Positions 1 to 64,000 of a DNA stretch of 64,000 nucleotides are shown here, piece by piece (position 1 is the stretch's first letter; the number at the start of each line of letters is the position of its first letter). The DNA is from Candidatus Auribacter fodinae (GTDB lineage: Bacteria; Auribacterota; Auribacteria; Auribacterales; Auribacteraceae): contig QZJZ01000071.1 of assembly GCA_003599815.1 (NCBI GenBank), positions 1-64,000 on the forward strand, read 5' to 3'. Made by a program: the position numbers and the translations under genes. The notes under the pieces are model-generated. The model was not told the DNA's origin. It saw only the letters and a list, made by a program, of their open reading frames with translations, and ran no database searches.

Positions 1-465
1 ATAATTTATCAAATCCTCATTCCAGTCCTTAGCCTTCGGAATATGCCGACTTATTTCATAATTCAAATGGTACTTGTTTTTAATCTGTTCTGAAGCAAAA
101 CGCCCTGCCTCATCATTATCGAGGCAGAGCGTTATTTGGGTTATTGATGGATAATCCTTCAAATATCGTTCAAGCGCTTTATCGGATAGTCCTCCTAGAG
201 AAACCATGTGGTCTTTGAATTCTGATGTGATACAAAGCCTGCAAAAAGTAAGATAACTCATTAAATCTATAGGTGACTCGAATATGTACAATTTCTGACT
301 GCTACCCTCAATGCAGAAGGAATATGATTTATCGGAATTTGCCACATCACACCGGAAAGCCTTACTGCTTGTGTTTGTACTTCTTATTGATGCAAATCTT
401 AGAGATCCTGCCATCCATTTTGTTTTTAAGAAGGAAAATTCAGTAGGGTTGACGGATGTTCTCAT
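1..465 (-). pseudogene. DUF3991/TOPRIM-domain protein, partial and probably decayed
   Basis: Reading the minus strand from ATG at 463-465 to the left edge gives 155 codons without a stop. The segment resembles the middle and C-terminal part of DUF3991-TOPRIM proteins of mobile elements: RFASIRSTN, FRCDVANSDKSYSFCIEG, LYIFESPIDLMSY, the TOPRIM core ITLCLDNDEAGR, and KDWNEDL. The usual N-terminal DUF3991/zinc part is absent: a stop lies in frame at 538-540. The residues just before RFASIRST fit the family poorly, while the adjacent frame reads FLLKNKMDGRIS, which fits better, so a frameshift near 400-420 is likely. These proteins are normally primase-like or relaxase-associated genes of integrative or conjugative elements. 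The 3' end lies outside the window. I infer a remnant of a mobile element; sequencing error at the frameshift cannot be excluded. Confidence 0.6.
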
Positions 466-557
466 GGGAAAAATCCTTTCAAAGTTTGAGTCTTTAAACA
501 GAATAGTTAAATTACTATATATAATATACAAAATCGCTTATTTTGTCAATATTTTCA

Positions 558-720
558 AAAATAAAAGTGACACATCACTTAATTGTTTTTCTGCCATAGA
601 TTATGTTTTCAACTATACAGAAGAATCTTCTACAAACAAAAAAAGCTCACTTTGGTTGCCAAAGTGAGCTGATAAATAAGAATAACCCCAATGATGCGCA
701 AATCGAACTCTTTGATAGAT
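558..720. repeat. Left copy of imperfect direct repeat (att-like)
   Basis: This stretch aligns with 4310-4473 over about 160 bp with roughly 80% identity by eye. Shared blocks include AAGTGACACATCAC, GTTTTCAACTATACAG, AAGAATCTTC, ACAAACAAAAAAAGCTCACT, AAGTGAGCT and AATCGAAC. The right copy is the 3' end and downstream terminator of the intact tRNA-Glu gene, so this left copy contains a degenerate tRNA 3' fragment (about 683-718). Duplication of a tRNA 3' end is the usual trace of site-specific integration. Confidence 0.7.
636..670 (-). terminator. Rho-independent terminator (duplicated copy)
   Basis: Stem AGCTCACTTTGG / CCAAAGTGAGCT (644-655 and 659-670) with a three-base loop, followed on the minus strand by a run of T (A-run 636-643 on the plus strand). 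It is placed to end transcription of the minus-strand operon at 809-3993. It is a close copy of the tRNA-Glu terminator at 4399-4427. Confidence 0.8.
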
Positions 721-808
721 GCGATTGTCGCTGTATCTCTATTGAAGCAAGTGTTTTAAAGGAATGATTAAGTGTTGTGTCCCTTTAATTATGTAATTCA
801 CGAGAACA

Positions 809-2014
809 CTATACAAGCTTTTTAAATAGGGTAATAAACTGCCTCATATCCTTCAATAAAACCGCATTGGGATTGCACTTAAGAACCATGCCGTCCATAT
901 ACATCAGGCTTCGGATTATCGGGAACATATCCTGTCCGAAGTTCATACCGCTGTTTACGCCGAGTTTGATAGTTTCCATCATTTTCCGGGTAAGGCTGAT
1001 CTGAGAAACTGTTTTGTTTGCAAACTCTTTATATATATCGCTGAATTTTGACTCAAACACCTTATACCCTGCCTCCGTCAATCTATTTTCCGACATTGAC
1101 TCAAGCGCTTTTGCAGTTGCCGGAATATCGTCACAGCTTAAAGCATCGAAAAAATTGAATAGGCCTAACCGAATTTTATCGCTTACTTTACTTACAGAAC
1201 CCGTATCTACAAAATATAATTTATTATGACTGTATATAACATTCCCGGGATGTATATCTCCATGGAATGTTCCCGCAACAAACATATATGTGCCGTGAAC
1301 AAAAAACAGGTCAAGCAAAAGGTCATACGGTAGTTTATTTTTGTCCAGAAGCTCGTCGAAAGTCTCGCCCTCAATATATTCAGAGACAAGAATATCCTCG
1401 TTTGAAAGATCTTCATAAATAGTAAAGAAATCAAGTTTTTCAAGATCGATTTTCCCTTTGAGTTCATCAAATATTCTTTTCAGCTCTTTTCTGCCCGTGA
1501 CCTCATGGGTCAGGTTAAGTTCACTAATGGTGTATTCTTCAATGTCTTTCAATATACCCAGAGGGTTGGCAACTTTTTTAAGTTTCGGATAAAACAGTAT
1601 TATCAATTTGAATAGTTTCTGAAGACTGCGCACATCTTTTTTGAAATTGTCTTTATAATTGCCTTTCACTGCTTTTATTACCACGTCCGCCCCATTTTTA
1701 AGTTTTGCCTTGTGCACCTGTCCTATTGAAGCAGACGCGAGTGGGGTATCATCTATATATGAGAACTGTTCAATAAGATTTTCCTTACCTTTAAGTTGTA
1801 AGAGGTTTCTGAAATTTTCTTTCGGCAGGGTTGCATTACGCCTGTAAAGCTTTGCCAGATGTTCGCATTTATCGCGGGACAAAAAATCGATTCTAAGTGC
1901 ATGAACCTGCCCAAGTTTGACGGCAAGAAGCCCTAACTTCTGTATATATTCCAGATCAGGCATTCCCTGTCCGTAAATTGAATGTATTAATTTAGTAAAA
2001 TCAATCCAGTTCAC
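809..2014 (-). CDS. ABC1/AarF/UbiB-family atypical kinase
   Basis: A 401-residue protein of the AarF/UbiB (ABC1, ADCK) family of atypical protein-kinase-like ATPases, which in other organisms support quinone or other isoprenoid lipid metabolism. Seen in the sequence: the family's KxGQ motif as KLGQ near residue 34, the alanine-rich nucleotide loop PLASASIGQVHKAKL near residues 91-105 in place of a glycine-rich loop, a catalytic HGDIHPGN near residue 251, and a DFG-like metal motif written DTG in FVDTGS. The end of the DUF2141 gene lies 16 bp upstream, so the two are probably co-transcribed with the CrtI-like gene. The pairing with a carotenoid-type desaturase suggests a role in membrane isoprenoid handling, but that is inference. 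The reading frame is AT-richer than genes to the right of 5 kb, in line with acquisition. Confidence 0.85.
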   Translation of the reverse strand: MNWIDFTKLIHSIYGQGMPDLEYIQKLGLLAVKLGQVHALRIDFLSRDKCEHLAKLYRRNATLPKENFRNLLQLKGKENLIEQFSYIDDTPLASASIGQVHKAKLKNGADVVIKAVKGNYKDNFKKDVRSLQKLFKLIILFYPKLKKVANPLGILKDIEEYTISELNLTHEVTGRKELKRIFDELKGKIDLEKLDFFTIYEDLSNEDILVSEYIEGETFDELLDKNKLPYDLLLDLFFVHGTYMFVAGTFHGDIHPGNVIYSHNKLYFVDTGSVSKVSDKIRLGLFNFFDALSCDDIPATAKALESMSENRLTEAGYKVFESKFSDIYKEFANKTVSQISLTRKMMETIKLGVNSGMNFGQDMFPIIRSLMYMDGMVLKCNPNAVLLKDMRQFITLFKKLV

Positions 2015-2030
2015 TGTACTGCACTTTTTA

Positions 2031-2474
2031 TTACTTTGTGAGATATATTATCTCGATTTTAAGTGTCTTATCTTCCGAATCAAGTACAAATACTGAGTCT
2101 TTAAATTTCGGTGGCGCAAACCTGTATTTGACATTATTGGAAACAGCTACCCCTTCTTTAGGCATCCCGATAAAGGTTACGTCAACTTTATCATTCATAT
2201 TTTCATCGTGAAATACGCTTATAGCGTAACTTCCGTATGGCACTGATTCAAAAACCAGTTTACATGCGTTTTGCTCAATATCAGTGAATAAATATTTATC
2301 GGCAAATTCGTGTTTTCCCGGGAACCCTTTATTTTGTGAAAACAGGTTTACCCCAGCTTTTCCAGACGAGTTCCTGAATCCCGTTATTATGACTTCAATA
2401 TTGCCAGTATTATCTCCTGCATAAAGCGTACATGAACAAAACAAAGATAATAACAGTACTGTTAAAAATTTCAT
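2031..2474 (-). CDS. DUF2141 secreted protein
   Basis: A 147-residue protein with a clear signal peptide (basic start, then hydrophobic LTVLLLSLFCSCTLYA) and a DUF2141 body: IEVIITGFRNSSGKAGVNLF, YGSYAISVFHDENMNDKVD and FIGMPKEG are typical phrases of the family. DUF2141 proteins are small periplasmic or outer-membrane-associated beta proteins of unknown biochemistry that are often encoded beside carotenoid genes. Here it lies 25 bp after the CrtI-like gene and 16 bp before the AarF-like gene, all on the minus strand. A cysteine pair near residues 13-15 sits inside the hydrophobic stretch; a lipoprotein is possible, but the ATLYAGD-like cleavage site favours ordinary signal peptidase I processing. 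Confidence 0.8.
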   Translation of the reverse strand: MKFLTVLLLSLFCSCTLYAGDNTGNIEVIITGFRNSSGKAGVNLFSQNKGFPGKHEFADKYLFTDIEQNACKLVFESVPYGSYAISVFHDENMNDKVDVTFIGMPKEGVAVSNNVKYRFAPPKFKDSVFVLDSEDKTLKIEIIYLTK

Positions 2475-2499
2475 TTATCATCCTGATCCACGACACGTG

Positions 2500-3993
2500 T
2501 CAGCGTTGTTGGGCCACCTTATACTTTTTCATTATCAGTTCGCTCGATATACGGCCTGATTCATAGATAGTGGGTAAGCCGCTTCCCGGATGCGTCCCGC
2601 CCCCTACCAAATAACAGTTATCCAATTCCTCGTACTTGTTATGAGGCCTGAAGTAGAGCATTTGCGTCAGGTTATGCGCCAGGTTGAATGTGGCGCCTAA
2701 ATATACGTTGTAGTTATTCTGCCAATCAGCGGGGGTAATTATTTTTTCAACTTTAATATGCGCTTTAAAATCTTTCATCTCGGTTTTTTGTACTATGCGT
2801 TCCAATACTTTATTTTTAAAAGACTCTTTTTCTTTCTCCCAATCAATACTACTTTTATTGTTGGGTACCGGAACAAGCACATAGATCGTTGAATGCCCTT
2901 CAGGAGCGAGTGTAGGATCTGTAACCGATGCATTTTGAATATAAATAGACATATCATCGGAAAGTTTTGTGCTGTGAAATATGTCTTGAATATTCTGACG
3001 GTAGTCATTCGCAAAGAATATATTATGGTGAGGAATGTCGTACTTTTTATCAAGTCCGAGATACAGCATGAAAGTTGAGCAGGAATACCTTTTATCTTTC
3101 AGTTTCTCTTTTGAGTATTTTTTGAGTATACCTTCTTCAACAAGATTGGACATGGAGTACGCGAAATCAGAATTAACAATTACTTCGTCAGCATACACCT
3201 TTGAGCCGTTCTCCAGTACCAAGCCTTTTACGGTTTTCTTTTCCAGGATAAGTTGTTTTACTTTTGTCTTGAGATGTACCTTACCGGACAATTCTTCAAT
3301 GACTTTTTTCATTGCCAACGATATTTTATTTAATCCACCTGTGACATGATATATTCCATACCGGTGCTCAACATAGGGTATCATGGTAAAAGCCGCCGGG
3401 CATTCCCATGGCGACATACCTAAGTATTTTGCCTGAAAAGTAAATGATAATTTAAGTTTTTCATCCTTAAAAAAACGCCCTAAATTATTATACAGGGACT
3501 TTCCAAGTTTAAGATAAGGCAACGCCTTCAGCATGTTAGAACAATATAATTTAGAAAAATTCGAATAATCCATTTTCAAGCAATCATACATCTTCTCGTA
3601 TTGCAATTGAATCTGTTCAAGGAATTTGTCATAGCCGCTTTCGTTGCCCGGAAAATGATGATCAATTTGCTTTTTCATTTCTTTGGCATTATTGCTGGGC
3701 AGGAATTCCAGATCATTGAATTTAAGTCGATACATGGGATTAAGCTGTTTAATTTCTATATAGTCGCTTAGTTTTCGGCCAGTCATTTTAAAAATTTCTT
3801 CAAGCACAAAATGCATCATCAGAAAAGTAGGGCCTGTATCAAATGTATACCCATCTAAACAAATAGGTGCGTTCCTGCCTCCGACGACGGATTCTTTTTC
3901 AAATATCTCAACGTTGAAGCCGTTTTTAGCAAGGATCATCCCTGCTGTCAACCCCCCTGGGCCAGCGCCTATTATAGCGATTTTCTTTGCCAT
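2500..3993 (-). CDS. Phytoene desaturase-like (CrtI/CrtN family) FAD oxidoreductase
   Basis: A 497-residue FAD-dependent oxidoreductase of the CrtI/CrtN/CrtP group, which desaturates or oxidises carotenoid precursors at the membrane. Visible are the N-terminal dinucleotide-binding fold IAIIGAGPGGLTAGMILAK with the acidic strand end EIFEKE, the following GGR motif, the substrate-binding phrase FDTGPTFLMM near residue 55, and the C-terminal FAD closure YLVGGGTHPGSGLPTIYESG near residue 465. Length is normal for the family. The ATG is preceded by AAAGAGGTC at good spacing. No phytoene synthase, GGPP synthase or cyclase is in the window, so the actual substrate (phytoene, squalene-type C30 or another polyene) cannot be told. 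It heads the three-gene operon inside the repeat-bracketed segment. Confidence 0.85.
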   Translation of the reverse strand: MAKKIAIIGAGPGGLTAGMILAKNGFNVEIFEKESVVGGRNAPICLDGYTFDTGPTFLMMHFVLEEIFKMTGRKLSDYIEIKQLNPMYRLKFNDLEFLPSNNAKEMKKQIDHHFPGNESGYDKFLEQIQLQYEKMYDCLKMDYSNFSKLYCSNMLKALPYLKLGKSLYNNLGRFFKDEKLKLSFTFQAKYLGMSPWECPAAFTMIPYVEHRYGIYHVTGGLNKISLAMKKVIEELSGKVHLKTKVKQLILEKKTVKGLVLENGSKVYADEVIVNSDFAYSMSNLVEEGILKKYSKEKLKDKRYSCSTFMLYLGLDKKYDIPHHNIFFANDYRQNIQDIFHSTKLSDDMSIYIQNASVTDPTLAPEGHSTIYVLVPVPNNKSSIDWEKEKESFKNKVLERIVQKTEMKDFKAHIKVEKIITPADWQNNYNVYLGATFNLAHNLTQMLYFRPHNKYEELDNCYLVGGGTHPGSGLPTIYESGRISSELIMKKYKVAQQR

Positions 3994-4437
3994 GAAAGAC
4001 CTCTTTCCTTTGAATTTATTTCATTTGAACAACGGTTTTCAACAAAGCTTGAAATTAGTTTAACTTATTGCTGAGAAAGTGTCCCTAGTAAAAATTAAAT
4101 CGTTGAGCATTTTTTTATATTGGTAGTGTTGTGACGGTTAACAGATCAAATCCGTTCAATCTTTTTTTATCTTCGGTGTTGTTTTGATCCAATTGAGATT
4201 TATGTTGGATAAGGAAAAATGCTGAAAACGTAAAAAAAGTTTTAGTTTTGAAAGTCAGAGCTTCATCTTCTGAAGTTCTGCATTTTTAGTGTCCAAAGTA
4301 TTGTGTATTAAAAATTAAAGTGACACATCACGTAATTGATTTTTCGTCATATATTTGTTTTCAACTATACAGGAATAAGAATCTTCGACAAACAAAAAAA
4401 GCTCACTTTGGTAAACAAAGTGAGCTTAAAATAAGAA
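3994..4437. other. Intergenic region left of tRNA-Glu
   Basis: No coding gene is supported. The part near 3994-4080 should carry the promoter of the CrtI-like operon (AT-rich, no clear consensus seen). The rest holds the right direct repeat and the tRNA-Glu terminator. Two GTGTCC-type motifs (about 4080 and 4290) resemble the inverted sequence seen at 766-790. Confidence 0.5.
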
Positions 4438-4473
4438 TAGCCCCTAGGGGAATCGAACCCCTGTTTGATGGCT
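4310..4473. repeat. Right copy of imperfect direct repeat (att-like), overlapping tRNA-Glu
   Basis: Partner of the repeat at 558-720. This copy includes the intact terminator (4399-4427) and the T-arm and acceptor end of tRNA-Glu, so it looks like the parental sequence. The distance between the copies is about 3.75 kb, enclosing the kinase, DUF2141 and CrtI-like genes. Confidence 0.7.
4392..4427 (-). terminator. Rho-independent terminator after tRNA-Glu
   Basis: Stem AAGCTCACTTTG / CAAAGTGAGCTT with a five-base loop at 4399-4427, followed on the minus strand by seven T. It lies 11 bases downstream of the tRNA-Glu 3' end. Confidence 0.85.
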
Positions 4474-4510
4474 GAGAACCATCCGTCCTAGGCCACTAGA
4501 CGAAGGGGCC
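4438..4510 (-). tRNA. tRNA-Glu (anticodon CTC)
   Basis: Minus-strand 73-base cloverleaf. The acceptor stem pairs GGCCCCT with AGGGGCT. The anticodon stem GATGG/CCATC holds loop TTCTCAG, giving anticodon CTC for glutamate. The T-arm AGGGG-TTCGATT-CCCCT is perfect. CCA is not encoded. The 3' end is repeated in degenerate form at about 683-718, so this gene is the likely integration site of the segment to its left. Confidence 0.93.
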
Positions 4511-4550
4511 ACCCGATATCTCAGATATGTTGGTCCGGCAAGAAAAAAAA

Positions 4551-4621
4551 CAGCCGAGGAAGGAGTCGAACCCTCACGTATGGAACCAGAATCCACTGTC
4601 CTACCATTAGACGACTCGGCT
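4551..4621 (-). tRNA. tRNA-Gln (anticodon CTG)
   Basis: Minus-strand 71-base cloverleaf 40 bp upstream of tRNA-Glu. The acceptor stem pairs AGCCGAG with CTCGGCT. The anticodon stem GTGGA/TCCAT encloses TTCTGGT, giving CTG for glutamine. The T-arm contains GGTTCGACTCC. CCA is not encoded. It is probably co-transcribed with tRNA-Glu. Confidence 0.93.
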
Positions 4622-4676
4622 GTATTGTTTGTGAATTCTATCATATTATCGTTCATAGTCAACGAAAAATTAACAT

Positions 4677-4716
4677 AAAAAAACCCTCTTTCACAACAAA
4701 TTGCTGTGAAAGAGGG
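4677..4716 (-). terminator. Strong rho-independent terminator
   Basis: Twelve-pair stem CCCTCTTTCACA / TGTGAAAGAGGG at 4684-4716 with a nine-base loop, followed on the minus strand by seven T. It closes the orphan transcription unit starting from the promoter at 5064-5091. Confidence 0.88.
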
Positions 4717-5060
4717 TGATGTATGTTTCTATTTAAAAGCTAACGAGAATTTCTCCTCGTATTTCTATCAACTCCTCTTCAAGAAGTAAATTAGATAGAA
4801 GAATGTTATCCATCTAGGACCTCCAATAATCTCAAAGAACATTTATATGAATTTGCGGAGTATTAAGCGTTACCAGCATAACTCTTTAAAAAATGTGTGA
4901 GATATACTCCTGAACACACTCCGTCAATATATTCCAAAATCTCTATCTATATCCTGCATCATCACTTCGGCAATTTTTGGCTCAATTTAACATAATGTCA
5001 GGCTTAAGCTCCCCCCTTTCCGGCCTCATTAAAATTACCTGTGATGGAAATTTCCTTATT
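4684..5060 (-). ncRNA. Candidate orphan small transcript
   Basis: Between the promoter at 5064-5091 and the terminator at 4684-4716 lies a predicted minus-strand transcript of about 375 bases with no full-size gene. It contains the 26-codon ORF at 4733-4813 and a roughly 240-base 5' part that shows no known riboswitch or small RNA that I recognise. The 5' part has a mini-ORF beginning MRPERGELKPDIMLN. It could be a small RNA, a leader-type RNA, or a messenger for tiny proteins. Confidence 0.4.
4733..4813 (-). CDS. Possible 26-residue small protein
   Basis: A short ORF starting MDNILLSNLLLEEELIEI and ending in ILVSF, rich in leucine, isoleucine and glutamate. Its ATG follows a perfect GGAGGT Shine-Dalgarno at five-base spacing. 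The stop codon lies 17 bases before a strong terminator, and a good promoter lies about 250 bases upstream. No family is recognised. It could be a genuine small protein (amphipathic helix) or a regulatory leader inside a small RNA. The strength of its ribosome-binding site and the dedicated terminator are the support; the short length is the weakness. Confidence 0.45.
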   Translation of the reverse strand: MDNILLSNLLLEEELIEIRGEILVSF

Positions 5061-5063
5061 AAA

Positions 5064-5091
5064 ATAATATAGTATCTTAACAGTATGTCAA
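5064..5091 (-). promoter_or_regulatory. Sigma-70-type promoter of the orphan transcript
   Basis: On the minus strand TTGACA (5086-5091), a 16-base spacer and TATTAT (5064-5069). It sits only a few bases beyond the stop codon of the TPR gene (5099) and points away from it, toward the small ORF and the terminator at 4684. Confidence 0.6.
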
Positions 5092-5098
5092 TAAAAAA

Positions 5099-5740
5099 TT
5101 ACAAATTTCTTTTTATAACCGGCAATAAACTTTTCGCTGATTCCGCGAATAAACTGTTCGGCTCCGCATCTAAAAGAGCATCAACGACTTTTTTTGCCTC
5201 GGCATAGTTACCGTCACGTATCAGCATTTGAGCCAGATTGACTTGCGCTTCAGCCCTGAAAGCGCTGTTTTTGAAATTATTTACGACTGTTTCAAACGCC
5301 GCGCGGGCTTTGTCAAATTCCTGCAGTTGCGTGTATGCATATCCCATGCCAAGATATGCTGAATCCACGATCTGGCTGTCTTTGTAGTTGTTTACGATTT
5401 GTTCGAATGATTCCAGCGCTTGTCGATAATCGTTTTCTTCGTAAAGAAGATTGCCTTTTTTGTACAGGACGATCGGCGTGAACTTATCATTGTCATAGTT
5501 TTCTATAAACGCGGTCATTTCTTCTTTGGTTACTGCGGTATCAAATGCCTGCTGTGCTTTATGCGCCTTGTACCTGATAAAATGCGCGGAAAAAATTACC
5601 ACGACAACGAGCCCAAGCGCGCCGATAGCGATCCACTGCACGGTTGTTTTATTTTCCTTGTAATAGATCAGGAACTTATCCATAGAAGTGAGAAACGCAT
5701 CAGTTTTCAACTCTTTTTCAGGTATATGGCCTTTTGACAC
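5099..5740 (-). CDS. Membrane-anchored TPR protein (YfgM-like)
   Basis: A 213-residue protein with a short cytoplasmic start, one membrane segment (about residues 36-55, WIAIGALGLVVVVIFSAHFI) and tetratricopeptide repeats behind it. The repeat phrases FTPIVLYKKGNLLYEENDYRQ, DSAYLGMGYAYTQLQEFDKA and AQVNLAQMLIRDGNYAEAKK are visible. This arrangement matches the YfgM-like family, where E. coli YfgM is an ancillary subunit near the Sec translocon that helps hand over exported proteins. The start is GTG, chosen because AGGAGG lies eight bases upstream. The PHP-domain gene ends 21 bp upstream and is probably in the same operon. Function by homology is tentative because TPR proteins diverge fast. 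Confidence 0.75.
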   Translation of the reverse strand: MSKGHIPEKELKTDAFLTSMDKFLIYYKENKTTVQWIAIGALGLVVVVIFSAHFIRYKAHKAQQAFDTAVTKEEMTAFIENYDNDKFTPIVLYKKGNLLYEENDYRQALESFEQIVNNYKDSQIVDSAYLGMGYAYTQLQEFDKARAAFETVVNNFKNSAFRAEAQVNLAQMLIRDGNYAEAKKVVDALLDAEPNSLFAESAKSLLPVIKRNL

Positions 5741-5761
5741 TTTTGTATCCTCCTAAATCAC

Positions 5762-6415
5762 TTACCTTTGCGATGCTTTATATACTAATTCTTCACTATT
5801 TTTAATAATCTTCCGTATATCATTTTCATCCAGCCCGGCTCCGCGAGCGACGGCGTCCCGGAACGACGGAGACAACAGGTCGCCGGGCGCGTGCGAATCG
5901 GTATTTATAACCAGTTTCGCGCCGTATTTTTTAGCCAGCTTTGCCACATGCCCGTTGGTCAGGGAATGCCCGCGCCGCGTGGTAATCTCAAGACAGACAC
6001 CGTATTTCGCGGCCAGTTTGACATCGTCGTCAGAAATCAGTCCGGGGTGCGCTAAAAAGTCAGGCTTAGCCGAAATCGCCGCTTTATTGGTACCGGGAAT
6101 ACACGGCTCCACGATGGTTTCGCCATGGACACCAACGATTTTCGCGCCAAGTTTCCTGCTTTTTTCCACTAAAGAGGGTATAAGAGACGGTAACACATGC
6201 GTTAATTCTACACCAGGCAATATTGTTATATCGGACTTTCCGCGTATATCTTGAATAAATTGATTTACAGCGTGCAGTAACGTGTCGATATTGGAGCTGT
6301 CAGCGTGGTCTGTGATAGCCAGAGCGGTGTACCCGGCGTGGCGCGCGCGCTGCATCAGCTCGGACGGGATAAGTTCACCGTCGCTGAAAAATGTGTGCAT
6401 GTGCAGGTCAATCAT
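5762..6415 (-). CDS. PHP-domain phosphoesterase
   Basis: A 217-residue PHP (polymerase and histidinol phosphatase) domain protein. All metal-binding signatures are present: DLHMHTFFSDGE at residues 3-14, AITDHAD near 33-39, the glutamate in PGVELTH, the histidine in LAHPGLI, and NTDSHAPGDL near 170-179. PHP proteins of this size use two or three metal ions to hydrolyse phosphate esters; histidinol phosphatase, nucleoside phosphatases and related enzymes are known members. No histidine biosynthesis genes are near, so the substrate is unknown. A TTGACA/TATACT promoter lies upstream and the TPR gene follows by 21 bp. Confidence 0.85.
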   Translation of the reverse strand: MIDLHMHTFFSDGELIPSELMQRARHAGYTALAITDHADSSNIDTLLHAVNQFIQDIRGKSDITILPGVELTHVLPSLIPSLVEKSRKLGAKIVGVHGETIVEPCIPGTNKAAISAKPDFLAHPGLISDDDVKLAAKYGVCLEITTRRGHSLTNGHVAKLAKKYGAKLVINTDSHAPGDLLSPSFRDAVARGAGLDENDIRKIIKNSEELVYKASQR

Positions 6416-6463
6416 GTCGACAAATCCGTTATTAATCGTTATTCACGTGAAATTATTGAGTTG

Positions 6464-6491
6464 AGTATACCAGAAAGACACTGGTTGTCAA
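6464..6491 (-). promoter_or_regulatory. Sigma-70-type promoter of the PHP-TPR operon
   Basis: Minus strand TTGACA (6486-6491), a 16-base spacer and TATACT (6464-6469), 49 bases upstream of the PHP-gene ATG. Confidence 0.65.
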
Positions 6492-6561
6492 CAATGATAT
6501 CAGATTCCAATACCGGAAAATAAGTTTATTTTATCGTGTGCAGGGATATAAAGCAGGCTGT

Positions 6562-6597
6562 GAAAATAAAACAGGGGATACGGTAAGGTATCCCCTG
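6562..6597 (-). terminator. Rho-independent terminator after the PEP-CTERM gene
   Basis: Stem CAGGGGATAC / GTATCCCCTG at 6572-6597 followed on the minus strand by TTTTATTTTC. It lies about 30 bases past the stop codon of the PEP-CTERM gene. Confidence 0.85.
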
Positions 6598-6627
6598 CAT
6601 GTGTGCATTCGTGTATATCTGAAAAAG

Positions 6628-7257
6628 TTATTTTTTCCTCGCGGCAAATCCTGCGATCGCGCTGATTATAAGCAGGATCGTTGCAGGTTCCGGAACCGGA
6701 GGCGCTTCGGTGTATGTAATGTTTATGACCGGGTTAATCCAGTATGTGTATAACTGTCCGCTGTATTCGGTGGCTACGCGCAAGGAATAACCGGAATGTG
6801 ATTTCATTGCTGTTAAATCGGCTTTCAGGTACGCGGTAACATCCTGAACGCTGGTGCCGTAAGGGTTGTTTTCTGTAATCGAAGACACGGAGGCATCGAA
6901 TTCACCGGAAAGGTACGTGCCGTCTTCGTTATCATTCATGGCGTAAAAGTTGTAACTCGCTGAGCCCTGGTCTCCCATAATGTCGCCGAGAACAAAAGTG
7001 GCGCTCTCAATAGAGTTTGCGGTGATTCCCTGACTATATAGTGACTGCAGGCTGTATTCCGCAAAGGCACGGGTTATGGCTCCAACATAAGAATAGTAGC
7101 TGGATATTTTCAGGCTGGGATAATTTGTTCCATTTTGCTCTATTGAGTGCACATACCTGTCAGCATTGCCCAGTGTGATAGTCGCGGCGTTGAGAGTTAG
7201 CGCTGAAAACATGCATACAGCCATTACCACGGTGATAAAAATCGCCTTGAGTTTCAT
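6628..7257 (-). CDS. PEP-CTERM sorting-domain protein
   Basis: A 209-residue exported protein. It has a signal peptide (MKLKAIFITVVMAVCMFSAL, ending near ALTLNAA) and ends with the tripartite PEP-CTERM signal: VPEPAT, a hydrophobic helix ILLIISAIAGF and a basic tail AARKK. Such proteins are recognised by exosortase and processed at the PEP motif, usually in species making extracellular polysaccharide. The body between residues 25 and 180 is polar and rich in serine, tyrosine and asparagine; VTAYLKADLTAM and GYSLRVATEYSG suggest a beta-sandwich of the DNRLRE/TGF-like type seen in other PEP-CTERM proteins, but I do not recognise a named domain. It has its own promoter and terminator. No exosortase gene lies in the window. 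Confidence 0.88.
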   Translation of the reverse strand: MKLKAIFITVVMAVCMFSALTLNAATITLGNADRYVHSIEQNGTNYPSLKISSYYSYVGAITRAFAEYSLQSLYSQGITANSIESATFVLGDIMGDQGSASYNFYAMNDNEDGTYLSGEFDASVSSITENNPYGTSVQDVTAYLKADLTAMKSHSGYSLRVATEYSGQLYTYWINPVINITYTEAPPVPEPATILLIISAIAGFAARKK

Positions 7258-7306
7258 TGATAGTCCCTTTATAAGTATTTGGTTTGGAAAAATGTTGGTA
7301 TATTAC

Positions 7307-7335
7307 ATTATCGCATGGTTAAGCGTTCTTTTCAA
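7307..7335 (-). promoter_or_regulatory. Promoter of the PEP-CTERM gene
   Basis: Minus strand TTGAAA (7330-7335), a 17-base spacer and GATAAT (7307-7312), 50 bases upstream of the ATG at 7257. Confidence 0.6.
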
Positions 7336-7447
7336 CTGGTCGGTAAAAAAATATGTAAATTATTTTTTTGTAAAAAAGGGATGTACTGAGGTATTTCCAA
7401 TAAAAATAATTTTTGAAAGTTGAAATTGAGTGGAACTTAAATAAAAA

Positions 7448-7521
7448 TACGCCCGGCGGGAGTCGAACCCACGACACCCGGATTAGGAATCCGGTGCTCT
7501 ATCCTACTGAGCTACGGGCGC
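7448..7521 (-). tRNA. tRNA-Arg (anticodon CCT)
   Basis: Minus-strand 74-base cloverleaf. The acceptor stem pairs GCGCCCG with CGGGCGT. The anticodon stem CCGGA/TCCGG encloses TTCCTAA, giving CCT for the rare arginine codon AGG. The T-arm carries GGGTTCGACTCCC. CCA is not encoded. Confidence 0.93.
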
Positions 7522-7598
7522 ATTCAGTTGATAAATATTGCTCTTTTTACCAAAAACGGCACAGTTCCGCAAGATAAATCGGTTCTACGTACGATATA

Positions 7599-8609
7599 TC
7601 ACGTCAGCATGAAGAAATCAACGCTTTCCGTGTACCCCGCCTGAACCAGAAAATCCCGTATTTTCCGGCGCGCCCCATCCGCAGACACATAACATATCAC
7701 CGGATACCCCGAATAATCCCGTAACCCTTCAGGAGCAATCACCGGAATGCCGTCGCGGTGTGTGCCGATGATCTTGCGGTCTACATCAACATACGCGGCG
7801 AACTCAATACCGTACGGTTTAAGTAAAGATGAAAACTGCCTCGATTTCCGTTTTGCGCCCCATATCACAACTTTCCCTGAATTTTTCTTGATAAGCCCGG
7901 CAAGGTAATGCGCTTTGCACCGGTGAAAATTGATCAGCGAGTACCGGTCGTCTACTCTTGATAACCGATCCTGCCTGTCGCGCCAGTAATGGAGCACTTT
8001 CCGCACTTTGCCGAACCGAACGCCAGACCGCAACAGCCGGAGCCATAGGTCGTAATCCTCAGGCCAACCGTGATCCTGATACCCTCCGGCACAACGGATT
8101 GTATCTGTGCGTGTCATTACAGACGGGTGGGCGATAGGCGACTCTACAAACATCTCGCGCCGCATGTCCTCATGCGTGCACAGGCTGTTCAGCCACTGCA
8201 TGTATGCGGAGTAGCCTTCGCGTATGCCGGTTTCCGAGAATTTTTCTACAAGACAGCTCACCACGTCAATATCCGTATTTTTTTCCAGAAAGGCAACTTG
8301 TTCAGCGAGCCGCTCAGGGTGCATACGGTCGTCAGCGTCCATCCTGGCGATAAACGGGGCACGGGCGGTTTCAATACCGCTGTTGAGCGACGGTATAATG
8401 CCTTTATTCGTATCATTGCGGATAACCCGTACTCTGGCATCGGACTGGGCGAACCGGCTGACTATGGCAGGTGTACGGTCGGTCGATCCGTCATCAACAA
8501 TGATCAGTTCGAAATCGGACAAAGATTGAGCGAAAACAGAGGAAACCGCCTCAAAAAGAAAGCGCTCCCCGTTATACACAGGGAGCGCCACGGAAACTAT
8601 GGGGTTCAT
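7599..8609 (-). CDS. Family-2 glycosyltransferase with C-terminal Rossmann-like domain
   Basis: A 336-residue GT2 enzyme with a GT-A fold. N-terminal signatures are SVALPVYNGERFLFEAVSS, ELIIVDDGSTDRT near residues 34-46, and the metal-binding ARMDADDRM near 87-95; GWPEDYDLWLRL near 180 is the acceptor-loop ED motif. After residue 240 a second, Rossmann-like segment begins (KVVIWGAKRKSRQFSSLLK, then AAYVDVDRKIIG), as in sugar-modifying PglD-type N-terminal domains. This fusion suggests modification of a surface glycan, but donor and acceptor are unknown. The stop of the small lipoprotein gene at 8616 lies six bases upstream of its start, so it is transcribed with the CsgG/FlgT-like cluster. 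Confidence 0.85.
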   Translation of the reverse strand: MNPIVSVALPVYNGERFLFEAVSSVFAQSLSDFELIIVDDGSTDRTPAIVSRFAQSDARVRVIRNDTNKGIIPSLNSGIETARAPFIARMDADDRMHPERLAEQVAFLEKNTDIDVVSCLVEKFSETGIREGYSAYMQWLNSLCTHEDMRREMFVESPIAHPSVMTRTDTIRCAGGYQDHGWPEDYDLWLRLLRSGVRFGKVRKVLHYWRDRQDRLSRVDDRYSLINFHRCKAHYLAGLIKKNSGKVVIWGAKRKSRQFSSLLKPYGIEFAAYVDVDRKIIGTHRDGIPVIAPEGLRDYSGYPVICYVSADGARRKIRDFLVQAGYTESVDFFMLT

Positions 8610-8615
8610 TTGATT

Positions 8616-8816
8616 TTATCGTCCGTACGGGTTCCGTTCGGGCGTGCCTCCGGCATAGCCTTCAGCGGCTCCTTCCGGCACGGACTGAACCACACCCAGC
8701 GCGCCGCCGATAGGCTGTCCCAAATTGTGTGCGGCCTGATGCGGGTCAGCGGCGCATCCGGCAAGTACTGTTAAGAATCCTGTAAGAACAAGCACTGCAA
8801 GTATGCGAATAACCAT
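8616..8816 (-). CDS. Small lipoprotein
   Basis: A 66-residue lipoprotein. The hydrophobic signal ILAVLVLTGFLTV is followed by lipobox LAGC and a mature part AADPHQAAHNLGQPIG that is rich in glycine, alanine and proline. The ATG at 8814-8816 is chosen over the ATG at 8823-8825 because the ribosome-binding site AAGGAG directly abuts the upstream ATG and is at nine-base spacing from this one. Its mature sequence differs from the four sister lipoproteins upstream at 10965-11692. It lies between the CsgG-like gene and the GT2 gene. Confidence 0.75.
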   Translation of the reverse strand: MVIRILAVLVLTGFLTVLAGCAADPHQAAHNLGQPIGGALGVVQSVPEGAAEGYAGGTPERNPYGR

Positions 8817-8830
8817 GTAAGGCATCTCCT

Positions 8831-9742
8831 TTATTGTCCCCTTACGATATCTTTAGCCTGAAAACCTGACCCGGACACAGCCACGGCTTTCGAGAATTTT
8901 TCCTGAACGTTGACTACTTCAATCACACCGATTTGCGATGTGTCTGAACCGAGGAGCATACCTGTATCAGGATCAATGAAATCCTCGCCTTTGTGGAATA
9001 CGGTAAACTGGTCGCCGACCTGAATTCCGGTGTTGGTTCCGCTGTTAATGATAATCGTATCACCTTGAACAGTAACGACTTTTCCTTCCCACGGAATGGC
9101 TCTCATTTTCTGAGTGACATAATCAACAGCGTTATCAATGGCGATTTGTGTCGCTTTGCCGAGCGGAGTTTTGGAGAAACCTTCCTGTCCGAACCCGAAT
9201 CCACTGCCGGAAAAATCAAATCCGAGCCCGCCTGCTTCGGCGTTACCTTCAACGCGTTGAGAATCAAGCACTTCTCCGGTTGATGTGTCGATCAGGCGGA
9301 TAATAACCGCTACATGGGCGGTTTCGCGGTTCATGTTTACGTTGAATCCTCTGATGTTCATCCCTTGTCCGCCGCCTTTTTTGCTTTCGTCGAATTCAGT
9401 GATTGCTCCGCGGATAAGTATTTGAGCGGGAGGCATTTTTCCGATACTTGCGGTTGCTCCTGCTGTGGTAGTCCTGCCGCTCGCGGCGAAATCCTGTTCC
9501 TGCAGGACGGATTCCAGAGCCTGCCGTTCCAGCACGATAAAGTTGCCGGATTGGATCAGCGCGTCGGTCAGCATATCAGCCATACCGTCACCGATTTCCC
9601 ATGAGCTGGCGGCTCCGGCTTTATTTTCAAAACTCTCGACAGCGACTAATTTTTTCAAAGCCGTTGCGGCGTAAGCGGGATGAACTGCGGCAACCAGAAC
9701 GGCGCCGAGCGCGAGACACATCAATCGTTTTCCAAACTTCAT
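8831..9742 (-). CDS. CsgG-like protein with FlgT C-terminal-type domain
   Basis: A 303-residue exported protein. A signal peptide (GKRLMCLALGAVLVAAVHPAYA) is followed by a CsgG-type domain: LVAVESFENKAG, GMADMLTDALIQSGNFIVLE, LESVLQEQDF, AQILIRGAITEF and the strand RLIDTSTGEVLDSQRVEG. The C-terminal part (about residue 220 on, GKVVTVQGDTIIINSGTNTG and VGDQFTVFHKGE) resembles the SH3-like domain of flagellar protein FlgT. In curli systems CsgG forms an outer-membrane export pore, but CsgG there is a lipoprotein; this one has no lipobox cysteine. So it is more likely a periplasmic or outer-membrane assembly factor. The start at 9742 is chosen for its spacing from GGAAGGAG; the ATG at 9751 abuts that site. 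It follows the FlgT-like gene by 27 bp. Confidence 0.8.
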   Translation of the reverse strand: MKFGKRLMCLALGAVLVAAVHPAYAATALKKLVAVESFENKAGAASSWEIGDGMADMLTDALIQSGNFIVLERQALESVLQEQDFAASGRTTTAGATASIGKMPPAQILIRGAITEFDESKKGGGQGMNIRGFNVNMNRETAHVAVIIRLIDTSTGEVLDSQRVEGNAEAGGLGFDFSGSGFGFGQEGFSKTPLGKATQIAIDNAVDYVTQKMRAIPWEGKVVTVQGDTIIINSGTNTGIQVGDQFTVFHKGEDFIDPDTGMLLGSDTSQIGVIEVVNVQEKFSKAVAVSGSGFQAKDIVRGQ

Positions 9743-9769
9743 TTTAAACATCTCCTTCCGTGTGTATAT

Positions 9770-10978
9770 CTATTCAATATCAAATAACCGTATTTCAAGA
9801 CGGTTCGGCGTTTTGGCGGTGAGTTCCACGCCAACAGTAGTGAATTCTTCCAGCCGTTCGTCAAATGTTTTATGTACAGATCCTTCGACGTCAAGGTCAA
9901 TCAGCATAATTTCATCCTGAAAACTGCGTTCGTTTATCGACGCGACACCGCGTATCTGTTTCAGCTCGTTTTTAAACAGGCGGCGCCGCGCGCCGTTTAC
10001 ATTGGATATGACCAGTTGTATGGGAGCTGTATTATAAACGTCACTGCGCCACTGGTCAAGTATGCGGGGCACAAGTGTTTCGGCGAGTTGCACACCTGCC
10101 GCGCCCAGCGCCTGCCGTGCGGCTTCCATTTTGCCTGAACCCTGTCCTTCGCCGGGTTTGCGCCAGTCGCTTTGAGCGTTGGCAGTGGCGATAACCTGCC
10201 CTGTATCAGTATTAACAGCGCGAGCGTTGATCTGAGCCTGATAATAGAAGACCGGCGTGCCGTAGGGCATTGCGGAATCGACAAGGTCTGCGGACGCCTC
10301 GCCGATGATAACCACTTCAGCGCCAAACTGCCTGCCCAGAGCCGCGGCTTTATCGGGATCAGCGTAATTGAGTGCCGCGTCACGTTGTTTTATCATTTCG
10401 AGCTGTCCTTTGTCGATCATCGGGAAACCTTTGGAGAGCAGTTTCTGTTCCAGCGACGATTGGGCGACACCGCCCTGAACTTGTCCGCCCCAGACCGGAT
10501 CGGTCTGGTCGACCATTTCCCTGAAGATGATGATAACGCGGGGATTACCTTTTTCGTTTTTGATGATATTGAGGGCTTTTAAGTCTTTTTCCAGAGGCGC
10601 GAGAGCGACAGCGGCACGCACTCCGATACGATAAATCTGCCCGTCTCCGTTGTTGTCGGAGATAACGGAGTAGTCTGTTACGTATCCTTTTACCTGAGTA
10701 TACACTTCGTCGTTGAGGAGCTGAAAGTTTTGTGTCATGGATTCCGAGTCAACGAGGCTCCCCACACCTTGTTCAACAGCCCGCCGCAACGCGCGTTTTG
10801 TCGCTTCGTCGCGGGCACGGAGCAACGCTTCCTGCCCTTCGCCGACAACCGCGGCAATGCCTTCCGCCTCTATCTCTTTCGCGGGTATATCCTGCGCAAG
10901 GAGGGGATTAGGCATGCACAACGGGATGGCAATCAGGCATACGCATGCAAACAGCAATTTCAGTTTATTCAACGACAT
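9770..10978 (-). CDS. FlgT-like periplasmic protein
   Basis: A 402-residue exported protein starting with a signal peptide (LKLLFACVCLIAIPLCMPNPLLAQ). After it comes an LPP20/FlgT N-terminal-type domain: AEGIAAVVGEGQEALLRARD and EATKRALRRAVEQGVGSLVD, then YVTDYSVISDN. The middle (about 145-300) reads like FlgT: VIIIFREMVDQTDP, LEQKLLSKGFPMIDKGQ and GAEVVIIGEASAD. FlgT makes a ring around the flagellar basal body in Vibrio, but no flagellar gene is in the window, so the family name only describes the fold. The ATG at 10976-10978 is preferred over the TTG at 10990. Its start overlaps the end of the preceding lipoprotein gene by 14 bp, which implies translational coupling. Confidence 0.78.
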   Translation of the reverse strand: MSLNKLKLLFACVCLIAIPLCMPNPLLAQDIPAKEIEAEGIAAVVGEGQEALLRARDEATKRALRRAVEQGVGSLVDSESMTQNFQLLNDEVYTQVKGYVTDYSVISDNNGDGQIYRIGVRAAVALAPLEKDLKALNIIKNEKGNPRVIIIFREMVDQTDPVWGGQVQGGVAQSSLEQKLLSKGFPMIDKGQLEMIKQRDAALNYADPDKAAALGRQFGAEVVIIGEASADLVDSAMPYGTPVFYYQAQINARAVNTDTGQVIATANAQSDWRKPGEGQGSGKMEAARQALGAAGVQLAETLVPRILDQWRSDVYNTAPIQLVISNVNGARRRLFKNELKQIRGVASINERSFQDEIMLIDLDVEGSVHKTFDERLEEFTTVGVELTAKTPNRLEIRLFDIE

Positions 10979-11147
10979 AGTTTCTCTCAATTCTTTGTTC
11001 TGTACGTATAGGAACGTTTTTTTCGACTTTGTATGTTCCCGGCGGTAATCCGGTTGATCCGTCTTCGTGATAATAGGTATTGTAGGAGCATCCGGAAACG
11101 AAGGTTCCTAACGCCGCCAGAATTATCAGTACACAGAATGCCCGCAT
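10965..11147 (-). CDS. Small lipoprotein, sister family member D
   Basis: A 60-residue lipoprotein with signal MRAFCVLIILAALGTF, lipobox VSGC and mature start CSYNTYYHEDG. The mature part continues with a charged stretch KVEKNVPIRTEQRIERNYVVE. The ATG at 11147 is preceded by GGAGG at eight-base spacing. It shares the pattern Cys-(Ser/Thr)-Tyr-(Asn/Glu)-x-x-Tyr right after the lipidated cysteine with the three lipoproteins upstream, and the ending YVVE with the neighbour at 11194. It overlaps the FlgT-like gene start. Confidence 0.78.
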   Translation of the reverse strand: MRAFCVLIILAALGTFVSGCSYNTYYHEDGSTGLPPGTYKVEKNVPIRTEQRIERNYVVE

Positions 11148-11193
11148 GGTATAATCCTCCAAATATACTATTTAGACCGCGTCTTTCCGGCGG

Positions 11194-11343
11194 TTATTCA
11201 ACAACATAATGTTCGCGGACAACAACGCCTTCGCTCGCCGCTTCTTCTTTTCCGTAATAGTGTTTTTCGTATGTACAACCCATAAGAGCAACGATACATA
11301 CACCCATACAGCATACAACCAGTAACAGACGGTTTGTGTTCAT
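11194..11343 (-). CDS. Small lipoprotein, sister family member C
   Basis: A 49-residue lipoprotein: signal MNTNRLLLVVCCMGVCIVA, lipobox LMGC, mature start CTYEKHYYGKEEAAS and ending REHYVVE. The longer frame reaching 11424 has no ribosome-binding site and runs through the end of the neighbouring lipoprotein gene, so the ATG at 11341-11343, preceded by GAGGGT, is chosen. It shares the CTYxxHYY start and the YVVE end with its neighbours. Confidence 0.75.
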   Translation of the reverse strand: MNTNRLLLVVCCMGVCIVALMGCTYEKHYYGKEEAASEGVVVREHYVVE

Positions 11344-11386
11344 AATATACCCTCTTTTTTTAAAGACTGGTAAATGTTTCAAAAGT

Positions 11387-11512
11387 TCATTGTCCGCTTG
11401 CGCCGACAGCGGGAGGAGGAACATGATAATATTCGTTATATGTACAGCCGATGATTGTTGTCGCCAGTAACGCGCTGAGCGCGATCACCAACAGCAGAGT
11501 ACGCGATGCCAT
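11387..11512 (-). CDS. Small lipoprotein, sister family member B
   Basis: A 41-residue lipoprotein: signal MASRTLLLVIALSALLATT, lipobox IIGC, mature start CTYNEYYHVPPP and end GASGQ. The ATG at 11510-11512 follows AAGGAG at eight-base spacing. Its mature part is only 18 residues. It lies between two sister genes and is easily missed because of its length. Confidence 0.72.
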   Translation of the reverse strand: MASRTLLLVIALSALLATTIIGCTYNEYYHVPPPAVGASGQ

Positions 11513-11560
11513 TGTTTTTTCTCCTTGGTAGTTTATTTCGGTACCGCTACATTCAATAGA

Positions 11561-11692
11561 TTAATACCGTTCCTGAGTCCTGAACTCTTCCATACTGCCG
11601 GGGTAATAATGTTCATTGTACGTACAACCGGCAACATACATTACCGCAAGTCCAAGTGCACACAGAAGAATCAGCGTTCGAAACAGTTTCAT
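11561..11692 (-). CDS. Small lipoprotein, sister family member A
   Basis: A 43-residue lipoprotein: signal MKLFRTLILLCALGLAVMY, lipobox VAGC, mature start CTYNEHYYPGS, end RTQERY. The ATG at 11690-11692 follows AAGGAG at seven-base spacing. It is the first of four sister genes on the minus strand. A 107-bp AT-rich gap separates it from the LPP20 repeat gene upstream and could hold an extra promoter. Confidence 0.74.
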   Translation of the reverse strand: MKLFRTLILLCALGLAVMYVAGCTYNEHYYPGSMEEFRTQERY

Positions 11693-11799
11693 ACACGGCT
11701 CCTTGTTTCAGTGAAAAAGTTATATTTGTTACACATCGAACATGATTCATATAATAAAATTATTCGTGCAATAATAAAAGAATAAATTTCATACTTATT

Positions 11800-13143
11800 T
11801 TATCTGCGTTCCTGCCCGATGAGATACCATAATTCTTCAAGGTCAACCTCAACGGTCACTTCTACACTGCCGTCCTCATTGTAAACCGGCTCGCCGATTC
11901 TTCGCGCGCCGGAGAGAAATGCGGTTACTTCCGTGCTGACCCGGTCGTCCTGAGTGACATAATCGCGGATAGTTGTTTGTGAATCGATGTTGATTCCGTA
12001 TATCTGTTCCACCAGATTCCTGCGCGCGTCGATTTCAGCGGCTCGTTCCGCGTTGACGCGCGCGGCGGGGCCTTGTTCGCCGCGGTACGGCACACCCACG
12101 CCGGTTGCGATGATGGTCTGTCTCGCCCAGTCAGGGACATTGCTCGCCGGAGCCGGGGCAACAGGCTGAGCCTGAACAGGAGGTGTGAAGAAATCGGATT
12201 CGGCTACTGTTCCCGTCCCGGTCGCCTGAATCCGTTTTTTTTCTTTTACATCAATGGTTTTTTCAAAATCCACGGTACGGAAAATGTCACGTTTAAAGAA
12301 ATGCTCTTTTTGAACGAGATGCTGCTGCATGGTGGTCAGTTCCTTGACCACATCCTGAATGGTAACCTGCACATCCACTTCAACAATGCCTTCAGGGTGG
12401 TACCTGTACGGGCTGATCTGCTTGATCCCTTTGATAAACGTGTCAAGGTTGGTTCTGACAGTATCGCTTTCAGTGATGAAGTCACGTACATAGGTATCGC
12501 CGGTGATCTGAAGCCCTTCAACCCGTTCTGCAAGGTTACGCCGCGCGTCGGTCAGGGCGGCGCGTTCCGCTTTGAGCCGCCCTTGTGCGGTAACATTATC
12601 CCAGCCGGGCATGTTCGCGAAATCTGAATCCTTGTAAGAACCATATGTTCCCGAACCGTTGTCCGAGGATGCCTGAGGCGCGCCGGTGTTAGCAGTACCC
12701 GTAGCGATAAACTCTTTTTTCACGACATATTCTTTCATTGAGTTTGTTTCAAGCGGCGGCTGGTCGGGCCCGCGGTAATAGCTGATACGTGAAATCGCTT
12801 CCATTACCTGAGCGAGTGTAACCTGCACATCCACTTCAGCGGTGATAGATCCGTCCGTTTCTGTGGTAAACCGTGGTTCGCCGAGCACTTTGGCTCCCTG
12901 AATGAAATCGTCGAAATGCGTGCTGATCTGATCGTTTTCTGACACAAAGTCGCGCACATAGGTGTTGGCGTTGATCTGCAGGCCTTTGATCATCTCGCTA
13001 AGCTGACGGTAGGCGTCCACCTGAGCCGCCCTTTTGACTTTGAGTATCCGCTGAGCGTGTGTTTCCGCTGAGAGCCGGGGCGTCATTGTTCCCGAAAGTA
13101 TGCCGATGACGCTGATTACAGTAAGAATTTCAGATATTCTCAT
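11800..13143 (-). CDS. Exported protein with three LPP20-type domains
   Basis: A 447-residue exported protein with a signal peptide ending near LSAE (residue 26). The body holds three copies of an LPP20/FlgT-N-type domain at about 31-112, 187-264 and 362-437. Each copy has the series RAA-x-x-DA(Y/R)R(Q/N)L, then G(L/I)xI near an (V/I)RD(F/Y)(V/I) strand, then GEP or the equivalent, then an EVDVQVT strand. Copies two and three are preceded by ATGT or ATGVG lead-ins, and proline-rich linkers separate them. LPP20 proteins are outer-membrane-associated; in most species each carries one copy. The ATG is preceded by AAGGAG. It lies 17 bp after the single-domain LPP20 gene upstream. No cysteine lipobox is present, so it should be periplasmic. 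Confidence 0.8.
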   Translation of the reverse strand: MRISEILTVISVIGILSGTMTPRLSAETHAQRILKVKRAAQVDAYRQLSEMIKGLQINANTYVRDFVSENDQISTHFDDFIQGAKVLGEPRFTTETDGSITAEVDVQVTLAQVMEAISRISYYRGPDQPPLETNSMKEYVVKKEFIATGTANTGAPQASSDNGSGTYGSYKDSDFANMPGWDNVTAQGRLKAERAALTDARRNLAERVEGLQITGDTYVRDFITESDTVRTNLDTFIKGIKQISPYRYHPEGIVEVDVQVTIQDVVKELTTMQQHLVQKEHFFKRDIFRTVDFEKTIDVKEKKRIQATGTGTVAESDFFTPPVQAQPVAPAPASNVPDWARQTIIATGVGVPYRGEQGPAARVNAERAAEIDARRNLVEQIYGINIDSQTTIRDYVTQDDRVSTEVTAFLSGARRIGEPVYNEDGSVEVTVEVDLEELWYLIGQERR

Positions 13144-13160
13144 ACATTAATTCTCCTTGC

Positions 13161-13688
13161 TTATTTATTCCATGAGTGCCATTCTTTATAAGAAACAAAA
13201 TCAACATTATTCTGAATCCGTTCGTATTCCTCGGCGGAGATTTCCTGAATCCGTACGCCGTTCTTGATAAAATGGTCGTAAATACGGTCTGTCACATTAA
13301 AAAAGAGCACCATTTCCACAAATGCTGACTTTTCCGTTTCTGATGTATATTCATCGTACACCGCCGCGCCGCTGAGAAATCCATGTACGGCATATTCTCC
13401 ATCCTGTATACTGTTTTGCGATGCGGGCAGTTGCGTTACCAGTTGACGGTAGGCGTCAACCCGCGCCGCCCGTTTTGCCATCAGCCATGCCTGAGACCTT
13501 GAAAACCGCCTGTTCCCAGTTGCGTTGCCATAACCGGCAACGTGGAGTATCCCGTAGCGGTTGTTCATCAGGTCGGTATATATATTGAGTACCGGATCCA
13601 TGCGGGATGCGGATGATTGCGCGAGGCCGGGCACGGCAAACAGAGAAACTATCACGAATATCAGGCAGGTTCGGTATATAATATTCAT
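13161..13688 (-). CDS. LPP20-like exported protein
   Basis: A 175-residue exported protein. The signal peptide MNIIYRTCLIFVIVSLFAV ends near GLAQ; the ATG at 13686-13688 follows AAAGGGAC, and the longer frame to 13775 lacks a ribosome-binding site. One LPP20-type domain is seen: LHVAGYGNATGNRRF, then LMAKRAARVDAYRQLVTQLP, which is the same motif found three times in the next gene, and a VEMVLFFNV strand. It is the first gene of the minus-strand envelope cluster and is divergent from the radical SAM gene at 13825. Confidence 0.72.
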   Translation of the reverse strand: MNIIYRTCLIFVIVSLFAVPGLAQSSASRMDPVLNIYTDLMNNRYGILHVAGYGNATGNRRFSRSQAWLMAKRAARVDAYRQLVTQLPASQNSIQDGEYAVHGFLSGAAVYDEYTSETEKSAFVEMVLFFNVTDRIYDHFIKNGVRIQEISAEEYERIQNNVDFVSYKEWHSWNK

Positions 13689-13824
13689 GAATGTCCCTTT
13701 CTTCAAATTGAACAAAATTGCAATTATGATACCAAATTTATAAAGTACCACTTTTAATTTCTGAAACCAATGCATTTCTTGTTAAGACGTGCGAAATAAA
13801 AGGTGTATTCGTAAAGATAATGCC

Positions 13825-15195
13825 ATGTCGATGAATGAGAGTAAAAACAGTATCCTGCTGGTGCAGTCGCCGCGTATCTGGCCGAGGCTTCCGCCGCTTG
13901 GGATGGCGGCATTATACGGGTACCTGCGCGCAAACGGGATTGACGTGTCCGTGATGGATGTCAACCAGCGGCTTTATCAGGTTGTTGACGATTCTATCAA
14001 GCAATTGTGGGAACTGCCTGTCTATCCGGCATTTTCACGGGCGTTATGGGATTTTTTGAATCGTCATCACCCACAGAAAACCGAGTCGCTGATTGAAGAA
14101 ATAGCCGGACATCCTGCTCAGGTGATAGGATTTTCTGTCTGGCATAGTTCCCTGCATTTTTCGGTGTCTCTGGCGCAGGCTGTTAAACTTCGTGCACCGG
14201 AAAAACGGATCGTTGCCGGCGGCCCTGAAGTAACATTGCGGTATCGCGCGAACAAAGATATCACCAATATTTTTTCGTTTGCCGACCTGATTATCGTTGG
14301 CGAAGGCGAAAAAGCATTGTTAAATTATTTAACTAATGGAGCAGATGCGGTAAATAAAATTTGCGTTTCTGATCCGCCTGAAATCCGAACATTGCCGGCG
14401 CCGGATTTTTCAGGATTGAAATCGTATCCTTACCGGTACAGCAGTGCACTGCCGGTGTGGATGTCGAGAGGGTGTATACGAAGGTGCGCGTTTTGCGCGG
14501 AACATACATTGACAGATTCGTTTCGTATGAAGAATCCGCGTACAGTGGTCGATGAACTCCAACACTTTTATTTCCACGACGGCATCTCGCATTTCGTGTT
14601 TTATGATTCGCTGATAAATGGTGACTTACAGATTTTCGAGGAGTTTCTTGACCGGATGGTCCAATCCGCTTTGCCGATCAAGTGGGAAGGACAGGTGCTG
14701 ATTCGCCGTGACATGCCTTCCCGTCTTTTTGTAAAAATGAAACAGGCGGGATGTTACAACATGTTTATAGGGCTGGAAAGCGGTTCGAACAGGATATTAA
14801 AGCTCATGCGCAAAGGGTTTACCACAGAAGACGCAACCCGTTTTTTTCAGTATGCGTATAACGCAGGACTGCATTTTGAAGTGAGCATGATACTCGGTTT
14901 TCCCGGGGAACAGGAAGACGATTTCAGGACAACGATCCGTTTTTTTCAAGATAACGCGTTGATTATTCCCAAACTGGCACAGGCAAACCCGTATATTGAG
15001 CTCGAGGCATCGCCGATATTCAGGGAAAACGGTATCAGAGGAAGAATTCCGCCTTCTCAGGTTGTACGGCAATGGATAACCGAGCTTGTTGAAACGTGCA
15101 GGCAAAACAATATAGCCGTTACTCCTGCATATATCAATAACCTTACGTTATATGAAGCAGGTTTTGACGCTGTTTCCGGTAAGGTAGTTATGTGA
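13825..15195 (+). CDS. B12-binding-domain radical SAM protein
   Basis: A 456-residue enzyme of the cobalamin-dependent radical SAM class. The N-terminal half (about residues 10-170) is a B12-binding Rossmann domain: ILLVQSPRIWPRLPPLGMAA, IDVSVMDVNQR, VIGFSVWHSS, RIVAGGPEVTL and ADLIIVGEGEKALLNYL. The radical SAM core follows, with the iron-sulfur motif SRGCIRRCAFCAEH (CxxxCxxC) near residues 210-223 and GLESGSNRILKLMRKG further on. These enzymes do methyl transfers, cyclisations or other radical chemistry on lipids, cofactors or natural products. The substrate is unknown; its place beside a glycosyltransferase cluster suggests a surface molecule. GTG at 13789 and ATG at 13831 are alternative starts. 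Its end overlaps the converging glycosyltransferase gene by eight bases. Confidence 0.85.
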   Translation: MSMNESKNSILLVQSPRIWPRLPPLGMAALYGYLRANGIDVSVMDVNQRLYQVVDDSIKQLWELPVYPAFSRALWDFLNRHHPQKTESLIEEIAGHPAQVIGFSVWHSSLHFSVSLAQAVKLRAPEKRIVAGGPEVTLRYRANKDITNIFSFADLIIVGEGEKALLNYLTNGADAVNKICVSDPPEIRTLPAPDFSGLKSYPYRYSSALPVWMSRGCIRRCAFCAEHTLTDSFRMKNPRTVVDELQHFYFHDGISHFVFYDSLINGDLQIFEEFLDRMVQSALPIKWEGQVLIRRDMPSRLFVKMKQAGCYNMFIGLESGSNRILKLMRKGFTTEDATRFFQYAYNAGLHFEVSMILGFPGEQEDDFRTTIRFFQDNALIIPKLAQANPYIELEASPIFRENGIRGRIPPSQVVRQWITELVETCRQNNIAVTPAYINNLTLYEAGFDAVSGKVVM

Positions 15196-16294
15196 GGTAC
15201 GCTTTGAATCGGTCCTTAAAGGCGTGGACGAACTGGGTATTGTCAAACTTAACCGCGTGTTCACGGATTTTGACGTGCGAGAAATCGAGTTTGCGAGCGT
15301 AGAGCACTGCCTGGCATAAGGCGTCTACGGTTTGCTCCTCAAAAAATACGCCTGTAAATTCCTGCGCTCCGGGACGATAGCCGATAACCGTCTCAGTAGC
15401 GCCCCCTTTCTTATAAGCGACAACCGGTTTGCCGCAGCACATCGCTTCAAGCGGAGTGATGCCGAAATCCTCTTCGCCCGGAAAAATAAAAGCCCGGCAC
15501 CGCTGGTAATACTGGAGCACCTGCTCATCCGGTAACCAGCCATGGAACACGATTGAATCGCCTGCCATTTTGCGCAGTCGTTTTTCGTCCTGCCCCGACC
15601 CGATGATATGAAGCGGGAACCCGAGCTTGTTGAACGCTTCAATGGCGAGATCAACTTTTTTGTACGGGGCAAGCGCTGATACCATCAGATAAAAATCTTC
15701 CTGCTGTTCGCTGAGCGTATAGAATGAGCTGTCCACAGGCGGATATATTACAGAAGCGTCCCTGCCGTAATTCCGTTTGATCCGTTTTGCCACATGCTCG
15801 GATATGGCGATAAACTCGTCCACACGGGAATTGGCGGATATGTCCCATGTGCGCAGTTTGCTGAGCATGAGCGGGATAGTGATTTTTTTAAAAAAGGGCA
15901 TTGTCTTGAGCGGAAAATACTCGTGGCGCATATCCCATGCATAGCGCATCGGAGTGTAGCAGTAACAGATATGGCGCGCGTGGACTCCGGGCAGTACGCC
16001 TTTAGCCACGCAATGACTGCTACTGACCACCAAATCAAAATCGCTTAGGTCGAAATTCTCTATCGCCGCTGGAAAAAGCGGCAGGTAGTACCGGTACTTG
16101 CGCGCAACTCCCGGCAGTTTTTGTATATACGACGTGTGAATCTTATGCGCTTCTATTTCAGGCGACACTTTACCCGGCAGGTGCAGAAGCGTGAATATTT
16201 CCGCCTGCGGGAATATCCCGCACAGCAGTTCAAGGCATTTTTCGCCGCCCCGCATACCGGTTAACCAGTCGTGAATCAACGCAACTTTTTTCAT
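15188..16294 (-). CDS. Family-4 glycosyltransferase
   Basis: A 368-residue GT4 (GT-B fold) enzyme. The N-terminal part [20 protein letters not shown] matches the WbaZ-type mannosyltransferase group. The donor-binding half shows FYLMVSALAPYKKVDLAIEAFNK, LHIIGSGQDEKRL, HGWLPDEQVLQYYQ and the nucleotide-sugar motif FPGEEDFGITPLEAM (ExFGxxxxE), followed by CGKPVVAYKKGGATETV. The ATG at 16292-16294 overlaps the stop of the preceding glycosyltransferase as TCATGA and follows GGGAG, so translation is coupled. It is the last gene in a run of five GT4 genes. A mannosyl donor is a guess from the family. Confidence 0.85.
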   Translation of the reverse strand: MKKVALIHDWLTGMRGGEKCLELLCGIFPQAEIFTLLHLPGKVSPEIEAHKIHTSYIQKLPGVARKYRYYLPLFPAAIENFDLSDFDLVVSSSHCVAKGVLPGVHARHICYCYTPMRYAWDMRHEYFPLKTMPFFKKITIPLMLSKLRTWDISANSRVDEFIAISEHVAKRIKRNYGRDASVIYPPVDSSFYTLSEQQEDFYLMVSALAPYKKVDLAIEAFNKLGFPLHIIGSGQDEKRLRKMAGDSIVFHGWLPDEQVLQYYQRCRAFIFPGEEDFGITPLEAMCCGKPVVAYKKGGATETVIGYRPGAQEFTGVFFEEQTVDALCQAVLYARKLDFSHVKIREHAVKFDNTQFVHAFKDRFKAYLT

Positions 16295-17376
16295 GACAGC
16301 ATCTCCCTGAATATGGTGAGCAGTTTTTCTGCGGATTTTGGCCACGAATATTTCTTCACCTGTTCAAATCCTTTTTTTTCTAAGCGTTTGCGCAGTTCGT
16401 TGTTTTCAATGGTGTTGTACAGCCCGTCCGCCATGCTGTCAACATCGTTGGGATCAACCGCGGTGTAGGCGTCGCCGAGCACTTCGGGTATGGATGAACA
16501 GTTCGAACTGACTACCGGCACGCCGTGCATCATCGCCTCGACCGGCGGTATGCCGAACCCTTCGTACAGCGATGGAAAGAAGAGCGCCGAGGCGTTCTCG
16601 TACAGCGACAACAGCTCGCCGGGCGGTACGTATTTCATACAGTAGATGTCAGGTATGGACTTCACTTCAGACTGTTTATAAAAGTCTTTGGATATGCCGA
16701 CCGCCGCCATCTGGATAAACCTGCCCGTTATGCGGAACCGCGCTTTTGCGTAAGCATGGACTGCATTGATAAAATTTTTGTGCGGCATTTCGTTTCCCAC
16801 AAACAGCACATAACCGGGGCGGAGCCCTTCTACGGAACACTGCCTTTTTTGTTCATCAGGAGTGAAACCCGCGTTATACACCACACTGATTTTACCGGCG
16901 TCAACCCGGCATAAACGGGCGATGTCAGCTCGCGAGTTTTCCGAGCAGGTGATTATCCTGTCAGCTTTGCGCGCGAGGGGCTTTACTATAAAACGGTAAT
17001 ACGGTTTGTATTTGAATGGGAAAAACGCAGGGAATATCATTGGTATAAGATCATGTATATGGACAAGGACAGGGCACGGCGCGAAATACGGCGCGGTGAA
17101 TGTCGGGCTGTAAAACAGGTCCGGTTTCAGCGTATTAAGTACACGGGGCAGGTCAATCTGTTCGCGCAGGGAATAGAGTTTCGCGTCTGTCATATACAGG
17201 GAGACATTGGATTTTACCGGCAGTATGGCATCGCAATAGTCGTTGGCGCACAGGATGGTATAGCGATGATCGTCATCAAGCGCCAGCAGGTGTTTTAATA
17301 GCTGTTCACTGACACGCGAAATACCGTGTACACGTCCGTCGCACACGCGCGCGTCTATTATAATATGTTTGGGCAT
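16291..17376 (-). CDS. Family-4 glycosyltransferase
   Basis: A 361-residue GT4 enzyme. Visible signatures: N-terminal [18 protein letters not shown], the [13 protein letters not shown] and [11 protein letters not shown] segment, [20 protein letters not shown] at the start of the donor domain, and [17 protein letters not shown] (ExFGxxxxE motif) with [20 protein letters not shown]. This arrangement is common in mannosyl- and rhamnosyltransferases of O-antigen and exopolysaccharide clusters. It starts one base after the stop of the previous gene and overlaps the next gene by four bases, so the GT genes form one translation-coupled operon. Confidence 0.85.
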
Positions 17377-17377
17377 A

Positions 17378-18559
17378 TCAGGTTCCTGTATTCAAAGACA
17401 GTAACATCTCGTTCAGTTGAGCGACATGGTACTGCCAGCTATAGTTGGACTGTGTGTATGACCGTGCGTCCCGCCCCATTTTTGCGGATGCGGCGCGGTC
17501 ATTCAATAATTGTACAATTTTCTGTGAAAAAATCGACCAATTTCCTTCAGGGACGACAAAACCCCGTTCGCCGTCTTTGACCAGCCTGTTGAGCGGCTCC
17601 ACATCAATCGTCACCACAGGAAGCCCGCACGCCATGTATTCAAATATTTTCAGCGGCGACCAGTAAAACCCGAATTCGATCAGAGGCGGATATGCGCTTC
17701 GGTCGTACGGGGCTATACCCACATCGCCGATTGAAAGGTAGAGGGGCACAGTAGTATATGGCAATGATCCCGTGAATATGAATGAGCCGGTAAGCCCGGC
17801 GTCTTTTACGGCCAGTTCTACTGCGGCTCGTTCGTTTCCCGCTCCGATGGTCACGAAACAGGCGTCTGGAATTTTCTTCAGCACTTCAGCGGCTATGACA
17901 GGCAGGTGATGCACACCGTGCCACGCCCTGAACGTACCAAGAAAAATAACGACGGGCTGATCAGGACGAATCCCTAATTTTTTTCGCAACGCTTTTTTGT
18001 CCGTATCAGGAATATTCTCATTATCAAAGAGGTCGCAGTTCGCCGCCCAGTCTACCAGCATGACCCGCTCTTTCACAAAAGGAGGCACGACAGATGACAG
18101 GGTAGCGATAATTCTCGTTGCGCTTCGCATCTGGAAATCGCGCCATTTCAGGAGAAGCCAGCGTAATATCCTGTTTTTCACCTTGAACCGGTACAGGAGT
18201 TCGTCAGTATGCGGGCTGTTTATTTCCAATACCAGCGGTGTCCTTGTTATACGCGCTATAAGCGCCAGCGTACCACCGAAGGTGACAAACCGTTCCATCA
18301 GTATATCCGGTTTGAAACGAAGGATGGCAAAAAGTTTCAGTAACGCGGCAAGGGGTATGGTGTATTTCCTCATTTTCATCGGAACACGGATGATGCGCAC
18401 TCCGTTGATGACATCGGACGCCTGTTGTCCGTGGTCGCGGGGGCAGACCGCGAGTATCTCGTGCCCCAGTTGAGCAAGCCCTGCCGCTACTTCCATAAAG
18501 TGAGTTGACCCGCCGGTGTTGCCCGGAACGGGCTCACCGCCGATGTAGACGATTCTCAT
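17378..18559 (-). CDS. Family-4 glycosyltransferase
   Basis: A 393-residue GT4 enzyme. Its N-terminus MRIVYIGGEPVPGNTGGSTH has the GG-x-x-H acceptor-side loop; PLVLEINSPHTDELLYRF follows. The donor half shows VVIFLGTFRAWHGVHHLPVI, FVTIGAGNERAAVELAVKDA and SPLKIFEYMACGLPVVTIDV. The classical ExFGxxxxE is written as a diverged SPLKIFEYMA form. The start overlaps the stop of the upstream GT4 gene by four bases. Confidence 0.85.
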   Translation of the reverse strand: MRIVYIGGEPVPGNTGGSTHFMEVAAGLAQLGHEILAVCPRDHGQQASDVINGVRIIRVPMKMRKYTIPLAALLKLFAILRFKPDILMERFVTFGGTLALIARITRTPLVLEINSPHTDELLYRFKVKNRILRWLLLKWRDFQMRSATRIIATLSSVVPPFVKERVMLVDWAANCDLFDNENIPDTDKKALRKKLGIRPDQPVVIFLGTFRAWHGVHHLPVIAAEVLKKIPDACFVTIGAGNERAAVELAVKDAGLTGSFIFTGSLPYTTVPLYLSIGDVGIAPYDRSAYPPLIEFGFYWSPLKIFEYMACGLPVVTIDVEPLNRLVKDGERGFVVPEGNWSIFSQKIVQLLNDRAASAKMGRDARSYTQSNYSWQYHVAQLNEMLLSLNTGT

Positions 18560-19773
18560 GCGTGCCGCCGTTTGCGTTTAATATGTTTCCAGTACAGTTC
18601 GAGTGTTTGTCTGACCATTTCGTCGGACGAAAAAAAAGCGCTCACCCGTTCTCCGCTCTTTTTACTTAAATAATCCAGTGTTTCAGTATCTGACAACATA
18701 TATTCAAGCTGATCTTTCAGGTCGTCGGAATCGCCGGGATTGAAAAGCAAACCTGCGTCGCCTATCACTTCAGGGATTGCCCCGTGCCGCGACCCGATCA
18801 CCGGAGTTCCGTATGACATGGCTTCTGCCGCGACAAGCCCGAACGCCGGATGAGTTAGTTCAGGATAGACAAACAGGTCAGCCGCCGCGAAATACCTGGT
18901 AAACTGATCGTAAGGAAGGCTTCCAAGAAACACTACGTTCCGTATGCCCCGATCTTCCGCCATCTTTTTCAGCACAGGCAGGTATGACCCGTCACCAGCC
19001 ACAGCGAGGGTCGCGTTGTCGCAATTCATTTTTGACCATGCCTCGATCAGTATATGCACGCCTTTCTGCACTTCAACTCTGCCTGAAGAGAGAACCAGCG
19101 TATTGTTTATGCCCAGCTTTTTTTTCAGTTTGGACTTGGGTATGTCTGAAGCGGGTGGTATAGTCACCCCGCAGTAAATCCGTGTGACCTGTCCGTGCGG
19201 TAAACCCGGATTAAACCGCTTGAGCTCGTTGGCTGAATAGTCGCTGATAACGATAGTGGCGTCGGACGTTTTTGCCGTGTTATGCATAAATCTCATGGAA
19301 ACGGCTATTTTTGGCAGTTTTGCCAGATGGTACAATTTCTGTGACACCTTCAGTTTCGGGAAAATAAGCCGCTGGTACGGTGTTTCACTGTAACTTACAC
19401 CGAACAGAGTTGTTATAAATGGGATAGATATTTTTCCCCTGAACCCGTATCCTGCCGCGCTCTGGCTATGCACAATATCGAAATTTTTGTTTTGATTCAC
19501 TGCGCAAAACTGATTGTACGCTTTCCTGAAGAATCCGTTGCGGTAACTGCCCGGCCTTGTTCCACCCAGAAAACAGGTGGTGATGTTCCCTCGTTTTTTA
19601 TAGGTGGTTGTCTGGCGCGGCTGATTTGGTAGCGCCGTGGTTATGATATACACTTTATTGCCCCTGTCGGACAACCCGCTGGCAAGCCGGTCGATATAAT
19701 ACTGCATGCCTCCGAAACTGTGGTCAGAGGTTATCCGTGTCACAATACAAACAGAAAGCGAGCGTGATTTCAT
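18556..19773 (-). CDS. Family-4 glycosyltransferase
   Basis: A 405-residue GT4 enzyme. N-terminal SVCIVTRITSDHSFGGMQYY begins an acceptor domain with a GG-x-x-Y loop; FDIVHSQSAAGYG follows. The donor domain shows TLVLSSGRVEVQKGVHILIE, ATLAVAGDGSYLPVLKKMAE, VVFLGSLPYDQFTRYFAAAD and PAFGLVAAEAMSYGTPVIGS. These are standard GT4 steps for binding a nucleotide sugar. It overlaps both neighbours by four bases. Donor and acceptor are not identifiable from sequence alone. Confidence 0.85.
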   Translation of the reverse strand: MKSRSLSVCIVTRITSDHSFGGMQYYIDRLASGLSDRGNKVYIITTALPNQPRQTTTYKKRGNITTCFLGGTRPGSYRNGFFRKAYNQFCAVNQNKNFDIVHSQSAAGYGFRGKISIPFITTLFGVSYSETPYQRLIFPKLKVSQKLYHLAKLPKIAVSMRFMHNTAKTSDATIVISDYSANELKRFNPGLPHGQVTRIYCGVTIPPASDIPKSKLKKKLGINNTLVLSSGRVEVQKGVHILIEAWSKMNCDNATLAVAGDGSYLPVLKKMAEDRGIRNVVFLGSLPYDQFTRYFAAADLFVYPELTHPAFGLVAAEAMSYGTPVIGSRHGAIPEVIGDAGLLFNPGDSDDLKDQLEYMLSDTETLDYLSKKSGERVSAFFSSDEMVRQTLELYWKHIKRKRRHA

Positions 19774-20912
19774 AAGCTGTTACATATATGTTTATAAATT
19801 TCTGCGGTTTTTTCTGCGGACAATTCAGCCCTGTATACACTGTTGATGGTTTGTTGTGCTTTGCAACCGAATTGTTTACGTTTTGAGTCATCAAGCAGGA
19901 GCTCGCTTATGCGCAACGCGAGTTCCTCGGATGACCTGGGTGTCACCAGATACCCTGACACGCCGTCCTGTATCACTTCAGGGATACCGTCGACATTGGA
20001 ACCGACTACGGGTATGCCCATAGCCATGGTTTCAAGAATAACTCTCGGCAGTCCCTCAAAGAGAGACGGACAAACAAGTATATCAAATATATGCATAATG
20101 TCGATAATATCTTTGCGGTATCCGGTGAACTTTACATGGTTGAGAATACCTAGCTCAGCACATTTTTTTTTCAGGATTTCCGTCGCTTCGGCATCTTCTC
20201 CGGCTGTAATTAACAGCACGTCTCGTGATTCGATGATGCGGGGCATTGCTTCAAGCAGATGCATGATGCCTTTTTTGCCGAAGGAGCTTCCTCGTATTCG
20301 CGCGACAAAACCGATGACCGCAGTGGATTTGCCAATGCCCAGCCGTTCTCTGATTTCCTTCGCAGGCGCATTGGATTGTATGCGGTCAAGGTCGAGCCCG
20401 TTAATAATGTGCACGCATTTCTGCGGGTTGACACGGGCGTACTGAATAATATCGTCGTAGGTTGCGTGCGAGACGCATATAAGTTTTTTAAAGAAACGGC
20501 GAAGTATAAAATGGTAGACTGCAGAACCCAGTGACCTGACTTTCTGTCCGTGCTGGTCCATGTTAATCCTGTCGTGTATTGTAGTGACTGCGGGGGTGCG
20601 CGTTATAACTGACGCCAGAGCACCGATCAGGTCTTCCTGCCGGTTATGGGTGTGAATCAGAGCGATGTTCCGCTCACGGACAATGGCGCACAACCGTTTC
20701 AATGCGGAAAAGTCACGTTTATGCCTGATATGCAGGTGGTGAACAACAATTCCTTCGCGCTCAAGGATATGGAACAACGGTGAATCCTGCGGTACAGCCG
20801 CTTCAACGGGCATATCAATTTTTTTCAGGTATTTCAGGATGGTGCGAACATGTTCTTCGCCACCGCCGAAAACGCGGGAATTGCAAACGTGAAGCACAGC
20901 AGGTTTTGTCAT
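19770..20912 (-). CDS. Family-4 glycosyltransferase
   Basis: A 380-residue GT4 enzyme. N-terminal AVLHVCNSRVFGGGEEHVRT has a glycine-rich acceptor loop; ALIHTHNRQEDLIGALASV follows. The donor domain shows AVIGFVARIRGSSFGKKGIM, VLLITAGEDAEATEILKKK, VKFTGYRKDIIDIMHIFDIL and CPSLFEGLPRVILETMAMG with PVVGSNVDGIPEVIQDG. Related proteins in lipopolysaccharide core and capsule clusters transfer hexoses or heptoses. The radical SAM gene upstream ends at the first base of this gene (20912), so the two are tightly linked. Confidence 0.85.
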   Translation of the reverse strand: MTKPAVLHVCNSRVFGGGEEHVRTILKYLKKIDMPVEAAVPQDSPLFHILEREGIVVHHLHIRHKRDFSALKRLCAIVRERNIALIHTHNRQEDLIGALASVITRTPAVTTIHDRINMDQHGQKVRSLGSAVYHFILRRFFKKLICVSHATYDDIIQYARVNPQKCVHIINGLDLDRIQSNAPAKEIRERLGIGKSTAVIGFVARIRGSSFGKKGIMHLLEAMPRIIESRDVLLITAGEDAEATEILKKKCAELGILNHVKFTGYRKDIIDIMHIFDILVCPSLFEGLPRVILETMAMGIPVVGSNVDGIPEVIQDGVSGYLVTPRSSEELALRISELLLDDSKRKQFGCKAQQTINSVYRAELSAEKTAEIYKHICNSL

Positions 20913-22414
20913 TATTCGCCCGGAAAAAGTGTTCTGGCGACCCGCCGAGCCCCGTTACCGAGAACATGAAAAACTTCGCCGGGGTTTCTGCACGATGAGA
21001 AGAGGGGAAAAAACGAAGCGGGTTCGCACACCAGTTTACGTATCATGTAATATTTGTTGATGCCTGACCGTACCCGTTTCCATCCTTCCTCAAGTTCCTT
21101 TGAGCTCAGGTGGCGGGTTCGCACAAACGCTTTCGCTCCTATACGGACTCGCTGTTTGATCATCAGGTCGTAGATATCGTCAATTTCAAGCAGGTTTTCC
21201 TCTTTTACTAGTTCGAAAAATTTTGTCGCAGGGTAGGGGAACGCCATAGTCAGGTGAATATTGTCGGCGTTCAGTTTTTTTGCCAGTTCCAGTGTTTTAC
21301 GGAGAGAATGCCTGTTTTCCCACGGCATGCCGATTATCATATCCACGTTGACTTTTATACCGGCTTTGCGAGTCTGACAAACGGCGTCAATAGCCACAGA
21401 GTCGGGAAAATTTTTATGCAGTTGTTTACGATGTTCAGGGTCGCCGCTTTCCAGTCCGTATTCGATTTGGCGGCATCCTGAACGGGACATGAGTTCCAGC
21501 AGGCTTTTATCGACTTTGTCAAGGCGAGTCAGGCATCGCCATTCAAGGCGGAGGCGGCGTTTAATTATTTCTTCAGATATCGCTCGTGCCCTGTCCATAT
21601 CGTACGTGTATGTTTCGTCCCAGAAGAAGAATCCCCAGATGCCCCATTCCCTGATAGCGAATTCGATTTCGTCCACAACCCGTTTTGGCGACATGGCTTT
21701 CCATTTCCGGTCATACCCGCGGTGCGGGTGAGAGCCGATGATGCAGAACGGACAGCCGTACGGGCAGTCGCGGGTAGTGCGCATCCGTATTCCCGGTATG
21801 ATTTTCTCATGCATAGGGGTATCGAGTACTCCGATGGAATACTTTTCCATAGGGAGCATATCGTACGCCATGAAGGGCAAGGCATCCATATCCTGAATAA
21901 AGGGCGCTGTTCCGGTATGTGCGCATCCTGTTTTTGTGCGGTATGTTATCCCTTTGGCTTTACTCAGGTCTGAGAGGTTTTCAATAATGTTGGGCACCAC
22001 TACTTCAGGCTGTCCCTGAACCACTATGTCCACAGCGGGAAAATCCGCGAGGAACCGTTCGGCGAAAATCGGTGATATTACTGTTTCTATGAGCACCGTT
22101 TTTGTCGCCGGATTGATCTTTTTCACGATCGACGCCACAGTGCAGTCTTCTTTGATAATACCTGCCGCAGACTGGAAAATAACCACATCCGCTTCAGGTA
22201 TTGAATCTTCCAGCATATTATAGTTCAGGTTGAGGGCATTAGCATCAAGCAGAGATATATCCGCGTTCGGAAACCGCTGGCGCAGGACTGCCGCCAGCTG
22301 GGCAATCCGTAGCGGAAACGGGATATACCGAACGTCCTGAAAGCATATTTCATCCCGCAGTACCGCCATGTCCGGACGGATCCGCGGAGGGTTAATTAAA
22401 AGAATTGTGGTCAT
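20912..22414 (-). CDS. B12-binding-domain radical SAM protein
   Basis: A 500-residue cobalamin-dependent radical SAM protein. The N-terminal domain (TTILLINPPRIRPDM, ISLLDANALNLNYNMLED, VDIVVQGQPEVVVPNI) binds B12; the core follows with TRDCPYGCPFC (CxxxCxxC) and EYGLESGDPEHRKQLHKNF and VNVDMIIGMPWE. The ATG at 22412-22414 is chosen because MTTILLINPP matches the usual beginning of the family and GGATATGAG precedes it; the frame extends to 22537 with a poorly fitting N-terminus. It heads the five-GT4 operon. It is a distant relative of the enzyme at 13825, so two radical SAM enzymes flank the glycosyltransferases. Substrate unknown. Confidence 0.85.
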   Translation of the reverse strand: MTTILLINPPRIRPDMAVLRDEICFQDVRYIPFPLRIAQLAAVLRQRFPNADISLLDANALNLNYNMLEDSIPEADVVIFQSAAGIIKEDCTVASIVKKINPATKTVLIETVISPIFAERFLADFPAVDIVVQGQPEVVVPNIIENLSDLSKAKGITYRTKTGCAHTGTAPFIQDMDALPFMAYDMLPMEKYSIGVLDTPMHEKIIPGIRMRTTRDCPYGCPFCIIGSHPHRGYDRKWKAMSPKRVVDEIEFAIREWGIWGFFFWDETYTYDMDRARAISEEIIKRRLRLEWRCLTRLDKVDKSLLELMSRSGCRQIEYGLESGDPEHRKQLHKNFPDSVAIDAVCQTRKAGIKVNVDMIIGMPWENRHSLRKTLELAKKLNADNIHLTMAFPYPATKFFELVKEENLLEIDDIYDLMIKQRVRIGAKAFVRTRHLSSKELEEGWKRVRSGINKYYMIRKLVCEPASFFPLFSSCRNPGEVFHVLGNGARRVARTLFPGE

Positions 22415-22566
22415 CTCATATCCATTCCAGTAAATTGTCGGTGCATTATAGCGTTTCACGGCAACATAAATCAAGAACCAAATATATTCTTTCATATGAA
22501 GGAGTATTGAAGATACGCTCAACCGTCTGGTTTTCAAGGCTGATGGCGTTGTGAATGATGCGCCTG

Positions 22567-23898
22567 TCAGTCTATTCTGGTAATCAGCGCGGCGTATCCG
22601 CCGTCGCCGGAAGCCGGGGAGGATGGTACATGAAGATGCTCAACCACAACGCCGTAGTCAGGATGTCCTGCGGTGAATTTTTGTACCAGTTGGTTGTTTT
22701 CCGCCGCGTCAATACTGCAGGTCATATACAGCAGGAGCCCGCCTCTGGTGAGGTAGGGTGACACGGTTTCCAGTATTCGCATCTGAAGTTTGGTCAGGCG
22801 TTTGAAATCGTCCGGTTTCAAGCGCCACCGGGCTTCGGGGCGTTTACGAAGCACACCGGTATTCGAACAGGGCGCGTCAACTATGATCCGGTTAAACGTG
22901 CTGTTGCCGAGCACGGTGTTCAGCGATTCCGGGCTGGCGGCGTCAGCCGCGAAAGCGGAAATGGTGTCGATGCCTAGCCTGCGTGCTGATGACTGGATAA
23001 GCGCGATTTTATCGGATGTTTTGTCTATGGCGATAATATTCGTGCCCGGCAGTTTTAAGGCGGTTGCGCAGGTTTTTCCGCCGGGCGCGGCGCACATATC
23101 CAGTATACGTGAATCCGCGGTTACCGGCATCAGGTCTATTAACGTCGCCGGCGTATCGTCCTGAACAAAAAAGAAGCCTTCGTTGTAGCCGGGCAAGAGA
23201 GTTATGTTCCCTGCATGGTATACCCGCAGGCATTGCGGGTGTATGGGCGACGGCTCGCAGGATATGCCCGCATCAGACAGCAGTGCCTGTTGCTGTTTCA
23301 GGCTGGTTTTGAGCGGGTTGATGCGTATAACCAGCGGCGCCTTTATGTTATTGAAAACACAGATTTTTTTTAGCCGTTCTTTATCGAACTGGTTCAGCCA
23401 CCGTTTTATAAGCCATTCGGGATGTGAATGTTTATATGCCATATGCCCGACAACCGACAGTCCTCGTTTGTGCTGGCTTTCTATTTCCGGGCTTCGTATT
23501 ATAGAGCGCAGGAGGGCGTTAATGAAGCCTGAGCTTTTCTTTTGCCCGCATTGGTTGGCAAGGTTGACCGTTTCGTTCACGGAAGCGAAATCCGGAATCC
23601 GGTCGCAGAATTTTATCTGATAAATGCCGATACGGGCTAAGTTTCTGACCTGTTTGGACATTTTGGCTTTGCTGGTGGAATACCATGTAATCAGGGTATC
23701 CAGTGTGTCGCGGTGGCGTATTACCCCGGATACCAGCTCATAGGCGAGGCGTTTATCGTCATCAGAAAGAGCGTATCCTGATAATGTATCGCCCAGCCCG
23801 TCGGTGACAATCGAATCGTCGGCGAATTCGTTCAGGATAGTGTAGGCGCAGAACCGAGGGTTGCTATTCAATGAGTTCAAGGAGCGCTTCCCTGACAT
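22567..23898 (-). CDS. rsmB: 16S rRNA m5C methyltransferase RsmB
   Basis: A 443-residue RsmB/Sun-type enzyme, which methylates cytosine 967 of 16S rRNA with S-adenosylmethionine. The N-terminal NusB-like domain (residues about 10-140: AYTILNEF, AYELVSGVIRHRDTLDTLI, RNLARIGIYQIKF, VNETVNLA) is followed by the catalytic domain with ILDMCAAPGGKTCATA, NIIAIDKTSDKIAL, the motif IV cysteine in DAPCSNTGVLRKRPEARW and the second cysteine in YMTCSIDAAENN. Both catalytic cysteines are present. Length is normal. Its start overlaps the DUF116 gene end by 35 bases, so translation is coupled. Confidence 0.9.
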   Translation of the reverse strand: MSGKRSLNSLNSNPRFCAYTILNEFADDSIVTDGLGDTLSGYALSDDDKRLAYELVSGVIRHRDTLDTLITWYSTSKAKMSKQVRNLARIGIYQIKFCDRIPDFASVNETVNLANQCGQKKSSGFINALLRSIIRSPEIESQHKRGLSVVGHMAYKHSHPEWLIKRWLNQFDKERLKKICVFNNIKAPLVIRINPLKTSLKQQQALLSDAGISCEPSPIHPQCLRVYHAGNITLLPGYNEGFFFVQDDTPATLIDLMPVTADSRILDMCAAPGGKTCATALKLPGTNIIAIDKTSDKIALIQSSARRLGIDTISAFAADAASPESLNTVLGNSTFNRIIVDAPCSNTGVLRKRPEARWRLKPDDFKRLTKLQMRILETVSPYLTRGGLLLYMTCSIDAAENNQLVQKFTAGHPDYGVVVEHLHVPSSPASGDGGYAALITRID

Positions 23899-24298
23899 TC
23901 TGAATAGATACTCCCGTATTCACGCACGGGCCGTGCGGCAATAAATTTTTTACAGCAAGAACCGGCTTTGGTATAGTTGTCAGCAGGCCCATAAAGAGTT
24001 CTTTTTCGCAGGCGATAGCGACAACCGCTTTTACGCCGGGATCCCTCACCAGTTTCACTGCCATTCCGCCTCCGGTAGCGAATTTGAGGTTCACTCCGAG
24101 CTCGTCACATAGTTTGACCAGTTCGGTTACCTGGCATTTGCCGCAATGTTTGCAGTTATGGACATCGCTTATAAGATCCTGAGCGCACGTATGGTTTTGC
24201 AGGCATCGCGGGCAGAGCACGAGTATCTCGTGCGGCTTGGCTTTTACCTGCCGTTTTTTTACCTGCCAGTTATTCAGTTTGATAAGAGTTGTTTTCAT
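23864..24298 (-). CDS. DUF116 protein
   Basis: A 144-residue DUF116 protein. The family's two cysteine clusters are visible: LCPRCLQNHTCAQDL and HNCKHCGKCQVTEL. Downstream come VNLKFATGGGMAVKLVRDPG, VVAIACEKELFMGLL and the highly conserved VLAVKNLLPHGPCVNTGVS. The cysteines suggest metal binding; the function is unknown. The family is often found next to translation and modification genes such as rsmB and fmt, as here. The start lies three bases after the stop of the zinc-finger membrane gene, and the end overlaps rsmB. Confidence 0.85.
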   Translation of the reverse strand: MKTTLIKLNNWQVKKRQVKAKPHEILVLCPRCLQNHTCAQDLISDVHNCKHCGKCQVTELVKLCDELGVNLKFATGGGMAVKLVRDPGVKAVVAIACEKELFMGLLTTIPKPVLAVKNLLPHGPCVNTGVSIQNVREALLELIE

Positions 24299-24301
24299 CG
24301 G

Positions 24302-24664
24302 TTACCCGTTATTGGCAAATTTTTTTGCGGCGGCATACTGCAGTATCGAGCTGATCAGAAAAATGATTCCCAGCGGAATAATAATGAATATCCCCATAAT
24401 AGACCTGAACGTAAACCCCGCGATAAGCAGTACCATCCCGATCAGAAGATATATCAGCGCGGTTATCCCGTATACGGATGCGAACCTGTTCATGACCGTA
24501 AGGTTAGACAGGTTTGACCGATCTATCTGAAGTTTGCATTCCTCGCATCGATTCCTGCACACCACCGAGTGGTTTACCTCAGCTACACAGTCGGAACACA
24601 GACTGCGCCCGCAGATAACACAAATGCCGACAGCGTCATTAGTATGATGATTAAAACATTTCAA
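24302..24664 (-). CDS. B-box-type zinc-finger membrane protein
   Basis: A 120-residue protein with an N-terminal zinc-binding region of B-box type: CFNHHTNDAVGICVICGRSL, CSDCVAEVNHSVVCRNRCEE, with paired cysteines and histidines. Two membrane segments follow (about residues 64-86 and 88-112). Such small proteins are widespread and of unknown function. The start is TTG at 24664, chosen because AGAGGGAT lies upstream and no in-frame ATG is near; the ATG three bases on is out of frame. The gene abuts the DUF116 gene, suggesting an operon with rsmB. Confidence 0.75.
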   Translation of the reverse strand: MKCFNHHTNDAVGICVICGRSLCSDCVAEVNHSVVCRNRCEECKLQIDRSNLSNLTVMNRFASVYGITALIYLLIGMVLLIAGFTFRSIMGIFIIIPLGIIFLISSILQYAAAKKFANNG

Positions 24665-24728
24665 CGCGTATCCCTCTTAATTAACGTTGTATGATAATAC
24701 CATACAGCTATTCACGAAACAACCGAAT

Positions 24729-25373
24729 TTATTTTCCCGCATACAGATCCCTGAGCTTGATTAATTCGCTTATCTGTTTTGATGACAATGGTTTGGCTGA
24801 TCCAAGCTGTAACGAGTACAGCATGACCTGAGCGGTATGCTCCAGTTTTTCCAGTTTGTTGTACGCCGACTCACAGCATTCGCCGACAGTAACCGTGCCG
24901 TGCCGTTCAAGAAGAATCGCGTCATGGTGCGGTATAAGCTGTTTTATGGAGTCGGGAACCTCTTCCGTGGTCGGCGTAGCGTAGGGCGCTGTCGGTATGG
25001 ATCCGAGCGTCAGCACCACTTCAGGCAGAATCGGCTGATCCAGCGATATGCCCGCTACGGTCAGCGCTGTGCAGAGCGGAGGATGCGCGTGTATCACCGC
25101 GTTAACGTCAGGACGGGCTTCATATATTGCCGTGTGCAGGCGGTATTCGGACGACGGTTTGCGGTACCCGGATATCACTTTGCCGCTGAAATCCATAACG
25201 ATCAGGTCATCCTCGTGCAATGTCCCTTTTGATATGCCGCTCGGTGTAGTGAGTAAACAGTTCTTATTGAGCCGCACACTGATGTTCCCGTCAGTCGCCG
25301 CGACAAACCCGCGCGTGTACATTCTTAACCCGATATCAATGATGGTTTTTCGTGCCGCTGTATCTTTTATCAT
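24729..25373 (-). CDS. Class II aldolase/adducin-family protein
   Basis: A 214-residue enzyme of the class II aldolase family (L-fuculose-phosphate aldolase, ribulose-phosphate epimerase, methylthioribulose-phosphate dehydratase). The N-terminal part FVAATDGNISVRL, then LLTTPSGISKGTLHEDDLIV, the catalytic glutamate in KPSSEYRLHTAIYEARPDV, zinc ligands in AVIHAHPP, and the third ligand in LLERHGTVTVG are all visible. Length is typical. The ATG at 25371-25373 with GGAGCGG upstream is preferred to the 17-residue longer frame. It could act in deoxyhexose catabolism or methionine salvage; no partner gene distinguishes these. It lies 65 bp upstream of the zinc-finger membrane gene. Confidence 0.82.
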   Translation of the reverse strand: MIKDTAARKTIIDIGLRMYTRGFVAATDGNISVRLNKNCLLTTPSGISKGTLHEDDLIVMDFSGKVISGYRKPSSEYRLHTAIYEARPDVNAVIHAHPPLCTALTVAGISLDQPILPEVVLTLGSIPTAPYATPTTEEVPDSIKQLIPHHDAILLERHGTVTVGECCESAYNKLEKLEHTAQVMLYSLQLGSAKPLSSKQISELIKLRDLYAGK

Positions 25374-25503
25374 GACATTCCGCTCCATTTTTTGTGTCCG
25401 ATATGCTATATATAATGGATACAATATATGAGCCGGACAGCATTAATCAAACAAAAAAGAGAAAATCTCACAAAAAACTAACAGATTGTAACAGGCATTC
25501 CGC

Positions 25504-25532
25504 TTGACAATACGGTTAGCGATTCATTAAAC
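25504..25532 (+). promoter_or_regulatory. Weak sigma-70-type promoter of the zinc-ribbon/kinase pair
   Basis: TTGACA (25504-25509), 17-base spacer and TTAAAC (25527-25532) on the plus strand, 25 bases before the ATG at 25557. The -10 box is poor, so this is a tentative call. Confidence 0.4.
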
Positions 25533-25556
25533 TCCACTGAAAATTGGTAAGATAGA

Positions 25557-25754
25557 ATGAGAATTGTATCAAAATGCCCTGTTTGTTCACGTAAAATGCG
25601 GTTTCCCATAAACAAAGGAAAACTGCTGATTCGGTGCCCGCATTGCGGGAACCAGTTTGTATTCGACCCGGATATCCGGCGCATGTGGAAACAGCTTATG
25701 TACCGTCTGAAGAATAGTTTCGGCTTAATAAGAAAGCGGTTGTTCAATAAATGA
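25557..25754 (+). CDS. Small zinc-ribbon protein
   Basis: A 65-residue protein with a zinc ribbon: CPVCSRKMRFPINKGKLLIR followed by CPHCGNQF. Two CPxC pairs spaced about 20 residues apart are typical of MJ0042-type or general zinc ribbons that bind one zinc ion. The C-terminal half is basic (LMYRLKNSFGLIRKRLF). Its last bases overlap the start of the diacylglycerol-kinase-like gene by four, so both are translated together. The ribosome-binding site is weak (GGTAAGATAG). The function is unknown. Confidence 0.7.
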   Translation: MRIVSKCPVCSRKMRFPINKGKLLIRCPHCGNQFVFDPDIRRMWKQLMYRLKNSFGLIRKRLFNK

Positions 25755-26635
25755 AAAAAAGAGCGTACCTGATATACAATCCTCATTCCGGCAGGGGAAA
25801 ATATAAATCCACGTTGAGAGCGGTACTTCAACAGCTCAAACCGCATTTTGAAGTTGAACTGATCGTATCGAACAGCCGTGAATTCGCCCGTGACATAGCC
25901 GCGAAAGTAACTGCGAAAGAAGACAAGCCGCTGGTTGTCGTGGCGGGAGGCGACGGCACCATCAACGACGTGGTCAACGGCGCTGACCTGCGCAACATGG
26001 TGCTCGGCATTATCCCTGTCGGGTCGGTAAACGTTATCGCGTATGACCTGAAAATTCCTTCACGAATTGAGCATGCATGCTCAATTCTGGCAAATAACTC
26101 GTCCGTCCGCACGCTGGATGTCAGTAAAGCGAACAATACCCGGTTTATTTTTGGGGCGGGAGTCGGATTTGATGCCGCTGTGGTGAAAAATGTTGAGCTG
26201 AAACATAAACTCCTGCTCGGCAAAACGGTGTACGCGTGGCAGTCGATGCGGCTGATGAAATCGTTCAAGCCGTTTGAGGCGTCGGTTACTTGTGACGGCA
26301 ATGAAGTGTACTCCGGGCTGGTATTCGATCTTATAATTGGTAAAAGCAATTATTACGCAGGGCGTTTCAAATTGTTTGACGACGCCTCGTATACCAATGG
26401 GCGGTTGAACGGAGCGATTTTTACGCATAGTACTATTCCGCAGTATATCAAAGGGTGCGCGGCGTTTTTCATGCAGATGAAGGACAGGCGGCGCATTTAT
26501 TTCAGCGGATCGAATATCGAGGTCAAAACGGACTCTGCCGTCCCGTATCATGTTGACGGCGATGCTGGATCAGCCAGCCCTGTATCGTTCCATATCAATT
26601 CACAAAAGCTGTATGTTGTTGCCCCGCAGTATTAA
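25751..26635 (+). CDS. Diacylglycerol kinase catalytic-domain protein (YegS/DgkB-like)
   Basis: A 294-residue lipid kinase. The N-terminal fold has AYLIYNPHSGRGK, LVVVAGGDGTINDVVNG (the GGDGTxN nucleotide motif) near residues 58-75, and GIIPVGSVNVIAYDL, in which the usual GTxNDxA motif is changed to GSVNVIA. The C-terminal half ends in the typical PYHVDGDAGSASPVSFHINS. Members phosphorylate diacylglycerol or related lipids in membrane lipid turnover; some make undecaprenol or sphingolipid derivatives. The altered motif suggests a variant substrate. A perfect 24-bp palindrome lies within the gene at 26064-26087. Confidence 0.85.
   Translation: MKKRAYLIYNPHSGRGKYKSTLRAVLQQLKPHFEVELIVSNSREFARDIAAKVTAKEDKPLVVVAGGDGTINDVVNGADLRNMVLGIIPVGSVNVIAYDLKIPSRIEHACSILANNSSVRTLDVSKANNTRFIFGAGVGFDAAVVKNVELKHKLLLGKTVYAWQSMRLMKSFKPFEASVTCDGNEVYSGLVFDLIIGKSNYYAGRFKLFDDASYTNGRLNGAIFTHSTIPQYIKGCAAFFMQMKDRRRIYFSGSNIEVKTDSAVPYHVDGDAGSASPVSFHINSQKLYVVAPQY
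26064..26087. repeat. Perfect 24-bp palindrome inside the kinase gene
   Basis: The half-site GAATTGAGCATG is followed at once by its exact reverse complement. It encodes residues around RIEHACSILA. Palindromes this long are rare by chance; it may be a protein-binding site or restriction-type target, or a chance result of codon use. Confidence 0.5.
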
Positions 26636-26680
26636 TGATTTAATTGTACGGACATGGCACCCGTCTGTCCAGTGTGTCAA

Positions 26681-26910
26681 TCACGGTCGAGCAGATACCG
26701 CCGGGTTATGCTCGTCCAGATCCCATTTCAGGGGATTTAACCTGATGTATTCGCGTATTTCGTGTAATGATTCGTCGTTGCGAACTCATGATCGTAAAAC
26801 GATCGGAGCCAGATGGAATCCGCATCAGCGTCGAATTGACGGAATTTTTTGGTACATACGCTTTTGTATGCCCCTATTATGTTGGATAACAAGCCGTAAT
26901 GGGCTGTCCG
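26681..26910 (-). pseudogene. REP-associated tyrosine transposase, C-terminal remnant
   Basis: On the minus strand, one frame reads GLLSNIIGAYKSVCTKKFRQ then FDADADSIWLRSFYDH; after a one-base shift another frame continues IRNDESLHEIREYIRLNPLK and ends WDLDEHNPAVSARP followed by a stop. This is the typical C-terminal half of Y1-type transposases linked to REP sequences (RAYT), which have LSNIIGxYKSxxTK and REYIxxNPLKW. The N-terminal catalytic part with the HUH motif is missing. The frameshift and truncation mark it as a pseudogene. Confidence 0.7.
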
Positions 26911-26947
26911 AACATACTGTGACTATCCCATTCGATAAAAAAATGTA

Positions 26948-27044
26948 TGTCATTGCGAAGCCCCGCAGGGGCTGTGGCAATCTCCTCCGCCGGATGGCGT
27001 TACACGATGAGATCACCACGTCGCTAACGCTCCTCGTGATGACA
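26948..27044. repeat. REP-like palindromic repeat
   Basis: A 97-bp element beginning TGTCATTGCGAAGCCCC and ending CTCCTCGTGATGACA. Its two halves are inverted relatives: TGTCATTGCGA with TGTCATCACGAG on the other strand, and GGCAATCTC with GAGATCACC. Each half also has an inner palindrome (GCCCCGCAGGGGC). This is the widespread REP/MITE-like family with TGTCATTGCGAG ends, moved by REP-associated transposases, whose remnant lies next to it. Confidence 0.75.
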
Positions 27045-27229
27045 GCTTGAAAGAGAAGTTTATAGACTTTCCATCTCTCCCAATTTGTGTTGTTTGGGTG
27101 ATTGAGAAATAGCCATGGATACCCGTGTTTTCTGATCGAATTAGTTTGAGCAGGCATGCCTTGTCCGTGGGATATAAAAGGTACTATCCTCTAGGCGAGA
27201 AAAAAACGCCGGTTCCTTAACTTTTTTCT

Positions 27230-28060
27230 CTATTTTTCAAAAATATTTTTCATGGAATTTATACTAGTTCTATTTGTTATTGTAAATCCGATTATTTTTT
27301 CTACATCCTTTCGTGATCGACAAGCGTTCCAGAGAAATAGCGTAGCAAGTACAATATTAGTTATGCAATACCAACGCAAATACACAATACTTATCGCTAC
27401 ATTTGGAATACAATATTTTTCAAAAATGAATGGAATCCACTTTAACCAAGTGGAAGAAGAAACAGCCGCTAAAACAAATAATATAATGGATGTGACACAA
27501 TTTAAGGAAATAACAAATGCGTGCCATCTTCGGATTATATAATCATAAAGTTCTTTTGAAAAATTTGGCAATGTTACATGGATGAATATTTCAGTACCAA
27601 CAAACTCTTTTTCTCGAGGAGGAGTATCTGGTTTTATTATTTCTTTCTCAAGAATATCAAAATCGTTGCGTGTAATTGGTGTCTCAAACCACCAAGACGG
27701 AATGGTCTTATTAAACACAAGAAGAAGTATAATATATCCAAAAAAAATAAGGAGACAATCAATATAGAAAGGAATGCGAGGTACAACCCAATACAGAATA
27801 GGACATCCAACCCAACACAGAATAAGACCCCCAACATAAGGAAACATGATACGTCCTAAAAAAATAGTCATTCCACCGATAATATAACCCAATGAAATTA
27901 TAAATATAATCGAGCCAAGAATAGCAGTGATTTCGTTTCCGAGATCATTGAAAAATTTAAAAAAATCAAATCGTGGATCTAAAATTAAATAGATTATAAA
28001 GGAACTCAGTCCGACAAGGGGAGGAACAAAAAATCTGAAATTTTTGAAATTTGTATCCAT
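27230..28060 (-). CDS. AT-rich multi-pass membrane protein, no recognised family
   Basis: A 276-residue protein with about six predicted membrane segments: LVGLSSFIIYLIL, an ILGSIIFIISLGYIIGGM pair, YVGGLILCWVGCPILYW, CLLIFFGYIILLLVF, then after a 60-residue soluble loop (EKEIIKPDTPPREKEFVG) more hydrophobic helices (VISLNCVTSIILFVLAAV and ITNIVLATLFLWNA). The soluble loop includes a few charged residues, with no catalytic motif seen. Base composition is clearly AT-richer than the neighbours, and the gene follows a transposase remnant. I infer horizontal acquisition. No homolog is recognised; it could be a small transporter or stress protein. Confidence 0.65.
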   Translation of the reverse strand: MDTNFKNFRFFVPPLVGLSSFIIYLILDPRFDFFKFFNDLGNEITAILGSIIFIISLGYIIGGMTIFLGRIMFPYVGGLILCWVGCPILYWVVPRIPFYIDCLLIFFGYIILLLVFNKTIPSWWFETPITRNDFDILEKEIIKPDTPPREKEFVGTEIFIHVTLPNFSKELYDYIIRRWHAFVISLNCVTSIILFVLAAVSSSTWLKWIPFIFEKYCIPNVAISIVYLRWYCITNIVLATLFLWNACRSRKDVEKIIGFTITNRTSINSMKNIFEK

Positions 28061-28134
28061 ATGTTCTCCTTTCAGGAACTAAAAAGTATCACTAAAAAGG
28101 TAAAACGGAACAATTCCTTAACGAATATTCCCCT

Positions 28135-29115
28135 TTAAACCTGAGGGTAGTAGAGGTAACCGGGAGAGAGGTATTCCCGCACATACTTCTGCACATACTC
28201 ACTGAACTTATCTGAAAACCCGGCGAAGCCGAACGACTCAAGCTTACTCATATCCGCCTGCGTATGATACTGATACCGCCCGCGCAGATCTTCAGGCATC
28301 GGGAAATACTGGATGTTCCGCTTCTTGCCGAGCCCGTCAAACACCCCTTCCGCAAGCTGGTTAAACGTATGCGCCCTGCCTGTGCCGATGTTGAATATCC
28401 CGTTCGCTTTCTTTTTTTTCAGCAGAAACAGTACCGCCTCGATCACTTCGTCAATATAGATGAAATCCCGTTCCTGCCCGCCGTGCCCGTACCCGTCTTT
28501 GTGCGACTCGAACAGCATAATTTTGCCTTCATCACGAGCCTGCGGGAACGACCTGAAAATGACGCTCGCCATCCGGTCTTTGTGGTACTCGTTGGGCCCG
28601 AACACATTGAAAAACCGCATCCCCGCAACTTTATCTGCCAGCCCGTGTTCCAGCACCCACATATCGAACATCCATTTCGAGAACCCGTAGGCATTGAGCG
28701 GGCGGAGTTGCGGAGTCAGCTCGTCGTCATCGGAGAACCCGAGGCTCCCGTCCCCGTACACCGCCGCTGATGACGCGTACAGGAACCGCACCCCTTCAGA
28801 CACAGCCCATTTGCAGAGTTTTACGGAAAAATTTATGTTGTTCTGGTACAGGAAATCAACGTTGTGTTCAGTGGTGTCAGCGCACGCGCCAAGATGTATA
28901 ACTGTCTCGATATCGCTCGCAAGGGGATTGTCTTCCAGAAAACTGAACAGTTCCGATCGGTCGACGAACTGGTCGAACCGCAGTCCGAGCAGGTTTTTCC
29001 ATTTTTCTTTGTTGCCGAACGCGTCGCACAGAATAAGGTTTGTGTTGTCGATGCGGTTCAGAGCGCACGCCAGCGCGCTCCCGATAAAACCTGCGGCTCC
29101 GGTAATAAGTATCAT
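28135..29115 (-). CDS. hldD: ADP-L-glycero-D-manno-heptose 6-epimerase
   Basis: A 326-residue short-chain dehydrogenase-fold epimerase of the HldD (RfaD) family. It inverts C6 of ADP-D-glycero-D-manno-heptose to give the L-form used in LPS inner core. Seen are the nucleotide motif MILITGAAGFIGSALA, NNINFSVKLCKWAV, SSAAVYGDG, the catalytic tyrosine and lysine in NAYGFSK, FNVFGPNEYHKDRMASV, and the HldD-specific PMPEDLRGRYQYHTQAD. Length is normal. It follows the epimerase gene by 16 bp in the same operon. Presence of HldD argues for a heptose-containing LPS. Confidence 0.9.
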   Translation of the reverse strand: MILITGAAGFIGSALACALNRIDNTNLILCDAFGNKEKWKNLLGLRFDQFVDRSELFSFLEDNPLASDIETVIHLGACADTTEHNVDFLYQNNINFSVKLCKWAVSEGVRFLYASSAAVYGDGSLGFSDDDELTPQLRPLNAYGFSKWMFDMWVLEHGLADKVAGMRFFNVFGPNEYHKDRMASVIFRSFPQARDEGKIMLFESHKDGYGHGGQERDFIYIDEVIEAVLFLLKKKKANGIFNIGTGRAHTFNQLAEGVFDGLGKKRNIQYFPMPEDLRGRYQYHTQADMSKLESFGFAGFSDKFSEYVQKYVREYLSPGYLYYPQV

Positions 29116-29131
29116 GATGGCAATCCTGTGG

Positions 29132-30211
29132 TTATAACCATTTTTTGAACACTTTTAATATACCCTGATCCCAGCCGACCCGGTGCGTAACGCCCGTGCC
29201 TTTTTTGATAAGTTCTTCTTTATGTGAAAGATACCATTTATGCGATGTGATAAGCGCGTCTTCGTTGGAAAACTGGGGTTTCCAGCCGAGCCGTTCCTCG
29301 ATTTTGGATGTGCTGACGAACGAGTCTTTGTCCGCTGTGCCGTATACCCATTTATACAAAGGAGATACGCCGATCAGTTCAAAGAAGGCAAGCGCCGGTT
29401 TCACCAGTTTTGCCGGGGTCGGCATCGGGCGGGCTCCGGTTCCAGCAAAATCGCACAGCGCGCCGACATCTTTTCTGACCTGATCAAACCGTTTCGCGCC
29501 GACGTTGAATACATCGGTGCTCAGTTTGGGTTCCGCGATGATCGACAGGGTTATAGCGTCAACCAGATCGCATACTTCCAATAGCTGGTACTTGTTTAAC
29601 CCTTTGCCGATAATAGGGATGCGTTTTCCACAGTCTACCCAGTCATATAATATCTGAAACACGCCCAGCCGAGCGGTTCCGATAAATGTTTTCGGCCTGA
29701 TGATGGTGACGTTCAATCCTTTTGCGACAAACTCCTTGCAGACGTCTTCGCCCATAATTTTAGATATGCCGTAGTTGCCCACGCCGATACGGTCATCGGT
29801 TTCCTCGATCGGGTGTTTTTCCGGTACGCCGTACACGGCAGTCGAGCTGATAAACACGAATTTTTCCACGTTATTTTTCAATGCGATGGACAGCGTATTG
29901 CGCAGTCCGTCGACGTTGGTGGAAAAAATCTCTTCTTTTTTCCATAACGGCAATGCCGCGGCAGTATGTACAATGGTGTTGATCTTGTTGTCCTTGATGA
30001 GTTTCTGCATGGCGGACTCGTCACGGACATCGGTCAGGACAGTCAGCGAACCGTCTGGATACTCGCTGTTTGGGAATTCGTCAATATCGTTAAACGCCAG
30101 AAACGACGGTCCGTATTGCGGAAGCCGTTGCGCAAGATGGTATCCGAGGAACCCAGCCCCGCCTGTTATAAGTATTCTCCTGCCTGATAAACAAGATCGT
30201 GTCAACTGCAT
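29132..30211 (-). CDS. NAD-dependent sugar epimerase/dehydratase
   Basis: A 359-residue extended short-chain dehydrogenase. The Rossmann glycine motif is ILITGGAGFLGYHLA, the serine SSTAVYGVP, and the catalytic YGISK follows at about residue 147. The C-terminal half holds IIRPKTFIGTARLG, LLEVCDLVDAITLS and DVFNVGAKRFDQ. This class acts on nucleotide sugars such as UDP-glucose or GDP-mannose; the sequence does not name the substrate. It starts after AAGGAG and 12 bp after the stop of the deoxyhypusine-synthase-like gene, and precedes hldD, giving a three-gene unit. Confidence 0.85.
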   Translation of the reverse strand: MQLTRSCLSGRRILITGGAGFLGYHLAQRLPQYGPSFLAFNDIDEFPNSEYPDGSLTVLTDVRDESAMQKLIKDNKINTIVHTAAALPLWKKEEIFSTNVDGLRNTLSIALKNNVEKFVFISSTAVYGVPEKHPIEETDDRIGVGNYGISKIMGEDVCKEFVAKGLNVTIIRPKTFIGTARLGVFQILYDWVDCGKRIPIIGKGLNKYQLLEVCDLVDAITLSIIAEPKLSTDVFNVGAKRFDQVRKDVGALCDFAGTGARPMPTPAKLVKPALAFFELIGVSPLYKWVYGTADKDSFVSTSKIEERLGWKPQFSNEDALITSHKWYLSHKEELIKKGTGVTHRVGWDQGILKVFKKWL

Positions 30212-30223
30212 TGCCTGTGCTCC

Positions 30224-31294
30224 TTATTGAATGATTCCCGCTTTGTTTTTTTCTTCGGCTGTGATCGGCTGAAGCAGAAAATCAGCGAACCGGTTTTCCT
30301 TACGCTGGGCGTACGCTTTTTTGTGGTATGCATAACCCGCCAGCAGTGGGAACATAACGGTCGCTTCGCCGTACACCATCTGTTCAAGGGCGGAATCGAC
30401 TTTGCCCCATGAGTTCGCTTCTTTCAGGGTTGATCCTGAGAGCGCGCCGTCGCGTTCGTCCGCTACGGTGATCTGAATGGCGTATTTATGCATGCTGACA
30501 TCGTATCCGAGCACTTCAGCGGATACCACGATATCCTGCGCGAAATTTTTCGGTACGCCGCCGCCGATCATGAGAAGCCCTGTATCGCCGGCTTTCAGCT
30601 TGATGCGGGTCAGGTCAAGGAAATCCTTGGCGCTGTCTAGGCTTAACGCCTTACGGTTTTCAAGCGCCGCGTGCCACTGGTGATGAACCAGCCCGAATCC
30701 CGCGCTTGAGTCGCTGAACGCCGGGCAGAAAATCGGTACGCCTTTGCGGTAGCATGACAGCACGATGGAATCGTTATCACTATGATTTTTATTAAGATAC
30801 GCGCCCATCTCATGGATAAATTCCCATGACGCGTAGGGGCGTGTTTCCAGCGAGTTGGCTATTTGTCCGACAGTATCGTCGCAAACCCGAAGGTCGTCCT
30901 CGTCGATATAGGTGTCGTAAATACGGTCGATATGGAGTTCGCGCAGTTCGTTGTCATCAACGAACTGTGATCCGATATAATGGCGGAACCCAAGCCCTTC
31001 AAAGAAATCCTGATCAACGATATTCGCGCCGGTAGACACGATCGCGTCAACCATGTTTTTTTCAACTAGTTCAATGATAACCTGTTTCAAGCCCGCGCTG
31101 ATCAGCGACCCGGCAAGGCAGAGAATAACGGAACATCCATTGTCGCGTAACATCTGTTCGTAGATGCCTGCCGCTCTGCTGAGGTTACGTGCCTGAAACG
31201 CCATTTTGCTCATCCCGTCAATCATCGCCACCGGATTAAACTTTTCCAGCGAGAGATGTTCTATAGTTCGGGCGAGATACTGTTCTTTTTTCAT
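30224..31294 (-). CDS. Deoxyhypusine synthase-like protein
   Basis: A 356-residue member of the deoxyhypusine synthase family. Visible family phrases are AFQARNLSRAAGIYEQML, CSVILCLAGSLISAGLK, VDAIVSTGANIVDQDFFEGL, FCPAFSDSSAGFG and the active-site region ADERDGALSGSTLKEANSWGKV, where the catalytic lysine of human DHS (Lys329) matches the K of WGK. In eukaryotes and archaea the enzyme modifies eIF5A with spermidine. Bacterial EF-P does not use that route, and bacterial members have been linked to polyamine synthesis such as homospermidine. Here no polyamine genes are near; the neighbours are sugar epimerases. The role is open. Confidence 0.85.
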   Translation of the reverse strand: MKKEQYLARTIEHLSLEKFNPVAMIDGMSKMAFQARNLSRAAGIYEQMLRDNGCSVILCLAGSLISAGLKQVIIELVEKNMVDAIVSTGANIVDQDFFEGLGFRHYIGSQFVDDNELRELHIDRIYDTYIDEDDLRVCDDTVGQIANSLETRPYASWEFIHEMGAYLNKNHSDNDSIVLSCYRKGVPIFCPAFSDSSAGFGLVHHQWHAALENRKALSLDSAKDFLDLTRIKLKAGDTGLLMIGGGVPKNFAQDIVVSAEVLGYDVSMHKYAIQITVADERDGALSGSTLKEANSWGKVDSALEQMVYGEATVMFPLLAGYAYHKKAYAQRKENRFADFLLQPITAEEKNKAGIIQ

Positions 31295-31487
31295 GGTATA
31301 AAGCTCCTTAATGCATGTTTACGTTTTTTTTAACAGTTTTTTATACGATATTATCGCGATTTTATCAATCCTTTCTTGACTATTGGCGCATAATAGTCGT
31401 TATCCGGAGGTAAAAAATCGTAACCTTATTACCTTAAAATATGATACATTCAGGCATCACTGCGTTTAATAGCGCCGGAAGGGATCA

Positions 31488-32414
31488 ATGAAAAGTTTAA
31501 TTGTGGACAAGAAAACCGGTGCGGGCGTGTTCAGCGCTCCGTATGCTGACGACCTGTCGGAACAGTTGCGTTATCCCGAACATGTCGCGTGGATCGACTT
31601 TTTCCGCCCTGATTACGGCTGGCTGAAAAAAGAGTTCGGCGTACCCTCCTGCCTGCTGGATCTGTGTAAGCTCAGGACAGGCGTGCCCTGCATAGTTGCT
31701 GACGGGAAGTATACATTGTTTAAGACAATGGTAATCAATTCGTTAGAAGAGACATCCTGCCGATCTGAAATAACGTTTATTTTTTCGCGCAAGGTGCTGT
31801 TGACCCTGCATGAAGCGCCGGTCAAGGCGTTCAGCGGGCTTGAAGCCGAGTCTGACAAAGTGTCATCCATCCTGCGTGAAAGCCCAGCCAGCCTGTTTTT
31901 CTATTTGTTATCGTTAATTATGGAAGACTATCTCCGTTGCGCAGAACGCTGGAGAGCTCTGCTTGATGTGTCTGACGCTGAGGAAAGAACCACTGTATCG
32001 TGGTCATCGGCGCATCGGTCTGTATCCGAGTTATACGCTTCAGGCTCTGAATTAAAACGGATACTGAAGCGGATGGGCAGTGATTCATCGCTGATGAAAC
32101 GCAGTCGTTCCAGATCGGCGTATGAGCGGTGCGTGTATATGGCGTCCTCACTGCTTGTTGTTCTGTACGGAGTCCGCCAGTCGCTGGCATACGAAACCGC
32201 TGTGGCGCGGGATACAAATATCAGGCGGGTTATGGGCGAGGTATTGCGTATGCGAGTGGCGCTCTGCGTGACAGCTGTTTTTCTGTGTGCCGGAGTGTCG
32301 ATAGCGGCATTCAGCTGGTTTCCAATCTTACCCGCAGTGATGTTTACGTCAGGCAGTGCGGCGGCGTTAATAATTTCCGTGTATTTCCTGCATAAAAAAA
32401 GGGGCACACCCTGA
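31488..32414 (+). CDS. CorA-like membrane protein without a GMN motif
   Basis: A 308-residue protein resembling CorA-family divalent-metal transporters. The N-terminal part has IDFFRPDYGWLKKEFGVP, then the strand run ITFIFSRKVLLTLHEAPVKA and a helical stalk PASLFFYLLSLIMEDYL; the C-terminus has two membrane segments (about residues 254-275 and 280-298). The GMN signature that ends the first membrane helix and forms the selectivity filter in CorA is missing: the equivalent region reads FSWFPILP. It may therefore be a diverged transporter, another function on the same fold, or inactive. It ends with a stop inside the terminator hairpin at 32401-32427 and converges on the gene at 32452. SD GGAAGGGATC precedes the ATG. 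Confidence 0.7.
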   Translation: MKSLIVDKKTGAGVFSAPYADDLSEQLRYPEHVAWIDFFRPDYGWLKKEFGVPSCLLDLCKLRTGVPCIVADGKYTLFKTMVINSLEETSCRSEITFIFSRKVLLTLHEAPVKAFSGLEAESDKVSSILRESPASLFFYLLSLIMEDYLRCAERWRALLDVSDAEERTTVSWSSAHRSVSELYASGSELKRILKRMGSDSSLMKRSRSRSAYERCVYMASSLLVVLYGVRQSLAYETAVARDTNIRRVMGEVLRMRVALCVTAVFLCAGVSIAAFSWFPILPAVMFTSGSAAALIISVYFLHKKRGTP

Positions 32415-32427
32415 ACGGGTGTACCCC
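32391..32427 (-). terminator. Terminator between converging genes
   Basis: Stem GGGGCACACCC / GGGTGTACCCC at 32401-32427 with a five-base loop, next to a run of A on the left that gives a T-run on the minus strand. It ends transcription of the gene at 32452-34095; the CorA-like gene stop codon is in the loop. Confidence 0.82.
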
Positions 32428-32451
32428 TGTACTGTAATTTACCGCACTATC

Positions 32452-34095
32452 TTAATATCGTTTAGGAACAGAAACGCCTCCTGAGGGCGGCGTAGCCGGC
32501 TTGGCTGGCGCCGACACGCCTGCCGGGCTTGTTCCCGCTGTCGGAGTATTGACTGTATCCACGCCGGGCACTGTTACCGGTACGGCCGGAGCAGTAACGG
32601 GCTGCTGCAGATCCTGTGCGGAAGGCATTGCTTTATACTGAAGCGTTTTCTGCAGTTCCTGATTGAGCAGGTTCTGATCCCTGTACTGTTTCAGGTTTTG
32701 CTGTTCGCGCATCATATCGGAAAACTTGATTGGGTCAAACACTTCGGTTTCGCTCTTCATCATGTCGAAATCAGGATCGGTTTTGTCTATGACGCGGACA
32801 GTTCCGTCAGCTTCATGAATAGTGATTTTGACCAGCTCGTTCTGCGCGTCGTATTCGTAATCGTACGATAATTTCTGTCCGGTCTTTTTCAGGGAGATAA
32901 GATTTTTGTTTTCGTCGAGATCCCTGATGACTTCCGATTCAGTATCCTTATTTTCAATAATGCGCGTAAGCGTGCCGTTTTCGTCGTACTCGTAATTAAA
33001 TGTTTTTGCTGTGGCTTTGCCGCTTACGACGAGGTTGCTCAACTGCACATTATTGAGCGAATTGTAGTCACCGGAATCAACAACCTGCTCCTGCGCGTCT
33101 ATTACAGAGTAGGCGACCGGGGTTTCGCCTTCAAAGGTATACTTGTACATCAGCGATTCGCCGGCATCGTCCGTGATACTTACCAGCAGGTTGCGGTCAT
33201 TATATTCCCGCGTTTCGATAAGAATTCCTGCTTCATCGGTGACGGTGACCAGTGTTGAACCGTCGGGCAAAGTTTCATAGGAATAATTTTCTACGGTTTC
33301 GTTGACGGTCATGGATGTAACTTTTCCGTCCTGCCCTACGATACTGGTAGATTTTTCACCGTCTTTCGAGATAGTTACCACTTTTGTGGTGTTGCCCTCT
33401 TCATCAAAAACCATGAATTTTCTGCTTCCATCAGGGAGAAAAGCCTGTCCGATTGCTTCGGGACGTTCGGATATGAGTTCTTCGGGCATTTCACTGATCT
33501 GCTGTTCGGTCATTAAACGTTCCCGTTTCGCTTTCATGGCGGCGCGGGTCGCCTCCGGCAATACGTCAGGCCGTTGAGCTCCAGTCAGCTCGCGGGCTGA
33601 TAACGGTTTTATGGTTTTCGGTATGGACGCGCCAACCTGCCCCGCCAGTTGATTCGCGCTGGGAATATTTACGGGAACAGCAGGTTGTGACGGAATAGAC
33701 TGCGCGAGAGTCGTTGTTCCCATCCCTGAGGGTTCCGTGCCCTCTCCGGCTGTTGCCGGAGCCGGAGATAATTGAGCGGGTTCTTCCGGCATTTTCGCCG
33801 GAGGCAGTTCCGGTTCCTTGCGTTCTACCGGTTTTTTTTCAGTGAGAGTTGTTTTTATCGCCTCTTCCGTCGATTCGGCAACAGGCTTTTTCGTAACGGA
33901 TTCCTCTACCACGGATGATACAGGCGCTGTTATGGATTCGGTTTCTTCCTGCCCGTCTTTATCTTTGGATTTAAGAAACATAATCCCTCCCGCCGCCAGC
34001 GCGACAAGCACAACGGCAATGGTGATTGACGGAAACGCTGACTTCTTTGCTTCAGGAGCAGGTTTCGCTGAAGTGTTCTTTTTTTCGGCCGACAT
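32452..34095 (-). CDS. Membrane-anchored proline-rich protein with YD-like strands
   Basis: A 547-residue protein. After a lysine-rich cytoplasmic start comes one membrane segment (residues 23-41, SITIAVVLVALAAGGIMFL), then a proline- and glutamate-rich linker to about 170. The middle (about 215-430) is made of short repeated strands that read like sugar-binding YD/RHS repeats: FMVFDEEGNTTKVVTISKDG, YSYETLPDGSTLVTVTDEAG, YEYDENGTLTRIIENKD and YDYEYDAQNELVKITIHEAD. A glutamine-rich and then proline-rich tail ends the protein. No catalytic motif is seen. It may be a cell-surface or periplasmic scaffold. It starts after AAGGAGG and has its own terminator. Confidence 0.65.
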   Translation of the reverse strand: MSAEKKNTSAKPAPEAKKSAFPSITIAVVLVALAAGGIMFLKSKDKDGQEETESITAPVSSVVEESVTKKPVAESTEEAIKTTLTEKKPVERKEPELPPAKMPEEPAQLSPAPATAGEGTEPSGMGTTTLAQSIPSQPAVPVNIPSANQLAGQVGASIPKTIKPLSARELTGAQRPDVLPEATRAAMKAKRERLMTEQQISEMPEELISERPEAIGQAFLPDGSRKFMVFDEEGNTTKVVTISKDGEKSTSIVGQDGKVTSMTVNETVENYSYETLPDGSTLVTVTDEAGILIETREYNDRNLLVSITDDAGESLMYKYTFEGETPVAYSVIDAQEQVVDSGDYNSLNNVQLSNLVVSGKATAKTFNYEYDENGTLTRIIENKDTESEVIRDLDENKNLISLKKTGQKLSYDYEYDAQNELVKITIHEADGTVRVIDKTDPDFDMMKSETEVFDPIKFSDMMREQQNLKQYRDQNLLNQELQKTLQYKAMPSAQDLQQPVTAPAVPVTVPGVDTVNTPTAGTSPAGVSAPAKPATPPSGGVSVPKRY

Positions 34096-34168
34096 ACAAC
34101 AACCTCCTTATACTGCTGTTTCCACTATATTGTGATTGAATTTCAGGTGTTTTCAGGGTGACAGGTTA

Positions 34169-34633
34169 TCAAGAAAGAGAATAACCATTATCGTAATGGC
34201 GCATCATTGATTTAATAGTAAGATCATCCGACTCAGGTAAAGGATAATATTTTCCGACACTTTTAGCCAGTACTTTATTATTGCTGTCACGGATTTCGCC
34301 GTCAACAACGATAATTTTTTTAATTGTTTCAACAATAGTAGCGGTTACTGTAATTTCCTCGCCGTGCGGAACAGGGGCTTTATACCGCACGTTGATGTCC
34401 GCGGCGTAATGAAACCGTCCCGTGCCGATGGTTGCGGCCCATGTCATCGCTTCGTCAAGGACAGTGGCGGTCAGCCCGCCGTGCATGATACCGGGGTAGC
34501 CCGCATGCCTTCCTGCCGGTGTGAACACGGCTTGCACTCCGTTTTCAACGGCGAAAAAAGGTATGTTCAGCCCGAACGAATTCTTTTCGCCACAGCAGAA
34601 ACAGAAATCAAAAGACGGCAACCGTTGCTTCAT
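34169..34633 (-). CDS. Hotdog-fold thioesterase (PaaI-like)
   Basis: A 154-residue hotdog-fold protein of the acyl-CoA thioesterase/PaaI type. The core HAGYPGIMHGGLTATVLDEAM has the family's HGG turn followed by the catalytic aspartate-glutamate pair in VLDEA. The strands AADINVRYKAPVPHGEEITV complete the fold. The N-terminal CFCCGEKNSFGL cysteine-rich start is often seen in this subgroup. Members hydrolyse acyl-CoA or acyl-ACP thioesters; the acyl group cannot be told. The ATG follows AAAGGAA. It lies downstream of the gene at 34661 by 28 bp. Confidence 0.78.
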   Translation of the reverse strand: MKQRLPSFDFCFCCGEKNSFGLNIPFFAVENGVQAVFTPAGRHAGYPGIMHGGLTATVLDEAMTWAATIGTGRFHYAADINVRYKAPVPHGEEITVTATIVETIKKIIVVDGEIRDSNNKVLAKSVGKYYPLPESDDLTIKSMMRHYDNGYSLS

Positions 34634-34660
34634 ACAAATTCCTTTCGGTACGGTGATTTT

Positions 34661-35233
34661 TTACTGTTTTCGAGAACGAATATGGTCTATTAATGAGATG
34701 AATTCCAGCACGGCTTGATGGTGTTCCAATGAGCCGCTTTTTAAAAGGGAACGCCGTGCTTTACGGTAACAGCCTCTAATGTAGTGTATGACGCCCTGCA
34801 GGACAAGGCAATAAAAATATGTGCGTACCGATCTGTGAGCGGCATCCTGAGTCTGTTTGGTAAAGCGCGATACCCGGTAGTACATCATAGACCGTTTAAG
34901 TGCTTTCACGGAAATATCATAATCGCGGTTGATGAAATAATACAGCGATTTGGAGAGGTAACATTCCTGATACTTTACGCTATGTTTTTTCAGGCGGTCG
35001 AGCAGGGTATTGCCTTCTTTGAGGTTATGAATAGTGATCTTGAAATTGTCTTCATAGGGGAATGAATCAAGCAATTCTATTATGCCGGCAGGCACATCAC
35101 GCCAGCTTAAATGTATCTCTTGCGAGGAGGAGAGTTCCTGATCCTGCCTTTGATTGAGCGGCGTTTTGACTGTATTCATCGGAGGAGCCTGTCCGTTGTT
35201 GCGGTTTGTACTGCGTTCATTTTTCTCAATCAT
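34661..35233 (-). CDS. Hypothetical helical protein
   Basis: A 190-residue protein with a polar, glutamine-rich first 45 residues and a helical C-terminal part: LSKSLYYFINRDYDISVKAL, MMYYRVSRFTKQTQDA and VLQGVIHYIRGCYRKARR look like tetratricopeptide-style helix pairs. No signal peptide or membrane span is seen. I do not recognise a family. It is transcribed with the thioesterase gene or from its own promoter. There is no strong ribosome-binding site, so the start is uncertain. Confidence 0.5.
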   Translation of the reverse strand: MIEKNERSTNRNNGQAPPMNTVKTPLNQRQDQELSSSQEIHLSWRDVPAGIIELLDSFPYEDNFKITIHNLKEGNTLLDRLKKHSVKYQECYLSKSLYYFINRDYDISVKALKRSMMYYRVSRFTKQTQDAAHRSVRTYFYCLVLQGVIHYIRGCYRKARRSLLKSGSLEHHQAVLEFISLIDHIRSRKQ

Positions 35234-35360
35234 AGGAAGTATGCCTGTTTCCTGTTCTTTTAACGTTATTTATAGCAATTTATAACATCTTTTTTCAATG
35301 AAAATGCAATTATGATAGAAAAATCAAAATTTTCCAAGCAAAAACAAATTGAGCCTGCGA

Positions 35361-37778
35361 TTAGCGATTTTGCTGTAAAAATCCGTACGCTTTTTTACAG
35401 CTTGATTGAAGTTCTTCATCATCAGGGCTATACGCTAACGCTCTCCGAAAATGTTCGTACGCCGCCGGGTAGAGCTTCATTTGCATATAGAGCGCGGCGA
35501 GGTTATGGTGCGCTTTTGCTGAATCCGGGCTCATACCTGTAATGGTATAGGCGTAGAACACAGCCTCATGTATTTTCCCTTCGTTTAATTTTTTTGCCAG
35601 CCTGCGGTTCAGTTCATCAACCAGCTCATCACTTTGTTCCTGAGAAAGGGAATTTTTGTTTTCGGGTATTTTCAGGCTGTTCAGCTCGGTTATAAATGCG
35701 GTGATGTTTTCAATATTTGTTTGTGCCGCTTTGTTGTTCGGGTGGCTATCCAGAGTTTTTTTGTACGCATCCAGTGCGCCGAGGTAATCTCCTTCAAGAA
35801 GGCAAAGAGTAGCGAGATTACTGTAGGTTTCGCCTGAATCAGGGGTAAGGTTTATTATTTTGTGCGCATATTCTTTTGCTTTAAGGATATCACCCGTTTT
35901 AAACAGGCGGTCCATGTTGTTTTTATATATTACCAGCATGTATTCGCTGTCGGTATAACTGCCTTTTTTAAGATGGTACCTGACAAGCTGATCCAGTTGC
36001 TGAGACAACATGGAAATATACTGGCGTGCTTTGTCGTTTTTTTTATCTATGGCAACCACTTTCCGGAATTCCGCAATGGCTTCACGCAGGTATCCTTCAC
36101 GCTGGTAGACGAGCCCGAGGTTATAATGAGTGACATCATTGTCGTACGCGATTTCGCCTGCTTTGCGGTAAAAGGGGAGCGCATTGTCAAATGACTGCCT
36201 GTGGCGGGTAGCGGCTATCATGAAATAATAGTCGGCGGCGAGGCATCGGCACAGGTAATCAAAATAGACCGGTTCGGTCTCAAGGTTTGATAACGACAGC
36301 GCATCCCAGTCTGTGTATTCAGGGATAATCATATCCGGTGTGGCGATCTGATACACCAGTCCGTGCGGCACGAACATAAGTTCTTTCAAACCGAACTCCT
36401 GATAATGGGTGAAAAATGTCAGGTTCTTTTTAGGGTGAAATTCCAGCGGCAGAAGTTCGTTCATGCCCAGTTCAAAGAGCGACAGGTCTCTGCGCATTTT
36501 CTTAACATGGTAAAAGTACGATATCGGAAACAGTATGTTATCGCCCTGAGCGACCAGCGTGGCGTTCTGGGGCAATGAGTTGAGTATTTTCGTATTGATC
36601 TCATGCGCTATGACCGTGCGGGAACGGTCGTTCTGATGGAAATTGACAATTACCAGCGCAAGAGGAAACAGTATCCCCGCATATCTGATAAAAGAGGCTT
36701 TTCTCAACCACCCTGCCATGCATTCCAACCCGAACGCAAGCAGGACAGTGACGCTTATGAACGCGGGTATTATGTAACGCGGCCAATAGTATATGTCAGG
36801 ACGGCTGGCGTGCAGTATCATAAAATAAATATTCAGCGCATAGAGCAGGACAACAGCCAACCCGATACGTTTCGATTGTCTGAATACTGCGTACACGCCG
36901 ATCACAATGAACAGTGTCCCTATATACAAAAATTCTTTCGGGATGAGGCTCAGGTAATGGACAGCCACATCAACGGTATCTTCGATATTATGCACATATT
37001 TTCTGTCCCAGTACTCGGAACGCAGGATGAACGACATGAGGTTCATATGTTTACCGGGGTTGCCCCAGTTTATAGCCGGGCTGGTCAATGCCCTGAGCGG
37101 GAGGAACAGATATAACGATAAGCCGGGCAGGGCGGCTAGAGCGTACCGCATAATTTTCTTCGGCTGGTAAATTGTTTTGAACGCACTGAACGAAAAGGTC
37201 AGAACCAGAAACAAGGGCAGAGTGATAATCGCTATGGTATGGTTCGCGAGCCCGAATCCGAGGAACACAAAATAGCGGGCGAGTGATTTTTCTTTACCGG
37301 CGGTATACCAGTGAATCAGACATGCCAGAGTGCAGAGCATAAGGAATGAGTTGAGCGTATATACCCTCGCGACAACAGCCTGCGACCAGAACGGGTTGAT
37401 GAACGCAAGCGTCAGCGCCATGCATGCACAGGTCAGGCGATGCAGGCGGAGGAGCTTCAGCACACTGTACAGAGCTACGGCGGAACATGATCCCCACCAT
37501 GCGGAAAAAAGGTTCATTTCAAAGGCTGAAGGGCCGCCGGGTATGATAATGGAAAACAGTTTACCGAGAATAACATACAGCGGGTACCCGGGTGGATGCG
37601 CTATACCCAGAGACAATGCCGCGGCAGTCAGTTCACCGCTGTCGCCTACATAAATAACCGGGCAGAGTGTTTTGAGATAAACCGCGAAAGTAATCGTGAA
37701 AACGAAGAGTTCCGCACCAAATCTGCTGAAAAAAGCAGGTATTTTTCTGAACAATCCGGAAACCCGATGCCTGTCCAT
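35361..37778 (-). CDS. DUF2723 membrane glycosyltransferase-like protein with TPR tail
   Basis: An 805-residue protein. The N-terminal half is a DUF2723 integral membrane domain of the O-mannosyltransferase-like type: VYLKTLCPVIYVGDSGELTA, then ALSLGIAHPPGYPLYVILGK and FEMNLFSAWWGSCSAVALYS are close to the family consensus. About eleven membrane segments reach residue 400. After residue 500 come tetratricopeptide repeats (VTHYNLGLVYQREGYLREAI, ETYSNLATLCLLEGDYLGAL, KAHHNLAALYMQMKLYPAAY). The DUF2723 domain is related to eukaryotic TMEM260, an O-mannosyltransferase acting on folded proteins. A lipid-linked sugar donor and secreted protein acceptor are likely, but unproven. It lies eight bases after gspM. 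Confidence 0.82.
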   Translation of the reverse strand: MDRHRVSGLFRKIPAFFSRFGAELFVFTITFAVYLKTLCPVIYVGDSGELTAAALSLGIAHPPGYPLYVILGKLFSIIIPGGPSAFEMNLFSAWWGSCSAVALYSVLKLLRLHRLTCACMALTLAFINPFWSQAVVARVYTLNSFLMLCTLACLIHWYTAGKEKSLARYFVFLGFGLANHTIAIITLPLFLVLTFSFSAFKTIYQPKKIMRYALAALPGLSLYLFLPLRALTSPAINWGNPGKHMNLMSFILRSEYWDRKYVHNIEDTVDVAVHYLSLIPKEFLYIGTLFIVIGVYAVFRQSKRIGLAVVLLYALNIYFMILHASRPDIYYWPRYIIPAFISVTVLLAFGLECMAGWLRKASFIRYAGILFPLALVIVNFHQNDRSRTVIAHEINTKILNSLPQNATLVAQGDNILFPISYFYHVKKMRRDLSLFELGMNELLPLEFHPKKNLTFFTHYQEFGLKELMFVPHGLVYQIATPDMIIPEYTDWDALSLSNLETEPVYFDYLCRCLAADYYFMIAATRHRQSFDNALPFYRKAGEIAYDNDVTHYNLGLVYQREGYLREAIAEFRKVVAIDKKNDKARQYISMLSQQLDQLVRYHLKKGSYTDSEYMLVIYKNNMDRLFKTGDILKAKEYAHKIINLTPDSGETYSNLATLCLLEGDYLGALDAYKKTLDSHPNNKAAQTNIENITAFITELNSLKIPENKNSLSQEQSDELVDELNRRLAKKLNEGKIHEAVFYAYTITGMSPDSAKAHHNLAALYMQMKLYPAAYEHFRRALAYSPDDEELQSSCKKAYGFLQQNR

Positions 37779-37785
37779 AATCGCG

Positions 37786-38313
37786 TTATTGCAGAATCAC
37801 TTTGGTTATTATCATCTCAGTTTTAAGTACATCCGGCTGGCTGGTGCTGGCGGAAATCTGAAGGCGGGTAATTTTAAGTGCTGTCTCAGAGTTCTGCATA
37901 TCGTAAATAAATTTTATCAGCGCCATGATATCCGCTTCAGCTTCCAGTTCTATTACATAATATTTATAGAATTCCTCATCCTTGATTTGTTGTGGTTTCA
38001 TATCATTGATATGAAGTCGGTTGCTTCGTGCGGTGTTTTCGATATTCTTCAGGATCTGTGCGGTTTTTTCCTGATCGGACCCTTCGATTTTAAGGCGTCC
38101 TTCGTAGGCTTTATACTCCACCTCAATGCTTTTTGCCCTGCTCAGGATAAGTTCACTGCGCTGTAACTGTTTAGTTAGGTTGCTGATACGGTTGTCAAGC
38201 CCTGTCCAGTAATTCCACATCGGCTCAAGCGCATAAAAGTAAAGGCCGATGGCGGCAAGAAAAGAGATGGTTAGCGTAAGAAGTGTTTTTTCACGTTTGT
38301 TAAGCTGGCGCAT
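37786..38313 (-). CDS. gspM: Type II secretion protein M (GspM)
   Basis: A 175-residue inner-membrane protein with a short cytoplasmic N-terminus, one membrane helix (about residues 11-31, LLTLTISFLAAIGLYFYALE) and a coiled coil from about residue 40 leading to a ferredoxin-like fold (VIELEAEADIMALIKFIYDM, TRLQISAS). This matches GspM, which partners with GspL in the inner-membrane platform. It starts after AACGGAG and nine bases after the gspL stop. It is the last secretion gene of the operon. Confidence 0.78.
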   Translation of the reverse strand: MRQLNKREKTLLTLTISFLAAIGLYFYALEPMWNYWTGLDNRISNLTKQLQRSELILSRAKSIEVEYKAYEGRLKIEGSDQEKTAQILKNIENTARSNRLHINDMKPQQIKDEEFYKYYVIELEAEADIMALIKFIYDMQNSETALKITRLQISASTSQPDVLKTEMIITKVILQ

Positions 38314-38322
38314 AATACTCCG

Positions 38323-39891
38323 TTATAACGAGTCTTCGGTTTTGATTAGTGAACATTGAATCTCAAAATCAACGATTTCTTTCGATCCGAGCTGTCGCCG
38401 TTTCACTCCGCGCGACGAGACTTTCTCAAAGTACGGTGAATTTTCCAGTTCCGGTATAAGTTCAAAAACGTCCGACATGGTGTGCGCGGTTCCTTTCAGC
38501 ACAATATATTTTGATTCGTCATACAAAAAGGCGGTCAGGTATATTTTTTCCGGCACGACGCGGAACAATTCCCGTAAAAAGTCAAGACTGCTTCTGTCGC
38601 CGCCGACTTGTTCGTCGATCACATTTACTTTACTGCGTTTTAGTTCCAGATCTTTTACTTTCGGGGCGATCTGATTGATTTGTGTTTCCAGATACCCGAT
38701 CATTTTGGTTTTACGCGCCATTTCAGCGTAAAAAGCGTATGTTCCGCTGAGCAGAAGTGCGGCAAGCAGTACGCCCGCAACCGCGAATTGAGCAGACCGG
38801 AGCCGCTGTTTTCGTTTGTCTTTGATATCCTGCGGAATCATATCGATTTGTTTTTCACGTGCAGGAATAATCAGCCCGATAGGAGCCATAAGCGATATTT
38901 CTTTACCGTTTATGGTAAGTTTTTCTTTCAGGTTCGCCAAAGCCGGTATTTTGGTGATGATATTGAAAGTCTCCACAGGAACCTGAAACCTGCTTCGCAC
39001 GTTGCGGTCTATGTTGTGGAAATTGCTGACGCCGCCGCTGAGCACGATTTTCTCGATATAATAATTTTCGTGTTCCCGTGAAAACACGGCGAATGATCTG
39101 CGCAGTTCTTCTATCAGTTCAGACTGCCAGTTGATGTTTGCTGATTCCGCCTGAAATTTTTTCTCTTTCAGGACAAGATGGAGAATCCCCAGCGTGATGC
39201 CCCTGCTGAATACAAGCTGTTTGCCGCAGATTATCTGAATGGTCGTGTTGGTGTAGTCAATATCGACCAGCGCCACAGCACTCTTTTTTCCGGTTGCTGT
39301 CTGAGGTTCGGATGCGGGAGCCTGTTCTTCCTCTTTTTTACTATCAAGATGAAAATACGCGCGTAATATTGCCTGGGAATTGACATCAACCCGTTCCGGG
39401 TAAACGCCCGCGTCTTCCAGTGTATCGATAGTCTGATAAATGACATTTTTATGGGCGATTACCATCATGGCGGTGGAGTAGCCTGCTTCATTCAGGTCTA
39501 CGATCTCAAAGTCGACAGCCATATCCTCAGGGCTGTACGGTATTTGTTTAATCGCCTGAAAAGAAACCATTTCGCTCAATTCTGCCGGGTCGGTGGAAGG
39601 GAGTTCCATGAACCGGATGGTGCTCAAGCTTCTGGGAAAGCAGGTGGTGACGGTTTTCGCTTTAAATTTGTTGTTATGTAAAAATGCACGGAGAATACCG
39701 GGTATTTCCGCGTTGGAAAAGTAGTCCAACGCGGCTACTGCTATATTGCTGATAACGACAGCCCCGTCTTTCTTAAGGCACATTTCAACGGCTTTGGCAC
39801 AGCCGGAATCGACCTCTATACTTGTCCGTGGTTTTAACGCGTACGAGGGATACCGTTTTTTCTTGTCTTTCTTGTTTTTTTTGTCTGCCAT
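38323..39891 (-). CDS. gspL: Type II secretion protein L (PilM-PilN-like GspL)
   Basis: A 522-residue protein combining a PilM-like actin-fold domain and a PilN-like domain. The N-terminal part has SIEVDSGCAKAVEMCL, then VSFQAIKQIPYSPEDMAVDF and VALVDIDYTNTTIQIICGKQ and KIVLSGGVSNFHNID. One membrane helix follows (about 372-390, FAVAGVLLAALLLSGTYAFY), then a coiled coil and the PilN-type fold FLRELFRVVPEKIYLTAFLY. GspL anchors the ATPase GspE to the membrane platform. The start at 39891 is chosen; ATG at 39912 is possible. Long basic stretch KNKKDKKKR at the start is unusual. Confidence 0.82.
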   Translation of the reverse strand: MADKKNKKDKKKRYPSYALKPRTSIEVDSGCAKAVEMCLKKDGAVVISNIAVAALDYFSNAEIPGILRAFLHNNKFKAKTVTTCFPRSLSTIRFMELPSTDPAELSEMVSFQAIKQIPYSPEDMAVDFEIVDLNEAGYSTAMMVIAHKNVIYQTIDTLEDAGVYPERVDVNSQAILRAYFHLDSKKEEEQAPASEPQTATGKKSAVALVDIDYTNTTIQIICGKQLVFSRGITLGILHLVLKEKKFQAESANINWQSELIEELRRSFAVFSREHENYYIEKIVLSGGVSNFHNIDRNVRSRFQVPVETFNIITKIPALANLKEKLTINGKEISLMAPIGLIIPAREKQIDMIPQDIKDKRKQRLRSAQFAVAGVLLAALLLSGTYAFYAEMARKTKMIGYLETQINQIAPKVKDLELKRSKVNVIDEQVGGDRSSLDFLRELFRVVPEKIYLTAFLYDESKYIVLKGTAHTMSDVFELIPELENSPYFEKVSSRGVKRRQLGSKEIVDFEIQCSLIKTEDSL

Positions 39892-39970
39892 ATTTCGTCT
39901 CATCAACCACATGCGGTTGTTTTAAATAGTCTGTGTGCAGGAAGCGTAAGCAGTCTATCACACAACAGTA

Positions 39971-41098
39971 TCATTCTTCAAAGTATTTTATAATCCTCAT
40001 GGGATCATATTCTTCATCTTTTTTTTCATCGATCACGCTGAGCGTTTTGTTGCGTTCAGTCGTTGTTTTGTTTTCACGAGCGTAATCCTTTGATCTGGAA
40101 ACAATAGCGGTTACTTTTCGCTGAAGTTTCTTATCGTCAAAAGTGACTTCAGCCTCTATGCGAAAAAAATCGCTGGTAACGCCAACCAGTTTTTTTGTCC
40201 TCAGCCAGTTGAGCATGGTCATTTTGCTTGCTTCGTGTGTGCCGATGGCTGTTTCGATGTTCTGGTCTTTAAAAATCTGGTCATCTTCCGTGCCGGGCAA
40301 GCCGTCGTCGCCGTTACGGTACTCGATGATGAGCCGTATCAGGTCGTCGCGCTCGGATTTGCTCATCTCTTTCTGGTCGCTTTGCATGGCGAAGAGCGCT
40401 GACAGCACTTCACGTGAAGCGGTATTAAAATTAACGGCTCCTTTGCCCCAGAACGTGATTATATTTTTAAGCCGTGCCCTGCTTTTATTTTTGTCTGAGC
40501 TGTTGGAGAAAAAGTTTTTCAGGAAATGCAGTTCCTCCAGCAACTGGATGTTACCGTGGCGAGCTTCATACCCGTAGGTTGATTCATACCATGCGTCAAG
40601 TTCCTTGTTGCCGGAATTTTTCTGCCGCCAGTGGTCAATGACTTCGATCAGGTCGTCATCTATGCCGAATTCCTCTTCCCAGTATTCCGAGCTGAGAATT
40701 GAGGTCGGCAATACATTGATATTAATTCTCGACTCTTCATCTTCCGCGCCGTACAGGGTAATCAGCTCGTTATCGTTGGATTCCGCGGTATGGGCTACGG
40801 TCAGTTTTACCCCTTCGTCGATTTCCGATTCAAAGAAAGCGTCTGTATTGTTGCCCCATGATTCATTGTACGCGTCGACTTTGCGGTCGGAATCGTTGGC
40901 TATATGAAAAAAGACGGTATAAAGGCCCTGCTGTAACGCGTAACTCGCTTTCATTTTGTTGATATACAGGCCTGTCAGGCGCAGTTCAATAGTGCCTCTG
41001 TATCCGAGCCCAACGGCAAAAAGAGATAACAGCGCCAGCACCCATAGTGCGAGTATAATTATGGAGCCGCTGTTGATTTCTTTGGAACACAATTTCAT
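39971..41098 (-). CDS. gspK: Type II secretion minor pseudopilin K
   Basis: A 375-residue minor pseudopilin. The N-terminus has NSGSIIILALWVLALLSLFA with the prepilin peptidase region GS followed by a hydrophobic helix, then the large GspK body: ELRLTGLYINKMKASYAL, the EESRININVLPTSIL segment, and helix-hairpin-helix-like loops FNTASREVLSALFA and DDLIRLIIEYRNGDDG. GspK caps the pseudopilus tip together with I and J. It overlaps gspJ by one base and is separated from gspL by 79 bp. Confidence 0.85.
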   Translation of the reverse strand: MKLCSKEINSGSIIILALWVLALLSLFAVGLGYRGTIELRLTGLYINKMKASYALQQGLYTVFFHIANDSDRKVDAYNESWGNNTDAFFESEIDEGVKLTVAHTAESNDNELITLYGAEDEESRININVLPTSILSSEYWEEEFGIDDDLIEVIDHWRQKNSGNKELDAWYESTYGYEARHGNIQLLEELHFLKNFFSNSSDKNKSRARLKNIITFWGKGAVNFNTASREVLSALFAMQSDQKEMSKSERDDLIRLIIEYRNGDDGLPGTEDDQIFKDQNIETAIGTHEASKMTMLNWLRTKKLVGVTSDFFRIEAEVTFDDKKLQRKVTAIVSRSKDYARENKTTTERNKTLSVIDEKKDEEYDPMRIIKYFEE

Positions 41099-41796
41099 CA
41101 GAACAGCCCTTCTTCCTCTTCAGGCAATGGTTCCAGTGTGCCGTGGGGGATGAAAACAGTGCGCTTGTACGTGATGGTTTTCTTGCCCTCAGGATCTGTT
41201 TCGTCAATCATTTCTATTGAAATTTTAAGGAACTGCGGGATACGGTCTTTTACTTTCCACTCGTCTTCCCAGATAAGTACCTGTTCTTCCGTTTCGTCCT
41301 GTTCTTCGTCAGTTTCGATGTAGGCGTATTCGAAATCGAGCGATACAATACCCGGCGAGAATTCACGGGGTTTGACTTTATCGCCCTCACTGCTTTGAAG
41401 GAAGGTTTCCTGTTTGCGCGTCAGGGTTTTATGTTTATCGCGATACGATTGCCGGTCAAGTTTGTATTCGATTTTAAACAGGTTAGTGTCAAAAGTGGCT
41501 TTCGCTTCTTTCGACGCGTTGGTGACGATCATTGCCACGGGAAAATAAATCTCGTTCGCCTGCCCGACGAACTGGATATACGAAAAATACACGCAGTTTC
41601 GTATTTCGGATATCATCGTATCAAGAATTATCCGTGCTTTCTGGTGCATGTTGGAACCCTGATCCGTACGTTTCCATGACTGCACCCCGACGGATAAGGC
41701 GGCATGGATGGCGACCGAGATGGTAGCGAACAGGGAAATGGCTATCAGGAGTTCAAGCAAAGTGAAATGCGATTTTTTCAGGCGGTCAGAACTCAC
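41098..41796 (-). CDS. gspJ: Type II secretion minor pseudopilin J
   Basis: A 232-residue pseudopilin. The prepilin N-terminus KSHFTLLELLIAISLFATIS has the F-T-L-L-E cleavage motif, with the conserved glutamate at position 5 after cleavage and a hydrophobic helix. The body SVGVQSWKRTDQGSNMHQKA and ARIILDTMISEIRNCVYF fits GspJ. A KRTVFIPHGTLE strand lies near the end. It overlaps gspI by 11 bases and gspK by one, so translation is coupled. Confidence 0.85.
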   Translation of the reverse strand: MSSDRLKKSHFTLLELLIAISLFATISVAIHAALSVGVQSWKRTDQGSNMHQKARIILDTMISEIRNCVYFSYIQFVGQANEIYFPVAMIVTNASKEAKATFDTNLFKIEYKLDRQSYRDKHKTLTRKQETFLQSSEGDKVKPREFSPGIVSLDFEYAYIETDEEQDETEEQVLIWEDEWKVKDRIPQFLKISIEMIDETDPEGKKTITYKRTVFIPHGTLEPLPEEEEGLF

Positions 41797-42298
41797 TCTT
41801 GAGATCCTCCGTTTCTTCCTGAGGCAGTTCCCTGATGGTTGCTGTTGAATAGAGGAGTTCCTTGTCAGTGGACCGGTATTGCCACATGACTTTTACTGAA
41901 ATTTTTTTCAGCAGGTAAACAGCTTGCTGTGCAGTGTCTTCCGTCTCGGTTCCGGGAGGAACAGGTTCTTCAGCCATTTCTTCTTCCGTCATTTCGAATT
42001 CAGGATACACTTCCTCAACTGTCTGTTCCCACGAGTATGCTTCATAGGGATACTCAAAGGAGCCGTTGGTCAGCCCTGCGGTGATTTCCTGCTGAGAGAG
42101 TGTCTGAGCGATAATCTGTTCAATAAGCATTGACGCTTCAAGGTACTGCTGTGATATAGTTCCTGCCGCAAGGCTGGTGGCGTAAGTGCGCATTATGGCA
42201 ACGGTTCCTGCGGAAACAATCATGATTGCCAGTACCGCTTCCATGAGAAGAAATCCGTATTGGGACACGAGTTTTTTAGGGGATGCCGCCATTGTCAC
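41786..42298 (-). CDS. gspI: Type II secretion minor pseudopilin I
   Basis: A 170-residue pseudopilin. The cleavage region QYGFLLMEAVLAIMIVSAGT has G-F-x-x-x-E, with the conserved glutamate, then a hydrophobic helix. The body MRTYATSLAAGTISQQYLEA and SMLIEQIIAQTL is typical of GspI. A glutamate-rich acidic loop follows near 100-115. The start overlaps the end of gspH by four bases. Confidence 0.82.
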   Translation of the reverse strand: MTMAASPKKLVSQYGFLLMEAVLAIMIVSAGTVAIMRTYATSLAAGTISQQYLEASMLIEQIIAQTLSQQEITAGLTNGSFEYPYEAYSWEQTVEEVYPEFEMTEEEMAEEPVPPGTETEDTAQQAVYLLKKISVKVMWQYRSTDKELLYSTATIRELPQEETEDLKSEF

Positions 42299-42864
42299 AT
42301 CCTCTTTTTCTCTTTATAGAGTTTGACCAGCCCGACCGATTGTTTGGTGGTGATGGTGTACGTCTCATCGTTGGCGCCGGTAATATATATCACGCATTCG
42401 TCCGACTGCCCGTCAGGGTAGAAGGTGACATAATCTTCTTTGTCCGGTTCGTCTATGTCGAGTTCTATGTCCTGAGGAAAAAACATTTTTCTTCCGATAG
42501 AGCCTTGCAGTTCCTCGAATTCAGGTTCCTTGTCCCTGTTTCGTGAAGAGCGCCGTGACGATTTGGTTTCCTCTTCTTTTTCCGGTTCCTTAAGAGTCTC
42601 AAGGCAGTAAGCGGCGGGATCGTCTTTAAAGAAACGGACACGGTACGGCTTGCGTTCGATGATGGCCCTGTCGCGAGCGTAGTACATCAATTTCACGATG
42701 TTATAAACCGTGTTGCGGAATTTTATAGTTTCATAGGTAGAACGAAACCGGGGTACTGCGGCAACCACAATAATGCTCAGAATCAGAACGACAACAGACA
42801 GTTCTATCAGGGTAAAGCCGGCAGTGGAGCGATTAGTTTTCTTCACTCCAGTTGGTAATATCAT
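42295..42864 (-). CDS. gspH: Type II secretion pseudopilin H
   Basis: A 189-residue pseudopilin. The cleavage region STAGFTLIELSVVVLILSII has GFTLIE and a hydrophobic helix; the body AVPRFRSTYETIKFRNTVYN and YYARDRAIIERKPYRVRFF fits GspH. It also contains a charged linker EKEEETKSSRRSSRNRDKE. The ATG at 42862-42864 is chosen because AGGAGGAGGCG lies at good spacing; a longer frame to 42969 overlaps gspG fully and lacks support. The start lies within the end of gspG (32-base overlap). Confidence 0.83.
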   Translation of the reverse strand: MILPTGVKKTNRSTAGFTLIELSVVVLILSIIVVAAVPRFRSTYETIKFRNTVYNIVKLMYYARDRAIIERKPYRVRFFKDDPAAYCLETLKEPEKEEETKSSRRSSRNRDKEPEFEELQGSIGRKMFFPQDIELDIDEPDKEDYVTFYPDGQSDECVIYITGANDETYTITTKQSVGLVKLYKEKKRM

Positions 42865-43249
42865 CGCCTCCTCCTTCCTGCCCGTCCGGACCGAAGGAAT
42901 ACAGGTCGTAATCGTCCTGATTGTGTGTGCCGGGGCATTTGTACTGGTACGGGTTACCCCATGGGTCATTAAAACTTTTGGTTTTTATATAAGGGCCTTT
43001 CCATCCTTTTGCTGAACTGCTTTTCAAGGCGGTGAGCCCTTCTTCGCCGGGATATTTTCCCGTGTCGATTTCATAAAGCTGAAGTGCGGTGGCATATGCG
43101 CCGGCTATTTCGCCTTTAGCGGTCTGGACTTTGGCTTCCTGAGCACGTCCCGTGAACTTGACAACAGCCATGGTCGCCAGTACGCCAAGGATGATGACCA
43201 CCAGCATAAGTTCAACCAGTGTAAAACCTCGTTGTGACATTTTCTTCAT
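42833..43249 (-). CDS. gspG: Type II secretion major pseudopilin G
   Basis: A 138-residue major pseudopilin. The N-terminus RGFTLVELMLVVIILGVLAT is nearly the consensus, and TAKGEIAGAYATALQLYEID and TGKYPGEEGLTALKSS are GspG trademarks; the calcium-binding C-terminus shows DPWGNPYQYKCPGTHNQDDY and LYSFGPDGQEGGGDDITNW. The ATG at 43249 follows GGGAG. GspG builds the pseudopilus that pushes substrates through the secretin. It is the first pseudopilin gene after the metallopeptidase. Confidence 0.92.
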   Translation of the reverse strand: MKKMSQRGFTLVELMLVVIILGVLATMAVVKFTGRAQEAKVQTAKGEIAGAYATALQLYEIDTGKYPGEEGLTALKSSSAKGWKGPYIKTKSFNDPWGNPYQYKCPGTHNQDDYDLYSFGPDGQEGGGDDITNWSEEN

Positions 43250-43338
43250 TCTCACAATCTCCCTTTTTGTGATATGTGTATGAGAAACAAACCGCAGTAG
43301 ATTCTTATAGTATAGCAATACATATTCTTAGACAACAG

Positions 43339-44124
43339 TTATTCTCCTGAGTTACACCATTTTTGCTCCAGCAAGGCAATGGTGCGTATTGAGGACGGAT
43401 ACGCGAAGCGCAGGGCTTCCTCGACAGTTTTTCCTGCCCGGAGCTGGCGTATGAATTCGGCGAACTGCTGTTTGCCGTACGAGTCAACCATGAACCGGAT
43501 AAGATAATATGACTGAAGGTAAAACAGGGATATTTTCCGGTCATCCTCAACCTGTATAAGCGATTTGATCCGCTGGATTTCTGCGAGCGGGATATATGCC
43601 CCGTCTTTCAGTATGCCGCGCATGGCGTTGTCCTGTTCCGTCCTGTCGATATTTTCCTGAAACTGGGCGAGCCCTTCATCGATCCAGAGCGGCACATTAG
43701 GGTTGTCTTTAATGTATTCCCGCAGGATAATGTGCGTGAGCTCATGAGGCAGAAGCGAGTTTAGAAAATTTTCAGCCCACGGGAACGCGTACAGGCGTTT
43801 ACTGCGGTAATCAACGTGGCCTCCCGACCAGTCCGGCTGGCGGGTAACGGCGCAGTATTCGTCATGAGACTCGAACAGTATTATGGTGCATCGGTTGTCC
43901 CATGTCCAGAAACCGGAGAACCTGTCCAGTTCCAGATCCGTTGTGATTGAGTCGTAGTATTTCTCCGCCGCTGTTTCCACTTCTTTTGCGAACGATGTGC
44001 CGCACCGGTACTGTATAATAAAATGGTCGCTTTTAATTTCTTCAAAAGAAAGCTCTTGCGGAAAACAGGATGTCTGTGCGGCGAAGCAAAAGAATGTGAG
44101 TATATACAAGAAAGAACGTCTCAT
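43339..44124 (-). CDS. Zinc metallopeptidase of the MA/gluzincin type
   Basis: A 261-residue exported protein. A signal peptide (RRSFLYILTFFCFAAQTSC) is followed by a gluzincin-type domain with the zinc site HELTH at about residue 149 (LLPHELTHIILREYI) and the third ligand in WIDEGLAQFQE. Such proteins are peptidases with unknown substrates. It lies between gspF and gspG, and its start is next to the gspF stop, so it is made with the secretion operon. It could process secreted proteins or be a secreted enzyme itself. It is not a standard T2SS subunit. Confidence 0.8.
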   Translation of the reverse strand: MRRSFLYILTFFCFAAQTSCFPQELSFEEIKSDHFIIQYRCGTSFAKEVETAAEKYYDSITTDLELDRFSGFWTWDNRCTIILFESHDEYCAVTRQPDWSGGHVDYRSKRLYAFPWAENFLNSLLPHELTHIILREYIKDNPNVPLWIDEGLAQFQENIDRTEQDNAMRGILKDGAYIPLAEIQRIKSLIQVEDDRKISLFYLQSYYLIRFMVDSYGKQQFAEFIRQLRAGKTVEEALRFAYPSSIRTIALLEQKWCNSGE

Positions 44125-44125
44125 A

Positions 44126-45388
44126 TTATTGCGCGATGTTACTGATTTCAAATATAGGCAGAACGATACTGATAACAATGATACCGAGAATCAGCCCGAG
44201 CACCGCGATCATGAGCGGTTCGAGCATGGATGTAAAGGTTTTTATTGTCCTGTCCACCTGTTTGTCATAGGTTTCAGCCACTTTGTTTAGAGATTTTTCC
44301 ACATGCCCGCTCTCTTCGCCTACTGCAACCATGTTGATAAAAAGGGCAGGGAAGTACGGTATGCGCTTAAGGCATTCGCCGAGTTTGCTTCCTTTTGAAA
44401 TATCGTCTATCATGGCGGCAATGTCACGTTGAATAACTTTATTTTTAATAGTATCCACAATGATTGACAGCGATTGAATAATCGGCACGCCGTTGTTCAG
44501 CAGAGTGCTCAGCGTCCGGCCGAACCGGGCGATTTCGTCTTTAAGCACGAGATCTTTGATAAGAGGTATCCGTAACTTGAATTTATCAAGAAGGTATCCG
44601 CCGTCCTCTGTTTTTTTCCATTTGCTAAAAGCGTAGATGATAACGGTTACCACTATGATTATAGCCCACCAGTACTGAGATATTGCTGTGCTCGCGGCGA
44701 GGACTATCTGCGTGGGAATGGGCAGTGTCTGCCCCATATCCTTAAACATACTGGCTATACGCGGTATAACGAAAGTAAGGAGAAAAATAATCATCAGCGT
44801 ACCGACCAGTACCATGAAAATGGGGTATGCCATTGCCGATTTGATTTTCGACCTGGTTTCGTCTTCCTTTTCGGTAAAATCACCGAGCCGTTCGAGTACT
44901 TCTTCCAGCATGCCGCCGATTTCGCCGGACTTGATCATATTGACAAAGAGCGGAGAAAATACCCTCGGGTGGCGGCTGAGCGATTCATGAAGCGTTTTTC
45001 CGTCTTTGATAGAATTTTTTACGTCTTCCAGCACTTTTTTGAATACCTGTGTAGTTTCCTGTTCGTAGAGGATTTCCACCGCGCGGTATAACGGCACGCC
45101 GGAATCAACCAGATCGCCGAGCTGGCGTGTGAATGAACTTAAGTTCCTGATAGACACCCGTTGGAACAGGGAAAACCCGCCTGCGGGTTTCGGCGCCGGT
45201 GTGCGCGTTGTTTTTTTTGTCGAGCTGACGGATGGAGCCGAACGTGATCCGTCTGACAATTTTACTGTTATGGGAAAATAGCCCATGGACGACAACTTGT
45301 TCAGGGCCGCGGACTGGTTTTCCGCTTCCAGTGTGCCTTCTACGATTTCCCGTGGGCCTTTTTTTGCTTTATAGGCGAACTGCGGCAT
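44126..45388 (-). CDS. gspF: Type II secretion inner-membrane platform protein F
   Basis: A 420-residue GspF/PilC-family protein with an N-terminal cytoplasmic region (PQFAYKAKKGPREIVEGTLE, typical of the family), two T2SF domains and three to four membrane helices. Clear family phrases: SFTRQLGDLVDSGVPLYRAV, TLHESLSRHPRVFSPLFVNM and KSGEIGGMLEEVLERLGDF; the second half repeats them as FGRTLSTLLNNGVPIIQSLS and NMVAVGEESGHVEKSLNKVA. A threonine/lysine-rich linker SSTKKTTRTPAPKPAG precedes the first T2SF domain. It starts one base after gspE. Function: the polytopic core of the secretion platform. Confidence 0.92.
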   Translation of the reverse strand: MPQFAYKAKKGPREIVEGTLEAENQSAALNKLSSMGYFPITVKLSDGSRSAPSVSSTKKTTRTPAPKPAGGFSLFQRVSIRNLSSFTRQLGDLVDSGVPLYRAVEILYEQETTQVFKKVLEDVKNSIKDGKTLHESLSRHPRVFSPLFVNMIKSGEIGGMLEEVLERLGDFTEKEDETRSKIKSAMAYPIFMVLVGTLMIIFLLTFVIPRIASMFKDMGQTLPIPTQIVLAASTAISQYWWAIIIVVTVIIYAFSKWKKTEDGGYLLDKFKLRIPLIKDLVLKDEIARFGRTLSTLLNNGVPIIQSLSIIVDTIKNKVIQRDIAAMIDDISKGSKLGECLKRIPYFPALFINMVAVGEESGHVEKSLNKVAETYDKQVDRTIKTFTSMLEPLMIAVLGLILGIIVISIVLPIFEISNIAQ

Positions 45389-45389
45389 A

Positions 45390-47522
45390 TTAGTCTAACA
45401 CTTCCTCCTGCGCGACACGAAATACTTCGGTGACGGTGGTTTTTCCTTCCATCGCCTTGAGTAACCCGGTCTGTTTGAGGGTCATCATCCCCTGAGACCT
45501 GACAACTTCATCCTTTATAACATTAGCCGGTACCCGTTGTACAACCATTTCCCTCACTTTGTCTGACATAACCATGATTTCATAAATTACTGTCCTGCCT
45601 CTGTAACCTGTTCCTTTGCAGTCATCGCACCCTTTGCCTTCATACAGGGTGACTGTGGATATATCAAATCCCGGCAATCCTTGAAATTCGCGCAGGTATG
45701 CGTCGTCAAAAGGAACCTGTGTTTTGCAGGATGAACAGACGGTTCGCACAAGTCTCTGCGCTATAATACATTCTACGGAAGAGGAAACAAGGTATGGCTC
45801 TATGCCCATGTCTATAAGACGGGTAATGGAACTTGCCGCGTCGTTGGTATGCAGTGTACTGAATACCACGTGTCCGGTGAGCGCGGCTCTAATGGCGGCT
45901 TCAGCGGTTTCGTAGTCACGGATTTCTCCGATCATCATAACGTCAGGGTCATGGCGGAGCATTGAACGGAGCGCGCGGGCAAACGTCAGGTCAATTTTAG
46001 GGAGTACCTGAATCTGCGATACTCCAGACATCCGGTATTCGATCGGGTCTTCAATGGTAATAATTTTCAAATGTGATTTGTTTAGCTTTTTCAAGCTGGC
46101 GTATAGGGTGGTTGATTTACCGCTTCCTGTCGGGCCGGTAACAAGGATAATGCCGTGCGGTTTGGTTATGATTTTGTTCAGCACGGTCAGGTCTTTTTCC
46201 ACATAGCCGAGCTGGTTCAGGCTGAGCAGTTCGTTGTTCGCCGTAAGCAAACGGATATTGACCGTTTCGCCGTACGGTGTAGGCAGGGTAGATACACGGA
46301 GGTCGAGATCCGCTTCTTTCATCCGCATTTTGATCCTGCCGTCCTGCGGCAACCGCCGTTCCGCGATGTTCAGGCTCGCCATAATTTTTATACGGGATAC
46401 TATAGCCGACTGCAGTCTGTGCAGGTTGGGCGGCACATTGGTCTCGTACAGCAGTCCGTCTATACGGTACCTGATACGGAGCTGACCTTCAAACGGTTCT
46501 ATATGAATATCCGTAGCGCGGTCTTTGTATGCTTCTATAAAAATCTGATTCACGAATTTAATAATCGAGGCGTCAGCCGCCAGTTCGTCGACGCTGTCAA
46601 TAGCGGCGTCCTCAACTTCCGGCATTTCCAGCGTATCGACATTTTCGTCCATCATCTGTTCTACCGTATCGGCGCCGATACCGTAATACCGTTTGAGCGA
46701 GTCCATGATCTGTTCCTCGCTGGCGAGGTAGGCGACAATCTGGTAGCCGAGAAGGAGTTTCATATCGTCGATTATGTGTATGTCGAGCGGGTCAACGGTG
46801 GCTATTCGCAGTGTGGCGCCGTCGAACTTTATCGGCATTATTTTGTAGTGATGCGCGAATTTAGCCGGTACTTTTTCGATCGCTTCCGGCTGAATTGTGG
46901 CGTCTTTCAATGATATATACTCCACCCCGAGATTTTCCGCCAGCATGGGGAGCACTTCATTCTCTTTGCAGATGCCCATGCGTATCAGTGTGTGAGCGAG
47001 GTATTTTTCTGTGTCGCGGCGTTGCGAGCGGGCACGTTCGAGCTGTGCTTCCTCAACGACACCCATGCTGAGGAGTATCTGCTCAAACGAACGGTCGCTG
47101 ATGGTGTCGGAGATATGGATGTTTTCCGAGGTTTTGATGCCGTCAGCTCTTGAGCGCCAGTAGGTTTTTTCCACGGAATGATACAGTTCGTCGAGGTCAA
47201 ACGGCTTTTTCAGCAGTTCTTCTGCGCCGACCAGCAAAGCCTCTTTTACATTATATGACTCATCGTAGCCGGTCATCATAATGACGCCGATATGCGGCTG
47301 GCGTTTTTTGATCAGGTCGAGCAGTTCGAATCCGTCCATGCCGGGCAGGCATATATCGGTGAGAAGGATATCGCAGTGATATTTCGACAGGAGTTTCAGC
47401 GCGGTTTCCGCGTTGTTCGCCTGATAGACGGTATACCCTTTTTCGCCCAGGGCCGTATTGACCATGGATCGGATATCGTCGTCATCGTCAACCAGCAGTA
47501 TGTTAATGTTCTCATTGCTCAT
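45390..47522 (-). CDS. gspE: Type II secretion ATPase E with N-terminal receiver domain
   Basis: A 710-residue protein. Residues 1-120 form a phosphoreceiver domain: INILLVDDDDDIRSM with the acidic pair, phospho-acceptor Asp56 in LLTDICLPGMDG, Thr84 in MMTGYD and Lys106 in LKKPFD are all present. Residues about 145-270 are a GspE N-terminal (MshEN-like) domain. Residues about 310-700 are the GspE ATPase with Walker A GPTGSGKSTT near 460, Asp-box IEDPIEY, Walker B DVMMIGEIRD and four-cysteine zinc motif (CSSCK and CDDCKGTGY). GspE usually lacks a receiver; this one is a fusion. A divergent histidine kinase at 47958 is an obvious candidate partner. SD GAGAGGA. Confidence 0.9.
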   Translation of the reverse strand: MSNENINILLVDDDDDIRSMVNTALGEKGYTVYQANNAETALKLLSKYHCDILLTDICLPGMDGFELLDLIKKRQPHIGVIMMTGYDESYNVKEALLVGAEELLKKPFDLDELYHSVEKTYWRSRADGIKTSENIHISDTISDRSFEQILLSMGVVEEAQLERARSQRRDTEKYLAHTLIRMGICKENEVLPMLAENLGVEYISLKDATIQPEAIEKVPAKFAHHYKIMPIKFDGATLRIATVDPLDIHIIDDMKLLLGYQIVAYLASEEQIMDSLKRYYGIGADTVEQMMDENVDTLEMPEVEDAAIDSVDELAADASIIKFVNQIFIEAYKDRATDIHIEPFEGQLRIRYRIDGLLYETNVPPNLHRLQSAIVSRIKIMASLNIAERRLPQDGRIKMRMKEADLDLRVSTLPTPYGETVNIRLLTANNELLSLNQLGYVEKDLTVLNKIITKPHGIILVTGPTGSGKSTTLYASLKKLNKSHLKIITIEDPIEYRMSGVSQIQVLPKIDLTFARALRSMLRHDPDVMMIGEIRDYETAEAAIRAALTGHVVFSTLHTNDAASSITRLIDMGIEPYLVSSSVECIIAQRLVRTVCSSCKTQVPFDDAYLREFQGLPGFDISTVTLYEGKGCDDCKGTGYRGRTVIYEIMVMSDKVREMVVQRVPANVIKDEVVRSQGMMTLKQTGLLKAMEGKTTVTEVFRVAQEEVLD

Positions 47523-47743
47523 AAAGCTGAATCCTCTCTTATTGTGTACTGTATCATGAAATATAAAAAAATAGCAATATTAACGAGCGGCCATGTATTT
47601 TCTTTTCTCCCGCTTACAGTTACTACATCGGATAACCTGACGTACCTGTTTACTAAAAGCGGAAAATCTTTTTTTGGTAACGAAAATAAACGGTTTGTGT
47701 TATCATAAAAAGAGGGTAATTTCAGGGTTTGAGAGGGGATTTT

Positions 47744-47776
47744 TTATTCAGAAAAAAAGATTGTTTTTCTGAATAA
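47744..47776. repeat. Inverted repeat upstream of the kinase promoter
   Basis: TTATTCAGAAAAA and its inverted partner TTTTTCTGAATAA, 13 bp arms with a 7-base loop, ending five bases before the -35 box at 47782. It could be an operator for a dimeric regulator or a weak terminator. Confidence 0.55.
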
Positions 47777-47781
47777 ATTTA

Positions 47782-47810
47782 TTGACCGGAATGTGTCCGG
47801 CTGTTATCAT
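47782..47810 (+). promoter_or_regulatory. Sigma-70-type promoter of the histidine kinase gene
   Basis: TTGACC (47782-47787), 17-base spacer and TATCAT (47805-47810) on the plus strand, about 150 bases before the ATG at 47958. Confidence 0.55.
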
Positions 47811-47957
47811 GAGACACATAGTGCGGTATGCATTATAGTTGTATGTTATTCTGTCCCCTAAAACAAAAAATCATCAATTTTTTTTCATCAAAAACAAAAA
47901 CTATGCCACTGTCATGGGTACAAAAGAACGCGGCTTATAAGGCAAGAATGTACTTGT

Positions 47958-49307
47958 ATGAATTATGACTCGTTAGCAGTAAAGCAATCGGATTCATTAA
48001 GCTCCCGGTTAAGCCCTGAGAGTATATTGTCGCTTGATCATAGCATTCCCGCGGAATTGACCGATGCACGAATATTGATTATTGATTCTATAGAACAGAC
48101 CAGAACGCTCCTGCATTCCTTTTTTGTGAACAGCGATTACAAAAACTGTTTTACCACTAATTGGGACAACCCCTACGAAGCCTTTTTGAAAGAAAACCCT
48201 GACATAATCATTCCCTGTATTTATGCTGATTGCGGGCTGAACACTGATTTTTTTGAGATGCTGGTGCATAAACGGTCAATGGTTGAATCAATCCTCATAA
48301 CTGACAGCAGGGAAATAAAGGCGTCATTCAACGCTTTACCGCTTGGCGTGTGCGAGATAATATTAATGCCGATTTGCATTGATGAGCTGGAAAGCGCCCT
48401 GTCACGAGCCTACAAACGGCTGAAAGAAAACCTGAACCGCCGTTTCATTGTGAGCCAGTTCGATGCGACTATTCCGCCAAGGACGCCGAGGACGGAACCC
48501 ACAGAAACCATTGACAAGCGGATTATTCAGGGTATTATTCATAACCTGAACAGCCCTCTCAGTGTAATGTCCGGCAACGCCCAGCTTCTGGAAGCGGGCA
48601 TGGCGGAACTGGAGAATCTTGTTCATTCCAGAAAAATCTACATGGAAGATTCCTTATACTGCGACGTGGTCAGAAAGATTCAGACGTTCAGGCACTATGT
48701 GGGCAACCTTATGGAATCCGATGACAAAATGAAAGATATCCTGACCTCGTTCCTGTCCAAGTGGAGAAAGGATCATTCCGATAAAATAGAGTATGTGGAC
48801 TTAAACGAGTTTTTACGGCTGGAAATGAAGTACCTTGACGCGAACCTTGATTTCAAAAATCAGGTCACCAAGATAGTTGAGTGCCAGGAAAACCTGCCGA
48901 AAATCAAAGGGCGGTATTCCGATTTTTCGCAGGTGTTCCATAATCTTATCAGCAACGCGCTTGACGCGATGGAAACATCAGATTATAAAGAGCTTGCTCT
49001 CCGGTGTCACCAGCAGGGCGAGGAAATACGGTTTGAGATTGAGGACAACGGATGCGGCATATCTGAAGACAACATTCAGAACATTTTCAAACCGTTTTTT
49101 ACCACAAAATCCGCCGATGACGAAACACAGCGCGGCGGTACAGGGTTCGGATTGTATAATTGCGTGCACCTGATGGATCCGTATGGAGGCCGGTTCGAGG
49201 TTTCAAGTGAACTCGGTTTCGGAACAAAAATAACATGGATAATACCGCTTACGGGATTGAAAGAGGTGGACGTGGAGGCTCAATCCGGTGAAAGATCACG
49301 ATTTTAG
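47958..49307 (+). CDS. Histidine kinase with N-terminal receiver-like domain
   Basis: A 449-residue kinase. Residues about 35-160 resemble a receiver fold (ARILIIDSIEQTRTLL, ILITDSREI, PICIDELESAL), but the phospho-acceptor position reads IYADCGLN and not the usual LPxxDG, so it may be a pseudo-receiver. The dimerisation domain has the H-box IIHNLNSPLSV with His195. The ATPase half is complete: N-box FSQVFHNLISNALDAMETSD, G1 EDNGCGISEDNI, F-box FKPFFTTKS and G2 GGTGFGLYN. No membrane span, so it is cytoplasmic. It is divergent from gspE, whose receiver domain may be its phosphorylation target. It ends overlapped by the TPR gene at 49288. Confidence 0.85.
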   Translation: MNYDSLAVKQSDSLSSRLSPESILSLDHSIPAELTDARILIIDSIEQTRTLLHSFFVNSDYKNCFTTNWDNPYEAFLKENPDIIIPCIYADCGLNTDFFEMLVHKRSMVESILITDSREIKASFNALPLGVCEIILMPICIDELESALSRAYKRLKENLNRRFIVSQFDATIPPRTPRTEPTETIDKRIIQGIIHNLNSPLSVMSGNAQLLEAGMAELENLVHSRKIYMEDSLYCDVVRKIQTFRHYVGNLMESDDKMKDILTSFLSKWRKDHSDKIEYVDLNEFLRLEMKYLDANLDFKNQVTKIVECQENLPKIKGRYSDFSQVFHNLISNALDAMETSDYKELALRCHQQGEEIRFEIEDNGCGISEDNIQNIFKPFFTTKSADDETQRGGTGFGLYNCVHLMDPYGGRFEVSSELGFGTKITWIIPLTGLKEVDVEAQSGERSRF

Positions 49308-49686
49308 CAAACTGGTACACAGCGCTGGCAACCCGCTTGAATTCGAGATGCTGTTTTACGAACAGCTTCTTGTCCGGCACGATGACTATTATGAAGCGTA
49401 TTTTCCGCTTGCGGAAATATATACGCAACTGGGGATGTATGAGAAAGGACTTGCTATTGACCGCCGCCTTTCTGAACTGTATCCTGATGATCCCTCTGTC
49501 TGGTATAACCTTGCGTGCAGTTTGAGTCTCTGCATGAAACTTGTCGATTCTCTGGACGCGTTGGAGACAAGCGTCAAACTGGGATTTGACGACCCGGAAC
49601 TGCTGAGAACAGACCCTGACCTTGCCAATATACGCTCAACATCGCGGTACCGCCGGATAATGTACTCGTTCTATGTTCATGAATGA
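49288..49686 (+). CDS. TPR protein downstream of the kinase
   Basis: A 132-residue protein made of tetratricopeptide helices: YEAYFPLAEIYTQLGMYEKG, PSVWYNLACSLSLCMKLVDS and DALETSVKLGFDDPELLR. The start is GTG at 49288, overlapping the end of the kinase gene by 20 bases, which suggests translational coupling. It probably assists the kinase or its signal. The gene converges with the glycosyltransferase at 49677, with a 10-base overlap. Confidence 0.7.
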   Translation: MKDHDFSKLVHSAGNPLEFEMLFYEQLLVRHDDYYEAYFPLAEIYTQLGMYEKGLAIDRRLSELYPDDPSVWYNLACSLSLCMKLVDSLDALETSVKLGFDDPELLRTDPDLANIRSTSRYRRIMYSFYVHE

Positions 49687-50390
49687 GGTATAAGGCGTAC
49701 TTCGCGGTATTCCCTGATAGTTTCGTTTTTGAATCGCAGGTAATCCGGGTAGTCCCTGTACTCATCCCATCCGAGGTGGGTGCATATGATATCCTGATGA
49801 ACGCCGCACCAGCCGATAGCATTGAGTTGTTTCAGGAATTCGAAATCCACTGTTTCCGCTGAAAACCCGTTCAGGTGAGCGAATGCGGATGAGCGTATCA
49901 TCTGCAGTGTGGTGTCAGGGACGCATTGGCGTATGGACTTGTTCGGAGGTAATGGTTTTCCTGTTTTCAGGGCAAGAAAACGCCCTTCATACCGGTTCCA
50001 GCATGGGGGTATGTTATCCATGCTCAAAGCGGCGCCGAGCCGTACCAGTTCAGGGATATCCTCAAAACAGGAGTACATTCTGCTCAGCCAGCACGGGTGC
50101 AGGTCAGGTACAACAATGTCGGGGTCGCTGAGAACAAAGACGTCAGAGATAACATGACGCAATCCGGCGTGCCATCCGTTCATAAACAGGTTTGTTTCGT
50201 TTAATTCCAAGATATCGATACTGTTTTCCGCTTTGAGTGAAGCGAGGTACTCGCGGGTATCCGCATCGGAGTTGTTGTCCGCCACGATCAGGCGGAAAGG
50301 GTAATGTGTACGCCCGGTGATGGCGGTTACCATGCGTTGAAGGTATCCTTTTCGGTTATGTGAAAGGATAACAATATCAATCGGTTTCAT
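49677..50390 (-). CDS. Family-2 glycosyltransferase
   Basis: A 237-residue GT2 enzyme of the GT-A fold with the usual start IDIVILSHNRKGYLQRMVTA, IVADNNSDADTREYLASL and the metal motif VFVLSDPDIVVPDLH. It has no membrane segment and is short, so it may be a single-domain enzyme. Its start is ten bases after the membrane glycosyltransferase gene end at 50400. Substrates unknown. Converges with the TPR gene. Confidence 0.8.
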   Translation of the reverse strand: MKPIDIVILSHNRKGYLQRMVTAITGRTHYPFRLIVADNNSDADTREYLASLKAENSIDILELNETNLFMNGWHAGLRHVISDVFVLSDPDIVVPDLHPCWLSRMYSCFEDIPELVRLGAALSMDNIPPCWNRYEGRFLALKTGKPLPPNKSIRQCVPDTTLQMIRSSAFAHLNGFSAETVDFEFLKQLNAIGWCGVHQDIICTHLGWDEYRDYPDYLRFKNETIREYREVRLIPHS

Positions 50391-50399
50391 GCAGGCTCT

Positions 50400-51917
50400 T
50401 CAGCGTGGATAGAGTATGGTTTTCTGTTTAACGTATCTGCCGGGTGTTGCCGGAACATACGATTCGCCGGCACGCATATAATAATTCTGCAGTGTATCCT
50501 GCATAATGCCCGGTGTCAACTGTGATAGTTGCGCCGCGGAAACGATGACTCTGTTGTTTTCTACTCTGAGAGCGGATTCCAGTACTATGAGCGCGAATTC
50601 CTTTGACCGGATCAGAGAGCGTATTGCGTCGTCGCTGTTTATGCCTCGGTTGTGCAGTTGTTTTGTCATAAACGCTACCCATTCAGGATCTTTTCCGCAT
50701 AAGGCGGGGTAACTGATATTTTCGCATAACACTCTGCCCTGAGCTGACTTTACTTTCAGGTAAATTTCTTTCTCGCGTGAGTAGAGTTCCGAGAGAAACG
50801 TGCCGTAACCCATAGCTATACGGTAGTATGGAGCCGATCCGATAAACCACGGCATCATGGCTGAAAGAAGCACCGTTGCGAATACGGCGCAGGCGGCGGT
50901 ATTTTTCCACCGGGTATCCTGTATCAATGAGCGCCATGCGTACCCGCCCATAACAATCGTTGCCGCGACTGCTTCGATCAGGTACATGTTGGACGCGCCT
51001 TCTTTAAAAATAAGCAAAACTCCATTGAGCGACAGCAGTCCGTATATAAAAATGAGAGCAGTATTCATTGGCCATGCGCTTTTATTCCTGCGGGTGAGGC
51101 AGAAAACCATAGCGCCGGCATACCATATGATGAGTGAAATAAGGGGCATGACATGGCGTTTTATATCAGGTGTACAAAGCCCGGTAACCGTATATAAAAA
51201 CAGGTGCCGGAGAAATTCGCCGTGTGATACGATTTGCAGTATTACTGCAGGAACCGTAACCGAGGCAAGAAATGTGCAGGTGAAGAGCCATTTGTATTGG
51301 TGGCGGTAGAGGAACAGAACCGTACCGATTGCCAGAGGGGCGGCCAGCATACTGTGTTTTGTGAATACCCCGAGCGCGCATAATAACGCGGAAACAACAA
51401 CCGGTACACGTTTTTTATCAATGAGCAGTATTGCGAAAACAGCGCTTATGCTGAAAAATACGCCCAGTGCGTCGACTCTGTAATACCGGCACTGCCAGAG
51501 TATCATCGGCAGGGTCAGGAAAAAACCGCCGCATATGATGCCCCACATATAAGACCGCGCAAGGCGGTATGTCATCAGCCCGCATATAATAGCTGTTCCC
51601 AGCAGTGACAACGTTGAAATAAGCCGTCCTGAAGCGAGAGGATATGAAAACAGGTATCCTGTGACGGCGCACAATACGTTGTAAACAGGAGGATAATTGT
51701 TGATAAAGTACGGCGGATGCGTCAGGTGCATGTACGGCAGTGTACCTTCTTGTATGAGGCGGGTGACATACAGCACAACACCTTCATTCTGCTCAAGAGC
51801 GAATGGAAAGAAAATGGTCTTTACGCTGGTCAGAATAAATACAACACCTGCCAGCGCGAACCAGACATAGAGAGCGCCTGGAAGCACGCGCGATAAAATT
51901 GTAAAAGCGGATTTCAT
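50400..51917 (-). CDS. GT39/ArnT-like membrane glycosyltransferase
   Basis: A 505-residue membrane protein with about ten segments. The N-terminal FALEQNEGVVLYVTRLIQEG carries the luminal acidic loop of polyprenyl-phosphate-dependent GT-C enzymes (EG rather than DE), then the YMHLTHPPYFINNYPPVYNV region and helices. It is related to ArnT and PMT families, which use a lipid-phosphate sugar donor at the outer face of the membrane. A periplasmic tail of about 130 residues follows. It precedes the GT2 gene, so the pair may act on one glycan. Confidence 0.75.
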   Translation of the reverse strand: MKSAFTILSRVLPGALYVWFALAGVVFILTSVKTIFFPFALEQNEGVVLYVTRLIQEGTLPYMHLTHPPYFINNYPPVYNVLCAVTGYLFSYPLASGRLISTLSLLGTAIICGLMTYRLARSYMWGIICGGFFLTLPMILWQCRYYRVDALGVFFSISAVFAILLIDKKRVPVVVSALLCALGVFTKHSMLAAPLAIGTVLFLYRHQYKWLFTCTFLASVTVPAVILQIVSHGEFLRHLFLYTVTGLCTPDIKRHVMPLISLIIWYAGAMVFCLTRRNKSAWPMNTALIFIYGLLSLNGVLLIFKEGASNMYLIEAVAATIVMGGYAWRSLIQDTRWKNTAACAVFATVLLSAMMPWFIGSAPYYRIAMGYGTFLSELYSREKEIYLKVKSAQGRVLCENISYPALCGKDPEWVAFMTKQLHNRGINSDDAIRSLIRSKEFALIVLESALRVENNRVIVSAAQLSQLTPGIMQDTLQNYYMRAGESYVPATPGRYVKQKTILYPR

Positions 51918-51991
51918 AGTTATAACTATAACCCGGTATATAAGTATTTGTCATGTATATTATTGGTAAAAATCAAAAAATCTTTAGCAAA

Positions 51992-52028
51992 GAAAGCCCC
52001 GCGACAGGGGGGGATTGTCGTGGGGCTT
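51992..52028 (-). terminator. Hairpin terminator
   Basis: Stem AAAGCCCCGCGACA / TGTCGTGGGGCTTT at 51992-52028 with a nine-base G-rich loop; on the minus strand it is followed by a short T/C stretch. It ends the PEP-CTERM pair at 52057-53500. Confidence 0.8.
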
Positions 52029-52056
52029 TTGTGAAGAAAGTTCTGACCATTGCCGG

Positions 52057-52761
52057 TTAAGCACGTCTGATTTTTCTTCGAATAACAAAAAATCCAAGCC
52101 CAAAAAGCGCGATCGCCGCCGGTTCGGGGACACTGCTCGGTTCGGTAGTCATTGTTCCGACGATTTCTATATTGTTAAGATCCGTACCGTTGTCTATATA
52201 CGTTGAGAATATGTGCGGTATTGCGGATAAGTCGATAGTAAGGTCGGCGAACCCGACATATTCAAATGTTATCAGTTCGTATGGTATGCTGAACCAGTGT
52301 ACCAGCATAAGCTGTGTGTTGTGCAAAGCGATATTGGTGACATCTAGGCTCTCACTTGGAGAAACATGCGCGCCGGAACCGAGAGTGATCATATCCACGA
52401 TATGCAGGTCGCCGCTCATAATCAGGTCTTCCGTTCCGTTAGAGTCAACATCAGCGTATAATTTCAGCCCGGCAGTACTGGTAACTGGAGAAATAGCATA
52501 CATGGATGCGCCGGGTAAAGTGCCTGTTTTGGAAACAATAGCCGCCGGCTCTACAACAATCCTGGCGTTCTGCAGTTCGCTTGACGGGCTGTTGGTAACG
52601 GTTAACTCACCGAAATCGAGAGTCATGTTGTTCACTGATCCGGTAATTGAACCGCCGTTCTCATTAGGCGTTGATCCGAACTCAACTGTAACAGCGCTGA
52701 AAGCGGTGGTGCTTGCAATTGTCAGTAAAGCGGTCATAATCGATACAGCAGATATTTTCAT
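52057..52761 (-). CDS. PEP-CTERM protein (paralog 2)
   Basis: A 234-residue exported protein. Signal peptide MKISAVSIMTALLTIASTTA, then a beta-rich body and the sorting signal VPEPAAIALFGLGFFVIRRK with a basic tail. The ATG at 52759-52761 follows AGGAGGT at six-base spacing. It is a paralog of the upstream gene at 52793: both share LxFGxLxVTN, GSLxG or GTLPG, an LxLSGDL-type strand and a similar order. Function unknown; surface display by exosortase is likely. Confidence 0.85.
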   Translation of the reverse strand: MKISAVSIMTALLTIASTTAFSAVTVEFGSTPNENGGSITGSVNNMTLDFGELTVTNSPSSELQNARIVVEPAAIVSKTGTLPGASMYAISPVTSTAGLKLYADVDSNGTEDLIMSGDLHIVDMITLGSGAHVSPSESLDVTNIALHNTQLMLVHWFSIPYELITFEYVGFADLTIDLSAIPHIFSTYIDNGTDLNNIEIVGTMTTEPSSVPEPAAIALFGLGFFVIRRKIRRA

Positions 52762-52792
52762 AGTAAGACCTCCTCTCACCTATAATTCGACA

Positions 52793-53500
52793 TTATGAAC
52801 CAATCGTATGAGAAATTCTTTTTTTCAGGACAGAAAGTAACGCAATGCTGAACAATGTAATTGATAATGGCTCAGGAATAGCTATGCCGAACCCGGAAAA
52901 CGTACCGCCGACAATCCCCTGAATATCGTTCATTTCAAGAAGCTGTTCCGCAGGGTCGTCATTCGCTACATCCTGCATGGTGATGTTCAGGTCGCCGCCC
53001 GCGCCGAAATCGGTGAAGAAAGCAAGAAGTACAGGATCAACGGTATGTATAACCGGCGACAGTACATTGAGCTGTACCGTATCGTCGAGCGTACCGGTTT
53101 TTCCGAAAAAGTATAAATCGTTCAAAAGCAGGTCGCCGCTGAGTACCAGTTCCTGATTGAGGATAATTCTAAATCCGCCCATTATGGGGAATTCCGGAAC
53201 GAGGGCGTAATGTATAAGGTCTTTCCCTGCTAAAGAACCGACAGTATTGCGGCTGTCAAGGTCAAGGTGCACATCGGAAATAATAACCTCAGCGCCGACT
53301 ATGGGGCTGAATGAGCTTCCGTTATGCTCCGCGTTTGTAACGGCAAGTTTCCCGAACGAGAGGGTCGCTGTCTGTCCGCTCGGGCTGATGGAGTAATACT
53401 GCGCATTGGATGTCTGGAACCCCAATGACGTCGCAAATGATGCCGTGGTGCCGAATATGCAGGTTAAACTGAATAATAAGACCGCCAATACAATCTTCAT
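52793..53500 (-). CDS. PEP-CTERM protein (paralog 1)
   Basis: A 235-residue exported protein. Signal peptide MKIVLAVLLFSLTCIFGTTA, a body with LSFGKLAVTNAEH, ELVLSGDLLLNDLYFFGKTG and LLAFFTDFGAGGDLNI, and the sorting signal IPEPLSITLFSIALLSVLKK with a basic end. The ATG at 53498-53500 follows AAGGAG; the TTG six bases before has no good spacing. It is the first gene after the consensus promoter and has an adjacent paralog at 52057. Both are probably surface proteins. Confidence 0.85.
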   Translation of the reverse strand: MKIVLAVLLFSLTCIFGTTASFATSLGFQTSNAQYYSISPSGQTATLSFGKLAVTNAEHNGSSFSPIVGAEVIISDVHLDLDSRNTVGSLAGKDLIHYALVPEFPIMGGFRIILNQELVLSGDLLLNDLYFFGKTGTLDDTVQLNVLSPVIHTVDPVLLAFFTDFGAGGDLNITMQDVANDDPAEQLLEMNDIQGIVGGTFSGFGIAIPEPLSITLFSIALLSVLKKRISHTIGS

Positions 53501-53573
53501 CGCCAAAATCTCCTTTGTAGCAAACCGCAGAAGTAAAACACTTAAGCCGAATAATGTATAAAGTTCTATACAT

Positions 53574-53602
53574 ATTATACATGGAATATCTCAGCTTGTC
53601 AA
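53574..53602 (-). promoter_or_regulatory. Consensus sigma-70 promoter of the PEP-CTERM pair
   Basis: Minus strand TTGACA (53597-53602), exactly 17 bases of spacer and TATAAT (53574-53579). Both boxes match the consensus perfectly, which predicts strong basal expression. The ATG of the first gene lies 73 bases downstream. Confidence 0.8.
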
Positions 53603-53723
53603 ATCGCGACTGTAATTTTTCTAAAATTGTATTCAAAATCAGTCGTTATATTGTATAGTGTAATCAGCTATGAGGTCGGCGGGTCAGGTTTTCACGATAC
53701 TTTAACGGCGTATCCATTCGGGT

Positions 53724-54548
53724 ATGAATACTATGAATAATAAAAACGTATGTACCATGTTGTTTGTTTGCCTCCTTTGCTGTGCATTCATTGCTCGGGC
53801 CGATGAGATTATCCTGAAGAACGGAGTCCGCCTGCAGGGATTGCTGGTCGGAGAGCGTGATTCAAATCTGGAATTTGATATCCTGTATGATACGATTCGC
53901 ATTCCTGCCCGGATAAGCAAAAGCGACGTGCTGTCAGTGGAAATGGACAATACCGGCAGTGAGCAGACTGTTGATTTGTTTTCCATCAGCCAGCAGGCAA
54001 AAGGGCTGGTGCTGTATGAAGGGCGGTGGCTGCCGAAAGAACATGTTGATATGGTGCGCAGTAAACAGTCAAAGATCGCTCAGGCAAAAAAGATTACATT
54101 ATTTTCACTCCAGTTTTTTTTCTTTTTGATGGCATGCCTTGCTCTGGTTATTGTATTTGATTTTCTGCACTATGAATGGAAACGCCTGCGTGTGCGCCGT
54201 GTTGAAAAAGGGCAAAGCGGGGCTGATTACCGGTTGCACCGCCGTATTTCAGCGGCGATCCCCTTTGAATTTGAAATGGAAAACGGAACTAAGCATTCTG
54301 CGGTCACCACGAATATCAGCCTTGGCGGCATGCTGTTTACCACTCCTGTAGCTCTGGAATTGACTACACAGATAAATGTCAGCCTGACCGCTGATGATAT
54401 TCATATTGACTGCCAGGGAATGGTGGTCAGGTCGGATAAGGAGCCGAACGAGAATATATATAACATCGGGTTGAGTTTTATCGGGCTCAATGCTGATATG
54501 CGCCAGAAAATCGCCCGTTTTATCGCTCACGCGCAGATTCAATTATAA
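53724..54548 (+). CDS. PilZ-domain protein with exported N-terminal part
   Basis: A 274-residue protein. A signal peptide or first helix (MNNKNVCTMLFVCLLCCAFI) is followed by an exported part (about 25-125) with DEIILKNGVRLQGLLVGERD, one membrane helix (about 125-149, FSLQFFFFLMACLALVIVFD) and a cytoplasmic PilZ domain. The PilZ signature is complete: RLHRRISAAIPFEFE with the RxxxR arginines, and TTNISLGGMLF with the (D/N)xSxxG motif. It should bind cyclic di-GMP and link it to an envelope partner. It diverges from the PEP-CTERM pair. Confidence 0.85.
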   Translation: MNTMNNKNVCTMLFVCLLCCAFIARADEIILKNGVRLQGLLVGERDSNLEFDILYDTIRIPARISKSDVLSVEMDNTGSEQTVDLFSISQQAKGLVLYEGRWLPKEHVDMVRSKQSKIAQAKKITLFSLQFFFFLMACLALVIVFDFLHYEWKRLRVRRVEKGQSGADYRLHRRISAAIPFEFEMENGTKHSAVTTNISLGGMLFTTPVALELTTQINVSLTADDIHIDCQGMVVRSDKEPNENIYNIGLSFIGLNADMRQKIARFIAHAQIQL

Positions 54549-54571
54549 TATATATAGTATACACGCAAAAT

Positions 54572-54607
54572 AAAAGCCCGCTTATACTCTGAGATAAGCG
54601 GGCTTTT
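54572..54607. terminator. Bidirectional terminator between the PilZ and HU genes
   Basis: Stem AAAAGCCCGCTTAT / ATAAGCGGGCTTTT at 54572-54607 with an eight-base loop. T-runs on both strands fit termination of both converging genes. Confidence 0.9.
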
Positions 54608-54645
54608 TTATCCAAAACGAATTGATGTTTTGACCGGATAAAGAA

Positions 54646-54930
54646 TTACAGTTCCGTTTCTACCAGTTCACGCATTCTTTTGCCGGATTTAAAAACTACT
54701 ACGTTGCGCGCAGGAATCTGAACTTCATGTTCAGGCCTGTTCGGGTTTCTGCCTTTACGTGCTTCACGATGTTTTACTTTGAAAACACCGAAATCCCTCA
54801 GTTCGACATTTTCCCGGCGTTCGAGACTTTCAGTAATGTAATCGAGCGTTTTTTGAATCACTTTGCTTACATCGAGCTGAGTCAGTCCTGTTTCACGTGC
54901 GATTCTTACTACGAGATCTCGTTTTGTCAT
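54646..54930 (-). CDS. HU/IHF-family DNA-binding protein
   Basis: A 94-residue histone-like protein. The DNA-bending family pattern is complete: TKRDLVVRIARETGLTQLDV, the dimer helices, ENVELRDFGVFKVKHREARK, and the beta-arm GRNPNRPEHEVQIPARNVVV ending with FKSGKRMRELV. RNPNRPE in place of the usual RNPxTGE/K matches IHF-like members more than HU. The ATG at 54928-54930 follows GGAGGT; the GTG at 54942 lies within that site. It binds and bends DNA; in this family it often regulates and packs the genome. Confidence 0.88.
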   Translation of the reverse strand: MTKRDLVVRIARETGLTQLDVSKVIQKTLDYITESLERRENVELRDFGVFKVKHREARKGRNPNRPEHEVQIPARNVVVFKSGKRMRELVETEL

Positions 54931-55615
54931 TGCTACCTCCACATTTTAGCATTTGACTGAAAACATGGAATTAAATTAATAACCCCCACCTTAAATACAT
55001 GCTAAATGAAACAAAAATAAAAGTCAAAGGTATTTTTTTATATCTTTAAATAATCAGGTTCAAATATCTCATTTTTCCTGATCTGAGAAAGCATCTGCAA
55101 TTAATACTAATGTCCGGTAATGTAAAAAAACTTCCTTTTTTGTATCTGCATGGAATGCAGTTTCTTAATTTCTTTTAAAAAGAAATATAATGAACACTAA
55201 CACATATAAAACATAATGTAAAGAAAAAATAAGTGTAAATTATCAAAAAAAAATGGATAAATAATTTTTTAAAATCTACAACTAATTGGTTCAAAAGAAA
55301 ATAAAAAAAGTTTAAAAAAATATAAAAAAATATGTTTCATCAGATTAAGCTTAATCCCTTTTCCGCCATGAAGAAAGTATAATGGCTAAAGTTGTAATTA
55401 TATTACATTACAAATGACAAGAAAAAACGATGAAGTCTTCTCTTGTGAGCTTCAGATAGTCGGGGAAGAAGCAGAATGAGAAACGGCGCTAAAATAAAGT
55501 CAATCATGCGAATGACGATTATAATGAGAGCTCTGTATTTATCTTAACGCAGGAACGTACTGTTGGTTGATTACTTTAATTCGGGACGAAAAGTCCGATA
55601 GAACCCGGGTAAAAA
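54931..55615. other. AT-rich intergenic region
   Basis: About 685 bp without a gene. The part 55020-55400 is extremely AT-rich with many A- and T-tracts (for example 55225-55345), which predicts curved DNA. It contains the HU/IHF promoter on the left and must hold the start signals for the kinase at 55616. No repeats or tRNA seen. Confidence 0.55.
54999..55027 (-). promoter_or_regulatory. Sigma-70-type promoter of the HU/IHF gene
   Basis: Minus strand TTGACT (55022-55027), 17-base spacer and TAGCAT (54999-55004), about 70 bases upstream of the ATG. Confidence 0.55.
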
Positions 55616-57022
55616 ATGCACAAAATACTCCTGATTTGCGATACTACTGCCTGCTCCGCCGCCAATGTTGAGCTTGGAGATATCCATGATGAGGCTTCCG
55701 TTACGGTAATTGCTCCTGATGAAGCCGCTGTACAGCCTGCCCACAGTTCCTATGATCAGATTATTATTGATATGAATTTGTCCGATGCGCAGATTCAGTC
55801 TGTTATTTCCGCTATGCGCAGTGCCGGCGTGTCCATCCCCATCATTATTTATCCGACGGGGAAGAAGTGTTGGACTGCAGTACCTTCCACGCAGGGTAGG
55901 CCTGAGAACGCGGCGGGAGACTGTTCTCGGCATAAAAGAGAGCACAGCGGATGCGGGGCAATGGTTATCAGCGGCGAAGCGTCAATTGCCGGGGCGGCGT
56001 GTATATATCCCCATTTTTTTGACGACATTGATTCCGGTATCATCATCAGTACACGGGAAGGCGTTTGTGTTTACTCTAACAATACGATACAAATGCTTAT
56101 AGGCGGCAGTATCGTACAGCGTCATATAAAAGAGCTCTTTGGCGACTATTTCCCGGAAGAGTACAAGTCCGGCGATGGCATTCAATTCGATACCGTATTG
56201 AGGCATGCGGGGATAGGCAGAGACATTCCTGTGCATGTCGAGGCTGTGCCGATTGCCGAAAAGTGCCCGCTTGGATGGTATATTCTTGTAACCGGGCTTG
56301 AGAACTTTTCTGAATTCTTTGAAACGGTGGAAGAGTCTGCACACCAGCTTATGCCTCCTGAATTTCCTGAAACGCTCATGGACAGGCTGGCACATGAGGT
56401 ACGCACCCCTGCCGCATTGATAAAGGAATCCATAGAGCTCATCGCTGAACAGTACCTTGGCGATATCAATGCGATGCAGAAACAGTACCTTGATGTGGCA
56501 CAGAAAAATATCGGGCGGCTGGTGACGGCTGTCAACCTGATGCTGGAGCATACGTCTGCCAACTCGGTGATAGCCAAGCTGGATGTACAGGATTGCAACA
56601 TTCATGACATTCTGCACAGTATTGTTGTTACGCTGAACCAACTGTATCCATATTTAGCCGGCTCCATACACCTGCATCATTCCGCGGAAGTAGTGGTAAA
56701 AACCGATCAGGCAAAACTGGCATATATTTTGTATACACTCATGGATATGCTTGTGTCCGGGCAGGCGGGCGCTGAATCCGTCGACGTATCTGTCCGGAGT
56801 TTGGATGCGCATGCACTTATTATTATACATACACGGTATTGCGGCGGTGACGTGCTTCATGCAGACAGCAACTATCCTGACGCGCTGGAAATATGCAAGG
56901 TACTGCTATGGCTTTTAAAAGGCTCACTGACAGTAGACAGCGAGCCCAACCGTCCGGACGGCTGTTTAAAAATTATTCTGCCGCTGGAATACGAAACACA
57001 GATCTGGAGGAACGAAACATGA
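55616..57022 (+). CDS. Histidine kinase with degenerate ATPase domain
   Basis: A 468-residue protein. Residues 1-85 are receiver-like (ILLICDTTAC, IIIDMNLSDAQ with Asp52). Residues about 135-228 resemble a PAS domain (DIDSGIIISTREGVCVYSNN). A dimerisation H-box follows: MDRLAHEVRTPAALI with His260. The ATPase half is diverged: the N-box reads LAYILYTLMDMLVSGQ with no key asparagine, and no DxGxG G1 box is seen; VDVSVRSLDAHALIII fills the place. It may dimerise and bind partners without being a classical kinase. The receiver gene at 57019 overlaps its stop. Confidence 0.75.
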   Translation: MHKILLICDTTACSAANVELGDIHDEASVTVIAPDEAAVQPAHSSYDQIIIDMNLSDAQIQSVISAMRSAGVSIPIIIYPTGKKCWTAVPSTQGRPENAAGDCSRHKREHSGCGAMVISGEASIAGAACIYPHFFDDIDSGIIISTREGVCVYSNNTIQMLIGGSIVQRHIKELFGDYFPEEYKSGDGIQFDTVLRHAGIGRDIPVHVEAVPIAEKCPLGWYILVTGLENFSEFFETVEESAHQLMPPEFPETLMDRLAHEVRTPAALIKESIELIAEQYLGDINAMQKQYLDVAQKNIGRLVTAVNLMLEHTSANSVIAKLDVQDCNIHDILHSIVVTLNQLYPYLAGSIHLHHSAEVVVKTDQAKLAYILYTLMDMLVSGQAGAESVDVSVRSLDAHALIIIHTRYCGGDVLHADSNYPDALEICKVLLWLLKGSLTVDSEPNRPDGCLKIILPLEYETQIWRNET

Positions 57023-57396
57023 GTTCTACCCAAAAAAAACAGGTGCTGATTGTTGAAGATGAACAGGATTTGTTGACCATTCTGCAGATCAGGCTCTCAC
57101 GCGACAATTATGAAGTGTTCACCGCTCCTGACGGACAGGCAGGGCTGGAACTCGCCCAGACCATTAAGCCGGATGTGGTGGTGCTGGACATCATGATGCC
57201 CGGAAAAGACGGATTTTCCCTGTTGCGCGACTTGAAAGGAAATGAGGAAACCTGTCATATCCCGGTTATTGTAGTGACTGCCCGTGACCGTATAGAAGAG
57301 CCGTGCGCGCTTGAAGGGGCAGAACGGTTTCTGGTGAAACCATACGAGTATTCGGTGCTTCAGGAATCCATTCGCGAGTTGACTGCCGGCGTGTAA
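57019..57396 (+). CDS. Stand-alone response regulator receiver
   Basis: A 125-residue single-domain receiver (CheY-like): QVLIVEDEQDLLTILQ with the acidic residues, Asp57 in VVVLDIMMPGKDGF, Thr87 in VVTARD and Lys107 in FLVKPYE are all present. It has no output domain. The start is the ATG at 57019, which overlaps the kinase stop codon (ATGA) and follows GGAGG. The frame starting at 56893 is a false extension. It is probably partnered with the kinase upstream or with another kinase. Confidence 0.85.
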   Translation: MSSTQKKQVLIVEDEQDLLTILQIRLSRDNYEVFTAPDGQAGLELAQTIKPDVVVLDIMMPGKDGFSLLRDLKGNEETCHIPVIVVTARDRIEEPCALEGAERFLVKPYEYSVLQESIRELTAGV

Positions 57397-57400
57397 GCGG

Positions 57401-58318
57401 TTAAAGAGTATAAACGGTTCCTTCCCGAGCGCATTCCACCGCACTGAACAGTTTTTGCGCGTCCGTTTGCTTTGAGCGGACGATCTCGTCTGTATCGTTC
57501 GGGTCGTGATGTGTGAGTATAAGTTTCTTCACGCCAGCTTTCTGAGCTACTTCAACAGCCATATTGACTGTGCTGTGCCCCCATCCCTGTTTCGGCAGTT
57601 TCGGATCTGCGTATGTGGCGCAAGTAAATTGCGCGTCGTGCACCAATAGGTCGGCTCCCTGGCAGAACTGGACAAGCCGCTGGTCACTGCCTATATATCC
57701 TTCGGTATCCGTGGCAAATACGAATTTTTTACCGCGCCATATGACCGCATAAATATAGATGCCTCCTTTCGGGTGCGCGTACCCGCGCAGGACTTTGACC
57801 TGAATATCGTCAGGGTCACAGCTCAGGTGCTGAGAGCCGTGATACAGTCCTTTGGGCGTTCCGGTTGCCGCATCCAGCAGGACGGTATCCGAGTCGGATA
57901 GTTCCTGCACGTTTTTTATGGCGTGCGTTTCAACGAATTCCACAGGGAAATAGGGCGGAAGCATAGACCGCGAGAGCATTTCCACCAGCGAACAGGTCGA
58001 TGTGCAGGCGCCGTATATATTTATGGTAGTGGAATACAGGTATGCCGGCGCGAAAAACGGAAATCCCTCAATATGGTCATGATGAATGTGCGTTAAAAAG
58101 AGGTTGGCTATAATGGTTTTTTTATCAGTCTGATGTTCTTTCAGCAATTCCTGCCCGTAATCAATAATACCCGTACCTGCGTCAAAAATGATGATGCAGT
58201 TGCGTATTTTGACCGCGTAACAGGTCGTGTTGCCGCCAAAATAAACCGTATCCTGTCCCGGTTTAGGGTAGCTTCCGCGGCATCCGAAGACTTTAACATT
58301 GAAAGCATCAGTACTCAT
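57401..58318 (-). CDS. Metallo-beta-lactamase-fold hydrolase
   Basis: A 305-residue MBL-fold enzyme. The zinc motif LFLTHIHHDHIEGFPFF (HxHxDH) lies near residue 76; the acidic turn IIFDAGTGI precedes it; HPKGGIYIYAV, FATDTEGYI, LVHDAQFT and WGHSTVNMAVEVAQ, then ILTHHDPN near the end complete the metal ligands. The profile is close to cAMP phosphodiesterase class III/PhnP-type members (GCRGSYPKPG at the start). A nucleotide or phosphodiester substrate is likely. It converges with the receiver gene. Confidence 0.85.
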   Translation of the reverse strand: MSTDAFNVKVFGCRGSYPKPGQDTVYFGGNTTCYAVKIRNCIIIFDAGTGIIDYGQELLKEHQTDKKTIIANLFLTHIHHDHIEGFPFFAPAYLYSTTINIYGACTSTCSLVEMLSRSMLPPYFPVEFVETHAIKNVQELSDSDTVLLDAATGTPKGLYHGSQHLSCDPDDIQVKVLRGYAHPKGGIYIYAVIWRGKKFVFATDTEGYIGSDQRLVQFCQGADLLVHDAQFTCATYADPKLPKQGWGHSTVNMAVEVAQKAGVKKLILTHHDPNDTDEIVRSKQTDAQKLFSAVECAREGTVYTL

Positions 58319-58416
58319 CAGGCAAATCCTTTCGGAAAAAATTCACATTACAACGCACTTCCGCATAAACATACTGGCGATTATACCACGAGGGCATACG
58401 CCCTGCAAACCAATAA

Positions 58417-58923
58417 TTAGCTGAGCGCTTTCAGTATCGCCTTACAGAAAGCCGGGAGGTCATCCGGTTTTCGTGAGGTGATAAGTTTTCCGTCCACAAC
58501 GACTTCTTCATCCTCAAACAAACCGCCTGCATGAATAAGGTCGTCCCGAATAGCTCTGTATCCTGTAACCCGTTTGCCGTTAATGATATCCGCTGACGCA
58601 ATCACCCATCCGCCGTGGCAGATTGCCGCAACCATTTTATTCTGATCAGACAGTTTTCTCACAAAGTCCACTACGCTGTCGTGTATGCGCAGGTGGTCGG
58701 GCGCCCATCCGCCGGGTATGATGACTCCGTCATAGTCTTTGGGCTGTAAGTCTTCAGCGTCAACGTCAACACGTATGGCAATGCCGTATTTCCCGAAATA
58801 CGTCTGTGCAGTGCCCGTTCCGACCACGATGACCTCGTACCCTTCTTCTTTAAGGCGGTAATACGGGTAAAAAACCTCAAGGTCCTGAAAATCTTTTTCC
58901 ACGAGAATGGCTACTTTTTTCAT
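58417..58923 (-). CDS. DJ-1/PfpI-family protein
   Basis: A 168-residue PfpI/DJ-1 superfamily protein. The nucleophile elbow AAICHGGW has the conserved cysteine followed by histidine; GVIIPGGWAPDHLRI is the family hallmark, and GITSRKPDDLPAF-type end is near the C-terminus (KLITSRKPDDLPAFCKAIL). Members act as deglycases, glyoxalases or peptidases. This protein matches the intracellular protease PfpI branch. It precedes the MBL gene by 98 bp and follows the HAD gene by 26 bp, so an operon is possible. Confidence 0.85.
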   Translation of the reverse strand: MKKVAILVEKDFQDLEVFYPYYRLKEEGYEVIVVGTGTAQTYFGKYGIAIRVDVDAEDLQPKDYDGVIIPGGWAPDHLRIHDSVVDFVRKLSDQNKMVAAICHGGWVIASADIINGKRVTGYRAIRDDLIHAGGLFEDEEVVVDGKLITSRKPDDLPAFCKAILKALS

Positions 58924-58949
58924 ACTGGCATTTCCTTTTTCTGTATTTT

Positions 58950-59609
58950 TTATGATGAATGGTTCGATAAAATTTTTATCAGTTCACCCGGTGACGATAT
59001 AACGTAATCGGGTTTAAGTGTGCGCAGTTCTTGTTCCGACCCATATCCCCACAGCACCGCACAGCTTGCTGTGCCCGAAGACTGGGCGGTCAGCACATCG
59101 ACCTGCATATCGCCGACCAGAATAGTTTTTTCCGGGCGGCTGTTGTGGTACTCTATTATTTTATATATGCCTTCAGGCTCAGGTTTTCGCCCATACGGAT
59201 TGTCTCCGCCAAGAAAAATGGGAAAATAGTCTTTTATCTGAAAATAGTCAAGAACCGGAGCGATAAACTGTGTATGTTTGTTGGAACAAACCGCCATTTT
59301 GTACGAGCTGTCAAGCGTTGCCAGCAGTTGCTGTATCCCGTCATACAAATGTGTGTGATGAAAATAGTTTTTCGCGTAGTGTTCTAGGAACTTATTCTTG
59401 ATTTCCTCGAACAGCGCGTCGCTGTAACGGTCGCCGAGCGCTTTTTCCAGAAACAGCGCCAGCCCTTTTCCGACCCAGATTTTGGTTTGTTCGTAACTTA
59501 CCGGATGTAATCCGCACTGGCCAAGCGCGTGGTTCAATGATTCTGTCAGGTCGCGCAGAGAGTCGAGCAGTGTGCCGTCCAGATCGAAAATAACAAGGTC
59601 ATAACTCAT
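58950..59609 (-). CDS. HAD-family phosphoglycolate phosphatase-like
   Basis: A 219-residue HAD hydrolase. Motif I DLVIFDLDGTLLDSLRDLTE, motif II with VCSNKHTQF, motif III lysine in GRKPEPEGIYKII and motif IV ILVGDMQVDVLTAQSSG are all present. A cap domain from about 15 to 80 fits Gph-type phosphatases. The ATG at 59607-59609 follows AAAGGA; a nine-residue longer frame is less likely. The substrate is probably phosphoglycolate or another small phosphate ester. Confidence 0.82.
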   Translation of the reverse strand: MSYDLVIFDLDGTLLDSLRDLTESLNHALGQCGLHPVSYEQTKIWVGKGLALFLEKALGDRYSDALFEEIKNKFLEHYAKNYFHHTHLYDGIQQLLATLDSSYKMAVCSNKHTQFIAPVLDYFQIKDYFPIFLGGDNPYGRKPEPEGIYKIIEYHNSRPEKTILVGDMQVDVLTAQSSGTASCAVLWGYGSEQELRTLKPDYVISSPGELIKILSNHSS

Positions 59610-59808
59610 ACAATACAGTTCCTTTATCGTAATCATAATTTAATATACAATACTACTTTGACACTATGAGGAAGCAGTGGTTTTAAATTAAATTCGAGTT
59701 AGGCTGTCCTCAAATATACATTGCAATCTACTTGTTTGAATGATATAACGACGAGCATGCCATTATAATGAAAGTTCAGCGGATGAGCAATAAAATGAGT
59801 GGAAATCT

Positions 59809-60939
59809 ATGAAAATTGTCCTGTTACCGTCTAACTTCTCTCCGGATATGACCGGTATAGCCAATACAGCATCCCGGCTGTATAGATGGCTCAAGGAAAA
59901 AGGGCATAATGTTTCCGTAGTAACATTTACCGCTCGTTACTACAAAGACGCCGATATACCTGAGTGGGCTCGCGGCAACGATATTTACCGGTATTGCCCA
60001 TCCCTCCGGCGCGGGAAAATAGCTTCTCTTCTGGATAGTATAAAACTTGCCGTTATTATCTGGCGTACCTGCCGGAATGCTGATATTATTATGACCATGG
60101 GCTGGAGTCTGCTGAATATCGGGCTCCGGATTTCTCTTGTGTGTATGGGCAGGAAAAAGATTGTTATGGCGTTTCGCGGCAACGACGGTTGGAAGTACGA
60201 TTCGTCAGCGCGCATCAACCTGCGCAAATGGTTTGCCATGAGGTCTCATGTAATTACCAATTCATCTGCTCTGAAATATCATCTTGAAAAAAAATCCATT
60301 CCTGTGCAGGATGTCATATGGAGCGAAGCGGATTTCGAGCTGTTTGACAGATCGCTTAATAAGCCTGAACCCAATCATGTGGTGATGGTTAAAGGCCTCT
60401 ATCCTGTCGGCGGGGCTGACGTGGCGCTTGAGGCTGTACACGAACTGTGCAAACGCGGCGTGAAAGTACGCATGACGTTTGCCGGGGACGGGCCGCTTCG
60501 TGAAGAGTTGACGGAACGAGCGCGCAAATACGGTATTTCAGATTGTGTCCGGTTTAAAGGGAGCGTCGCGCACCACCGCGTGCCGGATTTGCTGGCTCGC
60601 GCTGAGGTATTTGTGCTGTCCAGTAATTTGGAATCGTCACCGCATGTGGTAGCTGAGGCAATGGCAATGGCAAAACCGGTAGCGGCAACAGCGACTGACG
60701 GCACTGCTGAATTCATAAAACACGGTTTAACCGGCATGCTCAGCCCGGTTGGCGACCATAAGGCTTTGGCGGATAATATAGAGTACCTGCTTCGCAACAA
60801 AAAGGAAGCGAGCGCTATGGCGGAGAACGCGTGGCAGTTCGCGAAAAATAAGTTGTCTCTGGATTGTTGTTTCAACCAGTATCAGGAAATTTTCGACAGA
60901 TTGCATGAAAAGAACGAGCGCGATAATTTATCCCATTAA
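59809..60939 (+). CDS. Family-4 glycosyltransferase
   Basis: A 376-residue GT4 enzyme. N-terminal VLLPSNFSPDMTGIANTASR; then MVKGLYPVGGADVALEAVHE, VRMTFAGDGPLREELTERAR, VRFKGSVAHHRVPDLLARAE and VLSSNLESSPHVVAEAMAMA of the donor domain, with AKPVAATATDGTAEFIKHG. The ExFGxxxxE motif is diverged to ESSPHVVAE. It overlaps the next gene by 35 bases. Together with the next GT4 and the flippase it forms a small glycan unit. Confidence 0.85.
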   Translation: MKIVLLPSNFSPDMTGIANTASRLYRWLKEKGHNVSVVTFTARYYKDADIPEWARGNDIYRYCPSLRRGKIASLLDSIKLAVIIWRTCRNADIIMTMGWSLLNIGLRISLVCMGRKKIVMAFRGNDGWKYDSSARINLRKWFAMRSHVITNSSALKYHLEKKSIPVQDVIWSEADFELFDRSLNKPEPNHVVMVKGLYPVGGADVALEAVHELCKRGVKVRMTFAGDGPLREELTERARKYGISDCVRFKGSVAHHRVPDLLARAEVFVLSSNLESSPHVVAEAMAMAKPVAATATDGTAEFIKHGLTGMLSPVGDHKALADNIEYLLRNKKEASAMAENAWQFAKNKLSLDCCFNQYQEIFDRLHEKNERDNLSH

Positions 60940-62095
60940 TATACGTTTTCCTATGGAACGGGCAAATTCAATACAGGTTGTCAATACCTGTCGTGCGCTC
61001 GCTGAAGCGGGTGTACTGGTATACTTGCTTGTACGTCATACCAGCGAACTCACAGAGCAGGATATGCTGGCGTTTTACGGGTTGAAACCGCATCCGAACC
61101 TGATGATAAAAAAGATTCCTGTCATCAAATCGGAAAACGCCTTTATTGCGAATAAATCGTATTACCTGTCAGTACTGAAATATATCTTTTATCTTCGGAT
61201 GGCTAAGAGGATACGCGTGCTGTTCCTGCGTGACCTTGGGCTTGCGCATTATCTGAGCAAGGTTAAATGGCTGTTCGGATTCAGGTTTATATATGAGGCG
61301 CACCTGATCAGTTACCTTTTTGCCGAGCACCAGCACGAGCTTCTGCCCGACAGCAAGCCGGCCACGGACAAATATAAACGGAGTTTGTATAAAAAAGAGA
61401 AATGCGTCTTCAGGACAAGTGATTCGCTGATCGCTATTACGCATCATCTCAAGGATAACCTTGTTCAGCAGTTTAAAGTTAATCCCGAACGGGTATCGGT
61501 TATACCGGACGCCGCTGATATTTCCCTGTATAAAGGTGTGCGGGAGAAGCGGAACGAGATCATTTACATTGGGCAGTTGTACCCATGGAAAGGCGTGGCT
61601 ACACTCGTTCGCGCGATGAAATATATCACATGGCCGCTCAAGGTTATCGGCGGGCTTCCGTGGGAAAGCGACCTTCAGTCATTGAAAGAGCTTGCTCAAG
61701 AACTTGGCGTTGCCGACAAAATTGAGTTTACCGGTTTTTTGCGGTACAGGGATACAGCCCGCCATCTGGCAAAAGCCCGGATCTCAGTCATTCCGTTATC
61801 CGACAACATCATTGCCCGTGAATACACATCTCCTTTAAAACTGTTTGAGTCCATGGCGGCGCGTACCGCGGTGGTTGCGTCCGATCTTCCGTCCATCAGG
61901 GAAATTATCCAGCCGGAATTTAACGGCATGCTGTTTGAAGCCGGAAATCCGAGGGCGTTAGCCCAGGCTGTGAACACTTTGATTGATCGTCATGATCTGA
62001 TGGTTAAAATTGTAGAAAATTCCTTTAATACCGTGCAGGCATATAGTTGGGAAAAACGTGCATCCCACATTAAGGAAATCATAGACGCCTTATGA
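60905..62095 (+). CDS. Family-4 glycosyltransferase
   Basis: A 396-residue GT4 enzyme. The N-terminal part SAIIYPINIRFPMERANSIQ and VVNTCRALAEAGVLVYLLVR is typical, then IYIGQLYPWKGVATLVRAMK, LKVIGGLPWESDLQSLKELA, IEFTGFLRYRDTARHLAKAR, ISVIPLSDNI and SPLKLFESMAARTAVVASDL. The SPLKLFE motif is typical of a GT4 subgroup that includes the enzyme at 17378. Its start lies within the end of the previous gene, and its end overlaps the flippase gene by four bases. Confidence 0.85.
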   Translation: MKRTSAIIYPINIRFPMERANSIQVVNTCRALAEAGVLVYLLVRHTSELTEQDMLAFYGLKPHPNLMIKKIPVIKSENAFIANKSYYLSVLKYIFYLRMAKRIRVLFLRDLGLAHYLSKVKWLFGFRFIYEAHLISYLFAEHQHELLPDSKPATDKYKRSLYKKEKCVFRTSDSLIAITHHLKDNLVQQFKVNPERVSVIPDAADISLYKGVREKRNEIIYIGQLYPWKGVATLVRAMKYITWPLKVIGGLPWESDLQSLKELAQELGVADKIEFTGFLRYRDTARHLAKARISVIPLSDNIIAREYTSPLKLFESMAARTAVVASDLPSIREIIQPEFNGMLFEAGNPRALAQAVNTLIDRHDLMVKIVENSFNTVQAYSWEKRASHIKEIIDAL

Positions 62096-63411
62096 GCGAT
62101 ATGTCCGCATCGGATAAGCGAAGCCTGAAGCGAATGCTGATTAAAGATTCGGCATTCATGTACCTGAGCAATATGTCGGTCACAGCTTCACGGTTTCTGC
62201 TGGTAATCATACTTGCCCGGATGACTGGCCCTGAGCAGTTTGGGCTTTTACAACTGGCGATTACCGCAGTATCATTTGTGGCGTTGTTTCTTGACTGTAA
62301 AGCAGACGATGCCCTAATCCGTTTTTTATCTGAATACTATACTACTGGAAACATTGCCGGGGCCCGAACGCTGGTGAGGCTGGGCTACTGCATGAACGTG
62401 GTGCTTGGCGTGCTCTGTTTTTCCGTTGTGTTTATCGGGGCGGCGTTGCTGGCTCAGCATGTGTTTCATGATGCACAGGGGATTGTGCTTGTCCGCCTGT
62501 ACGCCGCCGGGTTCGCGGCTACATTTTTTGACAGGACTGCATTGGCGGCGCTTCAATCGATGAAATGCTTCAAGCTGATAAGCCTCCTTACTCTTGCTTC
62601 GGCGTTCATCAAACTGGTCTTGCCTGTGGTATGTATACCATACGGGCTGATCGGAATAACCATCGGTTATTCTGCCGCGCATGTGCTTTCGGCGCTGGTA
62701 ACCATTGCCGGAGCGTCGGTTGTTGCGCGCCGGCAGTACCCTCATTCCGGGAAGGGAACCCCTGTGATGGACGAGTTGAGGAAAATATACCGGTTTGTCA
62801 TTCACAGTACGATTTCTTCTACGTTTAAATCGGTAATGTCGTATGTGGATGTGCTTATACTCGGTTTTTTCGGCTCAGCGACAGACGTCGGGTATTACAA
62901 ATTCGCGCTGGCGTTTACATCAATCTTCGGGCTGATCAGCAGTCCTGTGAACAATGTCATTTATCCGACCCTGACCCGCCTGTGGGTGCAAAAGGATTTT
63001 GTGATGTACAAAAAAATTCTAGTCAAACTGACCAAATACAAAGCCCTCTTCCTTATTCCCTCTGCCGCCGCGACTGTTATTTTGACTCCTTTTATAATCA
63101 GGCTGACCGTTGGGCAGGAATTCATGCCGGCGAAATACGCGATTTACATCATCATATGGGCGGTTATACTCGTAAACATTTTTTCATGGGTTAAATCGGT
63201 GTTATTATCATGGGAAAAGCCTCAGGTATCCGCGATCGGAAACTTCGGCATCGTCTGCCTGATGACGGCATTATCATATTTTTTTGTTCCACGATGGGGT
63301 TATATTGGTTCATCCGTAACGTACGCTATATCCTATGGAGCAGGAATTATCTTCTATCTCATCGTAGTGATACGATTATCCCGGTCGGCGCTTTCTCCTC
63401 CAACTCAATAA
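62092..63411 (+). CDS. Polysaccharide flippase (Wzx/MATE-like)
   Basis: A 439-residue membrane protein with about 12-14 membrane segments. The N-terminal MSDMSASDKRSLKRMLIKDS AFMYLS-type start is followed by a helix with the RMTGPEQFGLLQLAITAVSF motif typical of Wzx/oligosaccharide flippases, then repeated helix pairs such as VVLGVLCFSVVFIGAALLAQ and VIHSTISSTFKSVMSYVDVL, and a C-terminal LLSWEKPQVSAIGNFGIVCL. These move lipid-linked sugar units across the inner membrane. It overlaps the GT4 gene by four bases, so the three form an export unit. Confidence 0.85.
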   Translation: MSDMSASDKRSLKRMLIKDSAFMYLSNMSVTASRFLLVIILARMTGPEQFGLLQLAITAVSFVALFLDCKADDALIRFLSEYYTTGNIAGARTLVRLGYCMNVVLGVLCFSVVFIGAALLAQHVFHDAQGIVLVRLYAAGFAATFFDRTALAALQSMKCFKLISLLTLASAFIKLVLPVVCIPYGLIGITIGYSAAHVLSALVTIAGASVVARRQYPHSGKGTPVMDELRKIYRFVIHSTISSTFKSVMSYVDVLILGFFGSATDVGYYKFALAFTSIFGLISSPVNNVIYPTLTRLWVQKDFVMYKKILVKLTKYKALFLIPSAAATVILTPFIIRLTVGQEFMPAKYAIYIIIWAVILVNIFSWVKSVLLSWEKPQVSAIGNFGIVCLMTALSYFFVPRWGYIGSSVTYAISYGAGIIFYLIVVIRLSRSALSPPTQ

Positions 63412-63734
63412 TCCCCATGGAGATATATTTTAACAAATTTGTAGAAAGCACTATGATGCTCTACAAATTTGTGTGGTTTCAGCCCTGTTTATAGGGTTGG
63501 CTGAATATATTGTGCTATCAAAAAATATAATTATTGCCTGTTTTAATGTGTTTTTTTGAATATGAATTAAGGTTGTTTGATAAATATGTGTAATTATTAT
63601 TATGAGCGGCACTATTGTTGCTTTGTTTTTGCTCAACTTAATGCGATCGGTATAGCGGAATTCGTCTCACTACAAAAACTGCATAAAAAATTGGGTGCCG
63701 TTGTAAAAGAAAAACCGCCAAAAGAGGAGGATTT
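63412..63734. other. Intergenic region with two inverted repeats
   Basis: About 320 bp without a convincing gene. Seen: an inverted repeat AACAAATTTGTAGA / TCTACAAATTTGT (63432-63472) with a long loop, and a second hairpin TTCAGCC / GGCTGAA near 63479-63506. They may end the flippase transcript. Ribosome-binding site GAGGAGG for the next gene lies at 63725-63730. Confidence 0.5.
63432..63472. repeat. Inverted repeat after the flippase gene
   Basis: Arms ACAAATTTGTAGA and TCTACAAATTTGT separated by 14 bases. Followed by GTGTGG and no T-run, so it looks more like a palindromic element than a terminator; each arm itself contains the self-complementary ACAAATTTGT. Confidence 0.5.
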
Positions 63735-64000
63735 ATGGGAAGCGGTACAAAAAAAACGGCTGTAATAGCAATGTTGGGTATTATGATGTGCAGTGTGTCC
63801 GTGAAAGCGGAAGAATCGGAAAACTGGATACCGGTGTTTGACGACGCGTTGTCGCAGGCAACGGAAATATCCCCAGTGGAAGTTGAACTCGGATTTACGC
63901 TGGCAAACATGTATTTATGGCGCGGGCAAAAACTGGGCAGTGATACGTCATGGATGCCTTACGTGACTGTCAGTCCTGATTTTGAGCCTCTGGGTAATGC
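63735..64000 (+). CDS. Exported protein, possible outer-membrane beta-barrel (partial)
   Basis: The first 88 codons of a gene that runs off the right edge. A signal peptide (TKKTAVIAMLGIMMCSVSVK) is cleaved near VKAEES. The exposed part has VEVELGFTLANMYLWRGQKL, then SWMPYVTVSPDF. The phrase NxYLWRGxxL followed by PYVTVSPDF is seen in putative porins such as TorF-type proteins. The ATG at 63735 follows GAGGAGG at good spacing. The 3' end and final identity cannot be read. Confidence 0.65.
   Translation, partial: MGSGTKKTAVIAMLGIMMCSVSVKAEESENWIPVFDDALSQATEISPVEVELGFTLANMYLWRGQKLGSDTSWMPYVTVSPDFEPLGN

What the first reader, a model, noticed from the sequence alone, without database searches (positions are those of the whole stretch)
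8616..13688. CsgG-, FlgT- and LPP20-type envelope cluster without flagella or curli
Nine minus-strand genes combine two LPP20 proteins, five small lipoproteins, a FlgT-like protein and a CsgG-like protein with a FlgT-C-type end. FlgT and CsgG families are known from flagellar rings and curli export, but no flagellin, FlgO/P, curlin or nucleator gene is present. The recurrent ARxxA-DARRNL domain in four copies and coupled reading frames suggest a single outer-membrane assembly or secretion complex that is not among the described systems. A glycosyltransferase ends the operon. This is the best candidate for a novel system in the window.
Basis: partly seen in the sequence, partly recalled or inferred. 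Interest (0 to 1): 0.8.

Follow-up and report, generated by a model that had tools for sequence, protein, structure and literature searches.

The report
Flagellum-independent outer-membrane ring operon
A conserved gene cluster in a little-known bacterial phylum encodes relatives of the rings that brace some flagella and of the curli export pore, together with tiny lipid-anchored peptides, yet it occurs in many relatives without flagella, which suggests an undescribed outer-membrane structure of its own.

Summary
The nine genes are real, and the core of the operon is conserved across the phylum Ca. Auribacterota. One premise is wrong. This genome does have flagella (flagellin, FlgG/H/I/K, FliD/P/R, FlhA/B on other contigs), but at least 13 relatives carry the operon without FlhA or FlgH. 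Outside the phylum the FlgT-like gene is, if anything, depleted in genomes with FlhA (10/37 against 155/340 overall). Curlin and CsgF are absent. One relative has both true curli and a separate copy of this module.

The order is: single SHS2/LPP20-like protein, triple SHS2 protein, tiny lipoproteins, FlgT-like protein, CsgG+FlgT_C protein. The triple repeats and the FlgT-like N-domain align through the hairpin insert that forms rings in Campylobacter FlgP. Other phyla have a TPR-SLH lipoprotein in the lipoprotein slot and often FecR after CsgG.

New here: in the Auribacterota loci with the triple-SHS2 gene, tiny lipoproteins end in a ...VVE-type tail (20 of the 21 such ORFs among 4,988), while the ring-type proteins mostly lack lipid anchors.

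Best reading: an outer-membrane ring scaffold related to FlgO/P/T disks, anchored in trans by the small lipoproteins. Whether the CsgG-like part is an open export pore is unproven. New variant of known families; function untested.

The parts
13161..13688 (-). LPPa: secreted single SHS2/LPP20-like protein (175 aa), first gene of the operon, shortened hairpin insert
   Evidence: phmmer to the triple-LPP20 protein 1.3e-5; to C. jejuni FlgP 1.6e-6 with Z=6; no Pfam LPP20 match
11800..13143 (-). LPP3: three tandem SHS2/LPP20 (FlgP-type) domains, 447 aa, no lipobox
   Evidence: PF02169 1.4e-16, 3 stretches; 41-62% identical in 13 relatives; ungapped alignment to FlgP through the hairpin insert
11561..11692 (-). 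lipA: tiny lipoprotein (43 aa), ...AGCTYNEHYY...
   Evidence: lipobox ORF; similar to lipB-D and to relatives
11387..11512 (-). lipB: tiny lipoprotein (41 aa), ...GCTYNEYYH...
11194..11343 (-). lipC: tiny lipoprotein (49 aa) with C-terminal tail GVVVREHYVVE
10965..11147 (-). lipD: tiny lipoprotein (60 aa) with C-terminal tail RIERNYVVE; overlaps the FlgT-like gene by 14 bp
9770..10978 (-). FlgT-like protein (402 aa): SHS2/FlgT_N domain + LpoB/CsgG-like middle domain + C-terminal alpha/beta domain, no lipobox
   Evidence: FlgT_N 1.7e-4; family profile to FlgP 3.1e-8 and LpoB 2.9e-4; AF2 pLDDT 84, Foldseek FlgT in LPHT ring 9.2e-11
8831..9751 (-). CsgG-like protein with C-terminal FlgT_C domain (306 aa), no lipobox
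   Evidence: CsgG 1.9e-42, FlgT_C 5.7e-9; AF2 pLDDT 76, Foldseek FlgT 6.4e-17, CsgG 7.3e-11
8616..8825 (-). lipE: small lipoprotein (69 aa), found otherwise only in the same-family genome G001
7599..8609 (-). family-2 glycosyltransferase co-directional with the operon; same position in G001 only, accessory
   Evidence: PF00535 2e-35
13719..13734 (-). possible sigma-54 (-24/-12) promoter TGGTATCATAATTGCA; G001 and G030 have TGGCACG-N4-TTGCG
   Evidence: p about 0.01 by shuffling for the window; fewer than 1 in 300 for G001 and G030; position

Best explanation
The operon encodes one outer-membrane-associated ring complex that is related to the flagellar H-ring/basal-disk proteins (FlgP, FlgT) and to CsgG but works independently of the flagellum. 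Proposed mechanism: the SHS2 proteins (LPPa, the three-domain LPP3, and the N-domain of the FlgT-like protein) polymerise side by side through their hairpin inserts into one or more periplasmic rings under the outer membrane. The CsgG/FlgT_C protein forms the central ring. The FlgT-like protein bridges the two through its SHS2 and LpoB/CsgG-like domains. The large proteins mostly lack a lipid anchor. The tiny lipoproteins supply it in trans: their lipid sits in the outer membrane and their conserved ~11-residue ...VVxExxVVE tail docks on the ring, probably by beta-strand addition. In other phyla a TPR-SLH lipoprotein takes that slot and would tie the ring to peptidoglycan. Shown: gene content, order, conservation, domain homology, dissociation from flagella and curli, the tail motif, the missing lipoboxes. 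Inferred: ring formation, docking by the tail, outer-membrane location, scaffold function.
For: Conserved order LPPa-LPP3-small lipoproteins-FlgT-CsgG in most of the 19 Auribacterota genomes with the FlgT-like gene. All three LPP3 domains and FlgT_N align ungapped with C. jejuni FlgP across the hairpin insert; that insert correlates with ring formation (PMC12222027), and it holds many of LPP3's invariant positions. Best fold matches of both large proteins are FlgT, alone or in the solved LPHT ring, then CsgG. VV[EQKHD] tails: 20 of 21 such ORFs among 4,988 small six-frame ORFs are these lipoproteins. Lipobox found in FlgT 0/20, LPPa 0/14, LPP3 2/20, CsgG 2/24 Auribacterota frames. A TPR-SLH lipoprotein occupies the same slot in other phyla, and no full-length ortholog of it was found in Auribacterota. 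Flagellum-independent.
Against: No oligomer was modelled and no experiment exists. LPPa lacks about 11 residues of the hairpin insert. lipA and lipB do not carry the tail. G216 has LPP3 without an obvious tailed lipoprotein. The CsgG domain could equally be an export pore. Foldseek TM-scores for the FlgT-like model are low (0.32), so its domain arrangement is uncertain.
Confidence: 0.42

Rival explanations
1. A curli-like export system: the CsgG-type protein is an open outer-membrane pore that secretes an unidentified unfolded substrate, with the SHS2 rings and tiny lipoproteins acting as gate or assembly factors in place of CsgE/CsgF.
For: CsgG family match of 145 bits. The TM1-equivalent segment aligns with E. 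coli CsgG by profile and is modelled as a long hairpin. Some genomes have two or three CsgG genes in a row.
Against: No CsgF or curlin in the genome, and no substrate gene recurs in the neighbourhoods. The TM2 region is low-confidence. The alternation test for membrane strands does not differ from shuffles. Most copies lack the lipid anchor of E. coli CsgG. A genome with real curli keeps this module separately.
Confidence: 0.28
2. A peptidoglycan-synthesis or envelope-maintenance regulator: the LpoB/CsgG/TolB-N-type domains contact cell-wall enzymes from the outer membrane.
For: The FlgT-like middle domain matches LpoB structures by profile at 2.9e-4. TPR-SLH partners in other phyla. FecR and CHASE2-cyclase neighbours suggest envelope signalling.
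Against: LpoB similarity is weaker than CsgG or FlgP similarity, and no cell-wall enzyme gene was recognised as recurring in the operon.
Confidence: 0.14
3. An H-ring/basal-disk accessory of this organism's own flagellum, encoded away from the flagellar loci and kept after flagellum loss in relatives.
For: This genome and five other Auribacterota with the operon have FlhA and FlgH. Within the phylum the operon is somewhat enriched with FlhA (6/19 against 1/25, p=0.03). FlgO/P/T genes have adjacent locus tags in Vibrio and Shewanella (PMC6375700).
Against: Thirteen Auribacterota genomes, nine of them at least 92% complete, have the operon and neither FlhA nor FlgH. Outside the phylum the association is negative (odds ratio 0.40, p=0.022). 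A flagellar remnant would not be expected to stay 44-50% identical and syntenic in aflagellate lineages.
Confidence: 0.08

Closest known systems
Flagellar H-ring / basal disk proteins FlgO, FlgP, FlgT (Vibrio, Campylobacter)
   Same: FlgP-type SHS2 domains with the hairpin insert; FlgT_N and FlgT_C domains; a CsgG-like middle fold; genes next to each other
   Different: FlgT domains split over two proteins; triple SHS2 protein; no FlgO match; large proteins mostly not lipoproteins; present in genomes without flagella; extra tailed lipoproteins
Curli secretion system, CsgG (type VIII secretion)
   Same: CsgG domain 1.9e-42; TM1-equivalent segment alignable
   Different: no curlin or CsgF; C-terminal FlgT_C domain; mostly signal peptidase I signals; pore not established
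LPP20 family (H. pylori Lpp20, PF02169)
   Same: SHS2 domain, Pfam match over cut-off for LPP3
   Different: three copies in one chain, not lipidated in the window protein, FlgP-type hairpin insert
LpoB-type peptidoglycan-synthase activators
   Same: middle domain of the FlgT-like protein matches LpoB structures weakly
   Different: different architecture; no recurrent link to cell-wall enzymes
TsaP (type IV pilus secretin-associated)
   Same: the C-terminal FlgT_C domain of the CsgG-like family matches a LysM/TsaP chain at 5.9e-11 and TsaP at 7.7e-10
   Different: no LysM domain; CsgG domain instead
LipL46 (Leptospira outer-membrane lipoprotein)
   Same: FlgT-like protein matches NF033164 at 1.1e-8
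   Different: 34 bits, far below the family cut-off of 400; LipL46 function unclear

Membership tests
Curli / type VIII secretion | CsgG domain | tested here: met
   PF03783 1.9e-42
Curli / type VIII secretion | curlin repeats (CsgA/CsgB) in the genome | tested here: not met
   PF07012 absent in G000; found only in G015 of 59 genomes
Curli / type VIII secretion | CsgF | tested here: not met
   PF10614 absent in G000; only G015
Curli / type VIII secretion | CsgE | not tested
   not searched genome-wide; no match to any operon protein
Curli / type VIII secretion | lipidated CsgG | tested here: not met
   no lipobox in the window protein; 2 of 24 Auribacterota frames flagged, one of them doubtful
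Curli / type VIII secretion | two amphipathic transmembrane hairpins forming a pore | tested here: inconclusive
   hairpin 1 modelled, hairpin 2 below pLDDT 50; alternation not above shuffles
Flagellar H-ring / basal disk (FlgO/P/T) | SHS2 domain with FlgP-type hairpin insert | tested here: met
   LPP3 d1-d3 and FlgT_N align ungapped to 9HMF FlgP through the insert; LPPa insert is shorter
Flagellar H-ring / basal disk (FlgO/P/T) | FlgT N-M-C domains in one chain | tested here: not met
   FlgT_N in 9770-10978, FlgT_C in 8831-9751
Flagellar H-ring / basal disk (FlgO/P/T) | FlgO (PF17680) | tested here: not met
   no match among the operon proteins at E<=1
Flagellar H-ring / basal disk (FlgO/P/T) | occurs with flagella | tested here: not met
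   13 Auribacterota genomes with the operon lack FlhA and FlgH; outside the phylum odds ratio 0.40
Flagellar H-ring / basal disk (FlgO/P/T) | assembles into a ring | not testable with these tools
   needs EM or complex prediction
LPP20 (PF02169) | profile match over cut-off | tested here: met
   LPP3 61.1 bits against 25.9; LPPa has no match
LpoB activators | LpoB family match over cut-off | tested here: not met
   CsgG-like 18.6 bits, FlgT-like 15.0 bits against cut-off 22.3

The most novel reading that the evidence does not exclude
A widespread, undescribed outer-membrane machine distinct from curli and flagella: FlgP-type SHS2 rings around a CsgG-type channel, with the rings lipid-anchored in trans by micro-lipoproteins whose VVE tails act as docking peptides (replaced by a TPR-SLH lipoprotein in other phyla), from which flagellar FlgT may have been recruited.
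Probability: 0.2. Interest if true: 0.8.

Novelty: new variant of a known kind. Interest (0 to 1): 0.56.

Why it matters
FlgP, FlgT and CsgG relatives are usually read as flagellar or curli parts. A syntenic module carrying them in aflagellate, curli-free bacteria of many lineages means such annotation misleads. It also suggests that the flagellar outer-membrane disks and the curli pore may have drawn on an older, independent family of outer-membrane ring proteins, which bears on how accessory rings were added to flagellar motors. The conserved VVE-tailed micro-lipoproteins are a specific, easily tested lead for how non-lipidated rings could be attached to the outer membrane.

Tried and rejected
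Flagellar accessory as the general function: rejected by co-occurrence. Curli: rejected by absence of CsgF and curlin, with an internal control in G015. Amphipathic-strand statistic to prove CsgG pore hairpins: not above shuffles, so the pore claim is left open. Glycosyltransferase and lipE as part of the system: seen only in G001 of the same family, treated as accessory. TPR-SLH ortholog hidden elsewhere in Auribacterota: only generic TPR matches that do not cover the SLH part among the listed rows. Sigma-54 control as a general feature: a divergent sigma-54 activator family lies near 11 loci, but a convincing promoter was found only in G001 and G030. Literature: no paper combining these families was found.
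Full report
What is there. The window is bases 1-64000 of contig C3 of a 3.5-Mb draft genome, probably a metagenome assembly like its relatives. Relatives found by sequence carry record titles of Ca. Auribacterota, UBP3 and Ca. Tritonobacter, so the phylum is Ca. Auribacterota of the PVC group. On the minus strand, from 13688 down to 8616, lie nine genes: LPPa (175 aa), LPP3 (447 aa), four tiny lipoproteins lipA-D (41-60 aa), a FlgT-like protein (402 aa), a CsgG-like protein (306 aa) and lipE (69 aa). A family-2 glycosyltransferase follows 6 bp on. Gaps are 5-107 bp; lipD and the FlgT-like gene overlap by 14 bp.

Conservation. The FlgT-like gene has full-length relatives in 18 other Auribacterota genomes at about 35-60% identity. 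The order LPPa-LPP3-gap-FlgT-CsgG is kept in most of them, allowing for contig ends. Three lineages (G007, G014, G015) have FlgT-CsgG without LPP3. LPP3 is 41-62% identical over 13 relatives. In all, 100 of 384 sampled genomes carry a match to the FlgT-like profile; 37 of those outside the phylum are nearly full length by my count. In 21 such neighbourhoods, 16 have an LPP20 gene and 12 a CsgG gene within 6 kb on the same strand; several loci are cut by contig ends. The recurrent form there is LPP20 protein, TPR-SLH lipoprotein, FlgT-like, CsgG/FlgT_C, and often a FecR protein.

Flagella and curli. FlhA lies on contig C17 with FliP, FliR, FlhB and FlhF; flagellin, FliD, FlgG, FlgH, FlgI and FlgK lie on C2. 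Two genomes of the same family agree, so mis-binning is unlikely. None of these genes is beside the operon, and by eye the rest of C3 shows none. But G004, G005, G008, G011, G012, G016, G019, G020, G023, G026, G027, G030 and G035 have the FlgT-like gene (nearly all with the flanking genes) and neither FlhA nor FlgH; nine of these genomes are at least 92% complete. Outside the phylum FlhA is found in 10 of 37 module-bearing genomes against 155 of 340 overall (odds ratio 0.40, p=0.022). FlhA also scores type III secretion, so these counts overstate flagella. Inside the phylum there is a mild positive association (p=0.03), on few genomes and without correction for relatedness. Curlin and CsgF are absent from this genome; of 59 genomes only G015 has them, beside a strong curli CsgG (4.2e-65) on contig C120, while its FlgT/CsgG module sits on C292. 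This is an internal control that the two CsgG types are separate. A published curli survey already noted that CsgG belongs to a larger paralogous family (PMC3521004).

What the proteins are. LPP3 has three PF02169 stretches. Its domains match C. jejuni FlgP (PDB 9HMF, PMC12222027), and the alignment runs without gaps from the SHS2 helix through the beta-hairpin insert. In that paper ring formation in this family correlates with the insert, which builds the continuous sheet of FlgP rings. FlgT_N of the FlgT-like protein also has the full-length insert; LPPa has it shortened by about 11 residues. The FlgT-like family matches FlgP at 3e-8 and LpoB at 3e-4 by profile. Its model (pLDDT 84) best matches FlgT in the Vibrio LPHT ring, 9.2e-11, with a low TM-score of 0.32. 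The CsgG-like protein matches CsgG at 1.9e-42 and FlgT_C at 5.7e-9. Its model (pLDDT 76) best matches FlgT (6.4e-17, 1.5e-16) and then CsgG (7.3e-11). The FlgT_C part also matches TsaP-type chains of type IV pili (5.9e-11 and 7.7e-10) by profile. The first membrane-hairpin equivalent of CsgG is modelled; the second is below pLDDT 50; and a test for alternating polar and apolar residues gave nothing above shuffles. A pore is therefore possible but not shown.

The tiny lipoproteins. In the Auribacterota loci with LPP3 and a readable gap to FlgT, the gap holds one or more short lipobox ORFs. At least one in each ends in a tail such as GVVVREHYVVE, QVVVETREVVE, VPVQSETVVE or ETVVEQQEVVE. Of 4,988 six-frame ORFs of 30-130 aa in the loci examined, 21 end in VV[EQKHD], and 20 of those 21 are these lipoproteins; G023 has a TIVE variant. 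In the window lipC and lipD have the tail and lipA and lipB do not. The 14-bp overlap with the FlgT-like gene could constrain lipD at the DNA level, but most lineages have no such overlap, so the tail is kept as protein. No such lipoprotein was seen in the three lineages without LPP3. In G216, outside the phylum, LPP3 occurs with only 20 bp before FlgT and no tailed lipoprotein was seen. By a simple lipobox rule the large proteins are mostly not lipidated: FlgT-like 0 of 20, LPPa 0 of 14, LPP3 2 of 20, CsgG 2 of 24 frames, one of the last doubtful. E. coli CsgG and FlgP are lipoproteins (established knowledge). In other phyla the same slot holds a TPR-SLH lipoprotein, of which Auribacterota show only generic TPR matches. 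The simplest reading is that the lipid anchor is provided in trans from this slot.

Regulation and neighbours. In many relatives a sigma-54 activator (GAF-AAA-Fis) is divergent from LPPa. G001 and G030 have a textbook -24/-12 site upstream of LPPa; the window has a weaker one at 13734-13719. FecR-LPP20, DUF3307 and CHASE2-cyclase genes recur on the far side in several families, which hints at envelope sensing.

Mechanism and judgement. Most likely the operon builds an outer-membrane-associated ring scaffold related to FlgO/P/T disks, with a CsgG-type central ring, attached by the tailed lipoproteins (0.42). The main rival is a curli-like exporter with unknown substrate (0.28), then an LpoB-like cell-wall regulator (0.14), then a flagellar accessory (0.08). 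Homology, synteny, independence from flagella and curli, the tail motif and the missing lipoboxes are shown. Rings, docking, location and function are inferred.

Novelty. The protein families are known and no published description of the combination was found. The library holds only open-licence papers, so prior description elsewhere cannot be excluded. It is best filed as a new variant built from known families.

Noticed in passing
G000:C17, about 13812 to at least 39998 (L072:13812-20000 + L073:1-19998): Two adjoining 20-kb stretches are each filled (the first from 13812 on) by one open frame, together over 8,700 codons: probably a giant-protein gene, as reported for other PVC lineages (PMC12057145). 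Continuity of the frame across the junction was not checked.
   Followed up: no
L053:2405-17788 (G000:C3, 64000 + offset): Another very large open reading frame, 5,127 aa, on the same contig to the right of the window.
   Followed up: no
G015:C120, 4540-9033: A true curli cluster (curlin repeats, CsgF, CsgG at 4.2e-65) in one Auribacterota genome, apparently the only one in the phylum sample.
   Followed up: partly
window 6628-7257, 52057-52779, 52793-53506: Three small secreted proteins ending in PEP-CTERM-like sorting signals (VPEPA...RRK type), suggesting an exosortase system.
   Followed up: no
window 37786-47522: Type II secretion / type IV pilus-like operon (GspE, GspF, pseudopilins, GspL/M-like) judged from the translations only.
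   Followed up: no
L031, L039, L040, L042, L043 near the operon: In several Auribacterota families a FecR+LPP20 protein, a DUF3307 protein and a CHASE2-adenylate cyclase lie beside the operon in opposite orientation.
   Followed up: partly
L029 10301-12225, L035 5-1971, L039 7509-9469, L121 3372-6346: Tandem duplication or triplication of the CsgG-like gene in several lineages; in G001 the second copy has a lipobox and the first does not.
   Followed up: partly
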